From contig NZ_AYMV01000015.1 of assembly GCF_000633415.1 (NCBI RefSeq), positions 1 to 64,000 of the forward strand: a stretch of DNA of 64,000 nt, given 5' to 3'. This document shows positions 1 through 64,000 of the stretch, piece after piece; position 1 is the first letter of the stretch, and the number at the start of each line of letters is the position of its first letter. Made by a program: the position numbers and the translations under genes. Source of the stretch: Leucobacter sp. PH1c (GTDB taxonomy: Bacteria; Actinomycetota; Actinomycetes; Actinomycetales; Microbacteriaceae). The notes beneath the pieces are model-generated. The model ran no database searches. It was not told the DNA's origin and worked only from the letters and a program-made list of their open reading frames with translations.

Positions 1-3
1 GAT

Positions 4-21
4 CGCACTCGCCTGAGTGCG
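4..21 (-). terminator. Hairpin downstream of the DAACS symporter gene
   Basis: A 7-bp perfect stem (CGCACTC/GAGTGCG) with a 4-nt loop lies 13 nt beyond the stop codon of the minus-strand symporter. There is no clear U tract, so it may act as a 3'-end stabiliser or a weak terminator. Confidence 0.45.
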
Positions 22-34
22 TTGGGGCGGGGTG

Positions 35-1441
35 CTACGCGGGCTGCTCCGCGCGGGGCGCGGGCGGGGCGGAGTCCACATCCTCGTTATCGAAGGCCTG
101 GCCGCGGCGCGGCGCGTTGTAGAGCTCCTCGTCGAGGATGCCCTCGCGCTTCGACACGATCGCTGGGACGAGCGCCTGGCCTGCCACGTTCACCGCGGTG
201 CGGCCCATGTCGATGATCGGATCGACGGCGAGCAGCAGGCCGACGCCCTCGAGGGGCAGGCCGAGCGTCGAGAGCGTGAGCGTGAGCATCACGGTCGCGC
301 CCGTCGTGCCGGCCGTCGCGGCCGAGCCGACCACCGAGACGAGCACGATGAGCAGGTACTGCACGAGCGTCAGGTCGATCCCGAAGAACTGCGCGATGAA
401 GATCGCCGCCACCGCCGGGTAGATCGCGGCGCAGCCGTCCATCTTGGTCGTCGCGCCGAGCGGCACCGCGAAGGAGGCGTAGCCGCGCGGCACGCCGAGG
501 TTCCGCTCGGTGACGCGCTGAGTGAGCGGGAGCGTGCCGATCGACGAGCGGCTCACGAAGCCGAGCTGCACGGCGGGCCACACGCCCGAGAAGTACTGCT
601 TCACGGACAAGCCGTGCGCGCGGACGAGGATCGGGTAGACCACGAACAGTACGATCGCGAGGCCGAGGTAGAGCACCCCGACGAAGGCGGTGAGCGAGCC
701 CATCTTGCTCCAGCCGTACTCGGCGACGGCGTTGCCGATGAGGCCGATCGTGCCGAGCGGCGCGATCCGGATGATCCACCACAGCACCTTCTGGATGATC
801 GCGAGGGCCGACTCGGTGAGCGTGATGAACGGCTCGGCCTTCTCGCCGATCTTGAGCGCGGCGATACCGACCGCGACCGAGACGACGATCACCTGGAGCA
901 CGTTGAAGCTCGGGCTCGCGCTCAGGGCGCCGGTCTCGAGATCGGCGGATCCGCCGACCGTGAGGCCGAGGAAGTTGCCCGGCACGAGGCCCGTGAGGAA
1001 GTTCCACCAGGTGCCCACGGTGTACGGGTCGCCCGTCGCGAGCTCCGTCTGCGAGGCCACCGCGCCCGGGCGCAGGACGACGCCGAGCACGATTCCGATC
1101 GTGACCGCGATGAGCGCCGTGATCGCGAACCAGAGGAGCGTCTGGCCGGCGAGGCGGGCGGCGTTCGTGACCTTGCGGAGGCCCACGATGCTCGACACGA
1201 TCGCGGTGAAGATGAGGGGCACCACGGCGGCGCGCAGCAGCGAGACGTAGCTGCCGCCGATCGTCGCGAGGGTGGCGTGCAGGCCGTTCGGGTTGTCCTC
1301 CGCGTCGGGGCCGATCGACATCGCGATGCCGCCGAGCACGAGGCCCAGCACCAGCGCGGCGAGGATCTGCCAGCCGAACGAGGTCATCCAGCGGGGGAGC
1401 CTGCGGCGGGTCGGGGGAGCGGATACTGCGGGAGAAGCCAT
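35..1441 (-). CDS. Dicarboxylate/amino acid:cation symporter (DAACS family)
   Basis: Secondary transporter of 468 aa expected in the inner membrane, coupling uptake of a dicarboxylate or acidic or neutral amino acid to Na+ or H+. Family landmarks are visible: a serine-rich hairpin SRSSIGTLP at about 298-305, GATTKMDG at 329-336 (family form GATINMDG) and DMGRTAVNVAG at 411-421 in the last helix. About eight hydrophobic segments plus two re-entrant regions fit the fold. The Asn of GATINMDG, which helps coordinate cation in well-studied members, is Lys here, so the usual cation coupling may differ. The substrate cannot be told from sequence. The ATG at 1441 is preceded by AAAGGA. The gene stands alone, divergent from yajQ. 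Confidence 0.88.
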   Translation of the reverse strand: MASPAVSAPPTRRRLPRWMTSFGWQILAALVLGLVLGGIAMSIGPDAEDNPNGLHATLATIGGSYVSLLRAAVVPLIFTAIVSSIVGLRKVTNAARLAGQTLLWFAITALIAVTIGIVLGVVLRPGAVASQTELATGDPYTVGTWWNFLTGLVPGNFLGLTVGGSADLETGALSASPSFNVLQVIVVSVAVGIAALKIGEKAEPFITLTESALAIIQKVLWWIIRIAPLGTIGLIGNAVAEYGWSKMGSLTAFVGVLYLGLAIVLFVVYPILVRAHGLSVKQYFSGVWPAVQLGFVSRSSIGTLPLTQRVTERNLGVPRGYASFAVPLGATTKMDGCAAIYPAVAAIFIAQFFGIDLTLVQYLLIVLVSVVGSAATAGTTGATVMLTLTLSTLGLPLEGVGLLLAVDPIIDMGRTAVNVAGQALVPAIVSKREGILDEELYNAPRRGQAFDNEDVDSAPPAPRAEQPA

Positions 1442-1560
1442 GAGTGGGGGAGTCCTTTACGTGCGACAGCGGCGCGAACGCGCCTGGCCAACGGAGAGTG
1501 TAGCAATACATTCGCTTCGGTTATTCCAGCTATTGCAAACTGTTTCCCCGGCGGCCCCAC

Positions 1561-1566
1561 TAGGCT
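1561..1566 (+). promoter_or_regulatory. -10 box (TAGGCT) of a leaderless yajQ transcript
   Basis: TAGGCT fits TANNNT and ends 6 nt before the ATG at 1573. Transcription would therefore begin at or next to the start codon. No Shine-Dalgarno sequence is present. Confidence 0.65.
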
Positions 1567-1572
1567 GGGGGT

Positions 1573-2061
1573 ATGGCTGATTCTTCGTTTGACGTGGTGA
1601 GCAAGATCGACTCCATGGAGGTCGAGAACGCGGTGAACCAGGCCCGCAAGGAAGTCGAGCAGCGCTACGACTTCAAGGGCGTGGGTGCCGACGTGACCCT
1701 GTCCGGTGAGACGATCCTGATCAAGGCGAACACCGAGGAGCGCGCACTCGCCGTGCTCGATGTGCTCCAGTCCAAGTTCATCAAGCGCTCGCTGTCGCTC
1801 AAGGCGCTCGACACCGGCGAGCCCTTCGCGAGCGGCAAGGAGTACCGCATCGAGTCGAAGCTCAAGGAGGGCATCGACCAGCCCACCGCGAAGAAGCTCA
1901 ACAAGCTCATCCGCGACGAGGCGCCGAAGAGCGTGAAGTCGCAGATCCAGGGCGACGAGCTCCGCGTCTCCTCGAAGAGCCGCGATGATCTCCAGGCGAC
2001 GATGGCGCTGCTCAAGGGCGCCGACGTCGAGGTCGCGCTGCAGTTCGTCAACTTCCGCTAG
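1573..2061 (+). CDS. yajQ: YajQ family nucleotide-binding protein
   Basis: Cytoplasmic protein of 162 aa, the usual family length, built from two ferredoxin-like halves. The typical opening FDVVSKIDSMEVENAVNQ and the RYDFKG segment near residues 30-38 are present, as are the SKLKEGIDQP and KKLNKLIRDE stretches. YajQ proteins bind nucleotides; some bind cyclic di-GMP and act with transcription factors, others have been linked to tRNA or GTP binding. The role in actinobacteria is not settled. The ATG at 1573 has no Shine-Dalgarno sequence but sits right behind a -10 box, so translation is probably leaderless. A strong hairpin closes the unit. Confidence 0.92.
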   Translation: MADSSFDVVSKIDSMEVENAVNQARKEVEQRYDFKGVGADVTLSGETILIKANTEERALAVLDVLQSKFIKRSLSLKALDTGEPFASGKEYRIESKLKEGIDQPTAKKLNKLIRDEAPKSVKSQIQGDELRVSSKSRDDLQATMALLKGADVEVALQFVNFR

Positions 2062-2070
2062 GCGGATGAT

Positions 2071-2099
2071 GCCGGGCGTCGCGGTCCGCGACGCCCGGC
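2071..2099 (+). terminator. Hairpin terminator after yajQ
   Basis: A perfect 13-bp GC-rich stem (2071-2083 with 2087-2099) around a 3-nt loop, 9 nt after the yajQ stop. No U tract follows, as is common for actinobacterial terminators. Confidence 0.6.
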
Positions 2100-2122
2100 G
2101 GCCCAGGCCGATTGGGGGAGCC

Positions 2123-2899
2123 ATGCAGTTCGGGATCACGCGGCACGCCGCATCGTTCGGGATCGCCCCGCGCATCGCGCGCCGGGCCTCGGCGTTCGCG
2201 GCGGCGACGCTCCTTCTCGCGAGCGCGGGGCTGCTCGCGGGCTGCGCCCCCGAACCCGAGGCGAAGCCCACGCCCCCGACACAGACGAGCACCCCCAAGC
2301 CGAGCCCCGAGCCGGAGCCGACGACCCCGGAGGAGCCGGAGGAGGCGCCCTGGACGCGCTTCACGGATGCTCGGTTCCCGCAGAGCTTCGAGCTGCCCCC
2401 CGGGTGGAGCGCCGTCGAGCTCGGTGGGGACGCCGATCAGGGAATCTTCCAGTTCAGCATCGTCGACGCCCAGGGGGCTGAGCAGCTGTTCTTCGCGACC
2501 CGCATGACGGGGCTCGGCGGCGCCTGCGGCACGCTCCCGCAGCTCGAGCTCGTCGAGCTCGACAGCGTTCCCGTCGAGCTGCCCGGCTACGTCGCCGCAC
2601 CCGACGGGGTCACGCAGCTCGTCGCGCCCCGCGTCGTCTTCCGCGCCGGGCAGGTGGCGGAGGGCGTCATCACGAGCCTCGCGCTCGCCGACGACGTGCC
2701 CGTCAACTCGTGCATGTTCTACAACCTGCTGCACACGCCCGAGGGGCTCGGCGTCTTCGCGGATCGCGGACAGGTCGACACGTACGACCCCGCGTCGCAG
2801 CGGCTCTTCGCGTCCATGGACGAGGCGCGCGCCTTCACGGAGACCGCGGAGTACGCGCAGCTCGTGCGGATCCTGAGCTCGCTGCACCTCGCCGGGTAG
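2123..2899 (+). CDS. Predicted lipoprotein of unknown function
   Basis: Protein of 258 aa. An arginine-containing N-terminus, a hydrophobic stretch and a lipobox ending SAGLLAGC predict a type II signal peptide and a lipid-anchored extracellular protein. A Pro/Thr/Glu/Lys-rich spacer of about 40 residues follows, then a globular domain of about 190 residues with a few Cys and no motif I recognise. It recalls actinobacterial lipoproteins of the PsbP/DUF1795 type in its FELPPGWSAVELGGD segment, but I do not claim that family. The ATG at 2123 is chosen over upstream in-frame starts because GGGGGAG stands just before it and the signal peptide begins there. Confidence 0.8.
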   Translation: MQFGITRHAASFGIAPRIARRASAFAAATLLLASAGLLAGCAPEPEAKPTPPTQTSTPKPSPEPEPTTPEEPEEAPWTRFTDARFPQSFELPPGWSAVELGGDADQGIFQFSIVDAQGAEQLFFATRMTGLGGACGTLPQLELVELDSVPVELPGYVAAPDGVTQLVAPRVVFRAGQVAEGVITSLALADDVPVNSCMFYNLLHTPEGLGVFADRGQVDTYDPASQRLFASMDEARAFTETAEYAQLVRILSSLHLAG

Positions 2900-2929
2900 A
2901 CGCGCGGCCGGGGCGGCCGGGCCCGCGGC

Positions 2930-2935
2930 TACACT
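2930..2935 (+). promoter_or_regulatory. -10 box (TACACT), leaderless DUF3151 gene
   Basis: TACACT ends exactly 6 nt before the ATG at 2942, the same geometry as yajQ. It implies a leaderless mRNA. Confidence 0.65.
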
Positions 2936-2941
2936 GGCGAC

Positions 2942-3349
2942 ATGATCGGTGAGAACCTCCTCGGACCTGAACCCACGCGCCTCGCGCCCGATGCCGCGGC
3001 GGACGCGCTCGCCGCGGGCGCCGAGCCCGAGCAGGTCGTGCGCGCGCACCCCGAGTCGCCGCTCGCCTGGGCCGTGCTCGCCGACGCTGCCGCGGCGGAG
3101 GGGCGCGAGATCGAGGCGTACGCTTTCGCGCGCGTGGGCTACCACCGCGGCCTCGACGCGCTCCGCAAGTCGGGGTGGCGCGGCGCCGGTCCCGTGCCCT
3201 GGTCGCACGAGGCCAACCGCGGCGTGCTGCGGGCGCTCTACGCGCTGCGCCGGGGTGCTGCGGCGATCGGCGAGGATGCCGAGGTGGCTCGGCTCACCGA
3301 GTTCCTCGACGGCGCGGACCCGGACGCGATCGCGGCGATCGAGGGCTGA
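2942..3349 (+). CDS. DUF3151 family protein
   Basis: Cytoplasmic protein of 135 aa, matching the short actinobacterial family DUF3151 in length and pattern: an N-terminal NLLG-P-PT-L region, a central ESPLAWAVLADAAA helix, the AYAFARVGYHRGLDALR segment and the W-G-PVPWSHE-N-G stretch. It is all-helical, with a TPR-like feel in the middle. The function is unknown in the family; conservation across actinobacteria suggests a housekeeping role. It is monocistronic, leaderless and convergent with the POT transporter. Confidence 0.85.
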   Translation: MIGENLLGPEPTRLAPDAAADALAAGAEPEQVVRAHPESPLAWAVLADAAAAEGREIEAYAFARVGYHRGLDALRKSGWRGAGPVPWSHEANRGVLRALYALRRGAAAIGEDAEVARLTEFLDGADPDAIAAIEG

Positions 3350-3370
3350 TCGCGGGGGCGCGATCCGGCG

Positions 3371-4846
3371 CTACCGCACCCCCTCCATGAGGCGGAGGAT
3401 CGGCTTCCGCGCGAGAAACAGCGCGGCGGCCACGACGATCGATGCGCCGCCGATCGTGAGGAAGTACGGCACCTCATCGCTCGGGTCGTAGAACGCGGAG
3501 AGCGAGCCCGATGCTGCCGAGCCGAGCGAGATCGACAGGAAGAACAGCGCCACCATCTGGGAGTGGAAGGCGCGGGGCGCGAGCTTCGTCGCGAGGGACT
3601 GGCCGACCGGAGACAGGCACAGCTCCGCGATCGTGAAGAGCAGCAGGATCCCCGCGAACGCGATGAGCGGGATCGTGCCGTTCGCGCTCCCCGCGAGCGG
3701 GATGAAGCACAGGAACGCGAGGCCCATGATGCCGGCGCCGAGCGAGAACTTCACCGGCGTGCTCGGCTGGCGGTCGCCGAGCTTCACCCACATCGCGGCG
3801 AAGACGCCCGCGAGCACGATGATGAAGACCGGGTTGATCGACTGCACCATGCTCGGCGGCAGCTCCCAGCCGAAGACGGTGCGGTTGAGCCGCTGATCCG
3901 CGTAGATCGCGAGCACGGTGAACTGCTGCTGGAACAGGGTCCAGAACACCGCCGAGGCGAAGAACAGCGGAATGAACGACGTGACCTGCCGCCGCTCCAC
4001 CCGCGAGATCGAACGGCTCGAGAGGATCACGATGAACAGCGTGATCACCGCGATGACGATGAGCACCACGACGATGTCGGAGAGGTTCTCCGCCGTGACC
4101 CAGCCGGCGAGCACCGTCGCGGCGATCACGACGAGCGCCGCGCCGAAGATGAGGAGCCAGCGGGTGCGCTCGCGGGGCGAGAGCGGGTTCGCCGGGGCCG
4201 AGCTCGCCTCGCTCCGGGTGTGGCGCCGCAGCGCGACGTACTGGATGAGGCCGGCGGCCATGCCGATGGCGGCCAGTCCGAAGCCCCAGTGGAAGCCCTG
4301 CCAGCCCCAGAGCGCGCTCGTGGCGAGCGGGCCGAGCAGGCCGCCGATGTTGACGCCCATGTAGTAGATCGAGAACGCGGCGTCGCGGCGCTGGTCGGTC
4401 TTCTCGTACAGGTCGCCGAGCACGGTCGAGGTCGTGGTCTTCAGCGACCCCGATCCGAGCGCGACGCACACGAGGCCAACGGCGAGACCCGTGACGCCCG
4501 GCAGCAGCGCCAGCGCGATGTGCCCGGCCATGATGAGGCAGGCCGCGGCGAGCAGCGTGCGCTCAGCGCCGAGCACGCGGTCGGCCACCCAGCCGCCGAG
4601 CACTGCGGAGAGGTAGACGAGCCCGCCGTACGCGCCGACGATCGAGGTGGCCGCGGTCTGCGAGAGGCCGAGGCCGCCGTCGGTGACGGAGTAGTACAGG
4701 TAGTAGGCGAGGAGCGCCTGCATGCCGTAGAAGCTGAAGCGCTCCCACATCTCGACGCCGGCGAGGTTCGCGAGCCCCCACGGGTGGCCGAAGAAGCCGC
4801 GTGACCGGGGTCGTTCGGCGGACGTGGAGGCGTGGTGAGTAGGCAT
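3371..4846 (-). CDS. POT/PTR family peptide:proton symporter
   Basis: Twelve-helix-type MFS transporter of 491 aa that should import di- and tripeptides with protons. The POT signature E-x-x-E-R-F-x-x-Y is present as EMWERFSFY at about 32-40. The segment YYMGVNIGGLLGPL and the family GWQGFHWGFG region are also present. A longer loop (RSEASSAPANPLSPRERTR) sits between helices 6 and 7. The ATG at 4846 has GAAGGGA upstream. The gene is transcribed alone. With the Dpp/Opp-type importer at 33.7-39.1 kb it gives the cell two peptide uptake routes. Confidence 0.88.
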   Translation of the reverse strand: MPTHHASTSAERPRSRGFFGHPWGLANLAGVEMWERFSFYGMQALLAYYLYYSVTDGGLGLSQTAATSIVGAYGGLVYLSAVLGGWVADRVLGAERTLLAAACLIMAGHIALALLPGVTGLAVGLVCVALGSGSLKTTTSTVLGDLYEKTDQRRDAAFSIYYMGVNIGGLLGPLATSALWGWQGFHWGFGLAAIGMAAGLIQYVALRRHTRSEASSAPANPLSPRERTRWLLIFGAALVVIAATVLAGWVTAENLSDIVVVLIVIAVITLFIVILSSRSISRVERRQVTSFIPLFFASAVFWTLFQQQFTVLAIYADQRLNRTVFGWELPPSMVQSINPVFIIVLAGVFAAMWVKLGDRQPSTPVKFSLGAGIMGLAFLCFIPLAGSANGTIPLIAFAGILLLFTIAELCLSPVGQSLATKLAPRAFHSQMVALFFLSISLGSAASGSLSAFYDPSDEVPYFLTIGGASIVVAAALFLARKPILRLMEGVR

Positions 4847-4871
4847 GTGTCCCTTCAGGGGACGGCCCCCT

Positions 4872-5888
4872 TCACGCTCCAGGGTACTCGCGCACCGGTG
4901 GGCGGCGCAGGCGGGCGTCGATGTCGCGCAGCGCGGGCTCGAGCTCCGGCCAGGCGAACGTGTAGCCGGCCTCGAGGAGCGCGGCGGGCGGCGCCCACCG
5001 GCTCTTCAGCACCATCTCCGTCTCCGTGCGCAGTGCCCACGTCGCCGGCTCGAGCATCCAGCGGAACGCGGGCAGGCCGAGCGGGACCCCGACCGTGCGC
5101 CGCAGGGTGCGCATGAGCGTGCGGTTGTCGCTCACGCCCGGCGCGGCGACGTTGAGGGGCCCGCTCAGCTGGGGCGAGGCGAGCGCGAAGCGCACGACCC
5201 CCACGAAGTCGTCGATGTGCACCCAGGTGAAGCGCTGCCTGCCGTGGGTGCGGCGCCAGTTCGGCCGCTCGGCGGACGTCGGCTGCTCGCCGATGCCGCG
5301 GTACCGCCGGTGCCCCCACCAGGGGCCGTCGATCTGCGTTCCGCCGATGCCCCAGCGGGCGAGGCGGAAGAGCAGCCGCGTCGCCGGGCCGTTGCCGAGC
5401 ACGATCGAGGTGCGGAGGGCGACCCGGCGTGTCTCCGGCAGCTCCGCGGCGAAGAACGCCCGCTCCCACGAGCGCGCGACGTCCACGGAGAACCCCGTGC
5501 CGAGCTCGCCCCCTGCCTCGGTCTGCGGTCGGTCCATCGCGTGCCGATAGATCGTGGTGGTGCTCGCGTTGAGCCAGACCCTCGGGGGCCGCGTGCTCGC
5601 CGCGATGGCGTCGGACAGCGCCCGGGTGGTGTCGAGGCGCGAGCGGAGGATCTCGTCGCGGTTCGCGTCCGTGTACCGGCAGTCGACACTCTTTCCGGCC
5701 AGGCCGATCACGGCGTCGGCGCCGTCGACGAGTGCAAGGATCCCCACCGGATCGTCCCAGGCGGCGTCGGCGCCCGCGCGGCCGATCGTTGCGACCTCCC
5801 AGCCGTCCGCCGCGAGCTCCGCCGCGAGCCGGGTGCCGAGGAAGCCGGACGCGCCGCCGATCACGAGTCTGCGCGGTGAGTGTGGCAT
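4872..5888 (-). CDS. TIGR01777 family NAD(P)-binding epimerase-like protein
   Basis: Extended SDR-fold protein of 338 aa. The N-terminus has a Rossmann motif [12 protein letters not shown]. Further family marks are the [14 protein letters not shown] region, [11 protein letters not shown] and a C-terminal DUF1731-like segment around [16 protein letters not shown]. The family has no settled function and is often called a nucleoside-diphosphate sugar epimerase by fold only. The catalytic Tyr-x3-Lys of classical SDRs is not obvious, since the family replaces it. The start at 5888 is chosen because GGGAGGAG lies 4 nt upstream; an in-frame ATG at 5960 has no such site. Confidence 0.8.
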
Positions 5889-6044
5889 GACGCTCCTCCC
5901 GGGCCGCGGTGCGGCCGCTCCGCTCAGCCTAGCCGGGGTCGTGCCGGAACGGGGCCGCACCCGATTGCGGGCGCCGGCTCACGCAAAATCCCTGATCCAC
6001 TGCCGGAAAGGCCGGATCCGGGTGAGCTCGTCCGGGGCTCCGGG

Positions 6045-6050
6045 TAGACT
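6045..6050 (+). promoter_or_regulatory. -10 box (TAGACT) of the purA promoter
   Basis: TAGACT lies 37 nt before the purA ATG. A weak -35 candidate (GTGAGC, 6022-6027) sits 17 nt upstream. The transcript would have a short leader containing GAAGGAAGGGG. Confidence 0.5.
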
Positions 6051-6087
6051 GGGTCGGTATCTGCCTAGTGCGAAGGAAGGGGCTGAA

Positions 6088-7386
6088 ATGCCCGCAGTGC
6101 TCATCACCGGTGCCCAGTGGGGCGATGAGGGCAAGGGGCGCGCGACCGATCTGCTCGGAAGCCGCGTCGACTACGTCGTCAAGTTCAACGGCGGCAACAA
6201 CGCCGGTCACACTGTCGTGATCGGAGACCAGAAGTACGCCCTGCACCTGCTCCCGTCGGGCATCCTCACGCCGGGCGTCGTGCCGGTCATCGCGAACGGC
6301 GTGGTCGTCGACCTCGCCGTGCTGAAGCTCGAGCTCGACGCGCTCAAGGAGCGCGGTGTCGACGTCTCGAAGCTGAAGGTGAGCGCCAACGCGCACGTCA
6401 TCACCGAGTACCACCGCACGCTCGACAAGGTCACCGAGCGCTTCCTCGGCAAGCGCCAGATCGGCACGACGGGGCGCGGCATCGGCCCCGCCTACGCCGA
6501 CAAGATCAACCGCGTCGGCATCCGCATCCAGGACATCTTCGACGAGGGCATCCTGCGCCAGAAGGTGGAGGCAGCGCTCGAGTTCAAGAACCAGGTGCTC
6601 GTCAAGATCTACAACCGTCGCGCGATCAACGCCGACGAGGTCGTCGCCGACCTCTTGAGCTACCGCGAGCTGCTCGAGCCGATGGTGTGCGACACCGGGC
6701 TGCTGCTCCACAACGCGCTCGCCGAGGACAAGACGGTGCTCTACGAGGCCGGCCAGGCGACGATGCTCGACATCGATCACGGCACCTACCCGTTCGTCAC
6801 GAGCTCGAACGCCACCTCGGGCGGCGCGGCCACCGGCTCCGGGGTGCCCCCGCACAAGATCGACCGCATCATCGCGGTCATCAAGGCGTACACCACGCGC
6901 GTGGGCTCGGGCCCGTTCCCGACGGAGCTGTTCGACGAGATGGGCGAGTTCCTCCAGACCAAGGGGGGCGAGTTCGGCGTCACCACCGGTCGCGCCCGCC
7001 GCTGCGGCTGGTACGACGCTCCCATGGCCCGCTACGCGGCGCGCATCAACGGGGTCACCGACTTCGTGCTCACGAAGCTCGATGTGCTCTCGGGGCTCAA
7101 GACCATCCCCGTCTGCGTCGCCTACGACGTGAACGGCGTGCGCCACGACGAGATGCCGGTCAACCAGTCCGACTTCCACCACGCCGTGCCGGTGTACCAG
7201 GAGTTCCCGGGCTGGGACGAGGACATCACGGGCTGCCGCAGCTTCGACGAACTGCCGAAGAACGCGCAGGACTACATCGTCGCCCTCGAAGCGATGAGCG
7301 GTGCGCGCTTCTCCGCGGTCGGCGTCGGCCCGGAGCGCGAGCAGGTCGTCGAGCTGCACGATCTCCTGGATTCGGCCGCGGAATGA
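6088..7386 (+). CDS. purA: Adenylosuccinate synthase
   Basis: Enzyme of 432 aa that joins IMP and aspartate using GTP to make adenylosuccinate, the committed step to AMP. Visible motifs are the P-loop GDEGKG (about 12-17), GGNNAGHT, the IMP-loop [28 protein letters not shown] and [14 protein letters not shown] near the C-terminal half. Length and motif order match bacterial PurA. The ATG at 6088 is preceded by GAAGGAAGGGG. The stop overlaps the start of the chorismate mutase gene (ATGA), so the two are translationally coupled. Confidence 0.97.
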
Positions 7387-7679
7387 GCGAGCCCACTCCC
7401 GTCGAGCGGCTCGACCGCCTGCGCTCCAGCATCGACAACATCGATGCGGCGCTCGTGCACATGCTCGCCGAGCGCTTCCGCTGCACGCAGGAGGTGGGCC
7501 TCCTGAAGGCCGAGAACGAGATGCCCGCGTCCGATCCGTCGCGCGAGGCCCGGCAGATCGCCCGCCTGCGCAGCCTGGCAGAGGACGCGCACCTCGATCC
7601 CGAGTTCGCGGAGAAGTGGTTCAACTTCGTCGTCGCCGAGGTGATCCAGCACCACACGCAGATCGCCTCCGAGCGCTGA
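7383..7679 (+). CDS. Chorismate mutase, AroQ type
   Basis: Small all-helical protein of 98 aa. The CM type II pattern is visible: R-x-x-I-D-x-I-D near the N-terminus, an RF-x-T-x-EVG-LKA helix (R and K expected to bind chorismate), an [10 protein letters not shown] helix and a closing helix with the E-x-IQHH stretch. It should convert chorismate to prephenate for Phe and Tyr synthesis; small actinobacterial copies often depend on a DAHP synthase partner for full activity. It overlaps purA by 4 nt and is followed by a strong terminator. Confidence 0.88.
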
Positions 7680-7708
7680 CGCGCGGGGCTCGATCCCGCT
7701 CGGAGCGC

Positions 7709-7748
7709 GCAGCGCCCACCCGCGATCGGGTGGGCGCTGCCGCGTTTT
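7709..7748 (+). terminator. Intrinsic terminator after purA-chorismate mutase
   Basis: A perfect 13-bp stem (7709-7721 with 7728-7740), a 6-nt loop and a following TTTT run make this a classical rho-independent terminator. Confidence 0.85.
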
Positions 7749-7799
7749 CCCCTGAGTGAGGCATGCCTGTGCTGTGCTGCGAGAATGCCTCTCCTCGGA

Positions 7800-7805
7800 G
7801 ACAAT
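7800..7805 (+). promoter_or_regulatory. -10 box (GACAAT), leaderless P-type ATPase gene
   Basis: GACAAT ends 6 nt before the ATG at 7812. The spacing equals the other leaderless genes here and favours 7812 over the in-frame ATG at 7785. Confidence 0.5.
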
Positions 7806-7811
7806 AGGGGC

Positions 7812-9728
7812 ATGAAGAAGCTCCGCCGCGCCGCGCGCGCGTACCCCGCCGTCGCCGCAACGCTCGTCGTCGGCGTCGTCGGTCTGCTCCTCCTGGCGAC
7901 GCCGGGGCGCGACGCGGCGCCGGGCATCGTCGGCGGCTACGCGCTCCTCATCGCCGCCTGGCAGGCCGTCGAGATGGTGCGGCAGCTGCTCCGAGGCCAC
8001 GCGGGCCTCGACATCCTCGCGGTCACCGCGATCGTCGCCGCCGTGCTCGTTGGCGAGCCCTGGGCCGCCCTCGTCGTGGTGCTCATGCTGACGGGCGGCG
8101 AGGCTCTCGAGGACTACGCGGAGAACCGCTCGAAGCGCGAGCTCACGGCCCTCCTCGACCGCGCCCCGAGCCGGGCCACGCGAGTGCTGCCCGGCCAGCT
8201 CGACGAGGACGGGGGCGAGCGCACCGAGGACGTTGAGGTGCAGGAGATCCTCGTCGGCGACACGCTGCTCGTGCGCCCGGGCACGCTCGTGCCGGTCGAC
8301 GCGATCCTGCTCGATCACGGCGCCTCCTTCGACGAGTCGTCCCTCACGGGCGAGAGCCTGCCCGTCGAGCGCGCGGCGGGGGAGAAGATCGCCTCGGGCG
8401 TGATCAACGGGCCCGTCGCGGTGCGGATGCGGGCGACCGCGCTCGCGAGCGACAGCCAGTACCAGCAGATCGTGCGGCTCGTCGAGGAAGCGCAGGGGAG
8501 CAAGGCGCGCACGGTGCGCATGGCGGACCGCTACGCCGTGCCGTTCACGCTGCTCTCGCTCGCGATCGCGGGCATCGCATGGGCGGTGAGCGGCGACGCC
8601 GTGCGCTTCGCGGAGGTGCTCGTCGTCGCGACGCCCTGCCCGCTCCTCATCGCGGCCCCCGTCGCGTTCCTCGGGGGCATGAGCCGCGCCGCGAAGGCCG
8701 GCCTCATCGTGAAGGGCGGCGGCACGCTCGAACAGCTCGCGCGGGTGCGCTCGGCGGCCTTCGATAAGACGGGCACGCTCACCACGGGCAAGCCCGAGCC
8801 GCGGCGGATCGTAGCGCAGCCCGGGTTCTCCGAGGACGAGGTGCTGCAGCTCGCGGCCTCGGCCGAGGTCTTCTCCTCGCACGTGCTCGCGAGCGCCGTC
8901 GTCGCCTCGGCGAAGGCGCGCGGCCTCGCCCTCCTCGGCGTCGACGCGGCCGAGGAGTACGCCACGAACGGCGTCGAGGCGGGCACCCCGGCCGGCACGG
9001 TGCGCGTGGGCAAGCCCGCCTGGGTCGCCGAGGCCGCGCCCGAGCTGCGCCACGTGGGCCTCGAACCCGGCGAGCTCGCCATCTACGTGGCGCTCGACGA
9101 CCGCTTCGCCGGCACGCTCGTGATGCGGGACCGCCTCCGGGACGATGCCGTCGAGACGGTCTCCGAGCTGCACGAGCTCGGCGTGGAGCGCATGATCATG
9201 GTGACGGGCGACGTCGCGGCCACCGCGAACCCCCTCGCCGCGCAGCTCCGGATCGGTGAGGTGCACGCCGAGTGCACACCGGCGGACAAGGTGCGGATCG
9301 TCGCCGATGTGCAGCCGCGCCCCCTCCTCATGACGGGCGACGGCCTGAACGACGCCCCCGTCCTCGCCGCGGCCGACGTGGGTTTCGCGATGGGCGCGCG
9401 GGGCTCGACGGCGGCGAGCGAGTCGGCCGACGTGGTCAACCGCTTCGACCGGATCGGCGGCGTGGCCGACGCGGTGCGGATCGGTCGCGACACGGTGCGC
9501 ATCGCCGTGCAGAGCATCTGGCTCGGCATCGCGTTCAGCGTCGTGCTCATGCTGGTCGCCGCGTTCGGCTTCCTCCCGGCGCTGTTCGGCGCGTGGATGC
9601 AGGAGCTCGTCGACCTCGTCGCGATCCTGGGTGCGCTCCGGGCGATCCGGGGCCCGCGCGGCCCGCGTCGCTCGACGGACGCGGCGGTCGCGGGCGTCCC
9701 CGAGGCCGCTACTCGCCCGCGGGGCTGA
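7812..9728 (+). CDS. Heavy-metal translocating P-type ATPase
   Basis: P1B-type metal pump of 638 aa. It has the actuator loop TGES, the intramembrane motif TPCPLLIAAP (a CPL, not CPC, metal motif), the phosphorylation site DKTGTLT with Asp318, and the hinge GDGLNDAPVLAAADVG. Six to eight hydrophobic helices are visible. There is no N-terminal heavy-metal-associated (CxxC) domain and no His-rich tail, so the protein is shorter than copper and zinc pumps that have one. The metal cannot be assigned. It is a single gene, convergent with the glycosylase-family gene, and their 3' ends overlap by 20 nt. Confidence 0.88.
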   Translation: MKKLRRAARAYPAVAATLVVGVVGLLLLATPGRDAAPGIVGGYALLIAAWQAVEMVRQLLRGHAGLDILAVTAIVAAVLVGEPWAALVVVLMLTGGEALEDYAENRSKRELTALLDRAPSRATRVLPGQLDEDGGERTEDVEVQEILVGDTLLVRPGTLVPVDAILLDHGASFDESSLTGESLPVERAAGEKIASGVINGPVAVRMRATALASDSQYQQIVRLVEEAQGSKARTVRMADRYAVPFTLLSLAIAGIAWAVSGDAVRFAEVLVVATPCPLLIAAPVAFLGGMSRAAKAGLIVKGGGTLEQLARVRSAAFDKTGTLTTGKPEPRRIVAQPGFSEDEVLQLAASAEVFSSHVLASAVVASAKARGLALLGVDAAEEYATNGVEAGTPAGTVRVGKPAWVAEAAPELRHVGLEPGELAIYVALDDRFAGTLVMRDRLRDDAVETVSELHELGVERMIMVTGDVAATANPLAAQLRIGEVHAECTPADKVRIVADVQPRPLLMTGDGLNDAPVLAAADVGFAMGARGSTAASESADVVNRFDRIGGVADAVRIGRDTVRIAVQSIWLGIAFSVVLMLVAAFGFLPALFGAWMQELVDLVAILGALRAIRGPRGPRRSTDAAVAGVPEAATRPRG

Positions 9729-10626
9729 GCGCCCGCGCCCGCGCGATCGCGTCGAGCACCCGCTCGCGCAGGGCGTTGCCGCGCTCCGCGAAGCCCCGCT
9801 GCAGCCGCGCGTACGTGCGCTTGCCGGCGCTCGTCTCGATCGGGATCGGGGTGAGCGGCGCGCCGTCGGCACCCGTGTAGCCCGTGACGTCGTAGGGGGA
9901 CGCGCGCATGTCGACCTCGCGGATGTCCCTGGCGAGCACGAAGGTGTCGAGGAGCAGCTCGCCCGGCACGATGGGGCCGAGCTTCGACGCCCACTTGTAC
10001 ACGTCCATCCCGGCGTGGAGGCAGCCCGACTGCTCGAGCGCCGGCTGGGTCTCGCGGCTCGGGCGCAGCGTGTTGAGCGGCACCGCGTCGGGGGTGAAGA
10101 AGCGGTAGGCGTCGAAGTGCGAGCAGCCGATCGTGTGCGTCTCCACGACGGCATCCGTCGCCGCGTGCCCGATCCGGAGCGGCAGCGCGCTGTGCCGCAG
10201 CTGCTCGGGGGTGAGGCGGTAGACCATCGCCCACTCGTGCAGGCCGAAGCAGCCGAACTTCGGCGTGTGCGCGAGCGTGGCGGCGAGGAGCTGCTCCACG
10301 TAGTCGACCGTGCCGCCCCGCCGCGCGAAGAAGGCCGGGAGGTCGACCGCCGCCGCCGATCCCGCCGCGCGGTAGTGGCGCCACGCGGAGCGCTCCGCCG
10401 CGGCGCCGTCGAGCTGCACGCCGGCGCCCGGGTGCCAGCGGCGCAGCTCGCCGGGCTTCACGGAGTAGTACGTCCACAGGAAGTCCTCGATCGGGTGCTT
10501 CTCGCGGAGCCGGGTGCGGGCGCGGTGGCCCGCCGTGAGGGCGTCGGCGCGCTCCTCGTGCGCGCGCTCCCGATCGCGCCACGCATCCGCGGTGAGCAGC
10601 ACCGGCGCCGGTGCAGCGGCGGTCAT
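9709..10626 (-). CDS. Protein of the family annotated as 3-methyladenine DNA glycosylase
   Basis: Protein of 305 aa, cytoplasmic. The arrangement HP-EDFLWTYY, RRWHPG, KFGCFGLHEWAMVYR, HFDAYRFFTP, QSGCLHAGMDVYKWASKLGPIVP and DMRASPYD is typical of an actinobacterial family that databases label 3-methyladenine DNA glycosylase. I see no helix-hairpin-helix motif of classical glycosylases, so the enzymatic label is weak although family membership is clear. The start overlaps the end of the S4 protein gene by 4 nt, so the two form an operon and are translationally coupled. Confidence 0.7.
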   Translation of the reverse strand: MTAAAPAPVLLTADAWRDRERAHEERADALTAGHRARTRLREKHPIEDFLWTYYSVKPGELRRWHPGAGVQLDGAAAERSAWRHYRAAGSAAAVDLPAFFARRGGTVDYVEQLLAATLAHTPKFGCFGLHEWAMVYRLTPEQLRHSALPLRIGHAATDAVVETHTIGCSHFDAYRFFTPDAVPLNTLRPSRETQPALEQSGCLHAGMDVYKWASKLGPIVPGELLLDTFVLARDIREVDMRASPYDVTGYTGADGAPLTPIPIETSAGKRTYARLQRGFAERGNALRERVLDAIARARALSPAGE

Positions 10627-10991
10627 CGGCCGCGCAGCCGGTCGAGATCGCGCCGCTCGCGCTTGGTGGGGCGGCCCGCGCCGGGATCCCGCACGATCGC
10701 CGCGGGGCGCTCCTCCCGCGGCGGCGGGGGCGGGGTGAGATCCTCGAAGTGCTTGGCCGCGTCCGCGGCGCTCCCGCGGCGCACGGTGAGCCCCGTCACG
10801 CGGTAGATGCGCTCGAATCCGTGCAACCGCACGCGCACCTCGTCGCCGATCCGCACGGGCTGCGCGGCCTTCGCCGCGGCGCCGTTGACGCGCACGTGAC
10901 CGGCCCGGCAGGCCGCGGTGGCCTGGCTGCGGGTCTTCGCGAGGCGCACGCCCCACACCCACGTGTCTACCCGCACACTGTCACCGGCCAT
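10623..10991 (-). CDS. S4-domain RNA-binding protein (Hsp15/HslR-like)
   Basis: Basic protein of 122 aa. The S4 fold is clear in the first 60 residues: R-V-D-W-WGVRLAKTRSQA, CRAGHVRVNG and the K-AQPVRIGDEVRV strand. A lysine- and arginine-rich tail (RPTKRERRDLDRLRG) follows. Hsp15 proteins bind stalled 50S subunits carrying peptidyl-tRNA and help to recycle them. It is probably leaderless: TACCAT (10999-11004) stands 7 nt before the ATG. It is the first gene of a two-gene operon with the glycosylase-family gene. Confidence 0.82.
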   Translation of the reverse strand: MAGDSVRVDTWVWGVRLAKTRSQATAACRAGHVRVNGAAAKAAQPVRIGDEVRVRLHGFERIYRVTGLTVRRGSAADAAKHFEDLTPPPPPREERPAAIVRDPGAGRPTKRERRDLDRLRGR

Positions 10992-10998
10992 AGACTCG

Positions 10999-11004
10999 AT
11001 GGTA
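10999..11004 (-). promoter_or_regulatory. -10 box (TACCAT), leaderless S4 protein gene
   Basis: On the minus strand TACCAT ends 7 nt before the ATG at 10991. Confidence 0.5.
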
Positions 11005-11078
11005 CCGAGACATGATGAGCGTCGCGCTCGGGTGCCGCGGCGCCGCTCGGACAGGGATCACCGACCGCCGGGAGACGC

Positions 11079-11705
11079 ATGGAGTACGAGACGATCGGCG
11101 AGCCGGTCGACACCGAGCTCGAGATCTCGCGATCCCGCTTCCTGACCCGGCTGGAGCGCGTCGAGTCCGAGGACGAGGCGCGCGCGGTGATCGCGCGGAT
11201 CCGTGCGGAGCACCCGCGCGCGCGGCACCACTGCTCCGCGTTCGTGATCGGCCCCGAGTCGCGGATCCAGCGCTCGAACGACGACGGCGAGCCGAGCGGC
11301 ACCGCGGGCGCGCCCATGCTCGACGCCCTCACCTCGGCCGGCGTGAGCGACGTCGTCGCCGTGGTCACCCGCTACTTCGGCGGCGTGCTGCTCGGCGCGG
11401 GCGGCCTCACCCGCGCCTACCGGGCCGCCGTCGCGGAGGCCGTGCTGCGCGCGCGGCGCGTGCCGCGCGCGATCCGGCACGAGGTCACGGTGCACTGCGC
11501 CTACGACGTCGCCGCGCAGATCGAGGCGGAGGCCCGGCGCCGGGGCTACGGCATCGGGACGGCGGAGTACAGCGACCACATCGCGCAGCGCTTCCACGTC
11601 GCCGAGCGGGAGATCGCTCCGCTCGCGGAGCTCGCGGCGGAGCTGAGCGCGGGGGCGGCGGAGCTCGATCGCGGCACGGCGGAGTACGTCGACCTCGCCA
11701 CCTAG
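11079..11705 (+). CDS. YigZ/IMPACT family protein
   Basis: Protein of 208 aa, the standard family length. The N-terminal UPF0029 domain shows ARHHCSAFVIG, NDDGEPSGTAGAPML and VTRYFGGVLLGAGGLTRAY, the hallmark stretches. A small C-terminal DUF1949-like domain follows from about residue 140. The eukaryotic relative IMPACT modulates translation through GCN1; the bacterial role is uncertain. The ATG at 11079 is preceded by GGGAG. It lies upstream of holB with a 43-nt gap that holds a separate promoter. Confidence 0.86.
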   Translation: MEYETIGEPVDTELEISRSRFLTRLERVESEDEARAVIARIRAEHPRARHHCSAFVIGPESRIQRSNDDGEPSGTAGAPMLDALTSAGVSDVVAVVTRYFGGVLLGAGGLTRAYRAAVAEAVLRARRVPRAIRHEVTVHCAYDVAAQIEAEARRRGYGIGTAEYSDHIAQRFHVAEREIAPLAELAAELSAGAAELDRGTAEYVDLAT

Positions 11706-11736
11706 CCTCCGCGTCGGTCCTGTCAGGGGTGCGCGG

Positions 11737-11742
11737 TACGCT
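11737..11742 (+). promoter_or_regulatory. -10 box (TACGCT), leaderless holB
   Basis: TACGCT ends 6 nt before the GTG at 11749, which supports that GTG as the start. Confidence 0.6.
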
Positions 11743-11748
11743 CGTGGG

Positions 11749-12966
11749 GTGGAGTACTGGGCAGAAATCGTCGGGCAGCCCGAGGCCGTCGGGGCGCTGC
11801 AGCGCGCCGCCGAGCCCGATGCTGTCGTCGCGCACGCGTGGCTCATCACGGGCCCGCCCGGCTCGGGGCGCTCGAATCTCGCGTTCCGTTTCGCGGCGGC
11901 GCTCATCGCCCGGCACGCGGAGGAGCGCGCGCACGTCTTCGAGCAGGTGCGCGCCCGCACGCACCCGGACCTCGGGGTGCTCACCACTCAGAAGCTGCTC
12001 ATCGACATCCGGGCGGCCCGCGAGATCGTCACGACCGCGCACTACGCGCCGGCCGAGGGGCGCTACCGGGTGATCGTCATCGAGGACGCGGATCGGATGC
12101 CCGAGCGCACGTCGAACGTGCTGCTCAAGGCGCTCGAGGAGCCGCCGGAGCGCACGATCTGGATCCTGTGCGCGCCGAGCGAGGCGGATCTGCTCCCCAC
12201 GATCCGCTCCCGCACGCGCTCGCTGCGCCTCGCGACGCCGAGCCCGGAGGATATCGCCCGCCTGCTTCACGAGCGTGACGGCATCGACCCGGACGCCGCG
12301 GAGCGCGCTGCCCGGCTCGCTCAGAGCCACATCGGCATGGCGCGGCGCCTCGCATCGGATCCGGAGGCGCTCGCGCGCCGGGACCGGAGCGTCGAGCTCG
12401 CGCTCGGCATCGCGACGCTCGGCGACGCGATGCGCGCAGCGGCGGCGCTCGTGAAGGTCGCGGAGGCCGATGCGGCGGCGCTCACGGAGGAGCGGGACGC
12501 GCGGGAGCGCGAGGACGCGCTGCGGAGCCTGGGGCTGGCCCCGGGCGCGGCGATCCCGCCGCAGATGCGCGCCCAGATCCGTGCGCTCGAGGAGGACCAG
12601 AAACGACGGGCGACGCGGAGCCTCCGCGACGGGATCGACCGGATCCTCACGGACCTGCTCTCCGTCACCCGGGACATCCTGCTGCTCGCGCTCACGACAC
12701 GGGCGGCCGCAGACGCGGCCGAGCGCGCCCCCGGCGGGGCCGCTGCGGCCGGTGGCGCCGCAGCGTCCACCGAGCCCGGCTTCGAGGTGATCAACCGGGA
12801 GCAGCTCCCGCGGATCGCGGATCGCGCGGAGCGGTGGGGACCGGAGCGCGCGCTCGCGGTCGTCTCCGCCGTGGAGACTGCCCGCGAGCGGCTCGGCCGC
12901 GGCATCACCCCCGGGCTCGTGCTCGAGGCGCTGTTCGCGCGCATCATTGCGGTGGAGGAGGGCTGA
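11749..12966 (+). CDS. holB: DNA polymerase III, delta' subunit
   Basis: Clamp-loader subunit of 405 aa. The AAA+ module shows a degenerate Walker A (GPPGSGRSN, with Arg in place of Lys), GRYRVIVIEDADRM and NVLLKALEEPPERTIWIL, as in delta' proteins, which do not hydrolyse ATP. The usual zinc module, with four Cys shortly after the P-loop, is absent: the stretch between the Walker A region and TTQKLLIDIRAAREI contains no Cys. The SRC motif reads SRT. The GTG start is supported by the -10 box 6 nt upstream. It overlaps the next gene by 1 nt (TGATG). No tmk lies next to it. Confidence 0.9.
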   Translation: MEYWAEIVGQPEAVGALQRAAEPDAVVAHAWLITGPPGSGRSNLAFRFAAALIARHAEERAHVFEQVRARTHPDLGVLTTQKLLIDIRAAREIVTTAHYAPAEGRYRVIVIEDADRMPERTSNVLLKALEEPPERTIWILCAPSEADLLPTIRSRTRSLRLATPSPEDIARLLHERDGIDPDAAERAARLAQSHIGMARRLASDPEALARRDRSVELALGIATLGDAMRAAAALVKVAEADAAALTEERDAREREDALRSLGLAPGAAIPPQMRAQIRALEEDQKRRATRSLRDGIDRILTDLLSVTRDILLLALTTRAAADAAERAPGGAAAAGGAAASTEPGFEVINREQLPRIADRAERWGPERALAVVSAVETARERLGRGITPGLVLEALFARIIAVEEG

Positions 12967-14531
12967 TGGCACGGATGACGACCGCCGCGCGGCGCACCGG
13001 GATCGTGCGGGCGGCGCTCGCCCTCGGTGCGGTCGCCGCGCTCGCGGGCTGCTCGCTGCTGCCCGGGCTCGGCGGCGCGCGCGAGGCCGCGGCCCCCGCG
13101 CTCCCCGAGGCCCCGAGCGGTTCGGCCGCGAGCTTCTCCGAGCAGGACCCCGAGTGGCAGTCCTGCGGCGACGGGATGCAGTGCGCCGATGTGTTCGCGC
13201 CGCTCGACTGGGCGGAGCCCGCGGGGGAGACGATCACCGTGCGCCTCGTGAAGCACCCCGCCACGGGCACGGAGCGGCTCGGCACGCTCTTCATCAACCC
13301 GGGCGGGCCCGGCGCATCGGGCGCCGGCTACGTGATGGACAGCATCGACCGGGTGGTGCAGCCGGAGCTCCAGGCGGCCTACGACGTCATCGGCTGGGAC
13401 CCGCGGGGCGTGGGCGACTCCACCCCCGTGCACTGCCTCGACGCGGCCGAGATGGACCGCTTCTTGTACGGCGACGACTCGGCGACGGCCGGGCTCGAGC
13501 GCGGCAGCGACGCGTGGATCGCGGCGGCCCTCGCCGAGCGCGAGGGCTTCGAGGCCGCGTGCGCCGAGGAGAACGGCGCCCTGCTCGCCCACGTCGCGAC
13601 GAGCGATACCGTGCAGGATCTCGAGATGCTGCGCGGGATCGTGGGCGACCCGAAGCTCTCGTACCTCGGGTTCTCCTACGGCACGTACATCGGTGCGCGC
13701 TACGCCGACGCGTATCCCGACCGCGTCGGCCGCCTCGTGCTCGACGGCGCGATGGACCCCACCGCGACCATGAGCGACGTGGTGCGCGAGCAGACGATCG
13801 GCTTCGAGCAGGCGCTCCGCGCCTACACCGCCGACTGCCTCGAACGGCGTGGCTGCCCGCTCAGCGGCTCCGTCGACGCGGGGATGGCGCAGATCAGCGC
13901 GCTGCTCGACCGGGTCGACGCGCAGCCGCTGCGCGCCTCCGACGGGCGCACCGTGACCTCGGGCGTCGCGGTCACGGCGATCGTGCTGCCGCTCTACTCG
14001 CAGGACATGTGGGGCTACCTCGACCGGCTCTTCTCCTCGCTCGCCGTCGACGACCCGGACGTCGCCCTGGCGCTCGCCGATGCGTACAACGATCGCGTCG
14101 ACGGGGTCTACCAGAGCAACTCTTTCGAGGCGTTCTCCGCGATCAACTGCCTCGACTACCCGAACGAGTCCGATCCCGAGCGGATGCGCGCCGACGCGGC
14201 CGAGCTCGCCGAGATCGCGCCCACGATCGGCCGGTTCCAGGGCTACGGCGACCTGGCCTGCGCAACCTGGCCCGTGCCGAGCGTCGCCGAGCGCACGCCC
14301 GTGTCCGCCCCGGGGGCGGCGCCGATCCTCGTCGTGGGGACCACGGGCGATCCCGCGACCCCGTATCGCTGGGCCGAGTCGCTCGCGGAGCAGCTCGAGA
14401 GCGGCCACCTCATCACCTACGTGGGCGAGGGGCACACCGCCGCGACGACGAGCTCGTGCGTCGCCGACATCGTGAGCGAGTACCTCCTCACGGGGGCCGT
14501 GCCCGCATCGGATCCCCGCTGCACGGAGTAG
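12966..14531 (+). CDS. Lipoprotein alpha/beta hydrolase, TAP-like (SlpD/SlpE type) peptidase
   Basis: Exported hydrolase of 521 aa. The signal peptide ends in a lipobox (VAALAGC), so it should be anchored outside the membrane. The alpha/beta-hydrolase core has LFINPGGPGASG (oxyanion region), YDVIGWDPRGVG, the nucleophile elbow GFSYGTY and a C-terminal TAP-like domain with GTTGDPATPY and the catalytic His in GEGHTAA. Relatives are Streptomyces tripeptidyl aminopeptidases and mycobacterial CaeA-type esterases. It probably trims extracellular peptides, feeding the peptide importers encoded in this window. It is coupled to holB by a 1-nt overlap. Confidence 0.85.
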   Translation: MARMTTAARRTGIVRAALALGAVAALAGCSLLPGLGGAREAAAPALPEAPSGSAASFSEQDPEWQSCGDGMQCADVFAPLDWAEPAGETITVRLVKHPATGTERLGTLFINPGGPGASGAGYVMDSIDRVVQPELQAAYDVIGWDPRGVGDSTPVHCLDAAEMDRFLYGDDSATAGLERGSDAWIAAALAEREGFEAACAEENGALLAHVATSDTVQDLEMLRGIVGDPKLSYLGFSYGTYIGARYADAYPDRVGRLVLDGAMDPTATMSDVVREQTIGFEQALRAYTADCLERRGCPLSGSVDAGMAQISALLDRVDAQPLRASDGRTVTSGVAVTAIVLPLYSQDMWGYLDRLFSSLAVDDPDVALALADAYNDRVDGVYQSNSFEAFSAINCLDYPNESDPERMRADAAELAEIAPTIGRFQGYGDLACATWPVPSVAERTPVSAPGAAPILVVGTTGDPATPYRWAESLAEQLESGHLITYVGEGHTAATTSSCVADIVSEYLLTGAVPASDPRCTE

Positions 14532-14569
14532 ACGCGCCGTCGGTGTGCGATGTGGCCCGCTCCTCGTGC

Positions 14570-14575
14570 TAGAGT
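14570..14575 (+). promoter_or_regulatory. -10 box (TAGAGT) of tRNA-Thr
   Basis: TAGAGT stands 33 nt before the mature 5' end of the tRNA. No good -35 is visible. Confidence 0.45.
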
Positions 14576-14608
14576 TATTGCTTGTGCGCGAGAGCAATCC
14601 CGCGCCAG

Positions 14609-14684
14609 GCCGCCTTAGCTCAGTCGGTAGAGCGATTCACTCGTAATGAATAGGTCACCAGTTCGATTCTGGTAGGCGGCTCCA
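14609..14684 (+). tRNA. tRNA-Thr (anticodon CGT)
   Basis: A 76-nt cloverleaf. The acceptor GCCGCCT pairs with AGGCGGC, the D arm is TAGCTCAGTCGGTAGAGC, the anticodon stem ATTCA/TGAAT encloses CTCGTAA with anticodon CGT, and the T arm is CCAGTTCGATTCTGG. Discriminator T and CCA are encoded. It reads ACG codons, common in a high-GC genome. Confidence 0.95.
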
Positions 14685-14687
14685 CTC

Positions 14688-14714
14688 CGGCCCCGGTTCT
14701 CACCGGGGCCGTTT
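14688..14714 (+). terminator. Terminator after tRNA-Thr
   Basis: A 9-bp stem CGGCCCCGG/CCGGGGCCG with loop TTCTCA and a short TTT tail, directly after the tRNA. Confidence 0.7.
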
Positions 14715-14753
14715 GCGTTCCCCGGCCGATTCGGGCGCCGCCGCTCGGGCGGT

Positions 14754-14759
14754 TAGGCT
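14754..14759 (+). promoter_or_regulatory. -10 box (TAGGCT), leaderless acyltransferase gene
   Basis: TAGGCT ends 6 nt before the GTG at 14766. Confidence 0.6.
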
Positions 14760-14765
14760 ACCAGC

Positions 14766-15866
14766 GTGACCACGTCGTCAAAGCCCCGCATCGCACTCTG
14801 GGACAACGCGCGCTTCGCGCTCATCGTGCTCGTCGTGGTGGCGCACGCCGTGTCGACCGCGCGCTCGGACACGGCGCTCGGCTTCGGCCTCTACGCCTTC
14901 GTGTACCTCTTCCACATGCCCGCGATGATCCTCCTCTCCGGGCTGTTCTCGCGACCGGAGACGGACCTCAGGGGCGTGCGCTCGACGATCCAGCTGATCG
15001 TCACCTGGGGGCTCTGGGAGGGCATCTGGGCCGTGATCCGCTTCGCCGTCGAGGGGCGCACGCCGGGGTCGTCGTTCCTCGTCGGCCCCGCATGGACGCT
15101 CTGGTTCCTCGTGACGCTCGCCACGATGCGGATCATGCTCCCCTTCCTCGCCCGGCTGCGGCATCCCCTGCTGGTGTCGATCGGGCTCGCGCTCGGCGCG
15201 GGCCTGCTGCCCGGGATCGGCGGCGACTTCTCCGCCTCCCGCACCCTCTGCTTCCTGCCCTTCTTCGTGGCCGGCTGGCTCATCCGCGACCGCGGGTGGC
15301 TCGCCGGGGAGTGGTTCACGACGCCGAGCCGTGGCCTCCGCGCGGGCGCCTGGGCCGTGCTCGGCGCGGTGGCGCTCGGCTTCGCGCTCGTGCCCGGGCT
15401 GCGCGAGTTCTGGCGCATCGATCGCTGGCTCACCTGGCGCGACGACTTCGCGTGGCTGTTCGCGAACGCGCCGATCGGCGAGTGGCAGCCCGACTCCTGG
15501 GCCGGGATCGCGCTCGGCGGCCTGCTCGTGCGGGCGGCGCTCCTCCTCGCCGCGGCCGTGCTGACCCTCGCGGTGCTCATCGTCGTGCCGCGCGGCCACG
15601 GCGTCGCGACCGAGTGGGGCACCCGCACCCTCGCCGTCTACCTGCTGCACGGCCCGATCATCTACGCGCTCCGCGAGAGCGGCGCAGTGGCCGCGATCAG
15701 CGGCTTGGGCTGGCCCGGAGTCCTCGTGCTCGTCGCGATCGGCGCCGCCGTTGCGGTCGTGCTCTCGGGCGCGTGGGTGTCCCGGCTCGCCCGCCCGCTG
15801 ATCGCGCCGAGCGTCGACCGGATCTGGGCGCCCGAGGCCGCGCCGCGGCGCACCGCGCGCGGGTGA
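14766..15866 (+). CDS. Acyltransferase family 3 (OafA-like) membrane protein
   Basis: Integral membrane protein of 366 aa with about ten hydrophobic segments. The opening W-D-NARF-LIVLVVVAHA (conserved His), the FHMPAMILLSG region and a late VYLLHGP motif are those of acyltransferase 3 proteins, which move acyl groups, often acetyl, onto extracytoplasmic sugars. It most resembles the fucose-4-O-acetylase-like branch. The target could be a cell-wall polysaccharide; nothing nearby fixes it. The GTG start is supported by the leaderless -10 box. A bidirectional hairpin separates it from the convergent AraC gene. Confidence 0.83.
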   Translation: MTTSSKPRIALWDNARFALIVLVVVAHAVSTARSDTALGFGLYAFVYLFHMPAMILLSGLFSRPETDLRGVRSTIQLIVTWGLWEGIWAVIRFAVEGRTPGSSFLVGPAWTLWFLVTLATMRIMLPFLARLRHPLLVSIGLALGAGLLPGIGGDFSASRTLCFLPFFVAGWLIRDRGWLAGEWFTTPSRGLRAGAWAVLGAVALGFALVPGLREFWRIDRWLTWRDDFAWLFANAPIGEWQPDSWAGIALGGLLVRAALLLAAAVLTLAVLIVVPRGHGVATEWGTRTLAVYLLHGPIIYALRESGAVAAISGLGWPGVLVLVAIGAAVAVVLSGAWVSRLARPLIAPSVDRIWAPEAAPRRTARG

Positions 15867-15867
15867 G

Positions 15868-15894
15868 GCACGCGGGCGCAGAGCGCCCGGGTGC
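15868..15894. terminator. Bidirectional hairpin between acyltransferase and AraC genes
   Basis: An 11-bp stem with one unpaired base per arm around an AGA loop. It lies between two convergent genes and has no U tract. Confidence 0.5.
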
Positions 15895-15911
15895 GACGCC
15901 GAGCGAGTCGG

Positions 15912-16856
15912 CTAGGCCGCGGCTCGGCGCGTGCGCAGCTCGCGTGCGCTGAGCCCGTAGAGCTCCTCGAGCGCGCGCCGCATGCTCGTGCTCGAGCCGA
16001 AGCCGGCGCGCTCCGCGACCTCGGCCGTGCTCATGCCGTCGAAGCGCGCGTCCTGCAGCAGGGCCCGCGCGACCCGCGCGCGCTCCCGCCGGATCTCGCC
16101 CGCGACCGAGCTCCGCGCCTCCGCGAAAACGCCCTGGAGGCGCCGCAGCGAGATGTTGAGGCCATCGGCGAGCTCCTGGGGCGAGAGCCGCACCTCGCCG
16201 CTGCGCTCGGCGATCGCCGCGAGCGCCCGCGAGCGCAGCGACCCGTGGGGGCCGCCGGGCCCGCCGTTCGGCTGCTGCCGCCCGAGCACGAGGGTGCCGG
16301 CCATGTCGAGCACCTGCCGGTCGACGATCTGGCTGTCGGACTCGGACGCTGGCTCGGGGTTGCGCACGAGGTCGGTGAGGAGCGCCTGCATCGCCCGCTC
16401 GGGCATGCGGAGCTCGGAGCCGATGCTGACGGTGTCGGCGAGCATCGGCACGTAGGCGAGGAGCGCCTCGCGCGGAACGCGCGCGACGATGAACCGCCAG
16501 TCGGTGATGAAGCGCACGCGATGGGGGAGGCCGCTCGGCGCGATCATGAGGGGGCCCGCCGAGGAGCGCCAGGCGCTGCCGTCGAGGTACTCGAACTCGC
16601 CCTCCTCGACGAAGATGATGTCGATCGTGGGGAAGCCGGGGCGCAGCGGCCGCCGCTCGATCTCCGACGCCGTACCCCACGCCTCGATCACGAGGAGCGC
16701 GCCGAACGCGCGGACGTGGGCGTTCACGCCGTGGGCGCCGCCCACCCCGCGCACGCCGGTCTGGGAGATCTCGCGGGAACCGTACGCGGTGATGGAGCGC
16801 GCGGGGAGACCCTCGACGCCGGGGGCGCTTCGCGCATCATTGGGAGCTTCTGCCAC
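15912..16856 (-). CDS. AraC family transcriptional regulator
   Basis: Regulator of 314 aa. The N-terminal half resembles an AraC-binding-like (cupin-type) sensor with a DIIFVEEGEFEYLDGS strand region. The C-terminal 100 residues hold two helix-turn-helices: LSPQELADGLNISLRRLQ and MSTAEVAERAGFGSSTSMRRAL, ending in YGLSARELR, the usual AraC signature. The layout matches regulators that bind small aromatic or aliphatic inducers. The GTG start at 16856 is supported by TACGAT 6 nt upstream. Its target is not evident; the ABC exporter just upstream in the same orientation is one possibility. Confidence 0.85.
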   Translation of the reverse strand: MAEAPNDARSAPGVEGLPARSITAYGSREISQTGVRGVGGAHGVNAHVRAFGALLVIEAWGTASEIERRPLRPGFPTIDIIFVEEGEFEYLDGSAWRSSAGPLMIAPSGLPHRVRFITDWRFIVARVPREALLAYVPMLADTVSIGSELRMPERAMQALLTDLVRNPEPASESDSQIVDRQVLDMAGTLVLGRQQPNGGPGGPHGSLRSRALAAIAERSGEVRLSPQELADGLNISLRRLQGVFAEARSSVAGEIRRERARVARALLQDARFDGMSTAEVAERAGFGSSTSMRRALEELYGLSARELRTRRAAA

Positions 16857-16862
16857 GGAGAA

Positions 16863-16868
16863 ATCGTA
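16863..16868 (-). promoter_or_regulatory. -10 box (TACGAT), leaderless AraC gene
   Basis: On the minus strand TACGAT ends 6 nt before the GTG at 16856. It lies inside the 28-nt gap after the ABC exporter gene. Confidence 0.5.
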
Positions 16869-16884
16869 GCAGCGGCGGCGGCCC

Positions 16885-18879
16885 CTAGGGCTGCGAATCC
16901 GGCACCAGCAGCTGGTGCCGCGCGAGCTCGCGATACAGCGGGGTGGAGGCGACGAGCTCGTCGTGCGTGCCCTCGCCCACGACGCGCCCGCGGTCGAGCA
17001 CGATGATCTTGTCCGAATCGACGACGGTGGAGAGCCGGTGCGCGATCACGATCAGCGTGCGGCCCGTCGCGACCGAGTCGAGCGCGTCCCGCATGAGGCG
17101 CTCGTTGACGCCGTCGAGGCTCGCCGTTGACTCGTCGAGGAGGAGCACGGGCGGCGCCGAGAGGAGCGCCCGCGCGATCGCGAGGCGCTGCTTCTCGCCG
17201 CCCGAGAGCATGACGCCGCTCTCGCCCACCTGCAGGTCGAGTGCGGCGGCGAGCTCGGCGGGCGACTGCGCCGCCGGCTCGGAGTGGTTCGCCGAACTCG
17301 TGGCCCCGCCCGCGGCGCGGCCGAGGAGGCCGCCGAGGTTCACGGCCTGCAGCACGCGCGCGCACGCGGCATCGCTCGCGTCCGGTGCCCCGAGGCGGAG
17401 GTTGTCGCGGAGCGTTCCGGCGAGCACGGGGGCGTCCTGCTCGACGTAGCCGAGCTGGGCGCGCAGCTCGGCGCGGTCAAGCACGCGCAGTTCGGCGCCG
17501 AAGAGTGAGACGGTGCCCTGATCCGGGTCGTAGAAGCGCTCGATCAGGCCGAGGATGGTCGACTTGCCCGCGCCCGAGGGACCGACGAGCGCGACCCGGG
17601 TGCCGCGCTCCACCGAGAAGTCGACGCCGTGGAGGACGGGCGTCTCGACGATCTCGGCGGGCGGGACGTCGCGCGAGCCCCGGCCCCCGCGCACGAGCGC
17701 GCGCGCGTCGGCGCGCTCGGGCGCCGCCGAGCGATACGTGAAGTGCACGTCCGAGAAGCGGATCGCGGGGCTCGCGACGTCGCCCGCCTGCGCGAGCGGC
17801 ACGATGCGGTGGAGCGGGGAGAGCTCAGCATCGTGCGCGGTCTCGGTGGGCAGCGCGGTGATCTCCTGGATGCGGCCGAGCGCGCCGAGCGCCTGGTTCA
17901 CGGCGGTGATCGCGCCGAAGGCCTGGCCCAGCGGCATGATCATGAGGAACAGGAAGATGATGAACGTGACGAGCTGGGCGATCGTGATCGCGCCCGTCGC
18001 CACGCGGTACCCGCCGAGCCCGAGCACCACGAGGAACGAGAGCTGCATCGCGAGGAACGAGACGGGGACGATGAGCGCGGAGATCTTCGCGACCTTCACG
18101 CCGAGCCCGTAGGCCTCCTCGGCGTCGCGCACGGTGGCGCGCTCCTCGCGCTCGGCGGCGCCGGCGGCGCGGATGGTGCGGATCGACGAGACCGTGCGGT
18201 CCACCTGCGCTGCAAGATCGCCGACCTTCTCCTGGGCGCGCGCCACGGCGGGGCGGATGCGGCTGCCCACCACCACGACCACGACGAGGGCGAGGAGGAT
18301 CACGCCGAAGGTGATCCCGAACAGCACGGGGTCGATCACGAGCATCCCGATCAGCGCGCCGACGAAGACGAGCATGCCGCTGATCGCCTCGACGAAGCCC
18401 TGGGTGAGCACCGCGCGGAGGAGCGTCGTGTCGCTGCCGATGCGCGAGACGAGATCGCCCGTGCGGCGCTGATCGAACTGCGCGATCGGCAGGTGGAGGA
18501 TCTTCGCGATGAGGCGGCGACGGCTCGTGAGCACGACGCCCTCGCCCATGCGCTGCAGCACGTAGTGCTGCAGCCCGCTGAGCACCGCGCCGGTGACGAC
18601 GACGACGCAGAGCACGGCGAGCAGCCAGCCGAGTGCTTCGCCCGCCTCGACCCGGCCGATCACCTGGCCGAGGAGCAGCGGCTGCACGAGCGACGCGGCC
18701 GCGCTCACGAGCCCGAGCCCGAGCGCGATGACGAGCAGTCGGCGCTGCTCGAAGAGATAGGGGACCAGCTGCGCGAGCGAGGCGCGCGGGCCGCGGGGCG
18801 TCGCCTCCGTGCGGCGTGCGGGGCCGCGGCGGCGCGGCGCCCGGCGAGCTGACGGGGAGGAATCAGGGAGCCCGGACAT
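16885..18879 (-). CDS. ABC exporter half-transporter (fused membrane and ATPase domains)
   Basis: Protein of 664 aa. A six-helix exporter membrane domain occupies about residues 35-345, including the coupling-helix pattern F-D-QRRTGDLVSRI. The nucleotide-binding domain holds Walker A GPSGAGKST (about 433), signature LSGGEKQR (about 557), Walker B VLLLDESTASLD and the H-loop IAHRLST. It should work as a homodimer because no partner is adjacent. Between membrane domain and Walker A lies a loop of about 40 residues (ERADARALVRGGRG region), longer than usual. The substrate is unknown; multidrug or lipid export is typical of the group. Confidence 0.88.
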   Translation of the reverse strand: MSGLPDSSPSARRAPRRRGPARRTEATPRGPRASLAQLVPYLFEQRRLLVIALGLGLVSAAASLVQPLLLGQVIGRVEAGEALGWLLAVLCVVVVTGAVLSGLQHYVLQRMGEGVVLTSRRRLIAKILHLPIAQFDQRRTGDLVSRIGSDTTLLRAVLTQGFVEAISGMLVFVGALIGMLVIDPVLFGITFGVILLALVVVVVVGSRIRPAVARAQEKVGDLAAQVDRTVSSIRTIRAAGAAEREERATVRDAEEAYGLGVKVAKISALIVPVSFLAMQLSFLVVLGLGGYRVATGAITIAQLVTFIIFLFLMIMPLGQAFGAITAVNQALGALGRIQEITALPTETAHDAELSPLHRIVPLAQAGDVASPAIRFSDVHFTYRSAAPERADARALVRGGRGSRDVPPAEIVETPVLHGVDFSVERGTRVALVGPSGAGKSTILGLIERFYDPDQGTVSLFGAELRVLDRAELRAQLGYVEQDAPVLAGTLRDNLRLGAPDASDAACARVLQAVNLGGLLGRAAGGATSSANHSEPAAQSPAELAAALDLQVGESGVMLSGGEKQRLAIARALLSAPPVLLLDESTASLDGVNERLMRDALDSVATGRTLIVIAHRLSTVVDSDKIIVLDRGRVVGEGTHDELVASTPLYRELARHQLLVPDSQP

Positions 18880-18886
18880 GAGCTCA

Positions 18887-18892
18887 ACTCTA
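18887..18892 (-). promoter_or_regulatory. -10 box (TAGAGT), leaderless ABC exporter gene
   Basis: On the minus strand TAGAGT ends 7 nt before the ATG at 18879. It lies next to the big hairpin that ends the riboflavin operon. Confidence 0.5.
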
Positions 18893-18896
18893 CCGA

Positions 18897-18940
18897 GCGC
18901 GGCTGGGCGGCGACCGTGGTCGGTCGCCGCCCAGCCGCGC
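18897..18940 (-). terminator. Terminator of the riboflavin operon
   Basis: A perfect 19-bp stem (18897-18915 with 18922-18940) and a 6-nt loop, 44 nt after the ribH stop. No U tract, but the stem is exceptionally stable. Confidence 0.7.
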
Positions 18941-18983
18941 GGTCCCGCGGTGCGGGTCCGGTCTCTCGGGGCCGCCCTGCGGG

Positions 18984-19505
18984 CTACCCCTCGGGGACGA
19001 GCCGGAGGGTGGGGCCCTCCTCGCGGATGCGCCGCGCGGTGATCGCGAGATGGAGGGCGGCCTCGGCGGCCTCCTGGCCCTTCGACTCGGGGGCGCCGGG
19101 GCGGCCCGAGCGGTCGAGCGCCTGCTGCTCCGTGTCGGTCGTCAGCACGCCGAAGCCGACGGGGCGGCCCGCGTCGAGCTGCACGCGGGTGAGCCCGTCG
19201 GTCACGGCGTTGCAGACGTAGTCAAAGTGCGGCGTGCCGCCGCGGATGATCACGCCGAGGCACACGGCGGCGTCGAAGCCGCCGCCGCCCTCTGCGACGG
19301 GCGCGAGTGCGATCTGCGCCGCCAGCGGCAGCTCGAACGCGCCGGCCACGCGGAAGACGCTGTGCTCCGCGCCCGCGGCGTCGAGCGTGTCCGCTGCGCC
19401 CGAGACGAGGGAGGACATGATCTCCTCGTGCCAGCTGCCTGCGATGACGGCGACGCGCAGGCCGCTCGCATCGACGGTGAGATTGGGGGCTCCCGCTCCG
19501 CTCAT
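18984..19505 (-). CDS. ribH: 6,7-dimethyl-8-ribityllumazine synthase
   Basis: Enzyme of 173 aa that condenses 5-amino-6-ribitylaminouracil with 3,4-dihydroxybutanone 4-phosphate. Active-site landmarks are SWHEEIMSSLV near the N-terminus (aromatic residue for substrate stacking), VAGAFELPLAAQ, LGVIIRGGTPHFDYV (His of the general base region) and PVGFGVLTTDTEQQALDR (conserved Arg). It assembles into a 60-mer or pentamer with riboflavin synthase. It is the last gene of the rib operon; 42 nt separate it from ribBA. Confidence 0.96.
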   Translation of the reverse strand: MSGAGAPNLTVDASGLRVAVIAGSWHEEIMSSLVSGAADTLDAAGAEHSVFRVAGAFELPLAAQIALAPVAEGGGGFDAAVCLGVIIRGGTPHFDYVCNAVTDGLTRVQLDAGRPVGFGVLTTDTEQQALDRSGRPGAPESKGQEAAEAALHLAITARRIREEGPTLRLVPEG

Positions 19506-19547
19506 GGGTTCGGTTCCTTCCGGTGGGGGTGATCGGGGGTGTGCGGC

Positions 19548-20831
19548 TCAGCCGACCTGCTCGGGCAGCTGGTGGCCCATGCGGTCGCGCTTCGCGTTCA
19601 GGTAGCCGACGTTCTGCTCGGTCACGCCGACCACGAGCGGCACCCGCTCGACGACGTCGATGCCGTGCTCCTCGAGCTGCGCCACCTTGTCCGGGTTGTT
19701 CGTGAGCAGGCGCACGCGATCGATGCCGAGGTCGGCGAGGATCTCGGCGGCAGCCGTGTAGTCGCGGTTGTCGGCGGGGAGCCCGAGCTGCAGGTTCGCG
19801 TCGAGGGTGTCGACGCCCTGCTCCTGCAGCTGGTAGGCGCGCAGCTTGTTCGCGAGGCCGATGCCGCGGCCCTCGTGGCCGCGCAGGTAGATGACGACGC
19901 CGCCGCGCTCGTGGATCCGGTCGAGCGCCGCGTCGAGCTGCGGCCCGCACTCGCACTTCAGCGAGCCGAAGGCCTCGCCCGTGATGCACTCCGAGTGGAC
20001 GCGCACGAGCGCCTCCCCGCTCGGCATGGCGCCCTCGGGCGTCGCCGCGACGAGGGCGATGTGGTCGATGCCCGCGCGCCGGTCGCGGTACGCGAGCGCG
20101 CGGAAGTCGCCGCGCTCCGTCGGCAGCAGCGTGTTGGCGCGGAGGCTCACGCTACGGTTGCGGGTGGCGCCGGCCGGCGCGCCCTCCGGATCGTGCTCGT
20201 TCAGGTAGGCGATGAGCTGCTCGATCGTGATGACGAGCACCCCCTCGCGCGCGCCAAGCTCGATGAGGCCGGGCAGGCGCATCATCTCGCCGTCCTCGGC
20301 GACGATCTCGGCGATCGCCGCGACCGGGCGGAGCCCCGCGAGCTGCATGAGCTCCACGGCGGCCTCGGTGTGGCCGTCGCGGGCGCGCACGCCGCCGTCG
20401 ACGGCGCGCAGCGGCAGGATGTGGCCGGGGCGGCGCACGTCACCGGGAACCGCGTCGACGTTCGCGAGGGCCTTCAGCGTGGTCATGCGATCGCTCGCGC
20501 TGATGCCCGTCGTGATGCCGTGCGCGGCGTCCACGGTCACGGTGTACGCGGTGCCGCGCACGTCCTCGTTCCGCTCCACCATCATGGGCAGGTCGAGCTG
20601 GTCGGCGACGGCGTTCGTCATGGGCGCGCAGAGGAGCCCGGAGGACCAGCGCACGGTCCAGGCGATCCACTCCTGGCTCGCGAGCTCGGCCGAGATGATG
20701 ACGTCGCCCTCGTTCTCGCGGTTCTCGTTGTCCGCGACGATCACGGGACGGCCGGCCGCGATCGCCGCGATCGCGTCCTCGATGCGGGCGATGCCGGGCG
20801 TGCGGGGCGCTGCGGAGTCGGTGATGCTCAT
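19548..20831 (-). CDS. ribBA: Bifunctional 3,4-DHBP synthase / GTP cyclohydrolase II
   Basis: Fusion protein of 427 aa. The N-terminal RibB half (about 1-220) has DNENRENEGDVI (metal and substrate binding) and RDGHTEAAVELM. The C-terminal RibA half shows the zinc site SECITGEAFGSLKCECG, YLRGHEGRGIGL and a late LLTNNPDK motif. RibB makes the four-carbon unit from ribulose 5-phosphate; RibA opens GTP. Start chosen at 20831, where it overlaps ribE by 4 nt (ATGA); the longer in-frame reading into ribE is spurious. Translation is coupled to ribE. Confidence 0.95.
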   Translation of the reverse strand: MSITDSAAPRTPGIARIEDAIAAIAAGRPVIVADNENRENEGDVIISAELASQEWIAWTVRWSSGLLCAPMTNAVADQLDLPMMVERNEDVRGTAYTVTVDAAHGITTGISASDRMTTLKALANVDAVPGDVRRPGHILPLRAVDGGVRARDGHTEAAVELMQLAGLRPVAAIAEIVAEDGEMMRLPGLIELGAREGVLVITIEQLIAYLNEHDPEGAPAGATRNRSVSLRANTLLPTERGDFRALAYRDRRAGIDHIALVAATPEGAMPSGEALVRVHSECITGEAFGSLKCECGPQLDAALDRIHERGGVVIYLRGHEGRGIGLANKLRAYQLQEQGVDTLDANLQLGLPADNRDYTAAAEILADLGIDRVRLLTNNPDKVAQLEEHGIDVVERVPLVVGVTEQNVGYLNAKRDRMGHQLPEQVG

Positions 20832-21514
20832 GCGTGGGATCCTTCGGTGGTCGTGGCGGCTGCGGCCGCGGCGGTCTGATGTGCGGCGGGCACGACGCCC
20901 AGGCGCAGCATGCGCGCGACGTGGCGCGCGAGGATGTCGGTCTCGACGTTCACGCGGTCGCCGGGCACGAGCCCGCCGAGCGTGGTCGCCGCGAGCGTCT
21001 CGGGGATGAGCGACACCTCGAACCAGGCATCGCGCTCCGCGGGGTCTGAGATCGCGGAGACGGTGAGCGAGACGCCCGAGAGCGTGACGGAGCCCTTGTC
21101 CACGAGGAGCGGAGCGAGCTCGGGGGAGAGGCCGAAGCGCAGGACCCGCCAGGCCTCGGCGGGGGTCGTGGAGCGGAGCTCGGCCGTGCCGTCGACGTGC
21201 CCCTGCACGATGTGCCCGCCGAGCCGGGTGTCGACGCGCACGGCGCGCTCGAGGTTCACGCGGCTGCCCGGGCGGAGTTCGCCGAGCGTCGACATGCGGA
21301 TGGACTGCGCCATCACGTCGGCGGTGAAGGTGCCGCGGCCGTCGGCCGTCGCGCCCTGCTCGATCACGGTCAGGCACACGCCGGACACGGCGATCGACGC
21401 GCCGTGCTCGGCGTCGCTCGTGACGAGCGGGCCGGCGATCGTGAGCCGGAGCGAGTCGTCGACGGGATCGACCGCGACGATCTCCCCGATCTCCTCGATG
21501 AGTCCTGTGAACAT
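20828..21514 (-). CDS. ribE: Riboflavin synthase, alpha chain
   Basis: Enzyme of 228 aa that dismutates two lumazines to riboflavin. It begins MFTGLIEEIG, the family hallmark, and shows the two-fold repeat: GVCLTV with GGHIVQGHVDG in the first half, and GVSLTV with a C-terminal VNVETDILARHVARML. The C-terminus carries an Ala/Thr-rich tail of about 15 residues. The start overlaps the ribD stop by 1 nt and the stop overlaps the ribBA start, so the operon is tightly coupled. Confidence 0.95.
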   Translation of the reverse strand: MFTGLIEEIGEIVAVDPVDDSLRLTIAGPLVTSDAEHGASIAVSGVCLTVIEQGATADGRGTFTADVMAQSIRMSTLGELRPGSRVNLERAVRVDTRLGGHIVQGHVDGTAELRSTTPAEAWRVLRFGLSPELAPLLVDKGSVTLSGVSLTVSAISDPAERDAWFEVSLIPETLAATTLGGLVPGDRVNVETDILARHVARMLRLGVVPAAHQTAAAAAATTTEGSHA

Positions 21515-22629
21515 CAGTTTCCTTCCCCGGCCGGCTGGATGACGGCCTTGACGAGCAGATCGGCGCCGAGTTGCGCGAGGTGGGTGATCCGGAGCCGCGC
21601 GATGCCGGGCATCGACGCGATCCCGAGATCGCCGAGCGCGGTGCGCGGGCCCCCGAGCAGCGCGGGCGCGATGTAGACGAGCACCTCGTCGACGAGGCCC
21701 GCGGCGATGAGGGCGCTCTCGACGTGCGGGCCGCCCTCGACGAAGATGTGGCGGATCCCGCTGGCGTGGAGCTCCGCCAGTTCGGCGGCGAGGTCGTCGC
21801 CCGGGATCTGGAGCGGCGCGTCGAGGCCGCGAGCCGCGAGCGCGGGGTGCCGGCGCACGCGCGCCGTCGCGGGGATCTCGCGGTGGCCGAGCACGATCGG
21901 CACGGGCTGCTCGGCCGCAGGGACCAGCAGCCCGCCGGTCTCGGCGCGCGCGGTGAGCGCCGGATCGTCGGCGAGGAGCGTTCCCGTGCCGACGAGGATC
22001 GCGTCGGCCTCGGCGCGCCTGCGGTGCACGTCGCCGCGCGCGTCGACGCCCGTGATCCACTGGCTCGTGCCGTCGCTCGCGGCGCCGCGGCCGTCGAGCG
22101 TCTGCGCCCACTTCACGGTCACGCGGGGGCGGGGGAGCGGCGCGGCGGCTGCGCCGGCGGGATCCGCCGTCCCCGCCGCGCCCTGCCGCGCGAGCCAGTC
22201 GGCGAGCAGCACGCGTGCCTCGCCCGCGAGGATCCCGCTGCGCACCTCGGCGCCCGCGGCGCGGAGCGTGGCGCTGCCGCCCGCGGAGGCCTGGCCCGGA
22301 TCGCCGAGCGCGTAGGCGACCGCGCCGATGCCCGCCTCGGCGAGCGCGACCGCGCAGGGTCCCGTGCGGCCCGTGTGATTGCAGGGCTCGAGGGTCACGA
22401 CGGCGGTGAGCTCGCCCATGCGGCCGCGCCACTCGGCGGGGAGCTGCGCGAGCGCGTCGACCTCGGCGTGCGGAGTGCCCGCGCCGCGGTGCCAGCCCTC
22501 GGCGACGATGCGGCCCTCGGGGCTCAGCAGTACGCAGCCGACGCGGGGGTTCTCGTCCGCGGCCGGGCCGCGGAGGGCGATCGCGAGTGCGCGGCGCATC
22601 CCCGCCTCGATGAGCTCCTGCTCCAGCAT
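21514..22629 (-). CDS. ribD: Riboflavin biosynthesis deaminase/reductase
   Basis: Bifunctional enzyme of 371 aa. The deaminase half has the zinc ligands in HAEVDAL and PCNHTGRTGPC, plus NPRVGCVLL. The reductase half has TVKWAQTLDGRGA, SQWITG and HIFVEGGPHVESALI. It performs the second and third steps from GTP to lumazine. I start it at the ATG at 22629, preceded by AGGAAG. The in-frame ATG at 22701 lies inside the conserved 3' end of the FMN aptamer and would put 24 residues of riboswitch sequence into the protein. It is the first gene of the rib operon. Confidence 0.93.
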   Translation of the reverse strand: MLEQELIEAGMRRALAIALRGPAADENPRVGCVLLSPEGRIVAEGWHRGAGTPHAEVDALAQLPAEWRGRMGELTAVVTLEPCNHTGRTGPCAVALAEAGIGAVAYALGDPGQASAGGSATLRAAGAEVRSGILAGEARVLLADWLARQGAAGTADPAGAAAAPLPRPRVTVKWAQTLDGRGAASDGTSQWITGVDARGDVHRRRAEADAILVGTGTLLADDPALTARAETGGLLVPAAEQPVPIVLGHREIPATARVRRHPALAARGLDAPLQIPGDDLAAELAELHASGIRHIFVEGGPHVESALIAAGLVDEVLVYIAPALLGGPRTALGDLGIASMPGIARLRITHLAQLGADLLVKAVIQPAGEGN

Positions 22630-22687
22630 CCCGTCCGCTACTTCCTGCGATCCGGGTGCGCGCGGGGTCGCGGGGTCGCCGCGACTG

Positions 22688-22824
22688 CGCGTTCCTCTCA
22701 TCCGGACTCGAACGGGTCTCCCCGTCCATCACCGTCGGTCTCGGAATTGCACCGAGTCAACCCCACGGAGTGGAGCTCGCGGACTGTCACCGCCGGTTCG
22801 GAATCACACCGACCCCGGAACACG
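22688..22824 (-). promoter_or_regulatory. FMN riboswitch (RFN element)
   Basis: On the minus strand the conserved blocks appear in order: GGTCGGTGTGATTCCGA, ACCGGCGGTGACAGTCC, GCGAGCTC, GACTCGGTGCAATTCCGAG, ACCGACGGTGATGG and GAGTCCGGATGAGAGGAAC. The closing P1 stem forms between 22817-22824 and 22688-22695. It lies 58 nt upstream of ribD. FMN binding should reduce rib expression; the short GC-rich linker with AGGAAG suggests control of ribosome access or of termination, which I cannot tell apart. Confidence 0.95.
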
Positions 22825-22829
22825 GACCC

Positions 22830-22858
22830 ATGGTACCCCGCGGGGCGGTGCGTGACCA
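22830..22858 (-). promoter_or_regulatory. Promoter of the riboflavin operon
   Basis: Minus-strand -35 TGGTCA (22853-22858) and -10 TACCAT (22830-22835) with a 17-nt spacer. The predicted transcript start falls at the first base of the riboswitch. Confidence 0.6.
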
Positions 22859-22946
22859 GTGCGGAGGGGCGCTGTCCGCCGGTGGCGGAACTGCGCCGCG
22901 TGCGGGAAGACGCGGGGGCCCCGCGCTGTTGCACGGCCCTGCGCGG

Positions 22947-22962
22947 GCGCACGGCCGTGCGC
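22947..22962. terminator. Palindrome between DUF1345 gene and riboflavin promoter
   Basis: GCGCACGGCCGTGCGC is a perfect palindrome just past the DUF1345 stop. It is a possible terminator of the MprF-DUF1345 unit; support is weak. Confidence 0.35.
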
Positions 22963-22975
22963 TGCGCGGGAGCGC

Positions 22976-23746
22976 TCAGCTGAACAGCTCGGCGAAGAGC
23001 CGGCCGTTCGCGATCACGTTCATCGTGAGGCCGATGATGAGGGCGTTGAAGAAGAACGCGAGCGTGGTGTGCCACACGATCGTCCACCGCATCCGGGAGT
23101 CGACGACCTTCACATCGGAGACCGCGAAGGTCGTCGCGTTCGTGAAGGCGAGGTAGACGAAGTCGACGAGCCGCGGATCGGGGGTGCTCGGGAACTCGAG
23201 CGGCGGGGTCGCCGAGCGGTGGTAGCGCGAGAAGTAGATCCGCGCGTACCCCCAGTTGAACATGGCCCAGGCGAGGAGCATCGCCCACACGGCGGTGAAC
23301 TCGCCCGCGGGGTCGTGGAGGTCCTGCCCGATGCTCGTGATGAGCTCGATCGCCACGCTGAGGCCCACGCCGCTGGCGCCGAGCGAGATGAGCGTCGACA
23401 GCGCGCGCGTGAGCGGATGGCCGACGAGCACCCGGGTCGCCGCGGGGTTCGGATCGCCGAAGCGCACGAGCAGGTTGAGCGCGAGCACTGTCGAGGCGAG
23501 GTAGATCGTCGCGAGGGCGCACCACGCGACCATGGGCAGGAGCATGAAGCCGTCGTCGGGTCCCCAGAGGAGGATGCCGCCGAGCCAGATGAGCACAAGC
23601 TGCACCGCGATGCCCACGATCTCGCCGCCCACGCTGATCGCGGTGCCGAGCGTGCGGGCGAGCGAGCGCGCGGGATCGGCGGCGTGGGGAGCCCCGGCGG
23701 GCCGGGCCGCCTCGGCGCCGGGCTCCCGCGTCGGATCCGCGGTCAT
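22976..23746 (-). CDS. DUF1345 family membrane protein
   Basis: Membrane protein of 256 aa with about five or six hydrophobic helices, DUF1345-like. Family marks are the WAMFNWGYARIYFSRYH region and DFVYLAFTNATTFAVSDV, which recalls the pore region of two-helix K+ channels (T-x-F-x-VSD). The function is unknown. It starts by a 4-nt overlap with the MprF-like gene, so the two are co-translated; a link between the two products is inference. The 150 nt after it hold a 16-bp palindrome (22947-22962) that could end transcription. Confidence 0.78.
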   Translation of the reverse strand: MTADPTREPGAEAARPAGAPHAADPARSLARTLGTAISVGGEIVGIAVQLVLIWLGGILLWGPDDGFMLLPMVAWCALATIYLASTVLALNLLVRFGDPNPAATRVLVGHPLTRALSTLISLGASGVGLSVAIELITSIGQDLHDPAGEFTAVWAMLLAWAMFNWGYARIYFSRYHRSATPPLEFPSTPDPRLVDFVYLAFTNATTFAVSDVKVVDSRMRWTIVWHTTLAFFFNALIIGLTMNVIANGRLFAELFS

Positions 23747-25920
23747 TTCGCCCCCGCCCCGCCCGCGCGTGCGGGCTGCGCCGGTTTCGCCGCCGTCGTC
23801 GACGCGAGGAGGTCGCGCAGCGACGCGTCGGGCAGGTAGGCGCGCGTGAGCGCGATCCCGATGCGGGGAAGGTCCCCCTCATCGCGGAACAGGAGGTACA
23901 GCGGAGCCGAGCGCGGATTGAACTTCTGCTTGAAGCGGTGCAGCGACGTGAAGCCGTAGAGCGGCTCGATGAGCGCGCCCACCTGGTCGAGCACCTGATC
24001 CACGGGGCCAGCGGCGACCTCGGACGGGCGCACGAGCGGTGCGCCCGAGAGCGAGAGGAACGCGAAGCCCGCCTCGGAGAAGTGCTGCGCGGCGGAGGCG
24101 ATCAGGAACTCCATCACCGGGCCGAAGCCGCCGTCGCGCCGCCGCATGAGATCGAGGGTCCAGCCGATGACGCGCGGTTCGCCCGTCTCCGGGTCGGCCG
24201 GGCCGTGCACCGGGAGCCACGATGTGATGCCGTGCAGGCTGCCGTCGGCGTCGACCGCGATGCCGACGGCGACGGCCGGATCCAGCGCCTCGTCGACCGT
24301 GCCGAGCGTGAAGCGCATCTCGGGCAGGCCCTTGTCCCCGGTCCACTGCTCCGAGATCGCGCGGACCTGGGCGAGCACGCTCCAGGGCTCGTCGGCGAGC
24401 CGCACCATGCGGAAGGAGATGCCCTCCCGGTTCGCGCGGTTGATCGCGGTGCGCACGGCCCCCCACGACTTGCCTGTGAACGCGAGCCCGGGCAGATCCA
24501 CGATCGTGTCCTCGGCGATCACCACCGAGCGCCACCCCGCGGGCTTCGCGCGCTCGCCCACTTCGCTCGCCGAGAAGGCGCAGGGCACGAGGCCCGCGCG
24601 CTGCGCGATCCGCTCGAACTCCGCGAACGCGGCGCCCTCCTCGCCCGCGGCGACGATCGGGTCGCCCAGCATGATCGCCACGCCGGCGTGGGGCTGGAAC
24701 GTGATCGCCCCGGAGCCCGCGGCGACGTGCCGGTTGCCGCGCCACGTGGTCATCCACGAGATGGTGCCGCCGCCGAAGCGCGCGAGCCGCTCGCGCGCCT
24801 GCGCGGTCGACAGGTGCTCGGCCGCGAGCGTCCGCCGCGAGCGCCGCAGCGGCACGCGGAACGCGCCCCGGCCCGCGATGATCACGACGAGGAAGAGGGC
24901 CCAGAGCGCGGCGGGGGCGATGAGCGCGCCGAGGTAGTCGCCTGCAGACCCGATCACGTCGAGCGCCTCGAGGAGCTTCAGCGCGCCGAAGCCGAGCGCC
25001 GCGGTCGCGATGTTGAACGCCGCGAGCACGATCGCGCAGATCCACGCGAGCCGCACGCCCTGGCGCACCCCGTTCGCGATGAGGGCGATCACGATCACGT
25101 CGAGCGCCACGTCGATGAAGGAGGCGACGGGCTGGTTCTGGCCGAGCGGGCCGTCGTACGGCACGACGAGGTCGATCACCTGGATCACGCCGATCGCGAT
25201 GAGCCCCGAGAACGCGATGAGGCGCCACTCGCGCTCGCTCGGCCGGCCGGCCGGGCGCCGGAAGACCGGCAGCCAGCCGCTCACGGCGAGTGCGGCGACC
25301 ATCGCGACCGCGTGCTCGACGTCGTGGAGCTGCCCGAGGTAGAGGAGCGAGATGCCGACCCAGATCACGACCGCGATGCGCGCGCGCAGGCGCCACGGTG
25401 CCGGGAGCGTGGCGATCGCGAAGACGAGCGCGGCGAGCGCGCCGCACGAGGGGCCGACGTCGGAGTGCTGCGTGAGCTGCTCCGCCCAGGGCCAGCCGGT
25501 CTGCGCGACGAGCAGCAGTAGCCCCGCGGCGCCGAGCACGCCGACGACGTGGCCGGCGGCGAAGAGCCCGATCGTGCGGAGCCCGCCGAAGCGCCACTCG
25601 GCCCAGCCGAGGCCCCCGACGACGAGGGGGAGCAGCGTGAGGTACACGAGCGGGTGGTCGACGAAGAACGGAGAGGTCGCGAGCGTCCACCAGCGCCCCT
25701 CCGCGAACGCGGGGATGCCGGTGGCGACCTGCCCGTACCAGGGGGCGTCGGCCGCGGGGCTGAGCAGCGTGCCCGTTGCGGCCCCGACGGCGATGAGCGC
25801 GACGACGAATGCGATCGTGACGGGCAGGCGGCGCAGCCCGGCGAGGAACGGGGGGAGCGCGCGCGGGGAGGCCTCCGGCGCGGGCGCGGCGGCCGGGGCG
25901 GGGACGGCGTCGTCGGTCAT
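23743..25920 (-). CDS. MprF-like protein: membrane domain plus DUF2156 aminoacyl-transferase domain
   Basis: Protein of 725 aa. Residues about 25-350 contain some nine hydrophobic helices, the first six resembling a rhomboid-type fold (GPSCGALAAL and HDVEHAVAM segments) rather than the usual MprF flippase. From about 385 a DUF2156 domain follows, with W-GN-H-AAGSGAITF, LGDPI, DLPGLAFTGKSWGAVRTAINRANREG and FLSLSGAPL. This domain moves lysine or alanine from tRNA to phosphatidylglycerol in MprF and LysX. It probably modifies membrane lipids, giving resistance to cationic peptides. The start at 25920 is supported by TAGACT 6 nt upstream. Confidence 0.82.
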   Translation of the reverse strand: MTDDAVPAPAAAPAPEASPRALPPFLAGLRRLPVTIAFVVALIAVGAATGTLLSPAADAPWYGQVATGIPAFAEGRWWTLATSPFFVDHPLVYLTLLPLVVGGLGWAEWRFGGLRTIGLFAAGHVVGVLGAAGLLLLVAQTGWPWAEQLTQHSDVGPSCGALAALVFAIATLPAPWRLRARIAVVIWVGISLLYLGQLHDVEHAVAMVAALAVSGWLPVFRRPAGRPSEREWRLIAFSGLIAIGVIQVIDLVVPYDGPLGQNQPVASFIDVALDVIVIALIANGVRQGVRLAWICAIVLAAFNIATAALGFGALKLLEALDVIGSAGDYLGALIAPAALWALFLVVIIAGRGAFRVPLRRSRRTLAAEHLSTAQARERLARFGGGTISWMTTWRGNRHVAAGSGAITFQPHAGVAIMLGDPIVAAGEEGAAFAEFERIAQRAGLVPCAFSASEVGERAKPAGWRSVVIAEDTIVDLPGLAFTGKSWGAVRTAINRANREGISFRMVRLADEPWSVLAQVRAISEQWTGDKGLPEMRFTLGTVDEALDPAVAVGIAVDADGSLHGITSWLPVHGPADPETGEPRVIGWTLDLMRRRDGGFGPVMEFLIASAAQHFSEAGFAFLSLSGAPLVRPSEVAAGPVDQVLDQVGALIEPLYGFTSLHRFKQKFNPRSAPLYLLFRDEGDLPRIGIALTRAYLPDASLRDLLASTTAAKPAQPARAGGAGAK

Positions 25921-25926
25921 GGACAC

Positions 25927-25932
25927 AGTCTA
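25927..25932 (-). promoter_or_regulatory. -10 box (TAGACT), leaderless MprF-like gene
   Basis: On the minus strand TAGACT ends 6 nt before the ATG at 25920. It favours this ATG over the GTG at 25926, which would then be the first bases of the transcript spacer. Confidence 0.6.
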
Positions 25933-25954
25933 GAGTTCTCTGCCCCGGCCGCAG

Positions 25955-25960
25955 TAGCCT
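25955..25960 (+). promoter_or_regulatory. -10 box (TAGCCT) of the alcohol dehydrogenase gene
   Basis: TAGCCT lies 67 nt before the ATG at 26028, giving a leader that contains GGATGGAG as ribosome binding site. Confidence 0.4.
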
Positions 25961-26027
25961 GGGGGCGAGGACGCCGTTCCGACGCCCCACGTGTCGCGGC
26001 CTTCCGTGGCCGCAGGATGGAGAACCG

Positions 26028-27065
26028 ATGCGCGCAGTCACCTACGTCAAGAACAACACCGTCGAGGTGCGGGAGAAGCCCGTTCCGGAGATCGCGCCGG
26101 ATCAGGTGCTGCTCCGCGTCGGCGGCGCCGGCGTGTGCCACTCTGATCTCACGATCATCGGGCTCGGCGACGACAACCCGCTCGTGGGCGGCACGCTCGG
26201 GCACGAGGTCGCCGGCACGGTCGAGCAGCTCGGCGCGAACGTCACGGGCTGGGAGGTGGGGCAGCGGGCCATCGTCGCACTCATCCTCTCGTGCGGCCAG
26301 TGCCGCGAGTGCCTGGCCGGGCGCGACAACCAGTGCGAGGTCGTCGCGCCGCGCGGCGGGCTCGCGCCGCTCTCCCCGGGCATTGGCAGCCCGGGCGGCA
26401 TGGCCGACTACATCGCGGTGCGCGCGCACCACCTCGACCCGATCGGGGAGCTCGACCCCGTCGCGGCCGCCCCGCTCGCGGACGCGGCGCTCACGCCGAT
26501 GCACGCGATCAACACCGTGCGCGACCGCCTCACGGGCGACGCCACGATCGTGACGATCGGGCTGGGCGGGCTCGGGCACATGGCGCTGCAGATCCTCGCC
26601 GCGACCACGGGCGCCCGCATCATCGCGCTCGACACCGACCCCGCGAAGCTCGCGTTCGCCGAGGCGCACGGGGCCGATCTCGCCCTCCCGAGCGACGGCG
26701 ATGCGGCCGCGCGCATCCTCGCCGAGACGGGCGGGATCGGCGCCGACGTCGTGTTCGACTTCGTCGGGGTGCAGCCCACGGTCGATCTCGCGCTCGCGGT
26801 CGTCCGCGGCGGCGGAGCCATCCGCTTCGTGGGGCTCGGCGGCGGCAGCTTCACCTACACGGCGGGCACGAGCAGCCTGCCGTGGGGCGTGAACATCGAG
26901 CGCGCCTACGGCGGCACCCGCTCGGACATGCGCCAGGTCGTGGCGCTCGCGGAGGCGGGCAAGATCGGCGTCGAGGTGGTGCGGTACGCGCTCGACGACG
27001 CCGTGCAGGCCTTCGATGACCTGCACCACGGGCGCGTTCCCGGCCGGGCGGTGCTCGTCCCCTAG
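26028..27065 (+). CDS. Zinc-dependent alcohol dehydrogenase
   Basis: Medium-chain dehydrogenase of 345 aa. The catalytic zinc site is Cys37 (GVCHSD) with His59-Glu60 (GHE). The structural zinc site is Cys89, Cys92, Cys95 and Cys103. The Rossmann motif GLGGLG is at 178-183, and Asp202 at the end of the second strand suggests NAD rather than NADP. The natural alcohol is unknown; relatives act on primary alcohols and aldehydes. It is a single gene, divergent from the MprF-like gene, with its stop overlapping the convergent murG stop by 4 nt. Confidence 0.88.
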   Translation: MRAVTYVKNNTVEVREKPVPEIAPDQVLLRVGGAGVCHSDLTIIGLGDDNPLVGGTLGHEVAGTVEQLGANVTGWEVGQRAIVALILSCGQCRECLAGRDNQCEVVAPRGGLAPLSPGIGSPGGMADYIAVRAHHLDPIGELDPVAAAPLADAALTPMHAINTVRDRLTGDATIVTIGLGGLGHMALQILAATTGARIIALDTDPAKLAFAEAHGADLALPSDGDAAARILAETGGIGADVVFDFVGVQPTVDLALAVVRGGGAIRFVGLGGGSFTYTAGTSSLPWGVNIERAYGGTRSDMRQVVALAEAGKIGVEVVRYALDDAVQAFDDLHHGRVPGRAVLVP

Positions 27066-28162
27066 CGGGGTCCGCCGCTCCGACCGGCTGCTCGCGCCCG
27101 CGCCACGAGCGCGAGCAGCCGGTCGGTGCCGTCGCGGCTGCCGCAGCGCTCGGCCGCCGCGGCCATCCGGGCGCGCTCGGCCGTGTCCGCGAGCAGGGGG
27201 ATCACCTGCGCCGACACCGCGGCGGGCGTGAACGCGCGGTCCGCGATGAGGCGCGCGCCACCGGCGGCGACGACGCCCCGGGCGTTGAGCTCCTGCTCCC
27301 CGTTGCCCACGGCGTACGGCACGTAGACGGCGGGGATCCCGAGCGCGCTGAGCTCGCTCACGGTCGCCGAGCCGGAGCGGCAGAGTGCGAGATCCGCGAG
27401 GGCGTACGCGAGGTCCATGCGATCGAGGTACGGCACGACCACCCGGTCGGGCGAGCCCGCGGGGTCCACCTCGTCGGCCCGCGCCCCGCCCGTCGCGTGC
27501 AGCAGCTGCCACCCGGCGGCGAGCACCTCGGGCCAGGCCGCCACGAGCGCGTCGTTGATGCGGCGGGCCCCCGCTGAGCCGCCGAAGACGAGGAGCACCG
27601 GCCGCTCGGGATCGAGCCCGAAGTGCCGGGCCGCGCGCTCGCGCGCCTCGGCCCGGTCGAGCCGCTCGATCTCGGCGCGCAGCGGCATCCCGACGACCTC
27701 GGCCCCGCGCAGCCGGGTCTCGGCGAACACCGTGCCGACCGCGGCGGCGCGGCGCGCGCCCCACCGGTTCGCGAGCCCCGGCCGGGCGTTCGCCTCGTGC
27801 ACCACGACAGGAACGCCCGCGCGCTGCGCGGCCACGTAGGCGGGCATGGCCGCGTAACCGCCGAAGCCGACGACGACGTCGACGCCGCGCTCCCGGATGA
27901 GGGCGCGGGCATCCGCGACGGCGCGCGCGAACCGGGCGGGGAAGCGGAGCGCCGCGCCGTTCGGCCGCCGGGGGAACGGCACCCGCGGGATCGTTTCGAG
28001 CGTGTAGCCCCGCTCGGGCACGAGCCGCGCCTCGAGCCCCTCCGCCGTGCCGAGCACGATGATCCGGGCGTCCGGCACGGTCCCGCGGAGCCGATCGGCC
28101 GTCGCGAGGAGCGGGTTCACGTGCCCGGCGGTACCGCCGCCTGCGAGCAGATAGGTCGTCAT
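27062..28162 (-). CDS. murG: UDP-GlcNAc:undecaprenyl-PP-MurNAc-pentapeptide GlcNAc transferase (lipid II synthase)
   Basis: GT-B glycosyltransferase of 366 aa. The actinobacterial MurG signature GGGTAGHVNPLLA begins at residue 8. DVVVGFGGYAAMPAYVAA, VVHEANARPGLANR, VFGGSAGARRIND and SGSATVSELSALGIPAVYVP are all present and in order. It should attach GlcNAc to lipid I on the inner face of the membrane. It stands outside a dcw cluster: neighbours are alr and ddl, divergently transcribed across 102 nt. It could be a second copy with a special role; only the rest of the genome can tell. Confidence 0.9.
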   Translation of the reverse strand: MTTYLLAGGGTAGHVNPLLATADRLRGTVPDARIIVLGTAEGLEARLVPERGYTLETIPRVPFPRRPNGAALRFPARFARAVADARALIRERGVDVVVGFGGYAAMPAYVAAQRAGVPVVVHEANARPGLANRWGARRAAAVGTVFAETRLRGAEVVGMPLRAEIERLDRAEARERAARHFGLDPERPVLLVFGGSAGARRINDALVAAWPEVLAAGWQLLHATGGARADEVDPAGSPDRVVVPYLDRMDLAYALADLALCRSGSATVSELSALGIPAVYVPYAVGNGEQELNARGVVAAGGARLIADRAFTPAAVSAQVIPLLADTAERARMAAAAERCGSRDGTDRLLALVARARAAGRSGGPR

Positions 28163-28170
28163 CCGGGCAG

Positions 28171-28230
28171 CATACGAGCGCGAAGCTGACCGGCCGCCGC
28201 ATATCGTCCGCGTATCGGAATCGCCATACG
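28171..28230. repeat. ATACG-type short repeats in the murG/alr intergenic region
   Basis: The divergent promoter region contains CATACG (28171-28176), CATATCG (28200-28206), CGTATCGG (28211-28218) and CATACG (28225-28230). CGTAT at 28211 and ATACG at 28226 form an inverted repeat with a 10-nt gap. It is a possible operator; no regulator gene is adjacent. Confidence 0.35.
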
Positions 28231-28264
28231 GGGTGGCAACACGCGTCCCGGGAAGCTGGGGCGC

Positions 28265-29413
28265 ATGCACCCCTCCGGCTCCGAACTCATCGTGCACGAC
28301 GCGGCGATCCGCGCGAACACGGCCGCCTTCGCGCGCCTCACGGGCGGCCGCGTCATGGCCGTGCTCAAAGCGGACGCGTTCGGCCACGGCGCGATCGCGC
28401 GATCCGTGCTCGACGCGGGAGCCGCGTCGATCGGCGTCGCCGCGATCCCCGAGGCGCTCGCGCTCCGCGACGCGGGGATCGCGGCGCCCGTGCTGAGCTG
28501 GCTCAACACGCCGGAGGCCGACTTCGCCGCCGCGCTCCGTGCCGACGTCGAGCTCGCCGTGCCGAGCGCCGAGCACCTGCTCGCGATCGGGCGTGCGGCG
28601 CGCGAGCTCGGGATCCCCGCCCGCGTGCACCTCCACGCCGACCTCGGCATGTCGCGCGACGGCTGCCCGCCCCGGGAGTGGGCTGCGCTCTGCCGCCTCG
28701 CCCGCGAGTTCGAGGCGCTCGGCGGGCTCCGCGTCGTGGGGATCATGGGGCACCTGTCCTGCGCCGACGAGCCCGCGCACCCGCAGAACACCCGCGAGCG
28801 GCTCGTCTTCGAGAGCGCCGTGCGCACCGCGGGCCGGCGCGGCCTCACCCCGCGCACCCGGCACCTCGCCGCGACCGCGGCCACGCTCACGGGCGCGGTG
28901 CCCGGCTTCGACGTGCACCGGATCGGCGCCGGCCTGTTCGGGATCGATCCCTCGCGCAGCACCTCGTCGCTGCGGCCCGCGCTCACGCTCCGCTCCCGCG
29001 TCGTGTCCGTGCGCGAGGTCGCCCCCGGCACGGGGGTGGGCTACGGGCTCGACTTCGTCGCCGAGCGGCGCACCCACCTCGCGCTCCTCCCGATCGGCTA
29101 CGGCGACGGGCTGCCGCGCGAGGCCTCCGGGCGAGCCGAGGTGCTCGTGCGCGGTCGCCGCCGGCCCATCGTCGGCAGGTTCTCGATGGACATGATCGTC
29201 GTCGACACGGGGGACGAGGCGCTTTCCCCCGCCGAGCCCGTCACGCTCTTCGGGCCGGGCGACGCGGGCGAGCCGACCGTGGCCGAGTGGGCCGCGTGGT
29301 CGCGCACCATCGAGCACGAGATCGTCACGCGCCTCGGCAGCCGCGCCGCGCGCATCCATCGCAGCCACGACACCGCGCCCCGGGCGCAGACCGCAGGAGG
29401 ACCCCGCACATGA
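28265..29413 (+). CDS. alr: Alanine racemase
   Basis: PLP enzyme of 382 aa making D-alanine for the cell wall. The PLP lysine is Lys35 in VLKADAFGHG. The canonical Tyr of the KADAYGHG motif, which contacts the cofactor phosphate in characterised racemases, is Phe39 here. The second catalytic residue, Tyr260, is in GVGYGLDF. HLHADLGMSRDG, GIMGHLSCAD and GRFSMDMIVVD are present. The protein ends in a Pro/Thr/Arg-rich tail. It overlaps ddl by 4 nt, after a strong AGGAGG site, so the two are coupled. The Phe change does not exclude alanine as substrate. Confidence 0.9.
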   Translation: MHPSGSELIVHDAAIRANTAAFARLTGGRVMAVLKADAFGHGAIARSVLDAGAASIGVAAIPEALALRDAGIAAPVLSWLNTPEADFAAALRADVELAVPSAEHLLAIGRAARELGIPARVHLHADLGMSRDGCPPREWAALCRLAREFEALGGLRVVGIMGHLSCADEPAHPQNTRERLVFESAVRTAGRRGLTPRTRHLAATAATLTGAVPGFDVHRIGAGLFGIDPSRSTSSLRPALTLRSRVVSVREVAPGTGVGYGLDFVAERRTHLALLPIGYGDGLPREASGRAEVLVRGRRRPIVGRFSMDMIVVDTGDEALSPAEPVTLFGPGDAGEPTVAEWAAWSRTIEHEIVTRLGSRAARIHRSHDTAPRAQTAGGPRT

Positions 29414-30504
29414 GCCACCCCGAGACCCCTGAAGCCCCTGATACCCCTGAGACCCCCGCACTCGTCGCCGAGCCGATTCCCGCCCCGCTGCGCCGCCCCC
29501 GCGCCGGGCGCACCCGGCCGCAACCGGCCCGCATCGCCGTGATCGGCGGCGGCACGAGCGACGAGCACACGGTCTCGCTCGCGTCCGCGGCCGCGATCGC
29601 GGGCGCGGTGGGGGAGCTCGGCCTCACCGCCGTGCCGCTCACGATCGCCCGCGACGGCTCCTGGCGCGACGCTGCGGGGAGCCCGCTTCCCGCCCACGAG
29701 GTGGTGCGGCAGCTCACCGCGTGCGATGCCGCCGTTCCCGCGCTCCATGGCACCGACGGGGAGGACGGCACCGCAGCGGGATTCCTGCGGCTCTGCGGGG
29801 TGCCCGACGCCGGATCGCCCGTGCGCGCGGGCGCCCTCGCGATGGACAAGCAGGCCACGAAGCAGCTCGCCGCCTCGCTCGGGATCCGCACCGCGCCCGG
29901 CGCGCTGGCCCCTGCCCAGGGCGCCGCGGGCTCGGTCGCGGACCTCGTGCCGCCCCTCGTGGTGAAGCCCGCGTGCGGCGGTTCGAGCAACGGGGTGTTC
30001 GTCGTGCCGGAGCGCGCCGGGCTCGCCGAGGCGGTCGAGCTCGCGCGGGGCTTCGGCGAGCCCGTGCTCGTGGAGCAGTACGTGCGCGGCCGCGAGATCG
30101 ACATCGCCGTGTTCCGCGACTGCGCGGGCGCGCTCCGGCTGGGCGCGACGCTCGAGATCGAGGTGGTGCCTGGCGGGGTGTTCGACCGGGCGGAGAAGTA
30201 CGACGGCAGCGCCGAGTTCGTCGTGCCCGCGCCGCTCGACGAGCGCGAGGAGGCCGCGATCCAGCAGGCCGCCGTGCAGCTCTACGAGGTGCTCGGCTGC
30301 CGTGGGGTGGCCCGCTTCGATTTCTTCCTGACGCGGGAGGGGCTCGTGCTGAACGAGGTGAACACGGCGCCCGGCATGACGGAGCAGTCGCAGGTGCCGC
30401 GCATGTACGCCGCCGTCGGGCTCGACTACGCGAGCCTCGTCGCAGAGCTGATCGCGGCGGCGCTGATCGGTGTGGCGGCGCCGATCAGCGCGCCGGGGCG
30501 CTGA
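29410..30504 (+). CDS. ddl: D-alanine--D-alanine ligase
   Basis: ATP-grasp ligase of 364 aa. It opens with about 40 residues rich in Pro, Glu and Thr, not normal for Ddl, and then GGGTSDEHTVSLASA (catalytic Glu and Ser region), PALHGTDGEDGTAAG, KPACGGSSNGV (family GSSVGV), EIEVVPGGVF, the omega-loop region AEKYDGSAEF and GVARFDFFLTREG-LNEVNTAPGMT. Lys and Tyr of the omega loop are kept, which points to D-Ala-D-Ala rather than the D-lactate-type VanA pattern. It is coupled to alr; the 3' end overlaps the convergent amidohydrolase gene by 20 nt. Confidence 0.9.
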   Translation: MSHPETPEAPDTPETPALVAEPIPAPLRRPRAGRTRPQPARIAVIGGGTSDEHTVSLASAAAIAGAVGELGLTAVPLTIARDGSWRDAAGSPLPAHEVVRQLTACDAAVPALHGTDGEDGTAAGFLRLCGVPDAGSPVRAGALAMDKQATKQLAASLGIRTAPGALAPAQGAAGSVADLVPPLVVKPACGGSSNGVFVVPERAGLAEAVELARGFGEPVLVEQYVRGREIDIAVFRDCAGALRLGATLEIEVVPGGVFDRAEKYDGSAEFVVPAPLDEREEAAIQQAAVQLYEVLGCRGVARFDFFLTREGLVLNEVNTAPGMTEQSQVPRMYAAVGLDYASLVAELIAAALIGVAAPISAPGR

Positions 30505-32032
30505 GTTCGGGCGCGCCCGGCTCCGGGGCGCCGAACTCCGAGGCGCCGAACTCCGGAGCGCCGAGCTCCGGCGTTCGGTGCGTGAGCACCCCGCCCACGA
30601 GGGTCGCAGCGACCGCGGTCTCGGACAGCCGCTCGGGATCCGTGCGCAGCGGGTCGCGGTCGAGCAGGACGAGATCTGCGAGCTCCCCGGCGGCGGGCCG
30701 CAGGGCGCCCCGCATGGATGCCGCGAGCGCGACGGCCGCGGGGAGCCGTTCCTCGGGCGTCCACGACGGCTCGCCGGGCCGCGCGCGCGTCACGGCGGCC
30801 TGGATCCAGCGCCAGGGGTCGAGCGGGGCGACGGGCGCGTCCGAGCCGAACACGAGTTGCGCGCCCGTCGCGTGCAGCGAGGCGAGGGGGAACGTGCGCC
30901 CGGCGCGGCCCGGCCACTGCAGCTCGGTCGCCTCGCGGTCGTCGACGAGGTGCTCGGGCTGCACGCTCGCCGTGATCCCGAGCTCGGCGAAGCGGGCGAT
31001 GTCCGCCGTGCGCAGCAGCTGCGCGTGCTCCATCCGGCCGCCCCGGCCGAGCGCCGCGTACGCGTCGAGCACCTGCGCCACCGCCCGGTCGCCGATCGCG
31101 TGCAGGGTGAGGTCGAGGCCCGCCGCTGTCGCCCGCCGCATCAGCGCGAGCAGCTCGTCCGCGGCGACGAGGGAGCGCCCGTGCCCGCCGTCCGGGTACG
31201 GATCGCAGCACCAGGCGGTGCCCGTGCCGAGCGAGCCGTCGGTGATCATCTTGAGCGGGCCGACCGAGAGCCTGCCCGCGGTGCCGAGCGCGTCGCCCGA
31301 GCGGTAGCCCGCGTCGATCGCGCGGTCGAGCTGATTCGGGTAGATGCCCGCCTCGACGCGCAGCAGGTCGAAGCCCGCAGCCTCGCGGCGCAGCCAGTCG
31401 TCGATGCACCAGCGCATCTCGAGGTCGACGATGCCGACGACGCCGCGCGCGGCGGCGGCGCGGCCCGCGCGGGCGACGAGTGCGTCGAGCGCGGCGGGCG
31501 CGAGCGAGTCGATCTCCCGGAGGAGCGCGAAGCACTCGTCCTCGACGATGTGCCCGTCGCCCGTCACGGGCAGTCCGCGCGCGGCGAGCGCCGCCGAGTT
31601 CAGCCAGATGCCGTGCAGGTCCGCGCTGATCACCACGAGCGGGCGGGGGCCCGCGAGCGCGTCGAGCGCGTCCCGCGTGATGCCCGCGGTCCACGCGCCG
31701 GCCCGGGCGCGCACCGCGACGAATTCCGCGCCGGGGTGCGTGCCGGGCTCGGCCTCGTCCGCGCGGAGCCCCGCCGCGAGCAGCTCGAGCGCCGCGGCGG
31801 CGGACTCCGCCGCGCCGAGGTCGAAGCGGCTCGACTGCTGCGCCCACTGCCCGAAGTGCACGTGCTCGTCCCACAGGCCCGAGGTGAGGAAGCGGCCCTC
31901 GCCGTCGATCCCACCGGGCAGCCGGGGCGCGGCCCCGGCCGGGGTGATCCGCGCGATGCGGCCCGCTGCGAGCGTGATGTCGACGGGGGCGTCCTGCCCG
32001 AGCAGGCGGACGGAGCGGAGCTGCGAGATCAT
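30485..32032 (-). CDS. YtcJ-like metal-dependent amidohydrolase (first copy)
   Basis: TIM-barrel hydrolase of 515 aa. The metal-binding HxH is in LWDEHVHFGQW; later ligands are suggested by LHAIGDRAV and VFGSDAPVAPLDP. YtcJ-type enzymes hydrolyse cyclic amides, formamides or N-acyl compounds; the substrate is not predictable. The start at 32032 is the first ATG after the upstream amidohydrolase stop, 5 nt away, so it is the last gene of the peptide-use operon. The C-terminus carries about five GAPE-type pentapeptide repeats encoded by a 15-bp tandem repeat. The longer in-frame reading up to 33523 is an artefact. Confidence 0.82.
   Translation of the reverse strand: MISQLRSVRLLGQDAPVDITLAAGRIARITPAGAAPRLPGGIDGEGRFLTSGLWDEHVHFGQWAQQSSRFDLGAAESAAAALELLAAGLRADEAEPGTHPGAEFVAVRARAGAWTAGITRDALDALAGPRPLVVISADLHGIWLNSAALAARGLPVTGDGHIVEDECFALLREIDSLAPAALDALVARAGRAAAARGVVGIVDLEMRWCIDDWLRREAAGFDLLRVEAGIYPNQLDRAIDAGYRSGDALGTAGRLSVGPLKMITDGSLGTGTAWCCDPYPDGGHGRSLVAADELLALMRRATAAGLDLTLHAIGDRAVAQVLDAYAALGRGGRMEHAQLLRTADIARFAELGITASVQPEHLVDDREATELQWPGRAGRTFPLASLHATGAQLVFGSDAPVAPLDPWRWIQAAVTRARPGEPSWTPEERLPAAVALAASMRGALRPAAGELADLVLLDRDPLRTDPERLSETAVAATLVGGVLTHRTPELGAPEFGASEFGAPEPGAPELSAPAR
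30513..30572. repeat. 15-bp tandem repeat, four copies
   Basis: Four copies of a unit like GCGCCGAACTCCGGG run through the 3' end of the amidohydrolase gene and encode the GAPE-x repeat tail. The period is a multiple of 3, so copy changes would keep the frame. Confidence 0.75.
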
Positions 32033-32037
32033 GCTCG

Positions 32038-33681
32038 CTACGGTACCCGGTGGGCGACCGTGCCGTTCACCACCGTGAGCAGCACCTCCGACTCGGCGAA
32101 TCGCTCGGGTGGGGCGCTCAGCGGATCCTCCCGGAACACGGCGAGGTCGGCGACCGCGCCCGCGGCGACGACGCCGTCCTGCGGGCGGTCGATCGCGGCC
32201 CACGGGCCCCGGGTGATCGCGACGAGCGTGCGCTCGGGGGAGAGCGCCTGGTGCGCGTCGACGGCGGGCCGATCCGAGCCGTGCCTGCGGCGCGTCACGT
32301 TGGCGGCGAACACCCGCCGCGCGTCGAACTCCTCGACGGGCCAGTCGGAGCCGAGGGCGACGGTGGCCCCCGCGGCGTCGAGATCGGCGATCCGCCAGCC
32401 GTGCGCGGCGCGCTCCGAGCCGCGGCCGAGGAGCGTCGTCCACATGTCGCAGCCGTCCGGGCGCTGCGCGAATGCGTGGATCGGCTGCATGCTGGCGGGC
32501 ACGCCGAGCTCGGCGAAGCGGGGCACGAGGCGGTCCGGGATCGTCTCGATGTGCTCGATCCGGTGGGTCACGCCGCGTGCGTGCGCGGGCAGCGAGGCGA
32601 CGGCGTCGAGCACGAACTCGACCGCCCGGTCGCCGATCGCGTGCGTCGCGGTCGGCACGCCGCTCTCCGCGAGCGCGTGGATGGTGCGCGTGAATCGCTC
32701 GCTCGGCACCCAGTACGGCTCGAGCCCGCCGCCGCGGGTGTCCGCCTCGAAGAGCCAGGCTGAGCCGTTGTCGATGCTGCCGTCGAGCATGAACTTCACG
32801 CCCTCGATCCGCCAGCGGCGCCCGCCCGTGCCCTGGAGGTCGATCATGCGCCGCAGGGTCTCGGCCCACGGCTCGGTGGCGCGCCAGAGGGGGGACACGC
32901 GCACGCGGACGGGCAGCTCGCCCGTGTCCTCGAGAGCGCGGAGCACCTCGATGTCGCCCGCCTCCATGTTCATCTGGTGCAGCGAGGTGTAGCCGCTCGC
33001 CGCAAACTCGGCGAGCTTGTCGCGCACCGCGATCACCCGCTCGGCGAACGGCATGCGGGGGTACAGCTCGGTGACGAGGAGCTCCGCGTCCGACTCGATG
33101 AGGTAGCCGGTCGGAACGCCGGCGGCGTCGCACTCGATCGACGAGTTGTTGCCGAAGTCGCGCGGGCCGTCGATGCCCGCGAGTTCGAGCGCGCGCGGGC
33201 TCGCGATCACGGAGTGCCCGTCGAAGAGCAGGAGGTAGCCCGGGCGGCCGCCGAACGCGTCGGCGAACGGGGCGTTCGTGATCTCCTCGCCGACGAACAG
33301 GTCGAAGGACAGACCGAAGCCCCGGATCCACTCGTCGGGACCGAGCTCCGCGGCGAAGGCGGCGATGCGCTCGGCGACCTCTGCCACGCTCTCGCAGTCG
33401 TGGAGGAGGAGCGCGCGGTGGCGCGACTCCGCCCCCGAGAGGGGATGCACGTGCGCGTCGACGAAGCCCGCCGTGATGGTGGCCTCGCCGAGCTCGATCA
33501 CGGCGGCGTCCGTCGTGTCCCACTCGGCGGCATCGACGCGGGTGCCCACCGCGGCGATGCGGCGGCCGCTCACCGCGACGGCCTGCAGCTCGGGGCGGTC
33601 GGCGGCGGCCCCGAGCCCCGTGCGGACCCGCCCGCCGAGGAGGACGAGGTCGGCGCGGATCGGGGTGTCGGTCGCGGTCAT
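32038..33681 (-). CDS. YtcJ-like metal-dependent amidohydrolase (second copy)
   Basis: TIM-barrel hydrolase of 547 aa. The HxH motif is in FVDAHVHPLSGAESRH; NGSAWLFEAD, TATHAIGDRAVEFVL, THRIEHIET and VALGSDWPVEEFD complete the family pattern. It is related to its neighbour but clearly diverged, so two substrates or two steps are likely. The start overlaps the stop of the double-ATPase gene by 4 nt, so it belongs to the same operon as the peptide importer. The start at 33681 replaces a longer in-frame reading that runs into the ABC gene in another frame. Confidence 0.83.
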   Translation of the reverse strand: MTATDTPIRADLVLLGGRVRTGLGAAADRPELQAVAVSGRRIAAVGTRVDAAEWDTTDAAVIELGEATITAGFVDAHVHPLSGAESRHRALLLHDCESVAEVAERIAAFAAELGPDEWIRGFGLSFDLFVGEEITNAPFADAFGGRPGYLLLFDGHSVIASPRALELAGIDGPRDFGNNSSIECDAAGVPTGYLIESDAELLVTELYPRMPFAERVIAVRDKLAEFAASGYTSLHQMNMEAGDIEVLRALEDTGELPVRVRVSPLWRATEPWAETLRRMIDLQGTGGRRWRIEGVKFMLDGSIDNGSAWLFEADTRGGGLEPYWVPSERFTRTIHALAESGVPTATHAIGDRAVEFVLDAVASLPAHARGVTHRIEHIETIPDRLVPRFAELGVPASMQPIHAFAQRPDGCDMWTTLLGRGSERAAHGWRIADLDAAGATVALGSDWPVEEFDARRVFAANVTRRRHGSDRPAVDAHQALSPERTLVAITRGPWAAIDRPQDGVVAAGAVADLAVFREDPLSAPPERFAESEVLLTVVNGTVAHRVP

Positions 33682-35453
33682 GCGGGCTCCTCGCTCAGCA
33701 AGATGGGGTGGGCGGCGTCGGCGCTCGCGGCGCGGCGCTGGCGCTGCACCGCCGGATCGGGCACGGGGACGGCGGCGATGAGGCGCTGCGTGTACGCGTG
33801 CTGCGGCGCGTGGAGCACGCGCTCCGTCGGGCCGATCTCCACGAGCTCGCCCTGCCGGAGCACGCCGACGCGGTGCGCGAGCAGCTCCACCACCGCGAGA
33901 TCGTGCGAGATGAAGAGGGAGGCGAAGCCGAGCTCCCGCTGCAGGCCCGAGAAGATCTCGAGCACCTTCGCCTGCACCGAGACGTCGAGCGCGCTCGTCG
34001 GCTCGTCGGCGATCACGAGCTCGGGGTTCAGCGCGAGGGCGCGTGCGAGGCCCACGCGCTGGCGCTGGCCGCCCGAGAGCTCGAACGGGTGCCGATCGGC
34101 GTAGGAGGCCGGCAGCTCGACGGCGTCGAGGAGCTCGATCGCGCGGGCGCGCTGCTCCCGCTTCCCGCCGCCGACCCGGTGGATGCGCATCGGCTCGGTG
34201 ATGCACTGCTCCACCGTCATGAACGAGTTGAACGACGCCGCGGGATCCTGGAACACGAAGCCGATCCGGCGGCGCAGCTGGCGCAGCTCGCGGCGCTTCA
34301 GCCGGGTGAGCTCGGCCCCGAAGACCTGGAGCGAGCCCGCGCCGACGGTCTCGAGCCCGCCGATCGCGCGGCCGATGGTGGACTTGCCTGAGCCGGACTC
34401 GCCGACGAGCCCGAGCACCTCGCCGCGCGCGATCTCCAGATCGACGCCGCGCACCGCGCGCACGGGGTGGGTGCCGAAGCCGCTCGTGTAGACGACGTCG
34501 ACGCCGGAGAGCGTCACCGCGGGCGTTCCCGCCTCGGCGGCGGCCGCACTCTCGGCGGGCGTCGCAGTCTCGGTGCGCGTCGTGGGATCCGCGTCCGCGG
34601 CCGCCTCGGTCAGGCGTCCGCCCGCGCCCAGGCGGGGCACCGCGGCGAGCAACTGCTTCGTGTACTCCTCGCGGGGCCGGGCGAAGAGCTCGGCCACCGG
34701 GGCCTCCTCGACGAGGTCGCCGCGGTACATCACGGCGACGCGGTCGGCGAGATCGGCCACCACGCCCATGTTGTGCGTGATGAGGACGATCGACGCCCCG
34801 AACTGGTCGCGGCACTCGCGGAGCAGGTCGAGGATCTCGGCCTGCACGGTGACGTCGAGGGCAGTGGTCGGCTCGTCGGCGATGATGACCCGCGGGCGGA
34901 GGGCGAGCGCCATCGCGATGATGATGCGCTGCTTCTGCCCGCCCGAGAACTGGTGCGGGTAGTGGTGCATGCGCTGCTCGGGCTCGGGGATGCCGACCGC
35001 GCGGAGCATCTCGACGGCGCGTGCGCGCCGCTCGGCGCGATCCGTCATGCCGTGCGCGCGGAGGCCCTCCTCGAGCTGCCAGCCGACGGTGAACACGGGG
35101 TTCAGCGCGGTGGACGGCTCCTGGAAGATCATGGCCGCGCGGTTGCCGCGCAGCTCGCGGAGCTCGGTGTCGGAGGCGCCCAGCACGTCCGTGCCCGACA
35201 GCATGACGACGCCGGAGCGCCGCGTGTGCGGCGGGAACAGGCCGAGCACTGCGCGCGCGGTGAGCGTCTTGCCGGATCCCGACTCGCCCACGATGGCGAG
35301 GATCTCGCCCGGCTCGACGGTGAGCGACACGTCGTTCACCGCGTGGACCGTGCCGTGCGGGGTGTCGATGTTGAGGGTCAGCCGGTCGATCTCGAGCGGA
35401 AGCGCGGCGGCGCTCGCCGAGGGCTGGGCGGTGGGTGCGGTCGAGGCGGTCAT
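33678..35453 (-). CDS. Dipeptide/oligopeptide ABC transporter, fused double ATPase (DppD-DppF type)
   Basis: Protein of 591 aa with two complete ATPase domains. The first (about 20-275) has Walker A GESGSGKT, signature FSGGQKQR and Walker B VIIADEPTTALD. The second (about 315-560) has GESGSGKS, LSGGQRQR and VIADEPTSALD. Both carry the Y-T-x-x-LLAA/LIAAVP segments of Opp/Dpp ATPases, the tail of the family after each domain. An Ala/Thr/Glu linker joins them. The cytoplasmic partner drives the DppB and DppC permeases encoded upstream. It overlaps neighbours by 4 nt on both sides. Confidence 0.93.
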   Translation of the reverse strand: MTASTAPTAQPSASAAALPLEIDRLTLNIDTPHGTVHAVNDVSLTVEPGEILAIVGESGSGKTLTARAVLGLFPPHTRRSGVVMLSGTDVLGASDTELRELRGNRAAMIFQEPSTALNPVFTVGWQLEEGLRAHGMTDRAERRARAVEMLRAVGIPEPEQRMHHYPHQFSGGQKQRIIIAMALALRPRVIIADEPTTALDVTVQAEILDLLRECRDQFGASIVLITHNMGVVADLADRVAVMYRGDLVEEAPVAELFARPREEYTKQLLAAVPRLGAGGRLTEAAADADPTTRTETATPAESAAAAEAGTPAVTLSGVDVVYTSGFGTHPVRAVRGVDLEIARGEVLGLVGESGSGKSTIGRAIGGLETVGAGSLQVFGAELTRLKRRELRQLRRRIGFVFQDPAASFNSFMTVEQCITEPMRIHRVGGGKREQRARAIELLDAVELPASYADRHPFELSGGQRQRVGLARALALNPELVIADEPTSALDVSVQAKVLEIFSGLQRELGFASLFISHDLAVVELLAHRVGVLRQGELVEIGPTERVLHAPQHAYTQRLIAAVPVPDPAVQRQRRAASADAAHPILLSEEPA

Positions 35454-36427
35454 GCCTGGAACTCCTTCTTCATGCGTCCCGGCGCGAACACGGAGACCAT
35501 GCGGGCGAAGATCCCGGGCCGTCCGAGCGCGGCGCGCGAGCGCTGGTCGACGAGGTCGCGCAGCCCATCGCCGATGAGGTTGAGCGCGAGGACGGTGATC
35601 ACGAGGAACCCGGCCGTGATGAGGATCATCTGGGGCGCCTGCATGATGACCGACTTGCCGTCGTAGAGGATGTTGCCCCAGCTCGCGTGCGGCGCGGGGA
35701 CGCCCGCGCCGAGGAAGCTCATCGCCGCCTCCGTGATGACGGACTCCGCGAAGGTGAAGGTGGCCTGGACGACGAGCACGGACATGACGTTCGGCAGGAT
35801 GTGGCGGAGCATGATGTGGAACATCCCGCCGCCCTGCATGGTGCTGGCGGTGACGAAGGTCTCCGAGCTCACGGCCAGTGCGCGCGCCCGCACGAGGCGC
35901 GCGATGCCCGGCGTGTAGACGATCGCGAGCGCGATCACGAGGTTGGTCACGCTGGGGCCGAGCGCCGCGGCGAGCGCGACGGCGAGCAGGATCGCGGGGA
36001 TCGCCATGAGGCCGTCGCAGATGCGCATGAGGATCGCGTCGAGGACGGGGTTGAAGACGGCGAGGATTCCGATCAGCGTGCCGATCACGCCGCTCACGAG
36101 GGCGACGACGAAGCCGACGAGCAGCGACGTCGACGCGCCCGAGATGATGCGGGCGAAGAGGTCGCGCCCGAAGTTGTCGGTGCCGAAGATGAATTCGGCC
36201 GAGGGCTTCGCGAGGCGGTTGGCGGGGTCGACGGCGTAGGGGTCGAGGTGCAGGAGTGGCGGGAGCACGTACGAGATCACGAAGATCGCGAGGATGATGA
36301 GGAGCCCCATCATGAAGCCCGTGTTAGCGAGCGCGCGATGCCACAGGGTGTTCCGGGGCTGCTCCGGCTGCATCGACAGCACCGTGGTGCTGGGGGCCGG
36401 GGAGTTCTGCGGGCTGGTTGCGGTCAT
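35450..36427 (-). CDS. Peptide ABC transporter permease, DppC type
   Basis: Membrane protein of 325 aa, six helices predicted. The N-terminal extension of about 40 residues and the first helix are typical of DppC/OppC. The EAA-type coupling loop is seen in ARLVRARALAVSSETFVTAS, followed by HIMLRHILPNVMSVLVV. The GTDNFGRDLFARIISGA stretch is the OppC hallmark. It forms the heterodimeric channel with the DppB-type protein encoded 4 nt upstream. Confidence 0.92.
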   Translation of the reverse strand: MTATSPQNSPAPSTTVLSMQPEQPRNTLWHRALANTGFMMGLLIILAIFVISYVLPPLLHLDPYAVDPANRLAKPSAEFIFGTDNFGRDLFARIISGASTSLLVGFVVALVSGVIGTLIGILAVFNPVLDAILMRICDGLMAIPAILLAVALAAALGPSVTNLVIALAIVYTPGIARLVRARALAVSSETFVTASTMQGGGMFHIMLRHILPNVMSVLVVQATFTFAESVITEAAMSFLGAGVPAPHASWGNILYDGKSVIMQAPQMILITAGFLVITVLALNLIGDGLRDLVDQRSRAALGRPGIFARMVSVFAPGRMKKEFQA

Positions 36428-36431
36428 GTGC

Positions 36432-37382
36432 TCAGGCCTTTCCGACGCGCACCCGCGGGTCGACGATGCCGTACAGCAGGTCGATGAGCAGGTTGGTGAG
36501 CAGGTAGATGAGGGTGATGAACAGGATGACGCCCTGGATCACCGGGTAGTCGCGCCGCGAGATCGAGGTGACGAGCAGTTGCCCGAGCCCGGGGATGTTG
36601 AAGATCGTCTCGGTGACGGCCGCGCCCGTGACGAGACCGCCGAGCGAGAGGCCGACGATCGTGAGGATCGGCAGGCTCGCGTTCTTCAGCGTGTGGCCGA
36701 AGAGCAGACGGCCCTCGGTGACGCCCCGCGAGCGGGCGGCGTCGATGTAGTCGGCGTTCAGCACGTCGAGCACGGCCGCGCGCGTGGTTCGAGTGATGAG
36801 CGCCGCCGTGATCGCGCCGAGGGCGATGCCCGGCATGAGGAGCGTTTTCACCCCGTCGCCGAAGTCCTCGAACGGGTTCACGTACCCGGAGATGGGGAGC
36901 CAGCGGAGCGTCAGCCCGAAGAGCAGCATCATGCCGATCGCGAGCACGAAGCTCGGGACGGTCATGCCGAGCAGCGTGAAGCCGGTGACCATCTTGTCGA
37001 AGCGGCCGCCCCGGTAGCGCGCGGCGATCGTGCCGAAGGGGACCGAGAGCAGGATCGCGACGATGATCGCGATGAGCGCGAGCTGGATCGTGGGGACCGC
37101 GTTGTCGCTGATCGCCTCGACCACGCTCTTGCGGAGGAAGTAGGAGTCCCCGAGGTCGCCGGTGAAGACGCCGCCGACCCACTTCAGGTACTGCATCACG
37201 ATGGGCTGATCGAGGCCCATGGTGGCGTGCAGCGCGGCGACCTGCTCGTCGGAGGCCTTCTCGCCGAGGATGCGCCGTGCGGGATCGCCCGGCGTGAGGT
37301 GGATCAGGGAGAAGATCACCACCGACACCACGAACAGCACGGGGATGAGGCTCAGGAGCCTGCGGAGAATGAATCGAAGCAT
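36432..37382 (-). CDS. Peptide ABC transporter permease, DppB type
   Basis: Membrane protein of 316 aa. It begins MLRFILRRLLSLIPVLFVVS and has HLTPGDPARRILG, both features of DppB/OppB. The coupling loop is TRTTRAAVLDVLNADYIDAARSRGV with GHTLKNASLPILTIVGL after it. A 94-nt gap with a strong hairpin separates it from the binding-protein gene upstream, which is usual when the binding protein must be made in excess. Confidence 0.92.
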   Translation of the reverse strand: MLRFILRRLLSLIPVLFVVSVVIFSLIHLTPGDPARRILGEKASDEQVAALHATMGLDQPIVMQYLKWVGGVFTGDLGDSYFLRKSVVEAISDNAVPTIQLALIAIIVAILLSVPFGTIAARYRGGRFDKMVTGFTLLGMTVPSFVLAIGMMLLFGLTLRWLPISGYVNPFEDFGDGVKTLLMPGIALGAITAALITRTTRAAVLDVLNADYIDAARSRGVTEGRLLFGHTLKNASLPILTIVGLSLGGLVTGAAVTETIFNIPGLGQLLVTSISRRDYPVIQGVILFITLIYLLTNLLIDLLYGIVDPRVRVGKA

Positions 37383-37423
37383 CGGTGTTCCGGATTCGGT
37401 GTCGAGGTGGGGTGTGGGGGTGC

Positions 37424-37455
37424 GTGTGGCCGCGCCCGGACGGGCGCGGCCACAC
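37424..37455 (-). terminator. Hairpin between binding-protein and permease genes
   Basis: A perfect 14-bp stem (37424-37437 with 37442-37455) with a 4-nt loop. It lies inside the operon, so it probably acts as a partial terminator or a 3'-end stabiliser that raises the level of the binding-protein message. Confidence 0.6.
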
Positions 37456-37476
37456 GAGAGCGGGGGTGCCGCTCCG

Positions 37477-39087
37477 TTAGTTCTTCCAGTGCGCGTTCCA
37501 CCACGTGAAGTGGCCGTCGAACCAGGCGAGCTCCAGGTCCTTGTTGGCTGCGTATACGTTGTGGGCGTCGCCGATGCGGCTCATGGGACGGGTGTCCTCG
37601 ATCCACTGCTGCATCTCGCTGAAGAGCGCGCTGGCCTCGGCCTGCGTCGGGGCACCGCGGAAGTCGGCGAGCAGCTGCTGCAGCTCGGGGCCGTCGAAGT
37701 AGCCCGCGCGGGTCGGGAGGAAGCCGATCGTCTGCGTCGGGTCGAGCTCCGTGCCGAAGGGGAAGACCACGAGGTCCCACTCGTCGCGGCGCTCGCGGTA
37801 CTTCTCGCTGAACGCGCCCCACTCGTAGGCGTCGAGCGTCGCGTCGACGCCCATGCCCTTGAGCTGCTCGACCACCACGACGGCGGAGTTGTAGGCCTCG
37901 GAGTAGTCCTTGTTCGCGAGGACGGTGACGGGCTCGCCCGTGTAGCCGCCCTCCGCGAGCATCCGCTTCGCCGCGTCGACGTCGGCGCGGTTGAAGTCGG
38001 CCTTGCCGACCTCGGTGTCCCAGATCGCCTGCTGGCCGAGGGTCATGTTGTGGTGCACGAGGTCGTACAGCTCCTCCGAGCCGACCGCCGCGAGCATGAT
38101 CGGATCCCGATCGAGGCCCGTGTTGATGGCCTGGCGGTTCTCGACCTTCGAGAACGGGCTCGACGCGTCGTCGCTGTAGACGAGGTTGATCGGGCCGACC
38201 ATGTAGGTGTCGAGCGTGAGGTTCTCGTCGTCCGCGAACTGGTCGAGGCTGTCGAAGGGGAGCTCCGTCGTCGCGTCGTACTGGCCCGACTGGAGGCCGA
38301 GGGTGCGGGTCGATGCGTCGGGGACGAAGTTGAAGACGACCTCGGAGAGACTCGCCTCCTTCGCTCCCGCGCGGCCGCTCGACGGGGCGTCGACCGGCTG
38401 GTAGTCGTCCCACTTCGCGATGACGATCTTCTGGTCGGCGTCCCACTCGGTGAGCTGGTACGGGCCGGTGCCGATGATGTCCTCGACCGCCTCGATCGGG
38501 CCGTCGCCGACCTTGTCGAGCACCTCGGTCGGGAGGATCGCCGGGTAGGCCGTGGAGACCTGCGAGAGGTAGAGCAGGTGGAGGAAGCTCGGCGAGGTGA
38601 CCGTGAGCTTCACGGTGGTGTCGTCGACCTTCGTCCACTCGGAGCCGGCGAACGCCTCCTGAGCCGCGACGGACACGCGCGTCCAGCGGTTCATCGACGC
38701 GACCACGTCGTCGGCGTCGAGCTCGCTGCCGTCCTGGAACTTCACGCCCTCGCGGAGGTGGAAGGTGTACTCGAGCGCGTCGTCGCTGACCTCGTAGGAC
38801 TCCGCGAGCATCGGCTGCACCTGGAGATCCGCGTCGGCGGTGACGAGGGTCTCGAAGATCGGGCCGGTGATCTCGCCCATGATCGAGTCGGTCGAGATCT
38901 GGGGGTCGAGGCTTTCGGGCTGCGCCGGGGTGACGAGGTTGACGATGTTCTTCGCCTCGTCTCCGCCGCCGGAATCGCCCGAAGCGCAGCCGGCGAGCAC
39001 GAGCGCGCCCACCGCGAAGGCCGCGGTCGCGCTGCCCACGCGGCGCAGTGCGCGTGCGCGGCGTGGAGAGGGTGCTGGAGTGGACAT
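37477..39087 (-). CDS. Peptide ABC transporter substrate-binding lipoprotein (SBP family 5)
   Basis: Exported binding protein of 536 aa. The signal peptide ends in a lipobox ALVLAGC with Cys34. The family 5 fold is marked by TPAQPESLDPQ, the EYTFHLREGVKFQDGSELDADDV stretch, IIGTGPYQLTEWDAD and an AINTGLDRDPI-type motif. It should deliver peptides or peptide-like compounds to the permeases. It has AGGAG just before the ATG and lies 9 nt after the cyanophycinase-like gene. Confidence 0.92.
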   Translation of the reverse strand: MSTPAPSPRRARALRRVGSATAAFAVGALVLAGCASGDSGGGDEAKNIVNLVTPAQPESLDPQISTDSIMGEITGPIFETLVTADADLQVQPMLAESYEVSDDALEYTFHLREGVKFQDGSELDADDVVASMNRWTRVSVAAQEAFAGSEWTKVDDTTVKLTVTSPSFLHLLYLSQVSTAYPAILPTEVLDKVGDGPIEAVEDIIGTGPYQLTEWDADQKIVIAKWDDYQPVDAPSSGRAGAKEASLSEVVFNFVPDASTRTLGLQSGQYDATTELPFDSLDQFADDENLTLDTYMVGPINLVYSDDASSPFSKVENRQAINTGLDRDPIMLAAVGSEELYDLVHHNMTLGQQAIWDTEVGKADFNRADVDAAKRMLAEGGYTGEPVTVLANKDYSEAYNSAVVVVEQLKGMGVDATLDAYEWGAFSEKYRERRDEWDLVVFPFGTELDPTQTIGFLPTRAGYFDGPELQQLLADFRGAPTQAEASALFSEMQQWIEDTRPMSRIGDAHNVYAANKDLELAWFDGHFTWWNAHWKN

Positions 39088-39096
39088 TGATGGCTC

Positions 39097-40362
39097 CTAG
39101 TGAGTCGGATGGGTGGGAGTGATGGAGATGATGAGCTCGGCGAAGCCGCCGGTCGGCAGCGCCGTCGTGCGCTCGTCCCGGTGCAGCGAGGTGCGATAGC
39201 GCGGGGCGCGGTCGCCCGCGCTCTCACCGCGCGCCGTGCTGTCGGAGGACGCGAGGAGACGCTGGGCCAGCGCGAGGAGCGGCCGGCTGCCGTCGTCGGC
39301 CCAGATGTCAGTCGCCGCGGTCAGCGCCGTTCCGGCCAGGCTGAGCTCGGCCGTGCGCTCACCGCGCAGCGTGACACCGGTCGCGAAGTCGTGCCGGTCT
39401 CCCGGGACGAGGTAGCTCCAGCGTGTGCCGAGCACGGAGTCGCCGCGGCCCTCGGCGCCGTCGAGGTCGATGAAGGAGACCCCGCGGAGGCCCACGACCT
39501 CGGCGACCCGGCTCGCGCGGTCGTAGACGAACGCCGTGTGCTCGTCGACGCCGATGCAGCGCCGCCGATCCGTGTCGCGGGTAAGACGGATCGCGCGGGC
39601 CGGGCGGCCCCACTCGGAGAAGTGCGAGTCGAGGAGGGCCTCGGGGAAGAGCCCGAGCCCGCCGAGCGGGTCGTAGCTCAGCGCCTCGACGCCGCCGATG
39701 TCGCGCTCCGACCCGGGGGCCGCGCCGTGCACCCACGCCGTGTGGATGTCGGCGCCGCCGCTCACCATGTGCGCGCCCTGCTGCACCGCGAGGCCCGCGC
39801 TCGTGCCTGCGACGACGCCGCCGCGGTCGAGTACCTCGCGGAGGGCCGTGAGCACGGCCGTCTCGGAACGCGCACCGGTCGCGGGGTCTGTGCCGCGGAA
39901 GAGTGCGCGCACGTAGTGGTTCTGATCGCCGCCGCCCAGGAAGATGCCGTCGGCGCTCCGCACGAGCTCGGCGACCGCGGGATCGTCCGCGCGGGCCGCG
40001 TGGTACTCGGCCCCGGGATAGGGCGGCGCAGCGCTCGCCCCGACCGGGATCGGCAGCCCGATCGCGCCGTGGCGCGCGAAGAGCTCGACGTAGTACTGCC
40101 CGTCGGCCGCGTCGTTCTCGAGGCCGGGATCCGCCGCGGCCGCAGCCGACGGCGCGGGCGCGGAGGCCGTCGTGAGGATCGCGATGCGCGGGGCGCCGCT
40201 CGCGCGGCGGGCGTCGGCGAGCGCGACGATGCGGGACAGGATCTCGGCGCTCTCGTCAAGCGCGCCGCCGATCAGGACGAGGGTGCCCGCGGGGCGGGAG
40301 GCGTCGGCTCCGGGAGAGAATGCGGGATCCGTGCGTGGACCAGATGGAGCGTGCGCGTTCAC
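39097..40362 (-). CDS. Cyanophycinase-like peptidase of family S51
   Basis: Protein of 421 aa, no signal peptide. The S51 / type 1 glutamine amidotransferase-like core shows GGALDES, the oxyanion region GGGDQ (143-147), the nucleophile elbow AGTSAG with Ser188, and DSHFSEWGR downstream. Cyanophycinases release beta-Asp-Arg dipeptides; other S51 members cleave Asp-x dipeptides. The last 130 residues form an extra beta-rich domain seen in cyanophycinase-like proteins. First gene of the importer operon, with a GTG start and GGGAAA upstream. I infer that it breaks down an imported or stored Asp-containing peptide; the true substrate is unknown. Confidence 0.78.
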   Translation of the reverse strand: MNAHAPSGPRTDPAFSPGADASRPAGTLVLIGGALDESAEILSRIVALADARRASGAPRIAILTTASAPAPSAAAAADPGLENDAADGQYYVELFARHGAIGLPIPVGASAAPPYPGAEYHAARADDPAVAELVRSADGIFLGGGDQNHYVRALFRGTDPATGARSETAVLTALREVLDRGGVVAGTSAGLAVQQGAHMVSGGADIHTAWVHGAAPGSERDIGGVEALSYDPLGGLGLFPEALLDSHFSEWGRPARAIRLTRDTDRRRCIGVDEHTAFVYDRASRVAEVVGLRGVSFIDLDGAEGRGDSVLGTRWSYLVPGDRHDFATGVTLRGERTAELSLAGTALTAATDIWADDGSRPLLALAQRLLASSDSTARGESAGDRAPRYRTSLHRDERTTALPTGGFAELIISITPTHPTH

Positions 40363-40398
40363 GGTTTCCCTTTCCGAGGCCTCGTCGATGAAGTGATC

Positions 40399-40457
40399 GA
40401 AATCATTTCATAAATTCCCTCTTGCTGCAAGAACTGCAACATTCATTTCATAAATTC
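40399..40457. promoter_or_regulatory. Paired operator repeats, candidate RpiR binding sites
   Basis: CATTTCATAAATTC occurs twice (40404-40417 and 40444-40457), 40 bp start to start, close to four helical turns. GAAATCATTTC (40399-40409) is a perfect palindrome overlapping the first copy. AT-rich palindromes of the GAAAT/ATTTC kind are typical for RpiR/HexR-type regulators, and an RpiR gene lies 1.4 kb away. The repeats cover both divergent promoters. Confidence 0.6.
40402..40430 (-). promoter_or_regulatory. Promoter of the peptide-use operon
   Basis: Minus-strand -35 TTGCAG (40425-40430), 17-nt spacer, -10 AATGAT (40402-40407). The -10 lies inside the first operator repeat. Confidence 0.5.
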
Positions 40458-40475
40458 GTGATTTCGGGATAGTGT
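40447..40475 (+). promoter_or_regulatory. Promoter of the M20 peptidase-RpiR unit
   Basis: -35 TTCATA (40447-40452), 17-nt spacer, -10 TAGTGT (40470-40475). The -35 overlaps the second operator repeat. The leader would be about 138 nt; I see no riboswitch in it. Confidence 0.45.
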
Positions 40476-40619
40476 TCTCGTGCCGGTGAACGTCCCCCGC
40501 AGCGCCTCATCGTTGAGCCGAGTCGGGGGAGCATCGCCCAGGCCCAGCTCCCTCACGCCCCGCCCCGCGCGCACCGCCCGGACCGGGGCTCACCCCCGGC
40601 ACTTGGAACGAGATCTGCA

Positions 40620-41822
40620 ATGAACACCTCCGCACGTGAGCTTCCCGCCGCGCTCGCCGCACGCTTCGCCGACGCCGCGCTCGCCGCCCAGCCGGCGTAC
40701 GAGCGAGACCTCGCCGCGCTCGTGGGGATCGACTCCGGCTCGCACGACCCCGCCGGGGTGAACCGGGTGGCCGACTGGGTGGAGCAGCGGCTCGACGCGC
40801 TCGGCTTCGCCGTCGTCCGCCACGTCGACCCGAGCGGGGCCTGGGGCGACGCGCTCGTGGCGACGCGGCGCGGGACCGGCGCGAAGCGCATCGTGCTCTT
40901 CGCCCACATGGACACGGTCTTCGCGGAGGGCGACGCCGCGGCCCGCCCCTTCCGCATCGACGAGCGGGGGCACGGGCGCGGCCCTGGCGTCACCGACGAC
41001 AAGGCGGGCGTGATCGCGAGCCTCCACGCTGCCGCGCACCTCAGCGCGCACGACGCCGAGACCTACGGAGAGCTCGTGCTCGTGTTCACGCCCGACGAGG
41101 AGGTCGGCTCGCCCTTCGGCGCGGGCGTGCTGCGCGCGGCGAGCGCGGGCGCGGACGTCGCGCTGTGCATGGAGTGCGCCCGCGAGAACGGGGACCTCGT
41201 GACCGCGCGGAAGGGCGTCGCGGACCTCGAGGTGATCGTGCGGGGCAAGGCCGCCCACTCGGGGATCGAGCCGGAGCGCGGCGCCCACGCCGGGGTCGAG
41301 GCCGCGCACCTCACGCTGTTCCTCCAGGGCCTCGCCGACCCCCGCGCCGGGGTGACAGTGAACGTCGGCGTGCTGCGCGCCGGTGAGCGGCTGAACATCG
41401 TGCCGGATCACGCCTCGCTGCACGTCGAGGTCCGCGCCACCGCAGCCGCCGATCTCGACGCGACGCTCGCGCGGATCCGCGCCCGCGTCGCCGCCCCCGA
41501 GACCGCGGGGACGAGCGTCGAGATCGCGAGCATCGAGCACTGCCCGCCCATGGAGGAGAGCCCCGCCGGGGCGGCGCTCGCCGCGCGGGCCGTCGCGATC
41601 GCGGGCGAGCTGGGCCTTGCCCCGGGGCTTGCGCGCACGGGCGGCGTCTCGGACGCGAACCGCATCGCCGCGCGCGGGGTGCCGACCCTCGACGGCCTCG
41701 GCCCGGTCGGCGGCGGCGACCACTCGGAGACCGAGTGGCTCGACCTGGCCTCGGTGCCGCAGCGGATCGCGCTGCTCGCGGCGCTGATCGCCGACCTCGG
41801 CGCCGCATCGGAGATTGTTTGA
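40620..41822 (+). CDS. M20 family metallopeptidase
   Basis: Cytoplasmic dizinc peptidase of 400 aa, closest to the glutamate carboxypeptidase (CPG2) branch. Zinc and catalytic residues visible are His96 and Asp98 (AHMDTV), Asp126 (GVTDDKAG), Glu160 and Glu161 (TPDEEVGS), and a late GGGDHSETEWLD. The lid domain for dimerisation runs from about 195 to 305. It probably hydrolyses an acylated amino acid or dipeptide imported by the neighbouring ABC system. It is followed 59 nt later by the RpiR gene and is divergent from the cyanophycinase-importer operon. Confidence 0.87.
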   Translation: MNTSARELPAALAARFADAALAAQPAYERDLAALVGIDSGSHDPAGVNRVADWVEQRLDALGFAVVRHVDPSGAWGDALVATRRGTGAKRIVLFAHMDTVFAEGDAAARPFRIDERGHGRGPGVTDDKAGVIASLHAAAHLSAHDAETYGELVLVFTPDEEVGSPFGAGVLRAASAGADVALCMECARENGDLVTARKGVADLEVIVRGKAAHSGIEPERGAHAGVEAAHLTLFLQGLADPRAGVTVNVGVLRAGERLNIVPDHASLHVEVRATAAADLDATLARIRARVAAPETAGTSVEIASIEHCPPMEESPAGAALAARAVAIAGELGLAPGLARTGGVSDANRIAARGVPTLDGLGPVGGGDHSETEWLDLASVPQRIALLAALIADLGAASEIV

Positions 41823-41881
41823 TCCCGCTCGGCTCGGTAGGGTTTCCGGGACAGCCAGGAACGCGGAGGGAAGTGCGGAGG

Positions 41882-42793
41882 ATGACGGATCAGCCCGGCC
41901 CCCGGCCCGCTGCCGCCCCGGGCGAGACGCCCGCCGAGGGTGACTCTCCCGCCGCGCGCATCCGCGAGCGCCTCGGCGAGTGCACCCCGGGGGAGCGGAA
42001 GGTCGCCCGGGCGCTCCTCGCCGCCTACCCCGCCGCGGGCTTCGAGAGCGTCGCCGGCCTCGCGGAGATCGCGGGGGTGAGCGGCGCCACGGTCGTGCGC
42101 TTCACCACCAAACTCGGCTACGCCGGCTTCCCGGACTTCCAGCGCGCGCTTCGCGAGGAGCTGGAGCAGCGCAGCGCCTCGCCCGCGGCGCTGTACGCGC
42201 GGACGAACGCCGACCAGCGGCCCCCGCACCCGGACGATCTCGCGGCGCTCGCCGAGCCGGCCGTGGGGAACCTCCGGGCCACCTTCGGCGGGCTCTCCGA
42301 GCATGACTTCTCGACGACGGTGCAGGCGCTCGCCGATCCGAAGCGTCGCATCTGGCTCGTCGGCGGGCGCTACAGCATGTTCCTCGCCGAGTACTTCGCC
42401 GCGAGCCTCCAGCAGCTACGCGGCGCGGTGCACATGGTGCCGCAGATGGCGAGCGTGCGCGCCGCCGCGGTGGTCGGCTTCGACGCGAAGGACGTGCTCG
42501 TCGCCTTCGACTTCCGCCGCTACGAGAGCGAGACCCGCCACCTTGTGCAGCACGCCAAGGCGCACAGGGCGACCGTCGTGCTCGTCACCGACAAGTGGGT
42601 GTCTCCCTGCGCGAGCGACGCCGACACCGTGCTGACGAGCGTGGCATCGGAGCGCGGGCCTTTCGACTCGGTCGTGCCGGTGATGGCGCTCATCGAGTCG
42701 CTGTTCGAGGCGACGCTCACCCGCATCGGAGCGCCCGCGCGTGAGCGCATGGAGGGCATCGAGCGGACTGCGCAGGAGCTCGACCTGCTCTAG
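41882..42793 (+). CDS. MurR/RpiR family transcriptional regulator
   Basis: Regulator of 303 aa. The N-terminal HTH_6 domain (about 25-100) includes ESVAGLAEIAGVSGATVVRF and KLGYAGFPDF. A SIS domain from about 135 has WLVGGRYSM and ATVVLVTDKW segments that should bind a phosphorylated sugar or similar ligand. Its position after the peptidase and next to the paired GAAAT/ATTTC repeats makes it the likely local regulator. The ATG at 41882 is preceded by GGAGG. Confidence 0.88.
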   Translation: MTDQPGPRPAAAPGETPAEGDSPAARIRERLGECTPGERKVARALLAAYPAAGFESVAGLAEIAGVSGATVVRFTTKLGYAGFPDFQRALREELEQRSASPAALYARTNADQRPPHPDDLAALAEPAVGNLRATFGGLSEHDFSTTVQALADPKRRIWLVGGRYSMFLAEYFAASLQQLRGAVHMVPQMASVRAAAVVGFDAKDVLVAFDFRRYESETRHLVQHAKAHRATVVLVTDKWVSPCASDADTVLTSVASERGPFDSVVPVMALIESLFEATLTRIGAPARERMEGIERTAQELDLL

Positions 42794-42800
42794 AACCGGC

Positions 42801-42836
42801 AGTGGCGCCCGGGACGAGAACGTCCCGGGCGCCACT
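42801..42836. terminator. Bidirectional terminator between rpiR and trpS
   Basis: A perfect 16-bp stem (42801-42816 with 42821-42836) with a 4-nt loop between two convergent genes. Confidence 0.75.
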
Positions 42837-42851
42837 CGACGTGCGCGTGAC

Positions 42852-43859
42852 TCAGCGCAGCAGGCCGATGCGCTCGTAGACGGCGGACAGCGTGCGGTCG
42901 GCGACCTCGCCCGCGCGCTCGGCGGCGCCCGCGAGCAGGCGGTCGAGCTCGGCCGGATCGGCGAGCAGCTCCTCGGTGCGCTCGCGCACGGGGCCCAGGC
43001 CGGCCTCGACGACGTCGACGAGCCCCTTCTTGAGATCGCCGTAGCCGCGGCCCGAGTACTCGGCCTCGACGGCGGAGATCGGCTCGCCGCTCAGCACCGA
43101 GTAGATGGTGAGGAGGTTCGCGACGCCTGGCTTCGCCTGGCGGTCGAAGCGGATCTCGCCGTCGGCATCGGTGACGGCGCGCATGATCTTCTTCTTCGTC
43201 ACGTTCGCCGGATCGAGGACCTTGATGAGCCCCGCCTCGGTCTCCGCCGACTTCGACATCTTGGCGGTCGGATCCTGGAGGTCGTAGATCTTCGCGGTCT
43301 CCTTCTGGATCTGCGCCTCCGGCACCACGAACGTCTCGCCGAAGCGGTGGTTGAAGCGCGCAGCCAGGTCGCGGGTCAGCTCGACGTGCTGGCGCTGATC
43401 CTCGCCGACGGGCACGGACGCGGCCTGGTACAGGAGGATGTCCGCGGCCATGAGGATCGGGTATGTGAAGAGGCCCACCGACGCCGTATCGGCGCCGAAG
43501 CGCTGCGACTTGTCCTTGAACTGGGTCATGCGGCTCGCCTCGCCGAAGCCGGTGAGGGTGTTGAGCACCCACGCGAGCTCCGCGTGCGCCGGCACGTGGG
43601 ACTGGACGAACAGCGTCGACTTCGCCGGGTCGATGCCCGCGGCGATGTACTGGGCGGCCGTGCGCCGGGTGCGCTCGACGAGCTCCTTCGGGTCCTGCGG
43701 CACGGTGATGGCGTGGAGGTTCACGACGCAGAAGAACGCGTCGAAGTCCTCCTGCATCTGCGTCCACTGGCTGAGCGCGCCGATGTAGTTGCCGAGGTGC
43801 AGCGAGTCGCTCGAGGGCTGCATGCCGGAGAAGAGGACGGGCTTGGGGGTGGGGTTCAT
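42852..43859 (-). CDS. trpS: Tryptophanyl-tRNA synthetase
   Basis: Class I synthetase of 335 aa charging tRNA-Trp. [20 protein letters not shown] carries the HIGH-like motif, and KMSKS is exact. [15 protein letters not shown] and YQAASVPVG fit the tryptophan pocket region. Length and motifs match the bacterial enzyme. I see no T-box leader in the 60 nt upstream. An exonuclease III gene lies upstream in the same orientation, an order common in Microbacteriaceae. Confidence 0.96.
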
Positions 43860-43919
43860 GAGATTCCTGGTTCCCTGGACGTGGGGGTGACGAGAGCGGG
43901 GGCCGCGGGGGCCGGGGTG

Positions 43920-44786
43920 CTACGCGCCGAGGCGGTAGTCGACGACGACGGGTGCGTGATCCGACCAGCGCTCGGCGTACGATGCCGCGCGATCGATCGT
44001 GTACTCGGTGACGCGCTCCGCGAGCTGCGGCGTGACGACGTGGTAGTCGATGCGCCAGCCCGTGTCGTTGTCGAACGCCTGGCCGCGGTTCGACCACCAG
44101 GTGTAGGGGCCGTCGACCTCGCCGGCCCAGCGGCGGCCCACGTCGGCCCAGCCGTGGCCGGGGCCCTCGGAGCCGTCGACGCCCGTGATGGCGGCGCCGC
44201 GCTCGCCGAAGAAGCGGTCAAAGTAGGCGCGCTCGCGCGGCAGGAAGCCGGCGCGCTTGACGTTGCCCTTCCAGTTCTTGATGTCGAGCTCGCGGTGGCC
44301 GACATTGAAGTCGCCCACGATGGTGACGAGCTCGCGCTCGGCGGCCAGCTCATCCATGCGGACGCCCATCGCGTCGAGGAACGCCCACTTCGCCTCCTGG
44401 CGGGGCGTATCGACCTCGCCCGAGTGCGTGTAATTCGAGACGACCGTGAGCGGGGTGCCGCCGAAATCGAAGTCGGCCTCGAGCCAGCGCCCGGACGACT
44501 GGATCGCCTCCTGCTGATCCGCGGGGCCGAGGCCCACGCGGTGCGCGGTCGCCGGGACGCGGCTCGCGATCGCGACGCCGGCGCGGCCCTTGATGTCGCA
44601 GGGGTCGTGCAGCCAGTGCCAGCCCTGGCTCCCGAGGAACTCCTCGAGATGCTCGTCCGCGGCCCGCACCTCCTGGAGCGCGAGCACGTCGACGTCGCGA
44701 TTCGCGAGCCACTCGCCCATGCCCTTGCGGTAGGCAGCACGGATGCCATTGACGTTGACGGACGCGACGCGCAGGGTTTCGACCAT
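43920..44786 (-). CDS. Exodeoxyribonuclease III (first copy)
   Basis: Endonuclease/exonuclease/phosphatase-fold enzyme of 288 aa acting in base excision repair at abasic sites. Motifs: ASVNVNGIRAA, ALQEVRA (metal-binding Glu), GDFNVGHRELDIKNWKGN (catalytic Asp and Asn), DYHVVTP and WSDHAPVV (catalytic His). Start at 44786, with TAGACT 7 nt upstream. A second family member lies 53 nt upstream in the same orientation; the two share the fold but differ strongly in sequence. Confidence 0.93.
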   Translation of the reverse strand: MVETLRVASVNVNGIRAAYRKGMGEWLANRDVDVLALQEVRAADEHLEEFLGSQGWHWLHDPCDIKGRAGVAIASRVPATAHRVGLGPADQQEAIQSSGRWLEADFDFGGTPLTVVSNYTHSGEVDTPRQEAKWAFLDAMGVRMDELAAERELVTIVGDFNVGHRELDIKNWKGNVKRAGFLPRERAYFDRFFGERGAAITGVDGSEGPGHGWADVGRRWAGEVDGPYTWWSNRGQAFDNDTGWRIDYHVVTPQLAERVTEYTIDRAASYAERWSDHAPVVVDYRLGA

Positions 44787-44793
44787 GCGCCCT

Positions 44794-44799
44794 AGTCTA
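44794..44799 (-). promoter_or_regulatory. -10 box (TAGACT), leaderless first exonuclease III gene
   Basis: On the minus strand TAGACT ends 7 nt before the ATG at 44786. Confidence 0.5.
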
Positions 44800-44839
44800 C
44801 GCGGGGCCACCGACACCGCGGGGCGCGGGTGCGCGATCC

Positions 44840-45718
44840 CTAGAAGACCATCGGGCGGTCGTACTCGTCCTCGAAGGTGCCGCCCAGCAGCGAGGGATCG
44901 ATCTCGCACACCACCGGCACGTGATCGCTCGGGGCGTCGCCCTTGCGCTCCTCGCGGTCGATCGAGGCCCCCGTCACGGCGTCGGCGAACGCGCGCGACC
45001 CCATGATGAAGTCGATCCGCATCCCCTCGTCCTTGGGGAAACGGCCGGCCTTGTAGTCCCAGAAGGTGTAGCCCTCGGGCGCGATCGGCCGCACGACGTC
45101 CTCGACGTGCGGGGCGAACGCCGCGAACGCCGCCCGCTCCTCGGGGGAGACGTGCGTCGAGGAGCCGAGTGTGAAGCTCGGATCGCCCATGTCGCTGTCG
45201 AGCGGCGCGATGTTCCAGTCGCCCATCAGCGCGAGCGGCAGATCGGGATCCTCCTCGAGCCACTCGGCCGTATCGCGCCGCAGCGCGTCGAGCCACGCGA
45301 GCTTGTACTCGAGGTGGGGATCGCCGAGCGCGCGGCCGTTCGGCACGTACAGGCTCCACAGGCGGAGGTCGCCCACCGTCACGCCGAGCGCGCGCGCTTC
45401 GAGCGGCAGCCCGTTCGGTCCCGTGCCCTGCACCGCCTCCTGGCCCTTGATGGGCGCCCCGAAGCCCGGCATCTCGGCGAAGCCGCGGGACACCTCGGTC
45501 ATCTCGTGGCGGCTCGCGAAGGCGACGCCGTTCCACTGGTTGAGTCCGTGGATCTCGAGGTGGTAGCCCGCCTGCTCGAAGGCCTCGACCGGGAACTGAT
45601 CCGGTCGGCACTTGATCTCCTGCATGGCGAGCACGTCGATGTCCTCGCGGACGAGCCAGTCGACGACCCGGCCGAAACGGGTACGGATCGAGTTGACGTT
45701 CCAGGTGGCGATGCGCAT
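44840..45718 (-). CDS. Exodeoxyribonuclease III (second copy)
   Basis: EEP-fold nuclease of 292 aa. Motifs: ATWNVNSIRTR, MQEIKCRPDQFP, YVPNGR, GDWNIAPLDSDMGD, DFIMGS and DHVPVVCEID. The QEIK and GDWNIAP versions are those of the XthA branch found in alpha-proteobacteria and actinobacteria, whereas the downstream copy has the QEVR/GDFN pattern of the ExoA-like branch. Different preferences (3'-exonuclease versus AP endonuclease) are plausible. Start at 45718, with TAGGCT 6 nt upstream. Confidence 0.92.
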   Translation of the reverse strand: MRIATWNVNSIRTRFGRVVDWLVREDIDVLAMQEIKCRPDQFPVEAFEQAGYHLEIHGLNQWNGVAFASRHEMTEVSRGFAEMPGFGAPIKGQEAVQGTGPNGLPLEARALGVTVGDLRLWSLYVPNGRALGDPHLEYKLAWLDALRRDTAEWLEEDPDLPLALMGDWNIAPLDSDMGDPSFTLGSSTHVSPEERAAFAAFAPHVEDVVRPIAPEGYTFWDYKAGRFPKDEGMRIDFIMGSRAFADAVTGASIDREERKGDAPSDHVPVVCEIDPSLLGGTFEDEYDRPMVF

Positions 45719-45724
45719 GCAGCC

Positions 45725-45730
45725 AGCCTA
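45725..45730 (-). promoter_or_regulatory. -10 box (TAGGCT), leaderless second exonuclease III gene
   Basis: On the minus strand TAGGCT ends 6 nt before the ATG at 45718. Confidence 0.6.
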
Positions 45731-45838
45731 GCGGGCTGGGTTTCTTCCCAAATTGTTGCAATCCGGGTTGGGGATTGCGGGCTGCACACCGCACAATTGC
45801 TTACACGGATCCACACCCAGGACGCGAGGAGCGGTGCG

Positions 45839-48553
45839 ATGGAGGATTCACGAAGACCCGGCCCCGGCGCTCCGCGCGCCGCATGGAGCGGTGACGGGGC
45901 TGCCCTCCACACCCGGCGCCGCGCCGGCATGACCGCCGCGGTTCCCGAGCGCCTCGACCGCGCGGTCGACGCGCTCGACCCCGAGGGCGCCGTTCTCCTG
46001 CTCCTCGGCGAGGCCGGCACTGGGCGGCTCGTCCTCGCCGAGGAGGCGGCCAGCGTGGTGGCCGCGCGGCTCCCCGGTCCGGGCCGGGTGATCGTGCTCC
46101 CCAACCCGCCGCACGCCGCGAGCGGGCACACCTCGGTGTTCGCCGAGCACTTCGCGGTCGCGCTCGAGGGCCGCACGGAGGCGGGGGAGATCGCCGAGCG
46201 GATCCTCGCGGGCCTCTTCGCGACGCCCGGGGCGGGCCCCGTCGTGCTCGTCGCCCCGAACGCCGATGGCTACTCGCCGCGCGACACCCGGCTCCTTGAA
46301 CTCCTGCTGCAGGACGAGCGGGTGCGGGGGATCGTCACCGCGAAGCAGCCGACGGGCGCGCTCGAGCGGCTCGGCGTCGGATCGGAGCGGCAGCAGCTCT
46401 CCGTCGCCCCGCTCGACCGGGTGGAGGCCGAGCGCTTCCTCTGCGCACTGCTCGGCGTCGACCGCATCGAGGCGGAGACTCTTCGCGGCTGGCTCGAGCT
46501 CGCGGCGGGGAACAGCTACGCGCTGGCGATGCTCGCGCTCGCCGCCGACAGTGCCGGTCGCCTGCGCCGCAGCCGCGGTGCCGCGTGGGCGCCGCACGAG
46601 CTCGACGCGGTGCCCGGCGAGTACACGCGGGTGATCCTCGACCCCTGCACGCCCGAGGAGATCGAGGCGCTCGAACTGGTCGCCCTCGCCGAGCCCATCA
46701 CCGAGACCGGGCTGCTCCGGAGCATCGACGCGACGCTGCTCGCCGCGCTCTTCGACCGCGGGCTCGTCGTCTCCCGGCCGCTGCCCGACGGCGTCGCGCT
46801 CGTCACGGGCCACCCGCTGCTCGCCACCGTGCTCCGCGCGGGGATGTCGCCCGTGCGCAGGATCCAGCTCAACGACCGGATCTTCCGCGTGCTCTCCGAC
46901 GGGCTCGGCGGCGTCGACCCCGTGTACACGCCCGTGCGGCTGATGCGCCTCGTCGTGTTCGGGATCGAGAGCGGGCAGCACCTGCCCTTCCCGTGGCTGT
47001 GGGCCGCGTTCGAGCTCACGGTGCGCGGCGGCGATCCCCGCCTCGTGCTGAACGTGGCGCGCGCCGTCGCCCTGCACCCTGACGCCGACCCGATGCAGGC
47101 GGGATCGGGGGCGCTCCGCGCCTGCCGCACCGCGCGCCTCATCGGGGACGACGGCAGCCTCCGCCCCCTGCTCGGCGTCGTGGAGCGCCTGCTCGCCGAC
47201 CCCGAGCGGGTCGCCGGCATGACCCCGATGCTCCGCGTGCGCCTCACGACGAGCCTCATCGAGCAGGACCTCCGCGACGACGGAGACGTGGACCTCGCGC
47301 TCGCGGCCCTCGACGCGCTCGAGGACCGGCTTGCAGCGGATGAGCAGCCCGTGCGCGAGGCCGTGCGCGGCAGCCGGGTGCTCGCCCTCGCCTACACAGG
47401 GCGGTTGCGCGCGGCGACGATCGCCGCCCCCGACGAGGCGGTGTCCGCCGACCTCAAAGCGGAGTGGATCCGCTCGCCGGCGCGGGCGCTCAACGGCCTC
47501 ATCCTGGATCAGCGCGGCGCTTTTGGGCGCGCGGTGGTGAACGCGGAGCACACCCGCCGCCTCAGCCGGCTCGGCCCGCGGGCCCGGCCCGACGTGATCG
47601 ACATGCAGGGCTTCTGCTGGCTGCTCGGGCACTGGGTCGGCGGCAGCGCCGAGCTCGCGCGGCGCGTGCTCGACGAGCTCGCGAGCGAGGCCTCCTCCGA
47701 CACGCACGCGGAGGCCCACTACTCGGGCTTCATCGAGGCGGGGGCCGTGCTGCTCGCCGTGCAGGAGGGACGCTGGGCCGACTCGGCGCAGAGCGCGGAG
47801 CGGCTGCTCGACCGGCTGGAGCGCCACGACAGCTACGGGATCGCGCCGCTCGTGCAGGCGGCGTTCGCGCTCGCGCTCGCGGTGCTGGGGGAGCGCGACG
47901 CCGCCGCCCGCGCGCTGCGCGCCTCGCTCCGCGGGACGCGCGGCATCGGCGAAGCGGTCGGCGGGCACCGCCGCATCCTCGCGCTCCGGGCGCGGCAGTG
48001 GCTCCGGGACCGGGACGTCGTCGCGGAAGCGCAGAGCGCCGCCGAGTGGGCGCACGCCGAGGGGCTCGAGCTGATCGAGCTGCAGGCCCTCCACGTCGCG
48101 GCGTTCGAGACGCGCACCGCGGGGCCCGGGGTGCTCGAGCGGGCCCGGGAGCTCGCGGTCGCGGTCGACCCGCCGCTCGGGGGCGCGTTCCTCGCGCACA
48201 TCGAGCGCATCGCGGTGGGGACCGAGGCCACCGCCGCCGACACCGACGAGCCCGAGGTGCGGCTCCTCGCCGAGCTGGGCGTCTGGCTGCCGCTGCCGCC
48301 CGCCGCCGAGCTCACGGCCCGCGAACGCGAGGTCGCCCTCCTCGCCTCGCTCGGCCACAGCAGCCGCTTCATCGCGGCGCGGCTGCACATCTCCGCGCGC
48401 ACCGTCGAGACGCACCTGTCGAACGTGTTCGGCAAGCTCGGGGTGGAGAACCGTGACGAGCTCAGGTTGTGGGCGGCGCGCGACCGGGCGAGCGCCCCCG
48501 ATGCGCCGCCCACGGAGGCCCCCGCGCCGGATCCGGTGCCCGAGCGCGGCTGA
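45839..48553 (+). CDS. Large LuxR-family regulator with degenerate ATPase module
   Basis: Protein of 904 aa with LAL/MalT-like layout: an NTPase-like N-terminal part, a long helical repeat region (about 280-830, TPR-like) and a C-terminal LuxR HTH with LTAREREVALLASLGHSSRFIA and ARTVETHLSNVFGKLGV. The P-loop position reads GEAGTGRLV, lacking the Lys and Ser/Thr of Walker A, so ATP binding is doubtful. The ATG at 45839 follows GAGGAG. No clear target gene is adjacent; the upstream gap contains AATTGTTGCAAT and GCACAATTGC, which share ATTG/CAAT half-sites. The LCP gene downstream has its own promoter. Confidence 0.8.
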   Translation: MEDSRRPGPGAPRAAWSGDGAALHTRRRAGMTAAVPERLDRAVDALDPEGAVLLLLGEAGTGRLVLAEEAASVVAARLPGPGRVIVLPNPPHAASGHTSVFAEHFAVALEGRTEAGEIAERILAGLFATPGAGPVVLVAPNADGYSPRDTRLLELLLQDERVRGIVTAKQPTGALERLGVGSERQQLSVAPLDRVEAERFLCALLGVDRIEAETLRGWLELAAGNSYALAMLALAADSAGRLRRSRGAAWAPHELDAVPGEYTRVILDPCTPEEIEALELVALAEPITETGLLRSIDATLLAALFDRGLVVSRPLPDGVALVTGHPLLATVLRAGMSPVRRIQLNDRIFRVLSDGLGGVDPVYTPVRLMRLVVFGIESGQHLPFPWLWAAFELTVRGGDPRLVLNVARAVALHPDADPMQAGSGALRACRTARLIGDDGSLRPLLGVVERLLADPERVAGMTPMLRVRLTTSLIEQDLRDDGDVDLALAALDALEDRLAADEQPVREAVRGSRVLALAYTGRLRAATIAAPDEAVSADLKAEWIRSPARALNGLILDQRGAFGRAVVNAEHTRRLSRLGPRARPDVIDMQGFCWLLGHWVGGSAELARRVLDELASEASSDTHAEAHYSGFIEAGAVLLAVQEGRWADSAQSAERLLDRLERHDSYGIAPLVQAAFALALAVLGERDAAARALRASLRGTRGIGEAVGGHRRILALRARQWLRDRDVVAEAQSAAEWAHAEGLELIELQALHVAAFETRTAGPGVLERARELAVAVDPPLGGAFLAHIERIAVGTEATAADTDEPEVRLLAELGVWLPLPPAAELTAREREVALLASLGHSSRFIAARLHISARTVETHLSNVFGKLGVENRDELRLWAARDRASAPDAPPTEAPAPDPVPERG

Positions 48554-48603
48554 GCGCCCGCCGCCAGGATCGCGCTTCCGAGCGCTCATACAGAGGTCTC
48601 GGG

Positions 48604-48609
48604 TACATT
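48604..48609 (+). promoter_or_regulatory. -10 box (TACATT) of the LCP gene
   Basis: TACATT lies 53 nt before the ATG at 48663; the leader contains GAGGAACGGG as ribosome binding site. Confidence 0.5.
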
Positions 48610-48662
48610 GGGCCTCTGCCGCTGTGCGTCCGACCCGGGCGCCCTGAGGAACGGGAAACTCT

Positions 48663-49952
48663 ATGGCCAAGAACACCGCAGGCGATGCCGCGCGCCCCGC
48701 ATTCGTGCGCCACGGCAAGCTGCGCCGATCGAACGCCTGGGGCAACGCGCTGCGCGTGCTGCTCACCACGGTCATCGTCGTCGCGCTCTCCGGGGTCGCC
48801 ACGGTCGGCTACGCCGTCTGGGGGCTCACCCAGAACCTCAACACCGTCGACCTCGGCACCGAGGCGAGCGGCGTGGGCGTGGGCGCGCAGTCGGTGGACG
48901 GCGAGCTCACGATCCTGCTCGTCGGCTCCGACACGCGTGCTGGCCAGGAGTACGACGACGGCGAGGAGGGCGAGCTCAACGACGTGAACCTGCTGCTTCA
49001 CGTCTCGGCCGACCACCAGAACGCGACCGTGCTCAGCCTGCCGCGCGACCTGATGGTGCCGTTCCCGAGCTGCCCCGGTCCGAACGGGGAGCCCGACTAC
49101 TTCCCGCCCATGAGCGAGCAGCAGCTCAACAGCGCCATGATGTACGGCGGCCTGCCCTGCGTGGCGCGCACCATCTCCGAGCTCACGGGCATGGAGATCC
49201 CCTACGCCGGGCTCATCACCTTCGACGGCGTCGTGGGTGTCTCGAACGCGCTCGGCGGCGTGGACGTCTGCCTCACGCAGCCCATCGTCGACGAGAAGGC
49301 CGACCTCGATCTCCCCGCGGGCATGAACACGCTCGTGGGCTGGGACGCGCTGCAGTTCCTCCGCACCCGCCACGGCGTGGGCGACGGCGGCGACACGAGC
49401 CGCATCAGCAACCAGCAGGTCTTCATGTCCGCGCTCGTGCGGAAGCTGAAGAGCGCGGACACGCTCTCTGATCCCGTGAAGGTGTACGCGCTCGCGAAGG
49501 CCGGCGTCGAGAACATGACCCTCTCGAGCAATATGGCGAGCGTCGAGTTCATGCAGGCCGTCGCCGGCACGGTGAAGGACATCGACCTCGACCGCATCAA
49601 CTTCGTCCAGTACCCCACCGAAACCCATCCGTACCAGGAGGGTCGCCTGCGGCCCGACTACGTGAACGCCGAGATCCTCATCAACCTGATGAAGAGCGGC
49701 GAGCCGTTCGCGGTGACCGGCGTGGGTGAGGGCGTCGCGGCGCAGGGCGCCGAGGGCGACGCGGCCGCGACGGACGCTCCCGCGACGGACGTCCCCGCCA
49801 CCGACGACCCGGCGGCGGAGGTCCCGGCGACCGACGGCACCGGCGAGACGCCGGCCACGCCGCAGGACACGGGGCCGACCAAGCTGCCCGAGAACATCAC
49901 GGGCCTCCAAGCGAGCAACGAGGCCTGCTCGGCCGGCAGAACGGTCTTCTAG
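48663..49952 (+). CDS. LCP (LytR-CpsA-Psr) family cell-wall glycopolymer ligase
   Basis: Membrane-anchored enzyme of 429 aa. A short cytoplasmic part and a helix at about 28-52 are followed by the extracytoplasmic LCP domain: ILLVGSDTRAG, LPRDLMVPF, GVDVCL and FLRTRHGVGDGGDTSRISNQQ, with the conserved Asp and Arg residues that bind polyprenyl pyrophosphate. LCP enzymes transfer wall teichoic acid, arabinogalactan or capsule from lipid carrier to peptidoglycan. The tail (about 365-400) has degenerate ATDxPATD repeats. Next downstream come tRNA-Ser and the pilus locus, also cell-surface functions. Confidence 0.9.
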   Translation: MAKNTAGDAARPAFVRHGKLRRSNAWGNALRVLLTTVIVVALSGVATVGYAVWGLTQNLNTVDLGTEASGVGVGAQSVDGELTILLVGSDTRAGQEYDDGEEGELNDVNLLLHVSADHQNATVLSLPRDLMVPFPSCPGPNGEPDYFPPMSEQQLNSAMMYGGLPCVARTISELTGMEIPYAGLITFDGVVGVSNALGGVDVCLTQPIVDEKADLDLPAGMNTLVGWDALQFLRTRHGVGDGGDTSRISNQQVFMSALVRKLKSADTLSDPVKVYALAKAGVENMTLSSNMASVEFMQAVAGTVKDIDLDRINFVQYPTETHPYQEGRLRPDYVNAEILINLMKSGEPFAVTGVGEGVAAQGAEGDAAATDAPATDVPATDDPAAEVPATDGTGETPATPQDTGPTKLPENITGLQASNEACSAGRTVF

Positions 49953-49970
49953 CCGGGCCGCTCCGGGCCC

Positions 49971-49998
49971 GCCGCGCAGTCGATTTCCGCTGCGCGGC
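49971..49998 (+). terminator. Hairpin after the LCP gene
   Basis: A 9-bp stem GCCGCGCAG/CTGCGCGGC with a 10-nt loop, 18 nt after the stop. No U tract. Confidence 0.5.
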
Positions 49999-50008
49999 CT
50001 CGGTCCGG

Positions 50009-50014
50009 TAGAAT
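50009..50014 (+). promoter_or_regulatory. -10 box (TAGAAT) of tRNA-Ser
   Basis: TAGAAT stands 20 nt before the mature tRNA 5' end. It is a close match to the -10 consensus. Confidence 0.55.
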
Positions 50015-50034
50015 GGCTCACGTTGTTCGCGTAT

Positions 50035-50126
50035 GGAGACGTGCCGGAGCGGCCGAACGGACTTCACTGCTAATGAAGGGTCGGGGTTAAACTCGACCGG
50101 GGGTTCAAATCCCCCCGTCTCCGCCA
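50035..50126 (+). tRNA. tRNA-Ser (anticodon GCT)
   Basis: A 92-nt class II tRNA. The acceptor GGAGACG pairs with CGTCTCC, the anticodon stem CTTCA/TGAAG encloses CTGCTAA with anticodon GCT, a long variable arm follows, and the T arm GGGGGTTCAAATCCCCC is perfect. Discriminator G and CCA are encoded. It reads AGC and AGU codons. Confidence 0.96.
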
Positions 50127-50138
50127 GATGAACAACCG

Positions 50139-50175
50139 AAATCCCCGATGATACTGAGGTAGCATCGGGGATTTT
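50139..50175 (+). terminator. Intrinsic terminator after tRNA-Ser
   Basis: A 12-bp stem AAATCCCCGATG/CATCGGGGATTT with a 12-nt loop, ending in a T run. Confidence 0.85.
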
Positions 50176-50481
50176 GCTGTCTGCGGGAGGTGCTCGCATC
50201 CCAGGGCGCTTCGGGGCGGCCGGTGTACGCCGTTCATTTTGCGCCAATGTTCTGTCAATTCGCGCACGTTCGGCGCGAACGGGCCCCTCCGCGCCGCTGC
50301 ACGCGCTATCGTCTGCGCTGAAGCGGGTCACGGCTGGCGAAGGCCCCGAAGTCTCGACCGCGGAGCGCTGAGTGCGCGCCTCCGCGATGCGCGGGATAGG
50401 CGGAGGCGACTCGTCGGCCGGGACCGGGGTTCGGCAACAGTGCGGTTGCCGCTGCGCTGCGTGCGGCTCTTGGGGGGTCGC

Positions 50482-50510
50482 GTCAGATTGCCGCGGCGGA
50501 TCGTGTCTGA
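50482..50510 (+). promoter_or_regulatory. Pilus-locus promoter-like element, copy 1 (before sortase)
   Basis: GTCAGA (50482-50487), 17 nt, GTCTGA (50505-50510), inside the longer conserved stretch GCGTCAGATTGCCGCGGC...GTGTCTGAATG. TCAGA and TCTGA are inverted repeats 18 nt apart. A GGTGTGCAG motif follows at 50520-50528. The sortase ATG is 39 nt after the second box. The same element recurs before the pilin gene and, inverted, before the sigma gene. Confidence 0.65.
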
Positions 50511-50549
50511 ATGCATGAAGGTGTGCAGTGCGATGCGGATTGGGGAGCT

Positions 50550-51497
50550 ATGGGGAAGCGTGCGCAGACGGGCGGATCCGAGGGGCCGGCGCGATGGCGG
50601 CCGAGTGGGCTGACCTGGAGCATCGTGGTGCTCGCGCTCGGTGGAATGGTCGCGGGACTGTATCCGATGACCGCCGCATGGGTGTCGTCCTACAACCAGT
50701 CGCAGGTGATCCGCAGCGCGGATCGAGCGCTCGACGTGATCGTGCCCGGCCGCGAAGAGCAGCTCGCGGCCGCGCGCATGTACAACGAGGCCCTCGCGGC
50801 CGGAGTGCGTCTGGAGGCCGGGGGGAATGTTCCCGTCGGAACGGGCAACGCATCAGGCACCGACCTCCGCTACGAGGATCTGCTCGTCGCGAATGACGAC
50901 GGGCTGATGGCGCGGATCCAGATCCCCGGCATCGGTGTGGACCTTCCCGTATATCACGGGACTTCCGACGAGACCCTGCTCCGGGGCGCGGGCCACCTGG
51001 AGGGCTCGCACCTGCCCGTGGGAGGGGCAGGAACGCGCTCGGTGATCACTGCGCACCGGGGCCTGGCGAACTCGACCATGTTCTCCAACCTGGATCGGGT
51101 GCGGCGGGGGGACACGTTCGCGGTCGAGGTCATGGGGGAGGTGCTGAGCTACCGCGTCACGGAGATCGAGGTGATCGATCCCAAGGAGACGAGCTCGTTG
51201 CGGGCGAGGCCGGGCAAGGATCTCGTGACGCTCATCACCTGCACGCCCCTCGGCGTGAACTCGCACCGAATCGTGGTGACCGGCGAGCGGACGACGCCGA
51301 CGCCGCCCGCCGACCTCGATCGCGCGAGGCAGGCGCCGCAGATTCCGGGGTTCCCGTGGTGGGCCGTGATCGGCGGCGGTGGCGTGCTCGTGGCCGGCGC
51401 GTACCTCGTGTGGCAGGGCCGCGCGGACGGGCGCCGCGCGGCTCGGCCCGGTCGGGAATCCGCGGGCGCACGCGACAGGAATGTAACGGATAGGTAA
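50550..51497 (+). CDS. Class C sortase (pilus polymerase)
   Basis: Membrane transpeptidase of 315 aa that cleaves pilin sorting signals and links pilin subunits through lysine. TM helices lie at about 22-42 and 270-292, the two-helix topology of class C. Catalytic triad: His169 (ITAHRG), Cys231 (TLITC) and Arg240 (NSHRIV). YNEALA near 79 and LPVYHGTSDETLLRGAGHLEGSHLPVGG are typical. I find no D-P-[FW] lid motif between the first helix and the catalytic core. The ATG at 50550 follows GGGGAG; the in-frame ATG at 50511 directly abuts the promoter-like box. It lies first in the locus, before the pilins. Confidence 0.92.
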   Translation: MGKRAQTGGSEGPARWRPSGLTWSIVVLALGGMVAGLYPMTAAWVSSYNQSQVIRSADRALDVIVPGREEQLAAARMYNEALAAGVRLEAGGNVPVGTGNASGTDLRYEDLLVANDDGLMARIQIPGIGVDLPVYHGTSDETLLRGAGHLEGSHLPVGGAGTRSVITAHRGLANSTMFSNLDRVRRGDTFAVEVMGEVLSYRVTEIEVIDPKETSSLRARPGKDLVTLITCTPLGVNSHRIVVTGERTTPTPPADLDRARQAPQIPGFPWWAVIGGGGVLVAGAYLVWQGRADGRRAARPGRESAGARDRNVTDR

Positions 51498-51500
51498 CGG
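51483..51500 (+). repeat. GTAACGG direct repeat upstream of the pilin promoter
   Basis: GTAACGG occurs at 51483-51489 and 51494-51500, 11 bp apart (one helical turn), ending 2 nt before the -35-like box of copy 2. It also overlaps the sortase stop. It could bind an activator. Confidence 0.45.
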
Positions 51501-51502
51501 GC

Positions 51503-51531
51503 GTCAGATGCCGCTCCGCAGTGGTGTCTGA
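51503..51531 (+). promoter_or_regulatory. Pilus-locus promoter-like element, copy 2 (before pilin)
   Basis: GTCAGA (51503-51508), 17 nt, GTCTGA (51526-51531), in GCGTCAGATGCCGCTCCG...GTGTCTGAGTG. Spacing is identical to copy 1. A GGTGTGCAG motif follows at 51548-51556, here in the loop of a terminator hairpin. The pilin start is 86 nt after the second box. Confidence 0.65.
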
Positions 51532-51539
51532 GTGACCGG

Positions 51540-51568
51540 ACGCCGGAGGTGTGCAGGCCGGCGTTTTT
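51540..51568 (+). terminator. Intrinsic terminator inside the pilin leader
   Basis: Stem ACGCCGG (51540-51546) with CCGGCGT (51558-51564), an 11-nt loop and a T run through 51568. It lies after the copy 2 element and before the pilin gene. It could end sortase transcripts or attenuate the pilin message. Confidence 0.7.
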
Positions 51569-51616
51569 GCATCAGGGCCTGAACGAGGGCTCTGTCTGAG
51601 GGAAGGAGACGTTCAG

Positions 51617-53134
51617 GTGACTGAACGCAACACGAAGCGGCGAATCGCCGCACTGCTCGGTACTGCGGCCGTGGGGATCACGGCCTTGATGGGGGCTGGC
51701 TCGGCCGCATTCGCGGCTCCCCAGAGCTACGGAGACATCGATTTCGATCGGGACGGCTCGCTCACGGTCCACAAGTACCTGCACCAGAAGACCCCGGGCT
51801 CGGGCGACATCAGCCAGGCTCCCGCGAACGGTGACTTCACCGACCCGGTGCAGGGCGTGGTCTTCACCGCGTACCCGCTCCTCAAGGACGGCGCGGCCAT
51901 CGACCTCACCCGCGCCGGCAGCTGGGACACGCTCGCCGCCCTCACCCCCGGTGACGCGTGCACCGCGCCCTCCGGCTACTCGCTCGGTGCGCCGATCGTG
52001 CTGCCGACCACCGACAACACCGGTGCGGCGAACGTAGCGCTCCCGATCGGGGCGTACCAGGTCTGCGAGACGTCGGCTCCGTCGAACATCATCGATGCGG
52101 CCTCGCCGTTCATCGTGACGATCCCGATGCCGCATGAGACGGGCTGGGTCTACGACGTACACGCTTACCCGAAGAACGGCGAGGCGACGATCGAGAAGTC
52201 GATCGAGCAGCAGCAGGAGACCGGTCTCGGCTCCGTCGTGAAGTTCCCGGTGACCGCGCCGATCCCGACGGTGGGCGACGCGTGGACCGGCTTCGCGATC
52301 CGAGACACCCTCGATGCGCGTCTCGCGCCCGCTGCGGCCGCAGACATCGCGGTGACCGCGGATGGCACGGCGCTCGACGCCTCGTACTACGAGATCACGA
52401 TCTCGGGCCAGCAGATCACCATGAACTTCACCGCGGCCGGTGTCGCGTGGCTGAACGAGGGCCCGAACGCGCAGGCCGGGACGAAGATCCAGGTCGTCTT
52501 CGCGGGCACCGTCACCTCGCTCGGCAACGGGACGATCACGAACGACGCGCAGCTCTGGGTGAACAACCCGGGCTTCGATCCGAGCACGAACCCCCCGATC
52601 CCCTCGAACGAGGTCGAGACGCACTGGGGCTCCCTCGCCGTGCAGAAGCGCGCGGCCGGTACCACGGGCACCGAGGGGCGCCTGAACGGCGCCGTCTTCG
52701 AGGTCTACAACGCCGTCGACCCCTACGCGGCTGACTGCTCGACCGCCGAGGCGACCGGCGACGCCGTGGTGGTCAACGGTGAGACGAGCTTCGCCTCGCA
52801 GAACGGCGGCGTCATCGCCATCCCCGGTCTCTTCGTGAGCGACAACGTGAACCCCGTCATCGATGCCCAGCAGCGCTGCTACGTGCTGAAGGAGATCGCG
52901 GCTCCGGCCGGCTACGTCCTCCCCGCAGACCCGTTCACCGCTGTTGTGGTGAAGATCGGGCAGACCACGGTGTCGGACAACGTCGAGATCCTGAACACGC
53001 AGCAGGACGTCCCTGAGCTCCCGCTCACCGGTGCGGCCGGTCAGGTGATGCTCATCGCTGCCGGTGCTGCCGCCGTCGCGGTTGCGGCAGGTCTGGTCCT
53101 GATGAACCGCCGCCGTCAGTCGGCTGACATCTAG
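51617..53134 (+). CDS. Major pilin, LPXTG-anchored, SpaH/EbpB-like
   Basis: Shaft pilin of 505 aa. The signal peptide ends near residue 33 (SAAFA). A pilin motif, WVYDVHAYPKN at about 177-187, supplies Lys186 for polymerisation. An isopeptide-forming fold is suggested by SLTVHKYLH near 48 and the IEKSIEQQ segment. The E-box is CYVLKEIAAPAGYVLP. The sorting signal LPLTG at about 468-472 is followed by a hydrophobic helix and NRRRQSADI. The GTG start at 51617 follows AAGGAG. The sortase upstream should polymerise it. An 18-bp hairpin follows, probably giving an excess of this message over the tip gene. Confidence 0.93.
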   Translation: MTERNTKRRIAALLGTAAVGITALMGAGSAAFAAPQSYGDIDFDRDGSLTVHKYLHQKTPGSGDISQAPANGDFTDPVQGVVFTAYPLLKDGAAIDLTRAGSWDTLAALTPGDACTAPSGYSLGAPIVLPTTDNTGAANVALPIGAYQVCETSAPSNIIDAASPFIVTIPMPHETGWVYDVHAYPKNGEATIEKSIEQQQETGLGSVVKFPVTAPIPTVGDAWTGFAIRDTLDARLAPAAAADIAVTADGTALDASYYEITISGQQITMNFTAAGVAWLNEGPNAQAGTKIQVVFAGTVTSLGNGTITNDAQLWVNNPGFDPSTNPPIPSNEVETHWGSLAVQKRAAGTTGTEGRLNGAVFEVYNAVDPYAADCSTAEATGDAVVVNGETSFASQNGGVIAIPGLFVSDNVNPVIDAQQRCYVLKEIAAPAGYVLPADPFTAVVVKIGQTTVSDNVEILNTQQDVPELPLTGAAGQVMLIAAGAAAVAVAAGLVLMNRRRQSADI

Positions 53135-53145
53135 TCAAGTCGGGA

Positions 53146-53185
53146 GCGGTGCGGGAGGGCGCCAGGGGGCGCCCTCCCGCACCGC
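53146..53185 (+). terminator. Hairpin between major pilin and tip pilin genes
   Basis: A perfect 18-bp stem (53146-53163 with 53168-53185) and a 4-nt loop without U tract. It probably acts as a partial terminator that lowers tip-pilin expression relative to the shaft. Confidence 0.7.
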
Positions 53186-53255
53186 ACTCCGCCCGTGGGG
53201 CGGGTCAATTCGGGTGTCGGTTGGGGTGGAGCGTGTGAGTAAGGAAGCAACGAAC

Positions 53256-56087
53256 ATGAAGACGAAACGGCGGGGCACGGGCCTCCGCGGTGCAGCACGA
53301 CGGCAGGGGATCGGCGCCGGCGTCGCGTTCGGAATTGCGCTGACGCTGCTGGGCGGGTCACTGGCCCCCGCGCTTGCCGTCGGCAACGAGCCGGTTCCCG
53401 TTGACGAGACGAGTGCCACGACTGACGGGCCGGTGCTCGACGCCGAATGGCAGGTCAGCGAGGGCGCCTCGGGCGAGGCCGCAGCGCCCCCCGCGGCGGA
53501 GCAGACGGGCGAGCCGTCGGACGAAGCGGCGAACGAACTGCCGGACGGAGCGTCGGGCGAGTCCTCCGGCGAACCGGCGGAGGCGCCGCAGGTGTCGCCG
53601 CTCGCCATCCCGCAGCCCACAGCGAGGACCGCGGTGATCACCGTGAAGGTCGGCGGCGATCGGCGGGCCGACGGCTCGGTGGCGCCCCTCGCCGGGGTCC
53701 GCCTCGCCCTCCACGGCGCCGGGACCGGCACGGGTGGAGGCGGCGCAAGCGGCGCCGGCGTGATTCCTCCGCAGGGCTCGGCGGGCGCGCGGTACAACGC
53801 GGCCTGGAGCTGGACCACCTGTACCTCCGACGCCGACGGCGACTGCAGCTTCGAGGTCCCGGTCCGAAGCGGATCGATCTCGAGTACGGGCGTCCCGCAG
53901 GACACCCGGTTCTGGGTCGTGCAGGAGGCGGCACCGAGCGGGTGGTACATGAACCCGAACGTGCGGATCGGCTCGTTCGGAGCCTCGCCTGAGCTCACCT
54001 GGCAGTACCGCTTCCGCACCGACACTCGGCTGCGGGCCGGCGAGACCTACGCCTCGACGACGGCCATGCCCTGGAACACCACCGCGGCGGATCCGGACCG
54101 CTACTTCATGCGGAACCGCGTCGATGCGAACACCGAGGACTGGTACGCCGCGAACGTCGGACGCACCACGGGCGTGTGGAACCAATCACGGGAGAACCCG
54201 CCCATGATCGGCGGATGCCCCATCGACATCGCGCTGATCGCCGACACCTCGGGCTCGTTGGGCGCGACCGGCATGGCCGGCCTCAAGGAGACCATGTCCT
54301 CCTTCGTCGCCGCGTTCCAGGGGACGAACGCGCGCATGGCGGCGTTCTCCTTCTCGAACCTGTCGCCCGGAGGCGGAGCGAGCAACCATCCGACGCTCAT
54401 GCCGGTCACCACTTCGGCGCAGGCCGCCGCGTTCACCGCGCAGTTCGCCTCCTGGACGCCCGGCGGCGGCACCAACTGGGACGCGGGGTTCGCAGCGGCG
54501 GCGAACGCCCAGCCGCACTACGACCTCGCGATCCTCCTGACGGACGGGAACCCGACCGTTCTGCGCGACAACCCCGGCTCGGGTTCGAGCGCGTACAACT
54601 CCATCCAGGACGTCGACGCCGGAGTGTTCTCCGCGAACCAGCTGAAGCAGGAAGGCACCCGCGTGCTCAGCCTCGGCGTGGGCCCCGCGCTCACGGTCGC
54701 GAGCGAGGCCAACCTGCGGTCAGTGTCCGGCCCCGCCAAGAACACCGATTACTTCCGGGCCGGCAGCTTCGATGAGGCCACGCAGGTGCTGGTCGAGCTC
54801 GCCCAGAAGCGCTGCACCGGCAGCATCGGCGTGCAGAAGCTCATCATCCCCGAGGGCGGCACCGTCTCCGACGCCGTGCCCGCTCCCGCGGGCTGGGAGT
54901 TCGGAGCGGGAACCACGACCGATGCGGCGCGGCTCACCCCGGCGGCACAGACCACCGTCGCCGGTGGCGACGGCAAGGTCGACTTCGGCCTGAGCTTCAC
55001 CCCGGGCGCACGGAGCGTCGGCGTGCAGATCCACGAGGTGCAGCAGGACGGCTACACCCACGTGCCCGTCGGCGGGCAGAACGCCGTGTGCGTGAACCGG
55101 AACAGCGGGGCGCAGGTCGCCGTCACCAACTCGGGCGACGCCGCACGGCCGGCCTTCGGAGTGGTGGCGAACGAGAACGAGCGGATCGAGTGCAAGATCT
55201 ACAACCAGCCGAAGTCGCCTGGCGCGATCGACGCGGTGAAGTCCTCGGACCCCGCGTCGGGGACCGCGGTGACGCCGGGCCAAGAGGTGAGCTACACCCT
55301 CACGTTCACGAACTCGGGCGGCCAGGCAGCCCCTGTTGAGTATGACGACGTGCTCACCGGTGTGCTCGACGATGCGGATCTCATCGGCACGCCCACTGCG
55401 CAGTCGCCCCTCGCGGCGAGCTACGATGCGGGCACCCAGCGCATTCGGGTCACCGGCACGCTTCCCGCCGGGGACGTCAAGACCGTGACCTACCGCGTGA
55501 AGGTCAAGGAGGAACTGCCGGAGACGAGCGACGGCCGACTCGGAAACTTCATCGTGACGACCGGGGAGGAACCGCCGACCGAGTGCGAGCCGGAGGATCC
55601 GCACTGCACCGAGCATCCCGTGGTGGCCACGCTCTCGTGGAGCAAGATCGACGGCGCCGAGCCGGCGAACCTGCTCAGCGGATCGACGTGGGTCCTCACG
55701 CCGTACGATGCCGCTGGGCAGCTCGTCCCTTCGGCCGCGATCACCGTCGAGGATTGCGTGGCGGAGACCGAGGCCGAGTGCACCGGCGCGGACACGGACC
55801 CGCGTGCCGGGAAGTTCCGTCTCGAGCAACTCGCCCCCGGGCGGTACTCCCTGACGGAGACCGTGGCCCCGCCCGGATACCAGTTGCTCGACGCGCCGAT
55901 CGAGGTCGTCCTGAACGCGAACCTCGCCCTCGGTGGGATCGTGAACACGCAGTCCGAGGTTCCCGTGCTGCCGCTCACCGGCGGCCTGGGAGCGTCGTCG
56001 ATCTTCCTCGGCGCCGCGGGCCTCGGCACGCTCGTCGTCCTCGGCCTGCTGCTCCAGCGCCGTCGCTCGATGATGGAGCGCGCATAA
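53256..56087 (+). CDS. VWA-domain tip pilin/adhesin, LPXTG-anchored
   Basis: Surface protein of 943 aa. Signal peptide of about 40 residues, then an Ala/Glu/Pro-rich stretch to about 115. A von Willebrand A domain follows from about 315 with the MIDAS motif DTSGS and LLTDGNPT. After that come a DUF11/SpaA-type beta domain (DPASGTAVTPGQEVSYTLTF) and a Cna-B-like domain with the E-box YSLTETVAPPGY. The sorting signal LPLTG, a helix and an RRR tail end it. This is the layout of tip adhesins such as RrgA or SpaC. The ATG at 53256 is favoured because AAGGAA stands before it; in-frame GTGs at 53214-53235 are alternatives. Confidence 0.9.
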   Translation: MKTKRRGTGLRGAARRQGIGAGVAFGIALTLLGGSLAPALAVGNEPVPVDETSATTDGPVLDAEWQVSEGASGEAAAPPAAEQTGEPSDEAANELPDGASGESSGEPAEAPQVSPLAIPQPTARTAVITVKVGGDRRADGSVAPLAGVRLALHGAGTGTGGGGASGAGVIPPQGSAGARYNAAWSWTTCTSDADGDCSFEVPVRSGSISSTGVPQDTRFWVVQEAAPSGWYMNPNVRIGSFGASPELTWQYRFRTDTRLRAGETYASTTAMPWNTTAADPDRYFMRNRVDANTEDWYAANVGRTTGVWNQSRENPPMIGGCPIDIALIADTSGSLGATGMAGLKETMSSFVAAFQGTNARMAAFSFSNLSPGGGASNHPTLMPVTTSAQAAAFTAQFASWTPGGGTNWDAGFAAAANAQPHYDLAILLTDGNPTVLRDNPGSGSSAYNSIQDVDAGVFSANQLKQEGTRVLSLGVGPALTVASEANLRSVSGPAKNTDYFRAGSFDEATQVLVELAQKRCTGSIGVQKLIIPEGGTVSDAVPAPAGWEFGAGTTTDAARLTPAAQTTVAGGDGKVDFGLSFTPGARSVGVQIHEVQQDGYTHVPVGGQNAVCVNRNSGAQVAVTNSGDAARPAFGVVANENERIECKIYNQPKSPGAIDAVKSSDPASGTAVTPGQEVSYTLTFTNSGGQAAPVEYDDVLTGVLDDADLIGTPTAQSPLAASYDAGTQRIRVTGTLPAGDVKTVTYRVKVKEELPETSDGRLGNFIVTTGEEPPTECEPEDPHCTEHPVVATLSWSKIDGAEPANLLSGSTWVLTPYDAAGQLVPSAAITVEDCVAETEAECTGADTDPRAGKFRLEQLAPGRYSLTETVAPPGYQLLDAPIEVVLNANLALGGIVNTQSEVPVLPLTGGLGASSIFLGAAGLGTLVVLGLLLQRRRSMMERA

Positions 56088-56106
56088 CCGGGGCCGGGAG
56101 GCTCGC

Positions 56107-56148
56107 GGCCGGTCGGTCTTTCCCCGTGCGGGGGAGGGCCGACCGGCC
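56107..56148 (+). terminator. Terminator after the tip pilin gene
   Basis: Long stem GGCCGGTCGG.../...CCGACCGGCC, 19 positions per arm with a few G-U or unpaired positions, beginning 20 nt after the stop. Confidence 0.6.
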
Positions 56149-56221
56149 CTTGGGCGTTTCTCGGGGCTGCGTCCGACCGGACGTGCGCGGCCCCGCGCTC
56201 GGGCCCGCGGTCGAGTTCGAG

Positions 56222-56265
56222 GACTGCCCGCCGAGTGTGATGGGGGGACATCTCGGCGGGCAGTC
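56222..56265. other. Perfect 14-bp inverted repeat with 16-nt loop
   Basis: GACTGCCCGCCGAG (56222-56235) pairs with CTCGGCGGGCAGTC (56252-56265). It could be a terminator for a leftward transcript from the inverted pilus element, or a protein-binding site. Confidence 0.5.
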
Positions 56266-56283
56266 GTCGGGCGGCCCTCGACA

Positions 56284-56298
56284 CGAACTCGGAGTTCG
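56284..56298. other. 15-bp perfect palindrome (7-1-7)
   Basis: CGAACTC-G-GAGTTCG. With almost no loop it is more likely a protein-binding site than an RNA hairpin. Confidence 0.4.
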
Positions 56299-56323
56299 AA
56301 TGGCGAGGGAAGATCCGCTCCAC

Positions 56324-56363
56324 GCAGGAGCACAGCGCCGGGGGAGGGCATCTGCGCTCCTGC
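56324..56363 (-). ncRNA. Possible 5' stem-loop of a small RNA antisense to the pilus region
   Basis: On the minus strand GCAGGAGC and GCTCCTGC (56324-56331, 56356-56363) form an 8-bp stem with a CG-rich inner part. If the inverted pilus element at 56370-56398 works as a leftward promoter, the transcript would start here and could run to the 14-bp stem at 56222-56265, about 140 nt. This is conjecture without expression data. Confidence 0.25.
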
Positions 56364-56369
56364 ACCTCT

Positions 56370-56398
56370 TGAGACACCGCTTGCCGCGGGAATCTGAC
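56370..56398 (-). promoter_or_regulatory. Pilus-locus element, copy 3, inverted (before the sigma gene)
   Basis: On the minus strand GTCAGA (56393-56398), 17 nt, GTCTCA (56370-56375), within GCGTCAGATTCCCGCGGC...GTGTCTCAAG. It matches copy 1 closely. It lies 107-136 nt upstream of the sigma start but points away from it. As the core is dyad-symmetric, it may serve as a regulator site for the sigma gene as well as a leftward promoter. Confidence 0.6.
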
Positions 56399-56505
56399 GC
56401 GGCGAAGGCGAGTTTTTCTGACATCTCGCGCTCTGATCGGCCCCGCACCGGCCGGGCGGCGCGCACACCCGAAGTTGACGGACGCGAAGTGAAAGGGCTC
56501 CACCG

Positions 56506-58353
56506 TTGAAGAACATCGATCCTGCTCAGGCCTCCGACATCGCCCTGGTCGAGCTCACGCGGAGTGGCGTGAACGAGGCCTACGCCGAACTCTGGAAGCG
56601 GCACGCTCCCGCCGTCGTCACGGCCGCCCGATACTTCACGGGATTCGATCCCGAGGATGTCGCCCAGGAGGCGTTCCTCCGCATCCTGCAGCAGATCCAG
56701 GCCGGCCGGGGCCCGGATACCGCGTTCCGGGCCTACGCGATCATGACGGCGCGGAACGTTGCCACGAACATGGCGAGAGACCGGAAGAGCACCGAGATCA
56801 CCGGCGTCGATGACAGCGCCTTCGAGGCGGCGAGCGCCGAGATTCCCGGAACCGAGGCCCAGGTCCTCAGAAGCGCCTTCACGCAGCAGGTGTTCGCATC
56901 GCTGCCGACCCGGTGGCAGGAGGTGCTCTGGTACCGGGAGGTCGAGGACCTGCCCGTGCAGGAGTTCTCGACCTATCTCGGGATGACGGAGAACGCGACG
57001 TCCGCGCTCCTCAAACGCGCGAAGGAGGGTTTCAAGCAGGCCTGGATCGCAGCCAACCTCGAACCGGTGGCCGGGCTGCCGCCTGAGTGCCAGTGGGTGG
57101 TCGACAAGCTGCCCCAACTCGTGCGGGGGAAAGCGACGATGCACACCCGCCGGCGCGTGACCGCTCACTTCGAGACGTGCGCCCGGTGCGCGATTCTCTC
57201 TGAGCAGTCGGAGCAGCTGCACTCCCGCCTGGCGATGGTGCTCCTCCCCGCGCTGCTCGGCGGTGCTGGCGCCACCGGCTACCTCGCCTCATCCCAGTGG
57301 GGCGCCGCGACGGCGGGCGGGGCACCGGTGTTCGACCCGGCCGCGGCGTCGTCGCTGGCGCCGTTCACGGCGCCGCCAGCCGAGCCCGCGCTCGCTCCGC
57401 TCGCACCGGGAGACCCCGTGGCGGCGCTCGCGGGGGGCACCGTGTCGAAGATCGTGGGGGTGCCGCTCGCCGCGCTCGCGGTGGGTGCGCTCGCGGTCTC
57501 CATCGCATTCACTGTCGCGGCGTCCCCGGGCTCGTCTCCCGCCGCCGTCGAACTGCAGGCCGAGGGGCCGAAGCACCCGCAGACCGCGCCGAGCGAGCGC
57601 GACGCGGGGGACGGCGAGCCGAGCGGAAAGGGAGCCGGGGCGAATGATGCGGGCGACCGCGGGGCGGACGCCGACGGGGCGAGCGACGACGGGGTGAGCG
57701 GCGGCGGGGCCACCACCGGGGACGACTCGGCGGGTGACGGCGATGGGGCGTCGGGGGAGAACGGCGCCGAGACCGGCGACGACGGCTCGGCCTCCGCGCC
57801 GACCTCGATTGCGTACGCCCCGCTCAGCGGCGCACCCATCGACGGCGTGGAACCCGGGGTGTTCCCTCGACTGGTCGGCCTCGGTGCGTCGCAGGCGACG
57901 ATCGATCTCACCTTCGCCAACGAGTACGGCGAGGCGGTCACCCGCACGGTAGCCGCGGACCTGCAGGGCCGATGGGCCGCGAGCACTGTCCCCCTCATGG
58001 GGCAGGTCACGGTGACCGGGCGGCAGGCGTACACGATGGCGGATGGCGATCGCGTCGATGCGGAGGTGGTGCTCGGCACCTTCGCCGTCGGGTGGGGCCT
58101 CGACATCGCGGTCGACATCGAGTCCGCACAGAGCACACGCATCCGTGTGACCGGCGTCACCGGTGAGACGAGAAACCAGGTCGTCAATATCGAATCGACT
58201 GCGGTCGGGACCCTCGCCGCGCGGCAGGTCGCGACGGCGCCCGGCGAGGTGGTGCTGATCGTGCCGTACGCACGGGCCAGCCTCGGCGACCTGCACTACT
58301 GGCAGGGAGACACCTCAGAGGGGCCCCGGCGCGTCTGGTGGCGTCAACTCTGA
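56506..58353 (+). CDS. Sigma factor (ECF type) fused to zinc-finger, membrane and C-terminal domain
   Basis: Protein of 615 aa. Sigma region 2 lies at about 25-93 (DVAQEAFLRILQ) and region 4 at about 122-178 (LPTRWQEVLWYREVEDLP). Then a ZAS-like anti-sigma motif H221-x3-C225-x2-C228, hydrophobic helices at about 242-262 and 316-340, an acidic Gly/Asp/Ala linker (350-430) and a beta-rich domain to the end. Normal ECF factors are about 180-200 aa with a separate anti-sigma. This fusion should tie promoter choice to a membrane or surface signal. Start is TTG at 56506 after GAAAGGG; no better start exists in frame. It lies directly after the pilus genes and is their likely regulator. Confidence 0.85.
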   Translation: MKNIDPAQASDIALVELTRSGVNEAYAELWKRHAPAVVTAARYFTGFDPEDVAQEAFLRILQQIQAGRGPDTAFRAYAIMTARNVATNMARDRKSTEITGVDDSAFEAASAEIPGTEAQVLRSAFTQQVFASLPTRWQEVLWYREVEDLPVQEFSTYLGMTENATSALLKRAKEGFKQAWIAANLEPVAGLPPECQWVVDKLPQLVRGKATMHTRRRVTAHFETCARCAILSEQSEQLHSRLAMVLLPALLGGAGATGYLASSQWGAATAGGAPVFDPAAASSLAPFTAPPAEPALAPLAPGDPVAALAGGTVSKIVGVPLAALAVGALAVSIAFTVAASPGSSPAAVELQAEGPKHPQTAPSERDAGDGEPSGKGAGANDAGDRGADADGASDDGVSGGGATTGDDSAGDGDGASGENGAETGDDGSASAPTSIAYAPLSGAPIDGVEPGVFPRLVGLGASQATIDLTFANEYGEAVTRTVAADLQGRWAASTVPLMGQVTVTGRQAYTMADGDRVDAEVVLGTFAVGWGLDIAVDIESAQSTRIRVTGVTGETRNQVVNIESTAVGTLAARQVATAPGEVVLIVPYARASLGDLHYWQGDTSEGPRRVWWRQL

Positions 58354-58551
58354 TCGGCGCGACCGCCAGATCCACTGCCCGATCTCGATGAGCGCGAAGA
58401 CGAGCAGCAGGATCGCTGATCCCAGCACCACGACGAGTGCGGGACCCGGAGCGATCCGAGCGGCCGCGGAGAACGCGACCATGGAGCCGCAGAACAGCAG
58501 CGCGGCGAGCGCCGCCGCCCGCTTCCCGCTGCGCGGCGTCTTCGGGATCAT
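58315..58551 (-). CDS. Small two-helix membrane protein
   Basis: Predicted protein of 78 aa with two hydrophobic helices (about 11-30 and 35-57) and basic ends. No family recognised. It overlaps the 3' end of the sigma gene on the other strand by 39 nt. The ATG at 58551 or the GTG at 58560 could start it; GAGGAC before the GTG supports the latter equally well. Codon usage in the hydrophobic part looks coding. It is transcribed in the same direction as the glycosyltransferase gene just upstream. Confidence 0.5.
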   Translation of the reverse strand: MIPKTPRSGKRAAALAALLFCGSMVAFSAAARIAPGPALVVVLGSAILLLVFALIEIGQWIWRSRRSELTPPDAPGPL

Positions 58552-58588
58552 GCGCTCCACAGGGGTGTCCTCATCTCGATGAGCGGCC

Positions 58589-60154
58589 TCAGCGAGGCTC
58601 GCCCTTCACCGGGCGGAGGGAGACGTTCGCCTCGCGGGTCGCGTAGACGCGCTTCGCGGCGCTCGCGCGGATCGCCCCCGGTGTGGCGCGCAGGCGGAAG
58701 CGGCCGCCCGATCCGCCTGCGGCATTCCCCATCACCGACCACAGGTCGACGCGGTCGTCGCCGTAGCTGCTCAGCAGCTCGGGGGAGAGGACGAAGGCGT
58801 ACTCCAGGGCTCCCGTGTCGGGCGCAACCCGGACGAGCCGGCCCGTGAGCACGGTCGCGCGGCTGCGCCGACGCCCGCTCAGCAGGAGCCGGAGCTCGGG
58901 GGCGCCGTGCGCGAGGCCGGCGCCCACCCGGCGGCTGAGGCCGCGCGCATAGCGGTTCCCCCCGAACGCGCTGAGCCCCCGGTCGATTGCGCGGCCGAGA
59001 CGCAGGCGGCCGGCGCTCGGCAGATTCCCGTCATGGAGTTCCTCGGGGCGCGCCGGCAGGGAGGCGACGCGCAGCTCGATCCCGCGCGCCGTACGCTCCG
59101 CGGCGGCAACCCGCGCATCGTGCGCGAAGCTCTGCTCGGCGCCGATGAGCGCGTCGAGGCCGGCCACGTCGCCCGCGCGGATGAGCTCGATCTTGCGGCG
59201 GTCGGTCGGGTGCGCGACGGTCGCGTCGAGCCGCTTCGGGAGGAACTCCTCGAGGAACGCCCGGTGCAGCTCCACCCAGTGCGCGCGACGCTCGGCGGGC
59301 ATCGGCAGCCACCGCTTCGGCACGTAGAACCGCAGGCCCTTCCGCTGGAAGAACTGCAGCACGAGCTTTTGCGCGGCGGCGGTATCGGGAACCCCGTCGA
59401 GGAGGAGCTGCGCGATGCGCCGGCAGGAGGCGACGTAGTTCTCGGGCTCGATCGTGCGCGAGGAGATGTTCTGCCCGTCCTCGCGCAGCGCGATGAGGTA
59501 GAGCGGGTCTTTCCCGCAGAACAGGATCCGGTTCGCCCGCGTGTACGCCTCGGTGACGAAGATCCCGTCCTCGAGTCGCACCGGCTCCTCCGGGAAACGG
59601 AGGCCGAGCCGGAGCAGGAACTCGCGGCGGAAAAGCTTCTGCGGCGACAGCGTCTCCATGGCGCGGGCGATCGAGATCGGCCCCGCTGGGTGCCGCCGGA
59701 ACAGCGACTGCACGAAGCGACCGCCCGTGCCGGCGAAGCGCGGGATCACGATATCCGCGGGATCCTCGCCCGCGGGCTGCTCGGCCAGCTCCACCATCTC
59801 GCGCAGCGCGCTCGGCGTCATCGTGTCGTCGGCGTCCATGAAGAAGACGTACTCGCCGCGCGCGCGATCGATGCCGCGATTGCGGGGGATGCCCGGCCAG
59901 CCGCTGTTCGGCTGGTGCAGCGCGATGATGCGCGGATCCGCCGCGGCGAAGCGGTCGATCTCCGCTCCCGAACCGTCCGAGGAGCCGTCGTCGACCGCGA
60001 TGACCTCCCAGTCCGTCAGCTCCTGCGCGATCAGCGAGTCCAGCGTGCCCGTGAGGTAGGGCATCGCGTTGTAGACGGGGATGACGACGCTGACGCGCGG
60101 CGCGCGCCCGGCGCTCGCCGTGGACTCCGTGTTCGCTGAGGGCTCCGTGCTCAC
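58589..60154 (-). CDS. Family 2 glycosyltransferase
   Basis: GT-A enzyme of 521 aa. The catalytic domain is in the first 230 residues: VVIPVYNAMPYL, VDDGSSDGS, GIPRNRGIDRARGEYVFFMDADD (DxD metal site) and RLEDGIFVTEAYTRAN. The C-terminal 290 residues form helical and beta parts like those of teichoic-acid glycosyltransferases (TarS/TarP class) and related polysaccharide enzymes. There is no signal or membrane helix. It probably decorates a cell-surface polymer. The GTG start at 60154 has GGAG a few bases upstream. A long leader (about 150 nt) connects it to the palindromic region at 60300. Confidence 0.85.
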   Translation of the reverse strand: MSTEPSANTESTASAGRAPRVSVVIPVYNAMPYLTGTLDSLIAQELTDWEVIAVDDGSSDGSGAEIDRFAAADPRIIALHQPNSGWPGIPRNRGIDRARGEYVFFMDADDTMTPSALREMVELAEQPAGEDPADIVIPRFAGTGGRFVQSLFRRHPAGPISIARAMETLSPQKLFRREFLLRLGLRFPEEPVRLEDGIFVTEAYTRANRILFCGKDPLYLIALREDGQNISSRTIEPENYVASCRRIAQLLLDGVPDTAAAQKLVLQFFQRKGLRFYVPKRWLPMPAERRAHWVELHRAFLEEFLPKRLDATVAHPTDRRKIELIRAGDVAGLDALIGAEQSFAHDARVAAAERTARGIELRVASLPARPEELHDGNLPSAGRLRLGRAIDRGLSAFGGNRYARGLSRRVGAGLAHGAPELRLLLSGRRRSRATVLTGRLVRVAPDTGALEYAFVLSPELLSSYGDDRVDLWSVMGNAAGGSGGRFRLRATPGAIRASAAKRVYATREANVSLRPVKGEPR

Positions 60155-60298
60155 TCGGGGGGCTCCGTCCGGATCGGGTAGGAGGGGCCCTCCTACGGCT
60201 CTTCGATGAGGGTACCGCGCACGGTCCCGGGGATTGCTGCATTGGGTGAGGCGCGGCTGAGTACCCCGCGCTGCGGCCGGAAGCGCGAGGGCTTCCTG

Positions 60299-60337
60299 TG
60301 AGTTTCGAGATTCTAAAACGATCGTTTGCGAAACTCA
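60299..60337. promoter_or_regulatory. Nested palindromic operator candidate
   Basis: Outer inverted repeat TGAGTTTCG (60299-60307) / CGAAACTCA (60329-60337); inner perfect 12-bp palindrome AAACGATCGTTT (60316-60327). The inner form is of the kind bound by TetR regulators, and a tetR gene lies next door. It overlaps the predicted promoters on both strands. Confidence 0.6.
60310..60315 (-). promoter_or_regulatory. -10 box (TAGAAT) toward the glycosyltransferase gene
   Basis: Minus-strand TAGAAT beside the 12-bp palindrome, which would lie in the spacer. The -35 is poor (TGAGTT, 16-nt spacing), as expected for a regulated promoter. Confidence 0.45.
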
Positions 60338-60355
60338 GATGTTTCGGGATAGTGT
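60326..60355 (+). promoter_or_regulatory. Rightward promoter candidate
   Basis: -35 TTGCGA (60326-60331), 18 nt, -10 TAGTGT (60350-60355). It would transcribe antisense to tetR because no plus-strand gene follows. The stretch TTTCGGGATAGTGT is identical to that at 40462-40475. Confidence 0.4.
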
Positions 60356-60489
60356 GACTCACGCGATCGGGATGGGACGGGTCTTCTGGGCCCCTCAGCG
60401 TGCCCGCCTCGGCCGCACCGCGCGGAGGGCTGCCCCACCCCACCCCCTTGTCTGGGGCGGCCTTCCGGCTCGGGTCTCAGCCGCGACGT

Positions 60490-61098
60490 TCAGACGCGCG
60501 GCGCCCCGCTTCGGCTCCCGGTGAACACGAGCTCCATGAAGCCCTCGAGGAACAGTTCGTACTCGGCGATCGCCTCGGCGTCGGAGTCGCGCAGGCACTG
60601 GAGGTACTGGATCCCGGTCGAGGCGTCCGACATGATCCGTGCGAGCAGCAGTGCGCGATGCTCCGGCACGCCCTGCAGCTGCACCCACGTCGCGAACTGC
60701 CCGATCCAGACCTCGTATGCGGCACGCACGTACTGCCCGATCTCGGGATCGAACTGCTCGAGTGCCGCGCCCTCGAACTGCAGCCGGAGCGCCCCCAGGT
60801 GCTGCACCGTGAGCGTCTCCCGGAACGCCGTGCGCAGCATCTCCACCATCTCCTCGCGCGTGCGCCCCAGGAAGTCGAGCCCGCCGAGCGCCTCGATCCG
60901 CCGGCTCATCGCCTCCTCGAGCACCGTGCGAATCAGTTCCTGCCGCGTGCCGAAGTGGTAGACGAGCGTGTAGGTGCTCACGTTGAGCTCGCTCGCGATG
61001 ACGCGGAAGGTGAGGTGCGAGAGCGGCAGGCGAGCGGTGAGTGCGATGAGCTCGTCGAGCAGCTCGGCGCGGCGAGCGGGGTTCTGCGGACGACCCAC
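60490..61098 (-). CDS. TetR family transcriptional regulator
   Basis: Regulator of 202 aa. The N-terminal HTH is LTFRVIASELNVSTYTLVYHFGTRQELI at about 30-57, with YHFGTR typical of the family. The ligand-binding C-terminal helices follow and show no named subfamily. The GTG at 61098 is chosen because GAAAGGGA precedes it and it gives the normal TetR length; longer in-frame starts run into the region upstream of the oxidoreductase. Candidate target sites are the palindrome at 60299-60337 (glycosyltransferase side) and the divergent region 61099-61276. Confidence 0.85.
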   Translation of the reverse strand: MGRPQNPARRAELLDELIALTARLPLSHLTFRVIASELNVSTYTLVYHFGTRQELIRTVLEEAMSRRIEALGGLDFLGRTREEMVEMLRTAFRETLTVQHLGALRLQFEGAALEQFDPEIGQYVRAAYEVWIGQFATWVQLQGVPEHRALLLARIMSDASTGIQYLQCLRDSDAEAIAEYELFLEGFMELVFTGSRSGAPRV

Positions 61099-61264
61099 GT
61101 CGGTCCCTTTCAATGGCACGGCACAGCGGAGGAGGCCGGTGGAGGCCCCGCGGCGCCCGGGATCGGGGGTCTGCCCCGCTGCGCGCCGACTCGCGGGCGC
61201 GCGGTGCTCGCCGCTGTGCCACTCTAACCAGTGCGGTGCCCCGCGGCGAACACCATCGCCGAGG

Positions 61265-61270
61265 TACACT
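61265..61270 (+). promoter_or_regulatory. -10 box (TACACT), leaderless oxidoreductase gene
   Basis: TACACT ends 6 nt before the ATG at 61277 and fixes that start. Confidence 0.65.
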
Positions 61271-61276
61271 CGGCGA

Positions 61277-62746
61277 ATGGGATCCGAGCGCGGTGCGGTC
61301 GTCGTCGGCAGCGGGCCGAACGGGCTCGCCGCCGCGGTCACGCTCGCGCGCGCCGGCGTTCCGGTCACCGTGCTCGAAGCGGCCGATTCGATCGGCGGCG
61401 GCACGCGCACCGTCGAGCTCGTGAGCCCGGGAGTGCTGCACGACGTGTGCTCCGCGATCCACCCGATGGCGCTCGCCACGGGGTTCTTCGGGGCGTTCGA
61501 GCTGACGCGCCGGGTGAGCTTCGCCGTGCCGGAGGCCTCCTACGCCAACCCGCTCGACGGCGCAGCGGGGACGCGCGCCGCCATCGCCTACCGTGACCTG
61601 GAACGCACCGCCGACGAGCTCGGCCGCGACGGCGCCGCCTACGCCCGGCTGTACCGTCCGCTGCTCCGGCACCTCCCGGGCATCGTCGACTTCGCGCTCG
61701 GCGGCAGCATGCTCCGCTGGCCGCGAGACCTGAGCGCGGCCCTCGTGACGGCGCTGCGCACCGCCGAACAGGGCACCCCCGCCTGGAACCTCCGCTTCCG
61801 CGAGGCCGCGGCGCCCGCGCTCGTCTCGGGAGTCGCGGCGCACAGCATCGGTCGCATGCCGAATCTCGCGACCGCCGCCGTCGGCACGGTGCTCGGCGCG
61901 CTCGGGCACGCGAGCGGCTGGCCCGTGCCGATCGGGGGATCCCGCGCGATCTCCGATGCGCTCGCCGCAGACCTCATCGCGCACGGCGGCCGGATCGAGA
62001 CCGACCGCAGGGTGACCGAGCTCGGCGAGCTCGACGCCTTCGACGTGAAGCTCTTCGACACCTCCGCGCAGGGCCTCCTCCGGATCGCCGGCCGGGCGCT
62101 GCCCGCCGCGTACCGGCGCGGGCTCGAGCGGTTCCGCTTCGGGGACGGCGCCTCCAAGGTCGACTTCGTGCTCGACGGGCCGGTGCCGTGGCGCGACCCG
62201 CGGGTGGCCGCGGCCCCGACCGTGCACCTCGGGGGCACCCGGGCCGAGACCGCCGCCGCCGAGCGCGCCGTCTCGCGCGGCCGGTACCCGGAGCGGCCCT
62301 ACGTGCTGCTGGCGCAGCCCACGAGCTTCGATCCGGATCGCAACGCCCCGGGCGTCAACGCCGTGTGGAGCTACACGCACGTGCCGCGGGGCTCGGACCG
62401 CGACGTGTCGGCCACCGTGATCGCGCAGATCGAGCGCTTCGCGCCCGGCTTCCGCGACCGGATCGTGGCGACCCGGGTGACGACCGCGGCGCAGCTCGCT
62501 GCGTACAACCCGAACTACGTCGGCGGCGACTTCAGCGCGGGCGCGGTCACGATGCGGCAGCTGCTCGCGCGCCCGGTGTTCGCCCGGGATCCCTGGCGCA
62601 CCCCGGCACCGGGGGTCTACCTTTGCTCCTCGGCCACGCCACCGGGCCCCGGCGTGCACGGGCTCGCGGGCTGGTACGCGGCGCGGAGCGCGCTGCGGCA
62701 CGAGTACGGGCTCCCCGCACCGGAGCTCGGGGCGGCCGGCGCGTAA
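61277..62746 (+). CDS. FAD-dependent oxidoreductase, phytoene desaturase-like (CrtI-type)
   Basis: Protein of 489 aa. The FAD site VVVGSGPNGLAAAVTLARAG lies at the N-terminus, followed by VLEAADSIGGGTRTVEL. The C-terminal part has the GVYLCSSATPPGPGVHGLAGWYAA motif typical of CrtI/NDP-type flavin oxidoreductases in actinobacteria. Such proteins are annotated as phytoene dehydrogenase-like, but no carotenoid genes are nearby, so a carotenoid role is unproven. It is divergent from tetR, which may control it. Confidence 0.85.
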   Translation: MGSERGAVVVGSGPNGLAAAVTLARAGVPVTVLEAADSIGGGTRTVELVSPGVLHDVCSAIHPMALATGFFGAFELTRRVSFAVPEASYANPLDGAAGTRAAIAYRDLERTADELGRDGAAYARLYRPLLRHLPGIVDFALGGSMLRWPRDLSAALVTALRTAEQGTPAWNLRFREAAAPALVSGVAAHSIGRMPNLATAAVGTVLGALGHASGWPVPIGGSRAISDALAADLIAHGGRIETDRRVTELGELDAFDVKLFDTSAQGLLRIAGRALPAAYRRGLERFRFGDGASKVDFVLDGPVPWRDPRVAAAPTVHLGGTRAETAAAERAVSRGRYPERPYVLLAQPTSFDPDRNAPGVNAVWSYTHVPRGSDRDVSATVIAQIERFAPGFRDRIVATRVTTAAQLAAYNPNYVGGDFSAGAVTMRQLLARPVFARDPWRTPAPGVYLCSSATPPGPGVHGLAGWYAARSALRHEYGLPAPELGAAGA

Positions 62747-62808
62747 CGGGGTCGGCTGCGGCGGGGGACCGGCCGCGGGAGGGGATCGCTGCGTCGCGGC
62801 GGCGCGGG

Positions 62809-62814
62809 TATACT
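62809..62814 (+). promoter_or_regulatory. -10 box (TATACT) of the mgtC transcript
   Basis: TATACT is the best -10 in the window; the predicted start near 62821 coincides with the 5' end of the M-box. Confidence 0.65.
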
Positions 62815-62821
62815 CCCATCA

Positions 62822-62979
62822 CGTAGCGCTTCGTTCGGCGAGGCTCCTGCACGAACACAGTCCGCTCATCCCACGACGTCGAGAGACGCCCAGGCTGAGG
62901 ACAGGCCTTCCCGGCTTAAGGGTCGGCCCCAAGCGGATTCCCCTCAGAGGATACGTCGTGCAGTGCCAAAGCTCTGACG
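62822..62979 (+). promoter_or_regulatory. M-box (ykoK) magnesium riboswitch
   Basis: Conserved M-box blocks are visible: GGCGAGGCTCCTGCACGAA near 62836-62854, GTCGAGAGACGCCCAGGCT near 62878-62896, GGTCGGCCCCAAG and CCTCAGAGGATACG. The closing stem pairs 62822-62831 with 62969-62979. Position right before an MgtC-family gene fits. Mg2+ binding should lower expression. Confidence 0.87.
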
Positions 62980-63055
62980 TGGAGGTGTGTCACGGAACCC
63001 GGTGGTTCCGGCCTACGCGATCGGTCGTGCGCCTGTCTCGGAAAAGAGGTTCACC

Positions 63056-63760
63056 ATGGAGACACTCGACCTTGCCCTGAGGATCTTCTCAGGCCTCGCG
63101 CTCGGCGCGGCGATCGGCTTCGAACGCCAGCTCCGATCCCGCACCGCGGGCGTCCGCACGAACGCGCTCGTGAGCCTCGGCTCCGCGCTCTTCGTGATCA
63201 TGGGCGCGTTCAGCTTCGAGGGGGCGGACCCGACGCGCGTCGCCGCGCAGATCGTCTCGGGGATCGGCTTCCTCGGCGCCGGCGTGATCATGAAGCAGGG
63301 CGTGTCCGTTACGGGCCTCAACACTGCCGCGACGCTCTGGGCCTCGGCCGCCGTGGGCGCGCTCGCCGGTGGCGGGCTGATCCTCGTCGCCGTCGGTGGC
63401 GCCGCGGCCGTGATGCTCTCGAACGTGGCGCTGCGACCGGTCGGCCGGCTCCTCGACCGGCGCAGCCGGGAGACCGGGCGGGAGGCGGTCACGACGGAGT
63501 ACGTGTTCGTGGTGCGCTCGGCGACGGACGCCGAGGTGGCGACGCGGTCCCAGGTGGTGTCCGCGCTGCAGCGACCGGAGTTCACCCTGCACTCGCTCGA
63601 CGCGCGCGACCTCGCCTCCGGGGAGGTGGAGCTGACGGCCCGGCTCACCGCCCTCGAGCGGAGCGACGCCGCGTTCGAGGCGGCGATCGCGGACATTATC
63701 CCTGTGCCCGAGGTCACCTCGGTGCGCTGGCGGGCGAACGAGTTGGAGGGCGAGGACTAG
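63056..63760 (+). CDS. mgtC: MgtC/SapB family membrane protein
   Basis: Protein of 234 aa. The hydrophobic N-terminal half (four to five helices) shows LGAAIGFERQLRSRTAGVRTNALVSLGSALF, GFLGAGVIMKQGVSVTGLNTAATLWASAAVGALAGGG: MgtC hallmarks with the acidic and Arg residues. The C-terminal 80 residues are a soluble ACT-like domain. MgtC proteins help survival at low Mg2+ and modulate ATP synthase in Salmonella. The ATG at 63056 follows AAGAGG; the in-frame GTG at 62987 lies at the riboswitch edge and is rejected. Confidence 0.92.
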   Translation: METLDLALRIFSGLALGAAIGFERQLRSRTAGVRTNALVSLGSALFVIMGAFSFEGADPTRVAAQIVSGIGFLGAGVIMKQGVSVTGLNTAATLWASAAVGALAGGGLILVAVGGAAAVMLSNVALRPVGRLLDRRSRETGREAVTTEYVFVVRSATDAEVATRSQVVSALQRPEFTLHSLDARDLASGEVELTARLTALERSDAAFEAAIADIIPVPEVTSVRWRANELEGED

Positions 63761-63762
63761 GC

Positions 63763-63796
63763 GGCGGGGCGGGGGCTGGCTCGCCCCCGCCCCGCC
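63763..63796. terminator. Bidirectional terminator between mgtC and the MMPL gene
   Basis: A perfect 14-bp stem (63763-63776 with 63783-63796), loop TGGCTC, between convergent genes. Confidence 0.7.
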
Positions 63797-63806
63797 TCGG
63801 GCCGGC

Positions 63807-64000
63807 TCAGGCCCGGCTACGCAGCCGGCCCGGCCACCAGATGCGGTCGCCGGCCAGGCCGAAGATCGCCGGGACCACGACCGTGCGGACCACGAGGGTG
63901 TCGACGAGCACGCCGATGCCCACGATGAGGCCCAGTTGCCCGAGCGTCACGAGCGGAAGCACGCCGAGCGCCGCGAAGACCCCAGCCAGCACGATACCGG
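63807..64000 (-). CDS. MMPL family transporter, C-terminal fragment (partial, window edge)
   Basis: Only the last 63 or so residues lie in the window; the gene continues past 64000. LIVGIGVLVDTLVVRTVVVPAIFGLAGDRIWWP is the last-helix region of RND-type MMPL proteins (GxGVxxDTxxxRxxxVPA), which export lipids or other hydrophobic compounds. The frame is open to the edge; the GTG at 63992 is not a start but an internal codon. Confidence 0.85.
   Translation of the reverse strand, partial: GIVLAGVFAALGVLPLVTLGQLGLIVGIGVLVDTLVVRTVVVPAIFGLAGDRIWWPGRLRSRA

Follow-up and report, generated by a model that had tools for sequence, protein, structure and literature searches.

A promoter-like element confined to a sortase-pilus and sigma factor locus of Leucobacter sp. 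PH1c, with a predicted small RNA behind one copy

ECF-dependent promoters consist of two boxes at fixed spacing, with a GTC-type -10 box. One ECF sigma factor, sigma-E of E. coli, has a regulon that includes the small RNAs MicA and RybB, neither of which is encoded beside the sigma-E gene. Little is known, to our knowledge, of what fused sigma/anti-sigma proteins control. Sigma factors of groups ECF48, ECF52 and ECF53, e.g. SCO4117 of Streptomyces coelicolor, are believed to be released proteolytically (PMC8999054, PMC5826349). SCO4117, the best studied of the fused proteins, is reported to be pleiotropic, has a carbohydrate-binding outer domain, and was assigned a tentative motif, CSGYN-17bp-SRHA, upstream of 29 genes, which its authors term theoretical (PMC5826349). 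In mycobacteria, the two C-rich hairpin loops of the 6C/B11 RNA are described as blocking G-rich ribosome-binding sites (PMC10470900).

The locus reported here lies in a 64,000-nucleotide stretch of Leucobacter sp. PH1c (the window) and comprises the following genes and promoter-like elements:

50481 to 50510, plus strand: element 1, promoter-like, 40 nt upstream of the sortase start codon
50550 to 51497, plus strand: class C (pilus) sortase gene
51502 to 51531, plus strand: element 2, promoter-like, 86 nt upstream of the major pilin start codon
51617 to 53134, plus strand: SpaH/EbpB-type major (shaft) pilin gene
53256 to 56087, plus strand: large VWA/SpaA-domain, LPXTG-anchored gene, probable tip pilin
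56107 to 56148, no strand assigned: hairpin directly past the tip pilin gene and probably serving as terminator
56370 to 56399, minus strand: element 3, promoter-like, pointing away from the sigma gene
56506 to 58353, plus strand: gene whose product joins an ECF sigma factor with a zinc finger, a hydrophobic helix and a C-terminal Ig-like part

Like actinobacterial sortase-pilus clusters of the SpaA, SpaD and FimP types, the locus encodes a class C sortase, a SpaH/EbpB-type shaft pilin and a large LPXTG tip protein; unlike them, it holds within the cluster a dedicated ECF sigma gene with an apparently private promoter. The sigma protein matched TIGR02937 with 66.1 bits (cut-off 42.9) and Sigma70_r2 with 45.4 bits (cut-off 24), while Sigma70_r4_2 reached 25.1 bits, slightly below its cut-off of 25.7. 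Sigma regions 2 and 4 are the only ones present, as in ECF-type factors, and the best solved structural match was sigma-E. The sigma domain takes up about residues 1-185; a zf-HC2 domain above cut-off (residues 195-229), a hydrophobic peak (residues 316-340) and an outer beta-rich part (residues 436-614) complete the chain. Because the structure model of the whole protein had a mean pLDDT of 54.9, it was used at the domain level only; in this low-confidence model the outer part looks Ig/FN3-like, with Ig/FN3-like adhesin repeats as structural neighbours, and neither Pfam nor NCBIfam gave a match to a carbohydrate-binding module at the C-terminus. Judged by domain architecture (zinc finger, helix, long outer extension), the protein appears to be a fused sigma/anti-sigma factor like those of ECF48/52/53, which likewise carry on a single chain an ECF sigma domain, followed by a zinc finger, a membrane helix and an outer domain (PMC8999054, PMC5826349). 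It differs from SCO4117 in its apparently Ig/FN3-like outer part and in a sharp presumed motif found at one locus only.

Scanning the window for GTCAGA-N17-GTCT(G/C)A recovered the three copies named in a preliminary description of this DNA, at 50482-50510 (+), 51503-51531 (+) and 56370-56398 (-). The expected number was 0.01, and at least three matches occurred in none of 100 dinucleotide shuffles. The genome scan proposed there, run as a pattern scan of the whole 3.12 Mb assembly, returned only these three matches, all at the pilus/sigma locus and none far from it, and the reversed-pattern control returned 0. Of the agreeing flanks described earlier, cGTCAGAT is common to all three copies; downstream stand GGTGTGCAG in copies 1 and 2 and GGTGCAG in copy 3, at distances that vary. 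We conclude that this is a genuine, directional element found at this locus alone, and in its sequence it resembles an ECF promoter.

The element was also found in relatives. A wider form, CGTCRGAY-N16-GTCTNW, chosen after the loci had been inspected, gave 22 matches in nine genomes with a sigma orthologue, all 22 less than 7 kb from the sigma gene, versus 3 matches for the reversed control in the same genomes. G022, which carries the sigma gene twice, had no exact match to the wider form. The strict pattern occurs in 16 genomes of the genus, and those lacking a close sigma orthologue were counted as chance; two such matches whose surroundings were inspected, one at 73 kb in G015 and one in G051, fell within long open frames. 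The element precedes the sortase gene in six genomes and the major pilin gene in six, including G172, a member of another genus; its conservation beside sortase, pilin and sigma genes, raised as a question by the preliminary description, extends beyond the genus. The window and G007 have the same boxes but different spacers. A nearly identical locus is present in Leucobacter chromiireducens. With up to one mismatch, the element was absent from all 29 loci of other sigma subfamilies, and none of the 75 loci in the next sigma group, which carries its own, distinct element, contained the exact wider form.

For comparison of individual sites, 28 elements from the relatives and the window were picked by hand from matches with at most two mismatches, leaving out matches inside genes or with no gene or unit behind them. 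Since the pattern was set post hoc and the matches were gathered at up to two mismatches, the consensus of the 28 is partly built in. One match left out, at 19756 (-) of L066 (GTGGGA-N17-GTCTCA), precedes a gene resembling those for surface proteins and may belong to the set as well. GTCT is present in all 28 elements, and every one of them has a gap of 17, in part a result of selection.

Copies 1 and 2 contain, as described earlier, a perfect inverted repeat of TCAGA and TCTGA, and in these copies both strands of the element read almost the same. Such symmetry could mark an operator, with a dimeric regulator, possibly encoded elsewhere in the genome, binding TCAGA-N18-TCTGA next to an ordinary promoter. 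In relatives, however, the second arm is mostly GTCTAT, GTCTTA, GTCTCA or similar, and the full repeat is kept in only 6 of the 28 elements, whereas the directional boxes GTCAGA and GTCT persist; moreover, a search of 48500-58700 brought up no site resembling a sigma-70-type promoter. As the second arm is not conserved while GTCT always is, a dimer operator was rejected, and we regard it as highly improbable. Of the two readers proposed earlier, a dimeric regulator is thereby disfavoured, and linkage and co-occurrence point to the sigma factor; from these we infer that the sigma protein encoded beside the element reads it.

We consider the element to be probably the cognate promoter of the adjacent membrane-tethered ECF sigma factor, which would drive a small RNA as well as sortase and shaft pilin. 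As other fused sigma/anti-sigma proteins suggest by analogy, the Ig-like part would sense an extracellular signal and the sigma domain would be released; together with RNA polymerase, the freed sigma would initiate transcription at cGTCAGAT-N16-GTCTNW. Three transcripts would arise in the window, one for the sortase, one for the shaft pilin (possibly continuing into the tip pilin gene) and one, the small RNA, from copy 3 and away from the sigma gene. If true, sortase pili would have a private switch that responds to a signal at the membrane, C-rich small RNAs would gain a new group, and a natural set of mutually distinct sigma/promoter pairs would be at hand. A literature search covering mostly papers outside subscription found nothing on an ECF sigma factor controlling sortase pili in Microbacteriaceae, nor on the predicted RNA, which appears to be undescribed.

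The orientation of copy 3 bears on control of the sigma gene itself. Copy 3, on the minus strand, is directed away from the sigma gene at 56506-58353 (+), and the same holds for all six loci of this layout. The three copies scored 31.3-35.8 in the motif scan, and the best sigma-facing site in the window scored -5.2, i.e. no sigma-facing copy was found there, and the element was rejected as a driver of the sigma gene in the window. The single regulon of sortase, shaft pilin and sigma gene suggested before is supported in part, for sortase and pilin, each preceded by a conserved element, but not for the sigma gene in this window. Copy 3 might still act bidirectionally or backwards, given the near self-complementarity of copies 1 and 2, and a sigma-facing copy is present in three other genomes (G032, G053 and G015), in G032 and G053 as a second copy, so that sigma control by the element does exist in relatives. 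Read backwards, though, copy 3 is the site scoring -5.2, and the reverse boxes in G003, G004 and G022 are poorer still (-10 box GTCTAT); we find this alternative improbable and retain copy 3 as a promoter-like element facing away from the sigma gene.

Behind copy 3, some 150 nt of sequence fold strongly, with loops rich in C and a terminator-like hairpin at the end; this stretch may be transcribed as a small RNA:

56215 to 56366, minus strand: predicted small RNA downstream of element 3, its start estimated from the -10 box and its end from the terminator-like hairpin
56322 to 56365, minus strand: 5' hairpin of the predicted RNA, with CCCUCCCCC in the loop
56218 to 56269, minus strand: 3' terminator-like hairpin of the predicted RNA, with CCCCCC in the loop

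A folded unit with two C-runs stands behind an element in all nine such loci, with orientation and layout kept; in one genome it is found upstream of the sortase instead and has retained its parts after the move. All nine RNAs contain two runs of at least four C, mostly in predicted loops. Relative to shuffles, the total of C-runs was not raised (P 0.14), only the two-per-RNA distribution (P 0.0035). The stretch could also be a spacer of stacked terminators, the 5' end of a lost gene or a jobless antisense transcript, copy 3 being a promoter all the same. Consistent with this, the terminator-like hairpin supplies much of the fold strength, the 5' hairpin alone was not significant in three of seven RNAs, a plain alignment of the nine RNAs was poor outside the promoter, with distant loci hardly aligning, and local tests found no target. 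Against it stand the constant layout in nine loci, the intact moved unit, the two C-runs in every RNA, paired changes that preserve the 3' hairpin stems between G022a and G022b, and the degenerate second G022 locus, where sigma gene and folded unit are kept although the pilin gene is cut short. We judge these alternatives rather unlikely and favour a small RNA. By eye, no shared small protein was seen in three frames of six loci, in GC-rich DNA whose frames open by chance.

Rfam gave no credible match for the RNA stretch, only weak rows far short of their cut-offs, most of them from microRNA models of animals or plants placed on the terminator stem. The two hairpins with C-rich loops recall the actinobacterial 6C/B11 RNA (RF01066; PMC10470900), as a resemblance only. 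Unlike 6C, the predicted RNA has no RF01066 match (the window stretch drew none even with the E limit relaxed to 5 or 10, and seven loci drew none at gathering score), is tied to the pilus/sigma locus and has an ECF-like element in front. No 6C was found elsewhere in this genome by a model of limited sensitivity, which exceeded its cut-off in none of 14 control genomes. As with mycobacterial 6C/B11, the likeliest use of the RNA would be for its C-rich loops to pair with G-rich ribosome-binding sites. Among 28 local RNA/start-region pairs in seven genomes, the lowest P was 0.025, as expected by chance from 28 tests (sigma leader of G007, 10 nt, 55 nt upstream of the start); CUUCCCUC against the pilin Shine-Dalgarno gave P of about 0.2 in the window and G007. 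G-tracts occurred upstream of the start in 10 of 25 locus genes versus 14 of 44 background genes, lending no support to a pilus-gene target.

In the proposed reading, the locus would resemble the E. coli sigma-E system, an ECF sigma factor with a small RNA in its regulon, although MicA and RybB are unrelated in sequence to the predicted RNA. It would differ from ECF48/52/53, for which the accessible text mentions no small RNA partner (PMC8999054, PMC5826349). More tentatively, and at somewhat less than even chances, the membrane-tethered ECF sigma factors of Microbacteriaceae may as a class pair a protein with a dedicated structured small RNA, sigma-activated and encoded alongside, each subfamily having its own RNA and promoter code, GTCAGA/GTCTNW here and GTCAT/GTCTC in the Agromyces-Microbacterium-Leifsonia group. 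Consensus folding of 12 Agromyces RNAs showed changes on both sides in 5 of 34 pairs, with a covariation term of only -0.56.

The preliminary description had placed three copies of a paired-box element, GTCAGA-N17-GTCT(G/C)A, beside the pilus and sigma genes. A pattern search across all 3.12 Mb of the assembly confirmed all three at the positions reported there and returned no further strict match, and the reversed control pattern gave none. The copies and the features that they adjoin are as follows.

Elements and associated features in the window
50482-50510 (+), element 1, before the class C sortase gene
51503-51531 (+), element 2, before the SpaH/EbpB-type major pilin gene
56370-56398 (-), element 3, in the gap between the large tip pilin gene and the ECF sigma gene
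56215-56366 (-), predicted small RNA (RNA unit) behind element 3
56506-58353 (+), sigma gene

With a weight matrix built from 28 elements, the three window copies among them, these copies scored 35.8, 31.3 and 31.3; the next-best site in the window reached 5.3. Element 3 lies on the minus strand and is oriented away from the sigma gene, an orientation that the preliminary description did not mention.

Among 54 genomes of the genus, 16 matched the strict pattern (own genome counted). A protein search of the same 54 genomes found relatives of the sigma protein at 43-87% identity in G007, G022 (two copies), G003, G004, G053, G032 and G015, and a search of 398 family genomes added one at 56% identity in G172, of another genus. 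The wider pattern CGTCRGAY-N16-GTCTNW had 22 matches in the nine sigma-bearing genomes, each of them at most 7 kb from the sigma gene; its reversed form had three, all in G004. As this pattern was fixed only after the loci had been inspected, the strength of the result rests on the confinement of 22/22 and not on the number of matches. G022 had no match of the wider pattern, its elements differing at a few positions.

The 28 elements, collected from ten sigma loci, precede an RNA unit (9), the sortase gene (6), the major pilin gene (6), the sigma gene (3; G032, G053 and G015), the tip pilin gene (2) or other genes of G015 (2). GTCT is present in all 28, TCAGA in 23 and the inverted repeat in 6. 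GTC-type -10 boxes are usual for ECF sigma factors. The element is directional and promoter-like.

The proposal that sortase, shaft pilin and sigma gene form one regulon stands in outline for the first two, and finds no support in the window for the sigma gene: copy 3 faces away from it, and the best sigma-facing site scores -5.2. The same orientation was found in all six loci in which tip pilin is followed by sigma (the window, G007, G003, G004 and both G022 loci). G032 and G053 carry two back-to-back copies, one facing the sigma gene and one facing away.

Each away-facing copy is followed by a stretch that folds into hairpins and is closed by a strong terminator-like hairpin, with T-rich sequence behind it in G053, G172, G003 and G004. 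This predicted small RNA, absent from the preliminary description, is the most interesting part of the proposed regulon. The RNA unit of G172 has its own element and lies upstream of the sortase gene, not beside sigma. All nine RNA units contain exactly two runs of at least four C, mostly in predicted loops. After one of each near-identical pair was dropped, two C-runs were present in 7/7 units, a result reached by 0.35% of dinucleotide shuffles; the total number of C-runs in these seven was not above shuffles (P 0.14). Their fold z-scores, aided by the terminator hairpin, ranged from -2.7 to -11.6, and the 5' hairpin alone was clearly better than shuffles in four of the seven. The RNA units gave no credible Rfam match. 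In the mycobacterial 6C RNA B11, two C-rich loops are described as blocking G-tracts in ribosome-binding sites (PMC10470900). By analogy, and as a guess, the predicted RNA could act on G-tracts through its C-rich loops; a target among the pilus genes of the locus found no support. The predicted RNA after element 3 starts near GGTGCAG, with GTGCAG or GTACAG close to the start of some RNAs in the related genomes.

Besides sigma regions 2 and 4, the sigma protein has a zinc finger (195-229), a hydrophobic peak (316-340) and a beta-rich C-terminal part (436-614). The closest solved structure to its N-terminal part is E. coli sigma-E; for the C-terminal part, a low-confidence model, the closest are Ig/FN3-like adhesin repeats (7dm0, 2yn3, 6xi3; Z about 9, large rmsd). 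ECF48/52/53 proteins share this architecture, and for these release by proteolysis is described as expected (PMC8999054).

Pairing of element and sigma subfamily was examined in 30 loci: the element was present in L089, the G172 locus, whereas the remaining 29, all with other relatives of the sigma protein at about 31-45% identity, lacked it at up to one mismatch. None of the 75 loci of the next, Agromyces-type sigma group (L113-L187) contained the exact wider pattern. This group has its own element, GTCAT-N17-GTCTC, which lies no more than 500 bp upstream of sigma in 35/75 loci (44 sites; at least three of the 75 loci are from genomes in which the motif was first read), compared with four sites elsewhere in the same loci (1.41 Mb) and one for the reversed control. 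In Agromyces, Microbacterium, Leifsonia and others it is found in both orientations relative to the sigma gene. Since different boxes accompany different sigmas, the simplest reading of the sequences would be that each sigma reads its own.

In 18 of the 75 loci an element reads away from sigma before a strongly folding stretch, in which open frames are present as expected of GC-rich DNA. The twelve Agromyces sequences of this set all carry GGGGAACACGCC unchanged within a stable hairpin, a motif rich in G where the present group is rich in C. The data permit, as their boldest interpretation, that a tethered sigma and a neighbouring RNA form a recurring pair.

Several minor observations concern the loci themselves. 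A tRNA gene (50035-50123) lies immediately upstream of the pilus cluster, which is patchy across the genus and possibly an inserted island. The 9-mer GGTGTGCAG occurs 3' of elements 1 and 2 at differing distances (50520-50528 and 51548-51556). Right behind element 2, the pilin leader contains a hairpin, CGCCGG-(11 nt)-CCGGCG-TTTTT (51541-51568), which the terminator scan missed because its loop is too long; it may serve as an attenuator or else terminate the sortase transcript, and is the same in G007 and not found in this form in four other folded leaders.

In G015 the sigma orthologue (L067, 5600-8518) is split by frames resembling transposase, and the locus retains one sigma-facing element, with two others that precede a glycosyltransferase-like fragment and a surface protein. 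The second G022 locus (L065) retains an away-facing element and RNA unit beside its sigma copy, and its major pilin was matched by its end only. A weaker element, GTGGGA-N17-GTCTCA, precedes another surface-protein-like gene in G053 (L066, 19756, minus strand) and may extend the regulon. Palindromic GTCAGAC-N-GTCTGAC sites are repeated in G036 and G037 (L014, L027, L015, L028), genomes without a close sigma orthologue, and are probably an unrelated operator. The Leucobacter sp. PH1c genome itself holds two more sigma relatives, L078 (contig C28) and L077 (contig C43), of which one adjoins another sortase/pilin cluster and one has internal stop codons.
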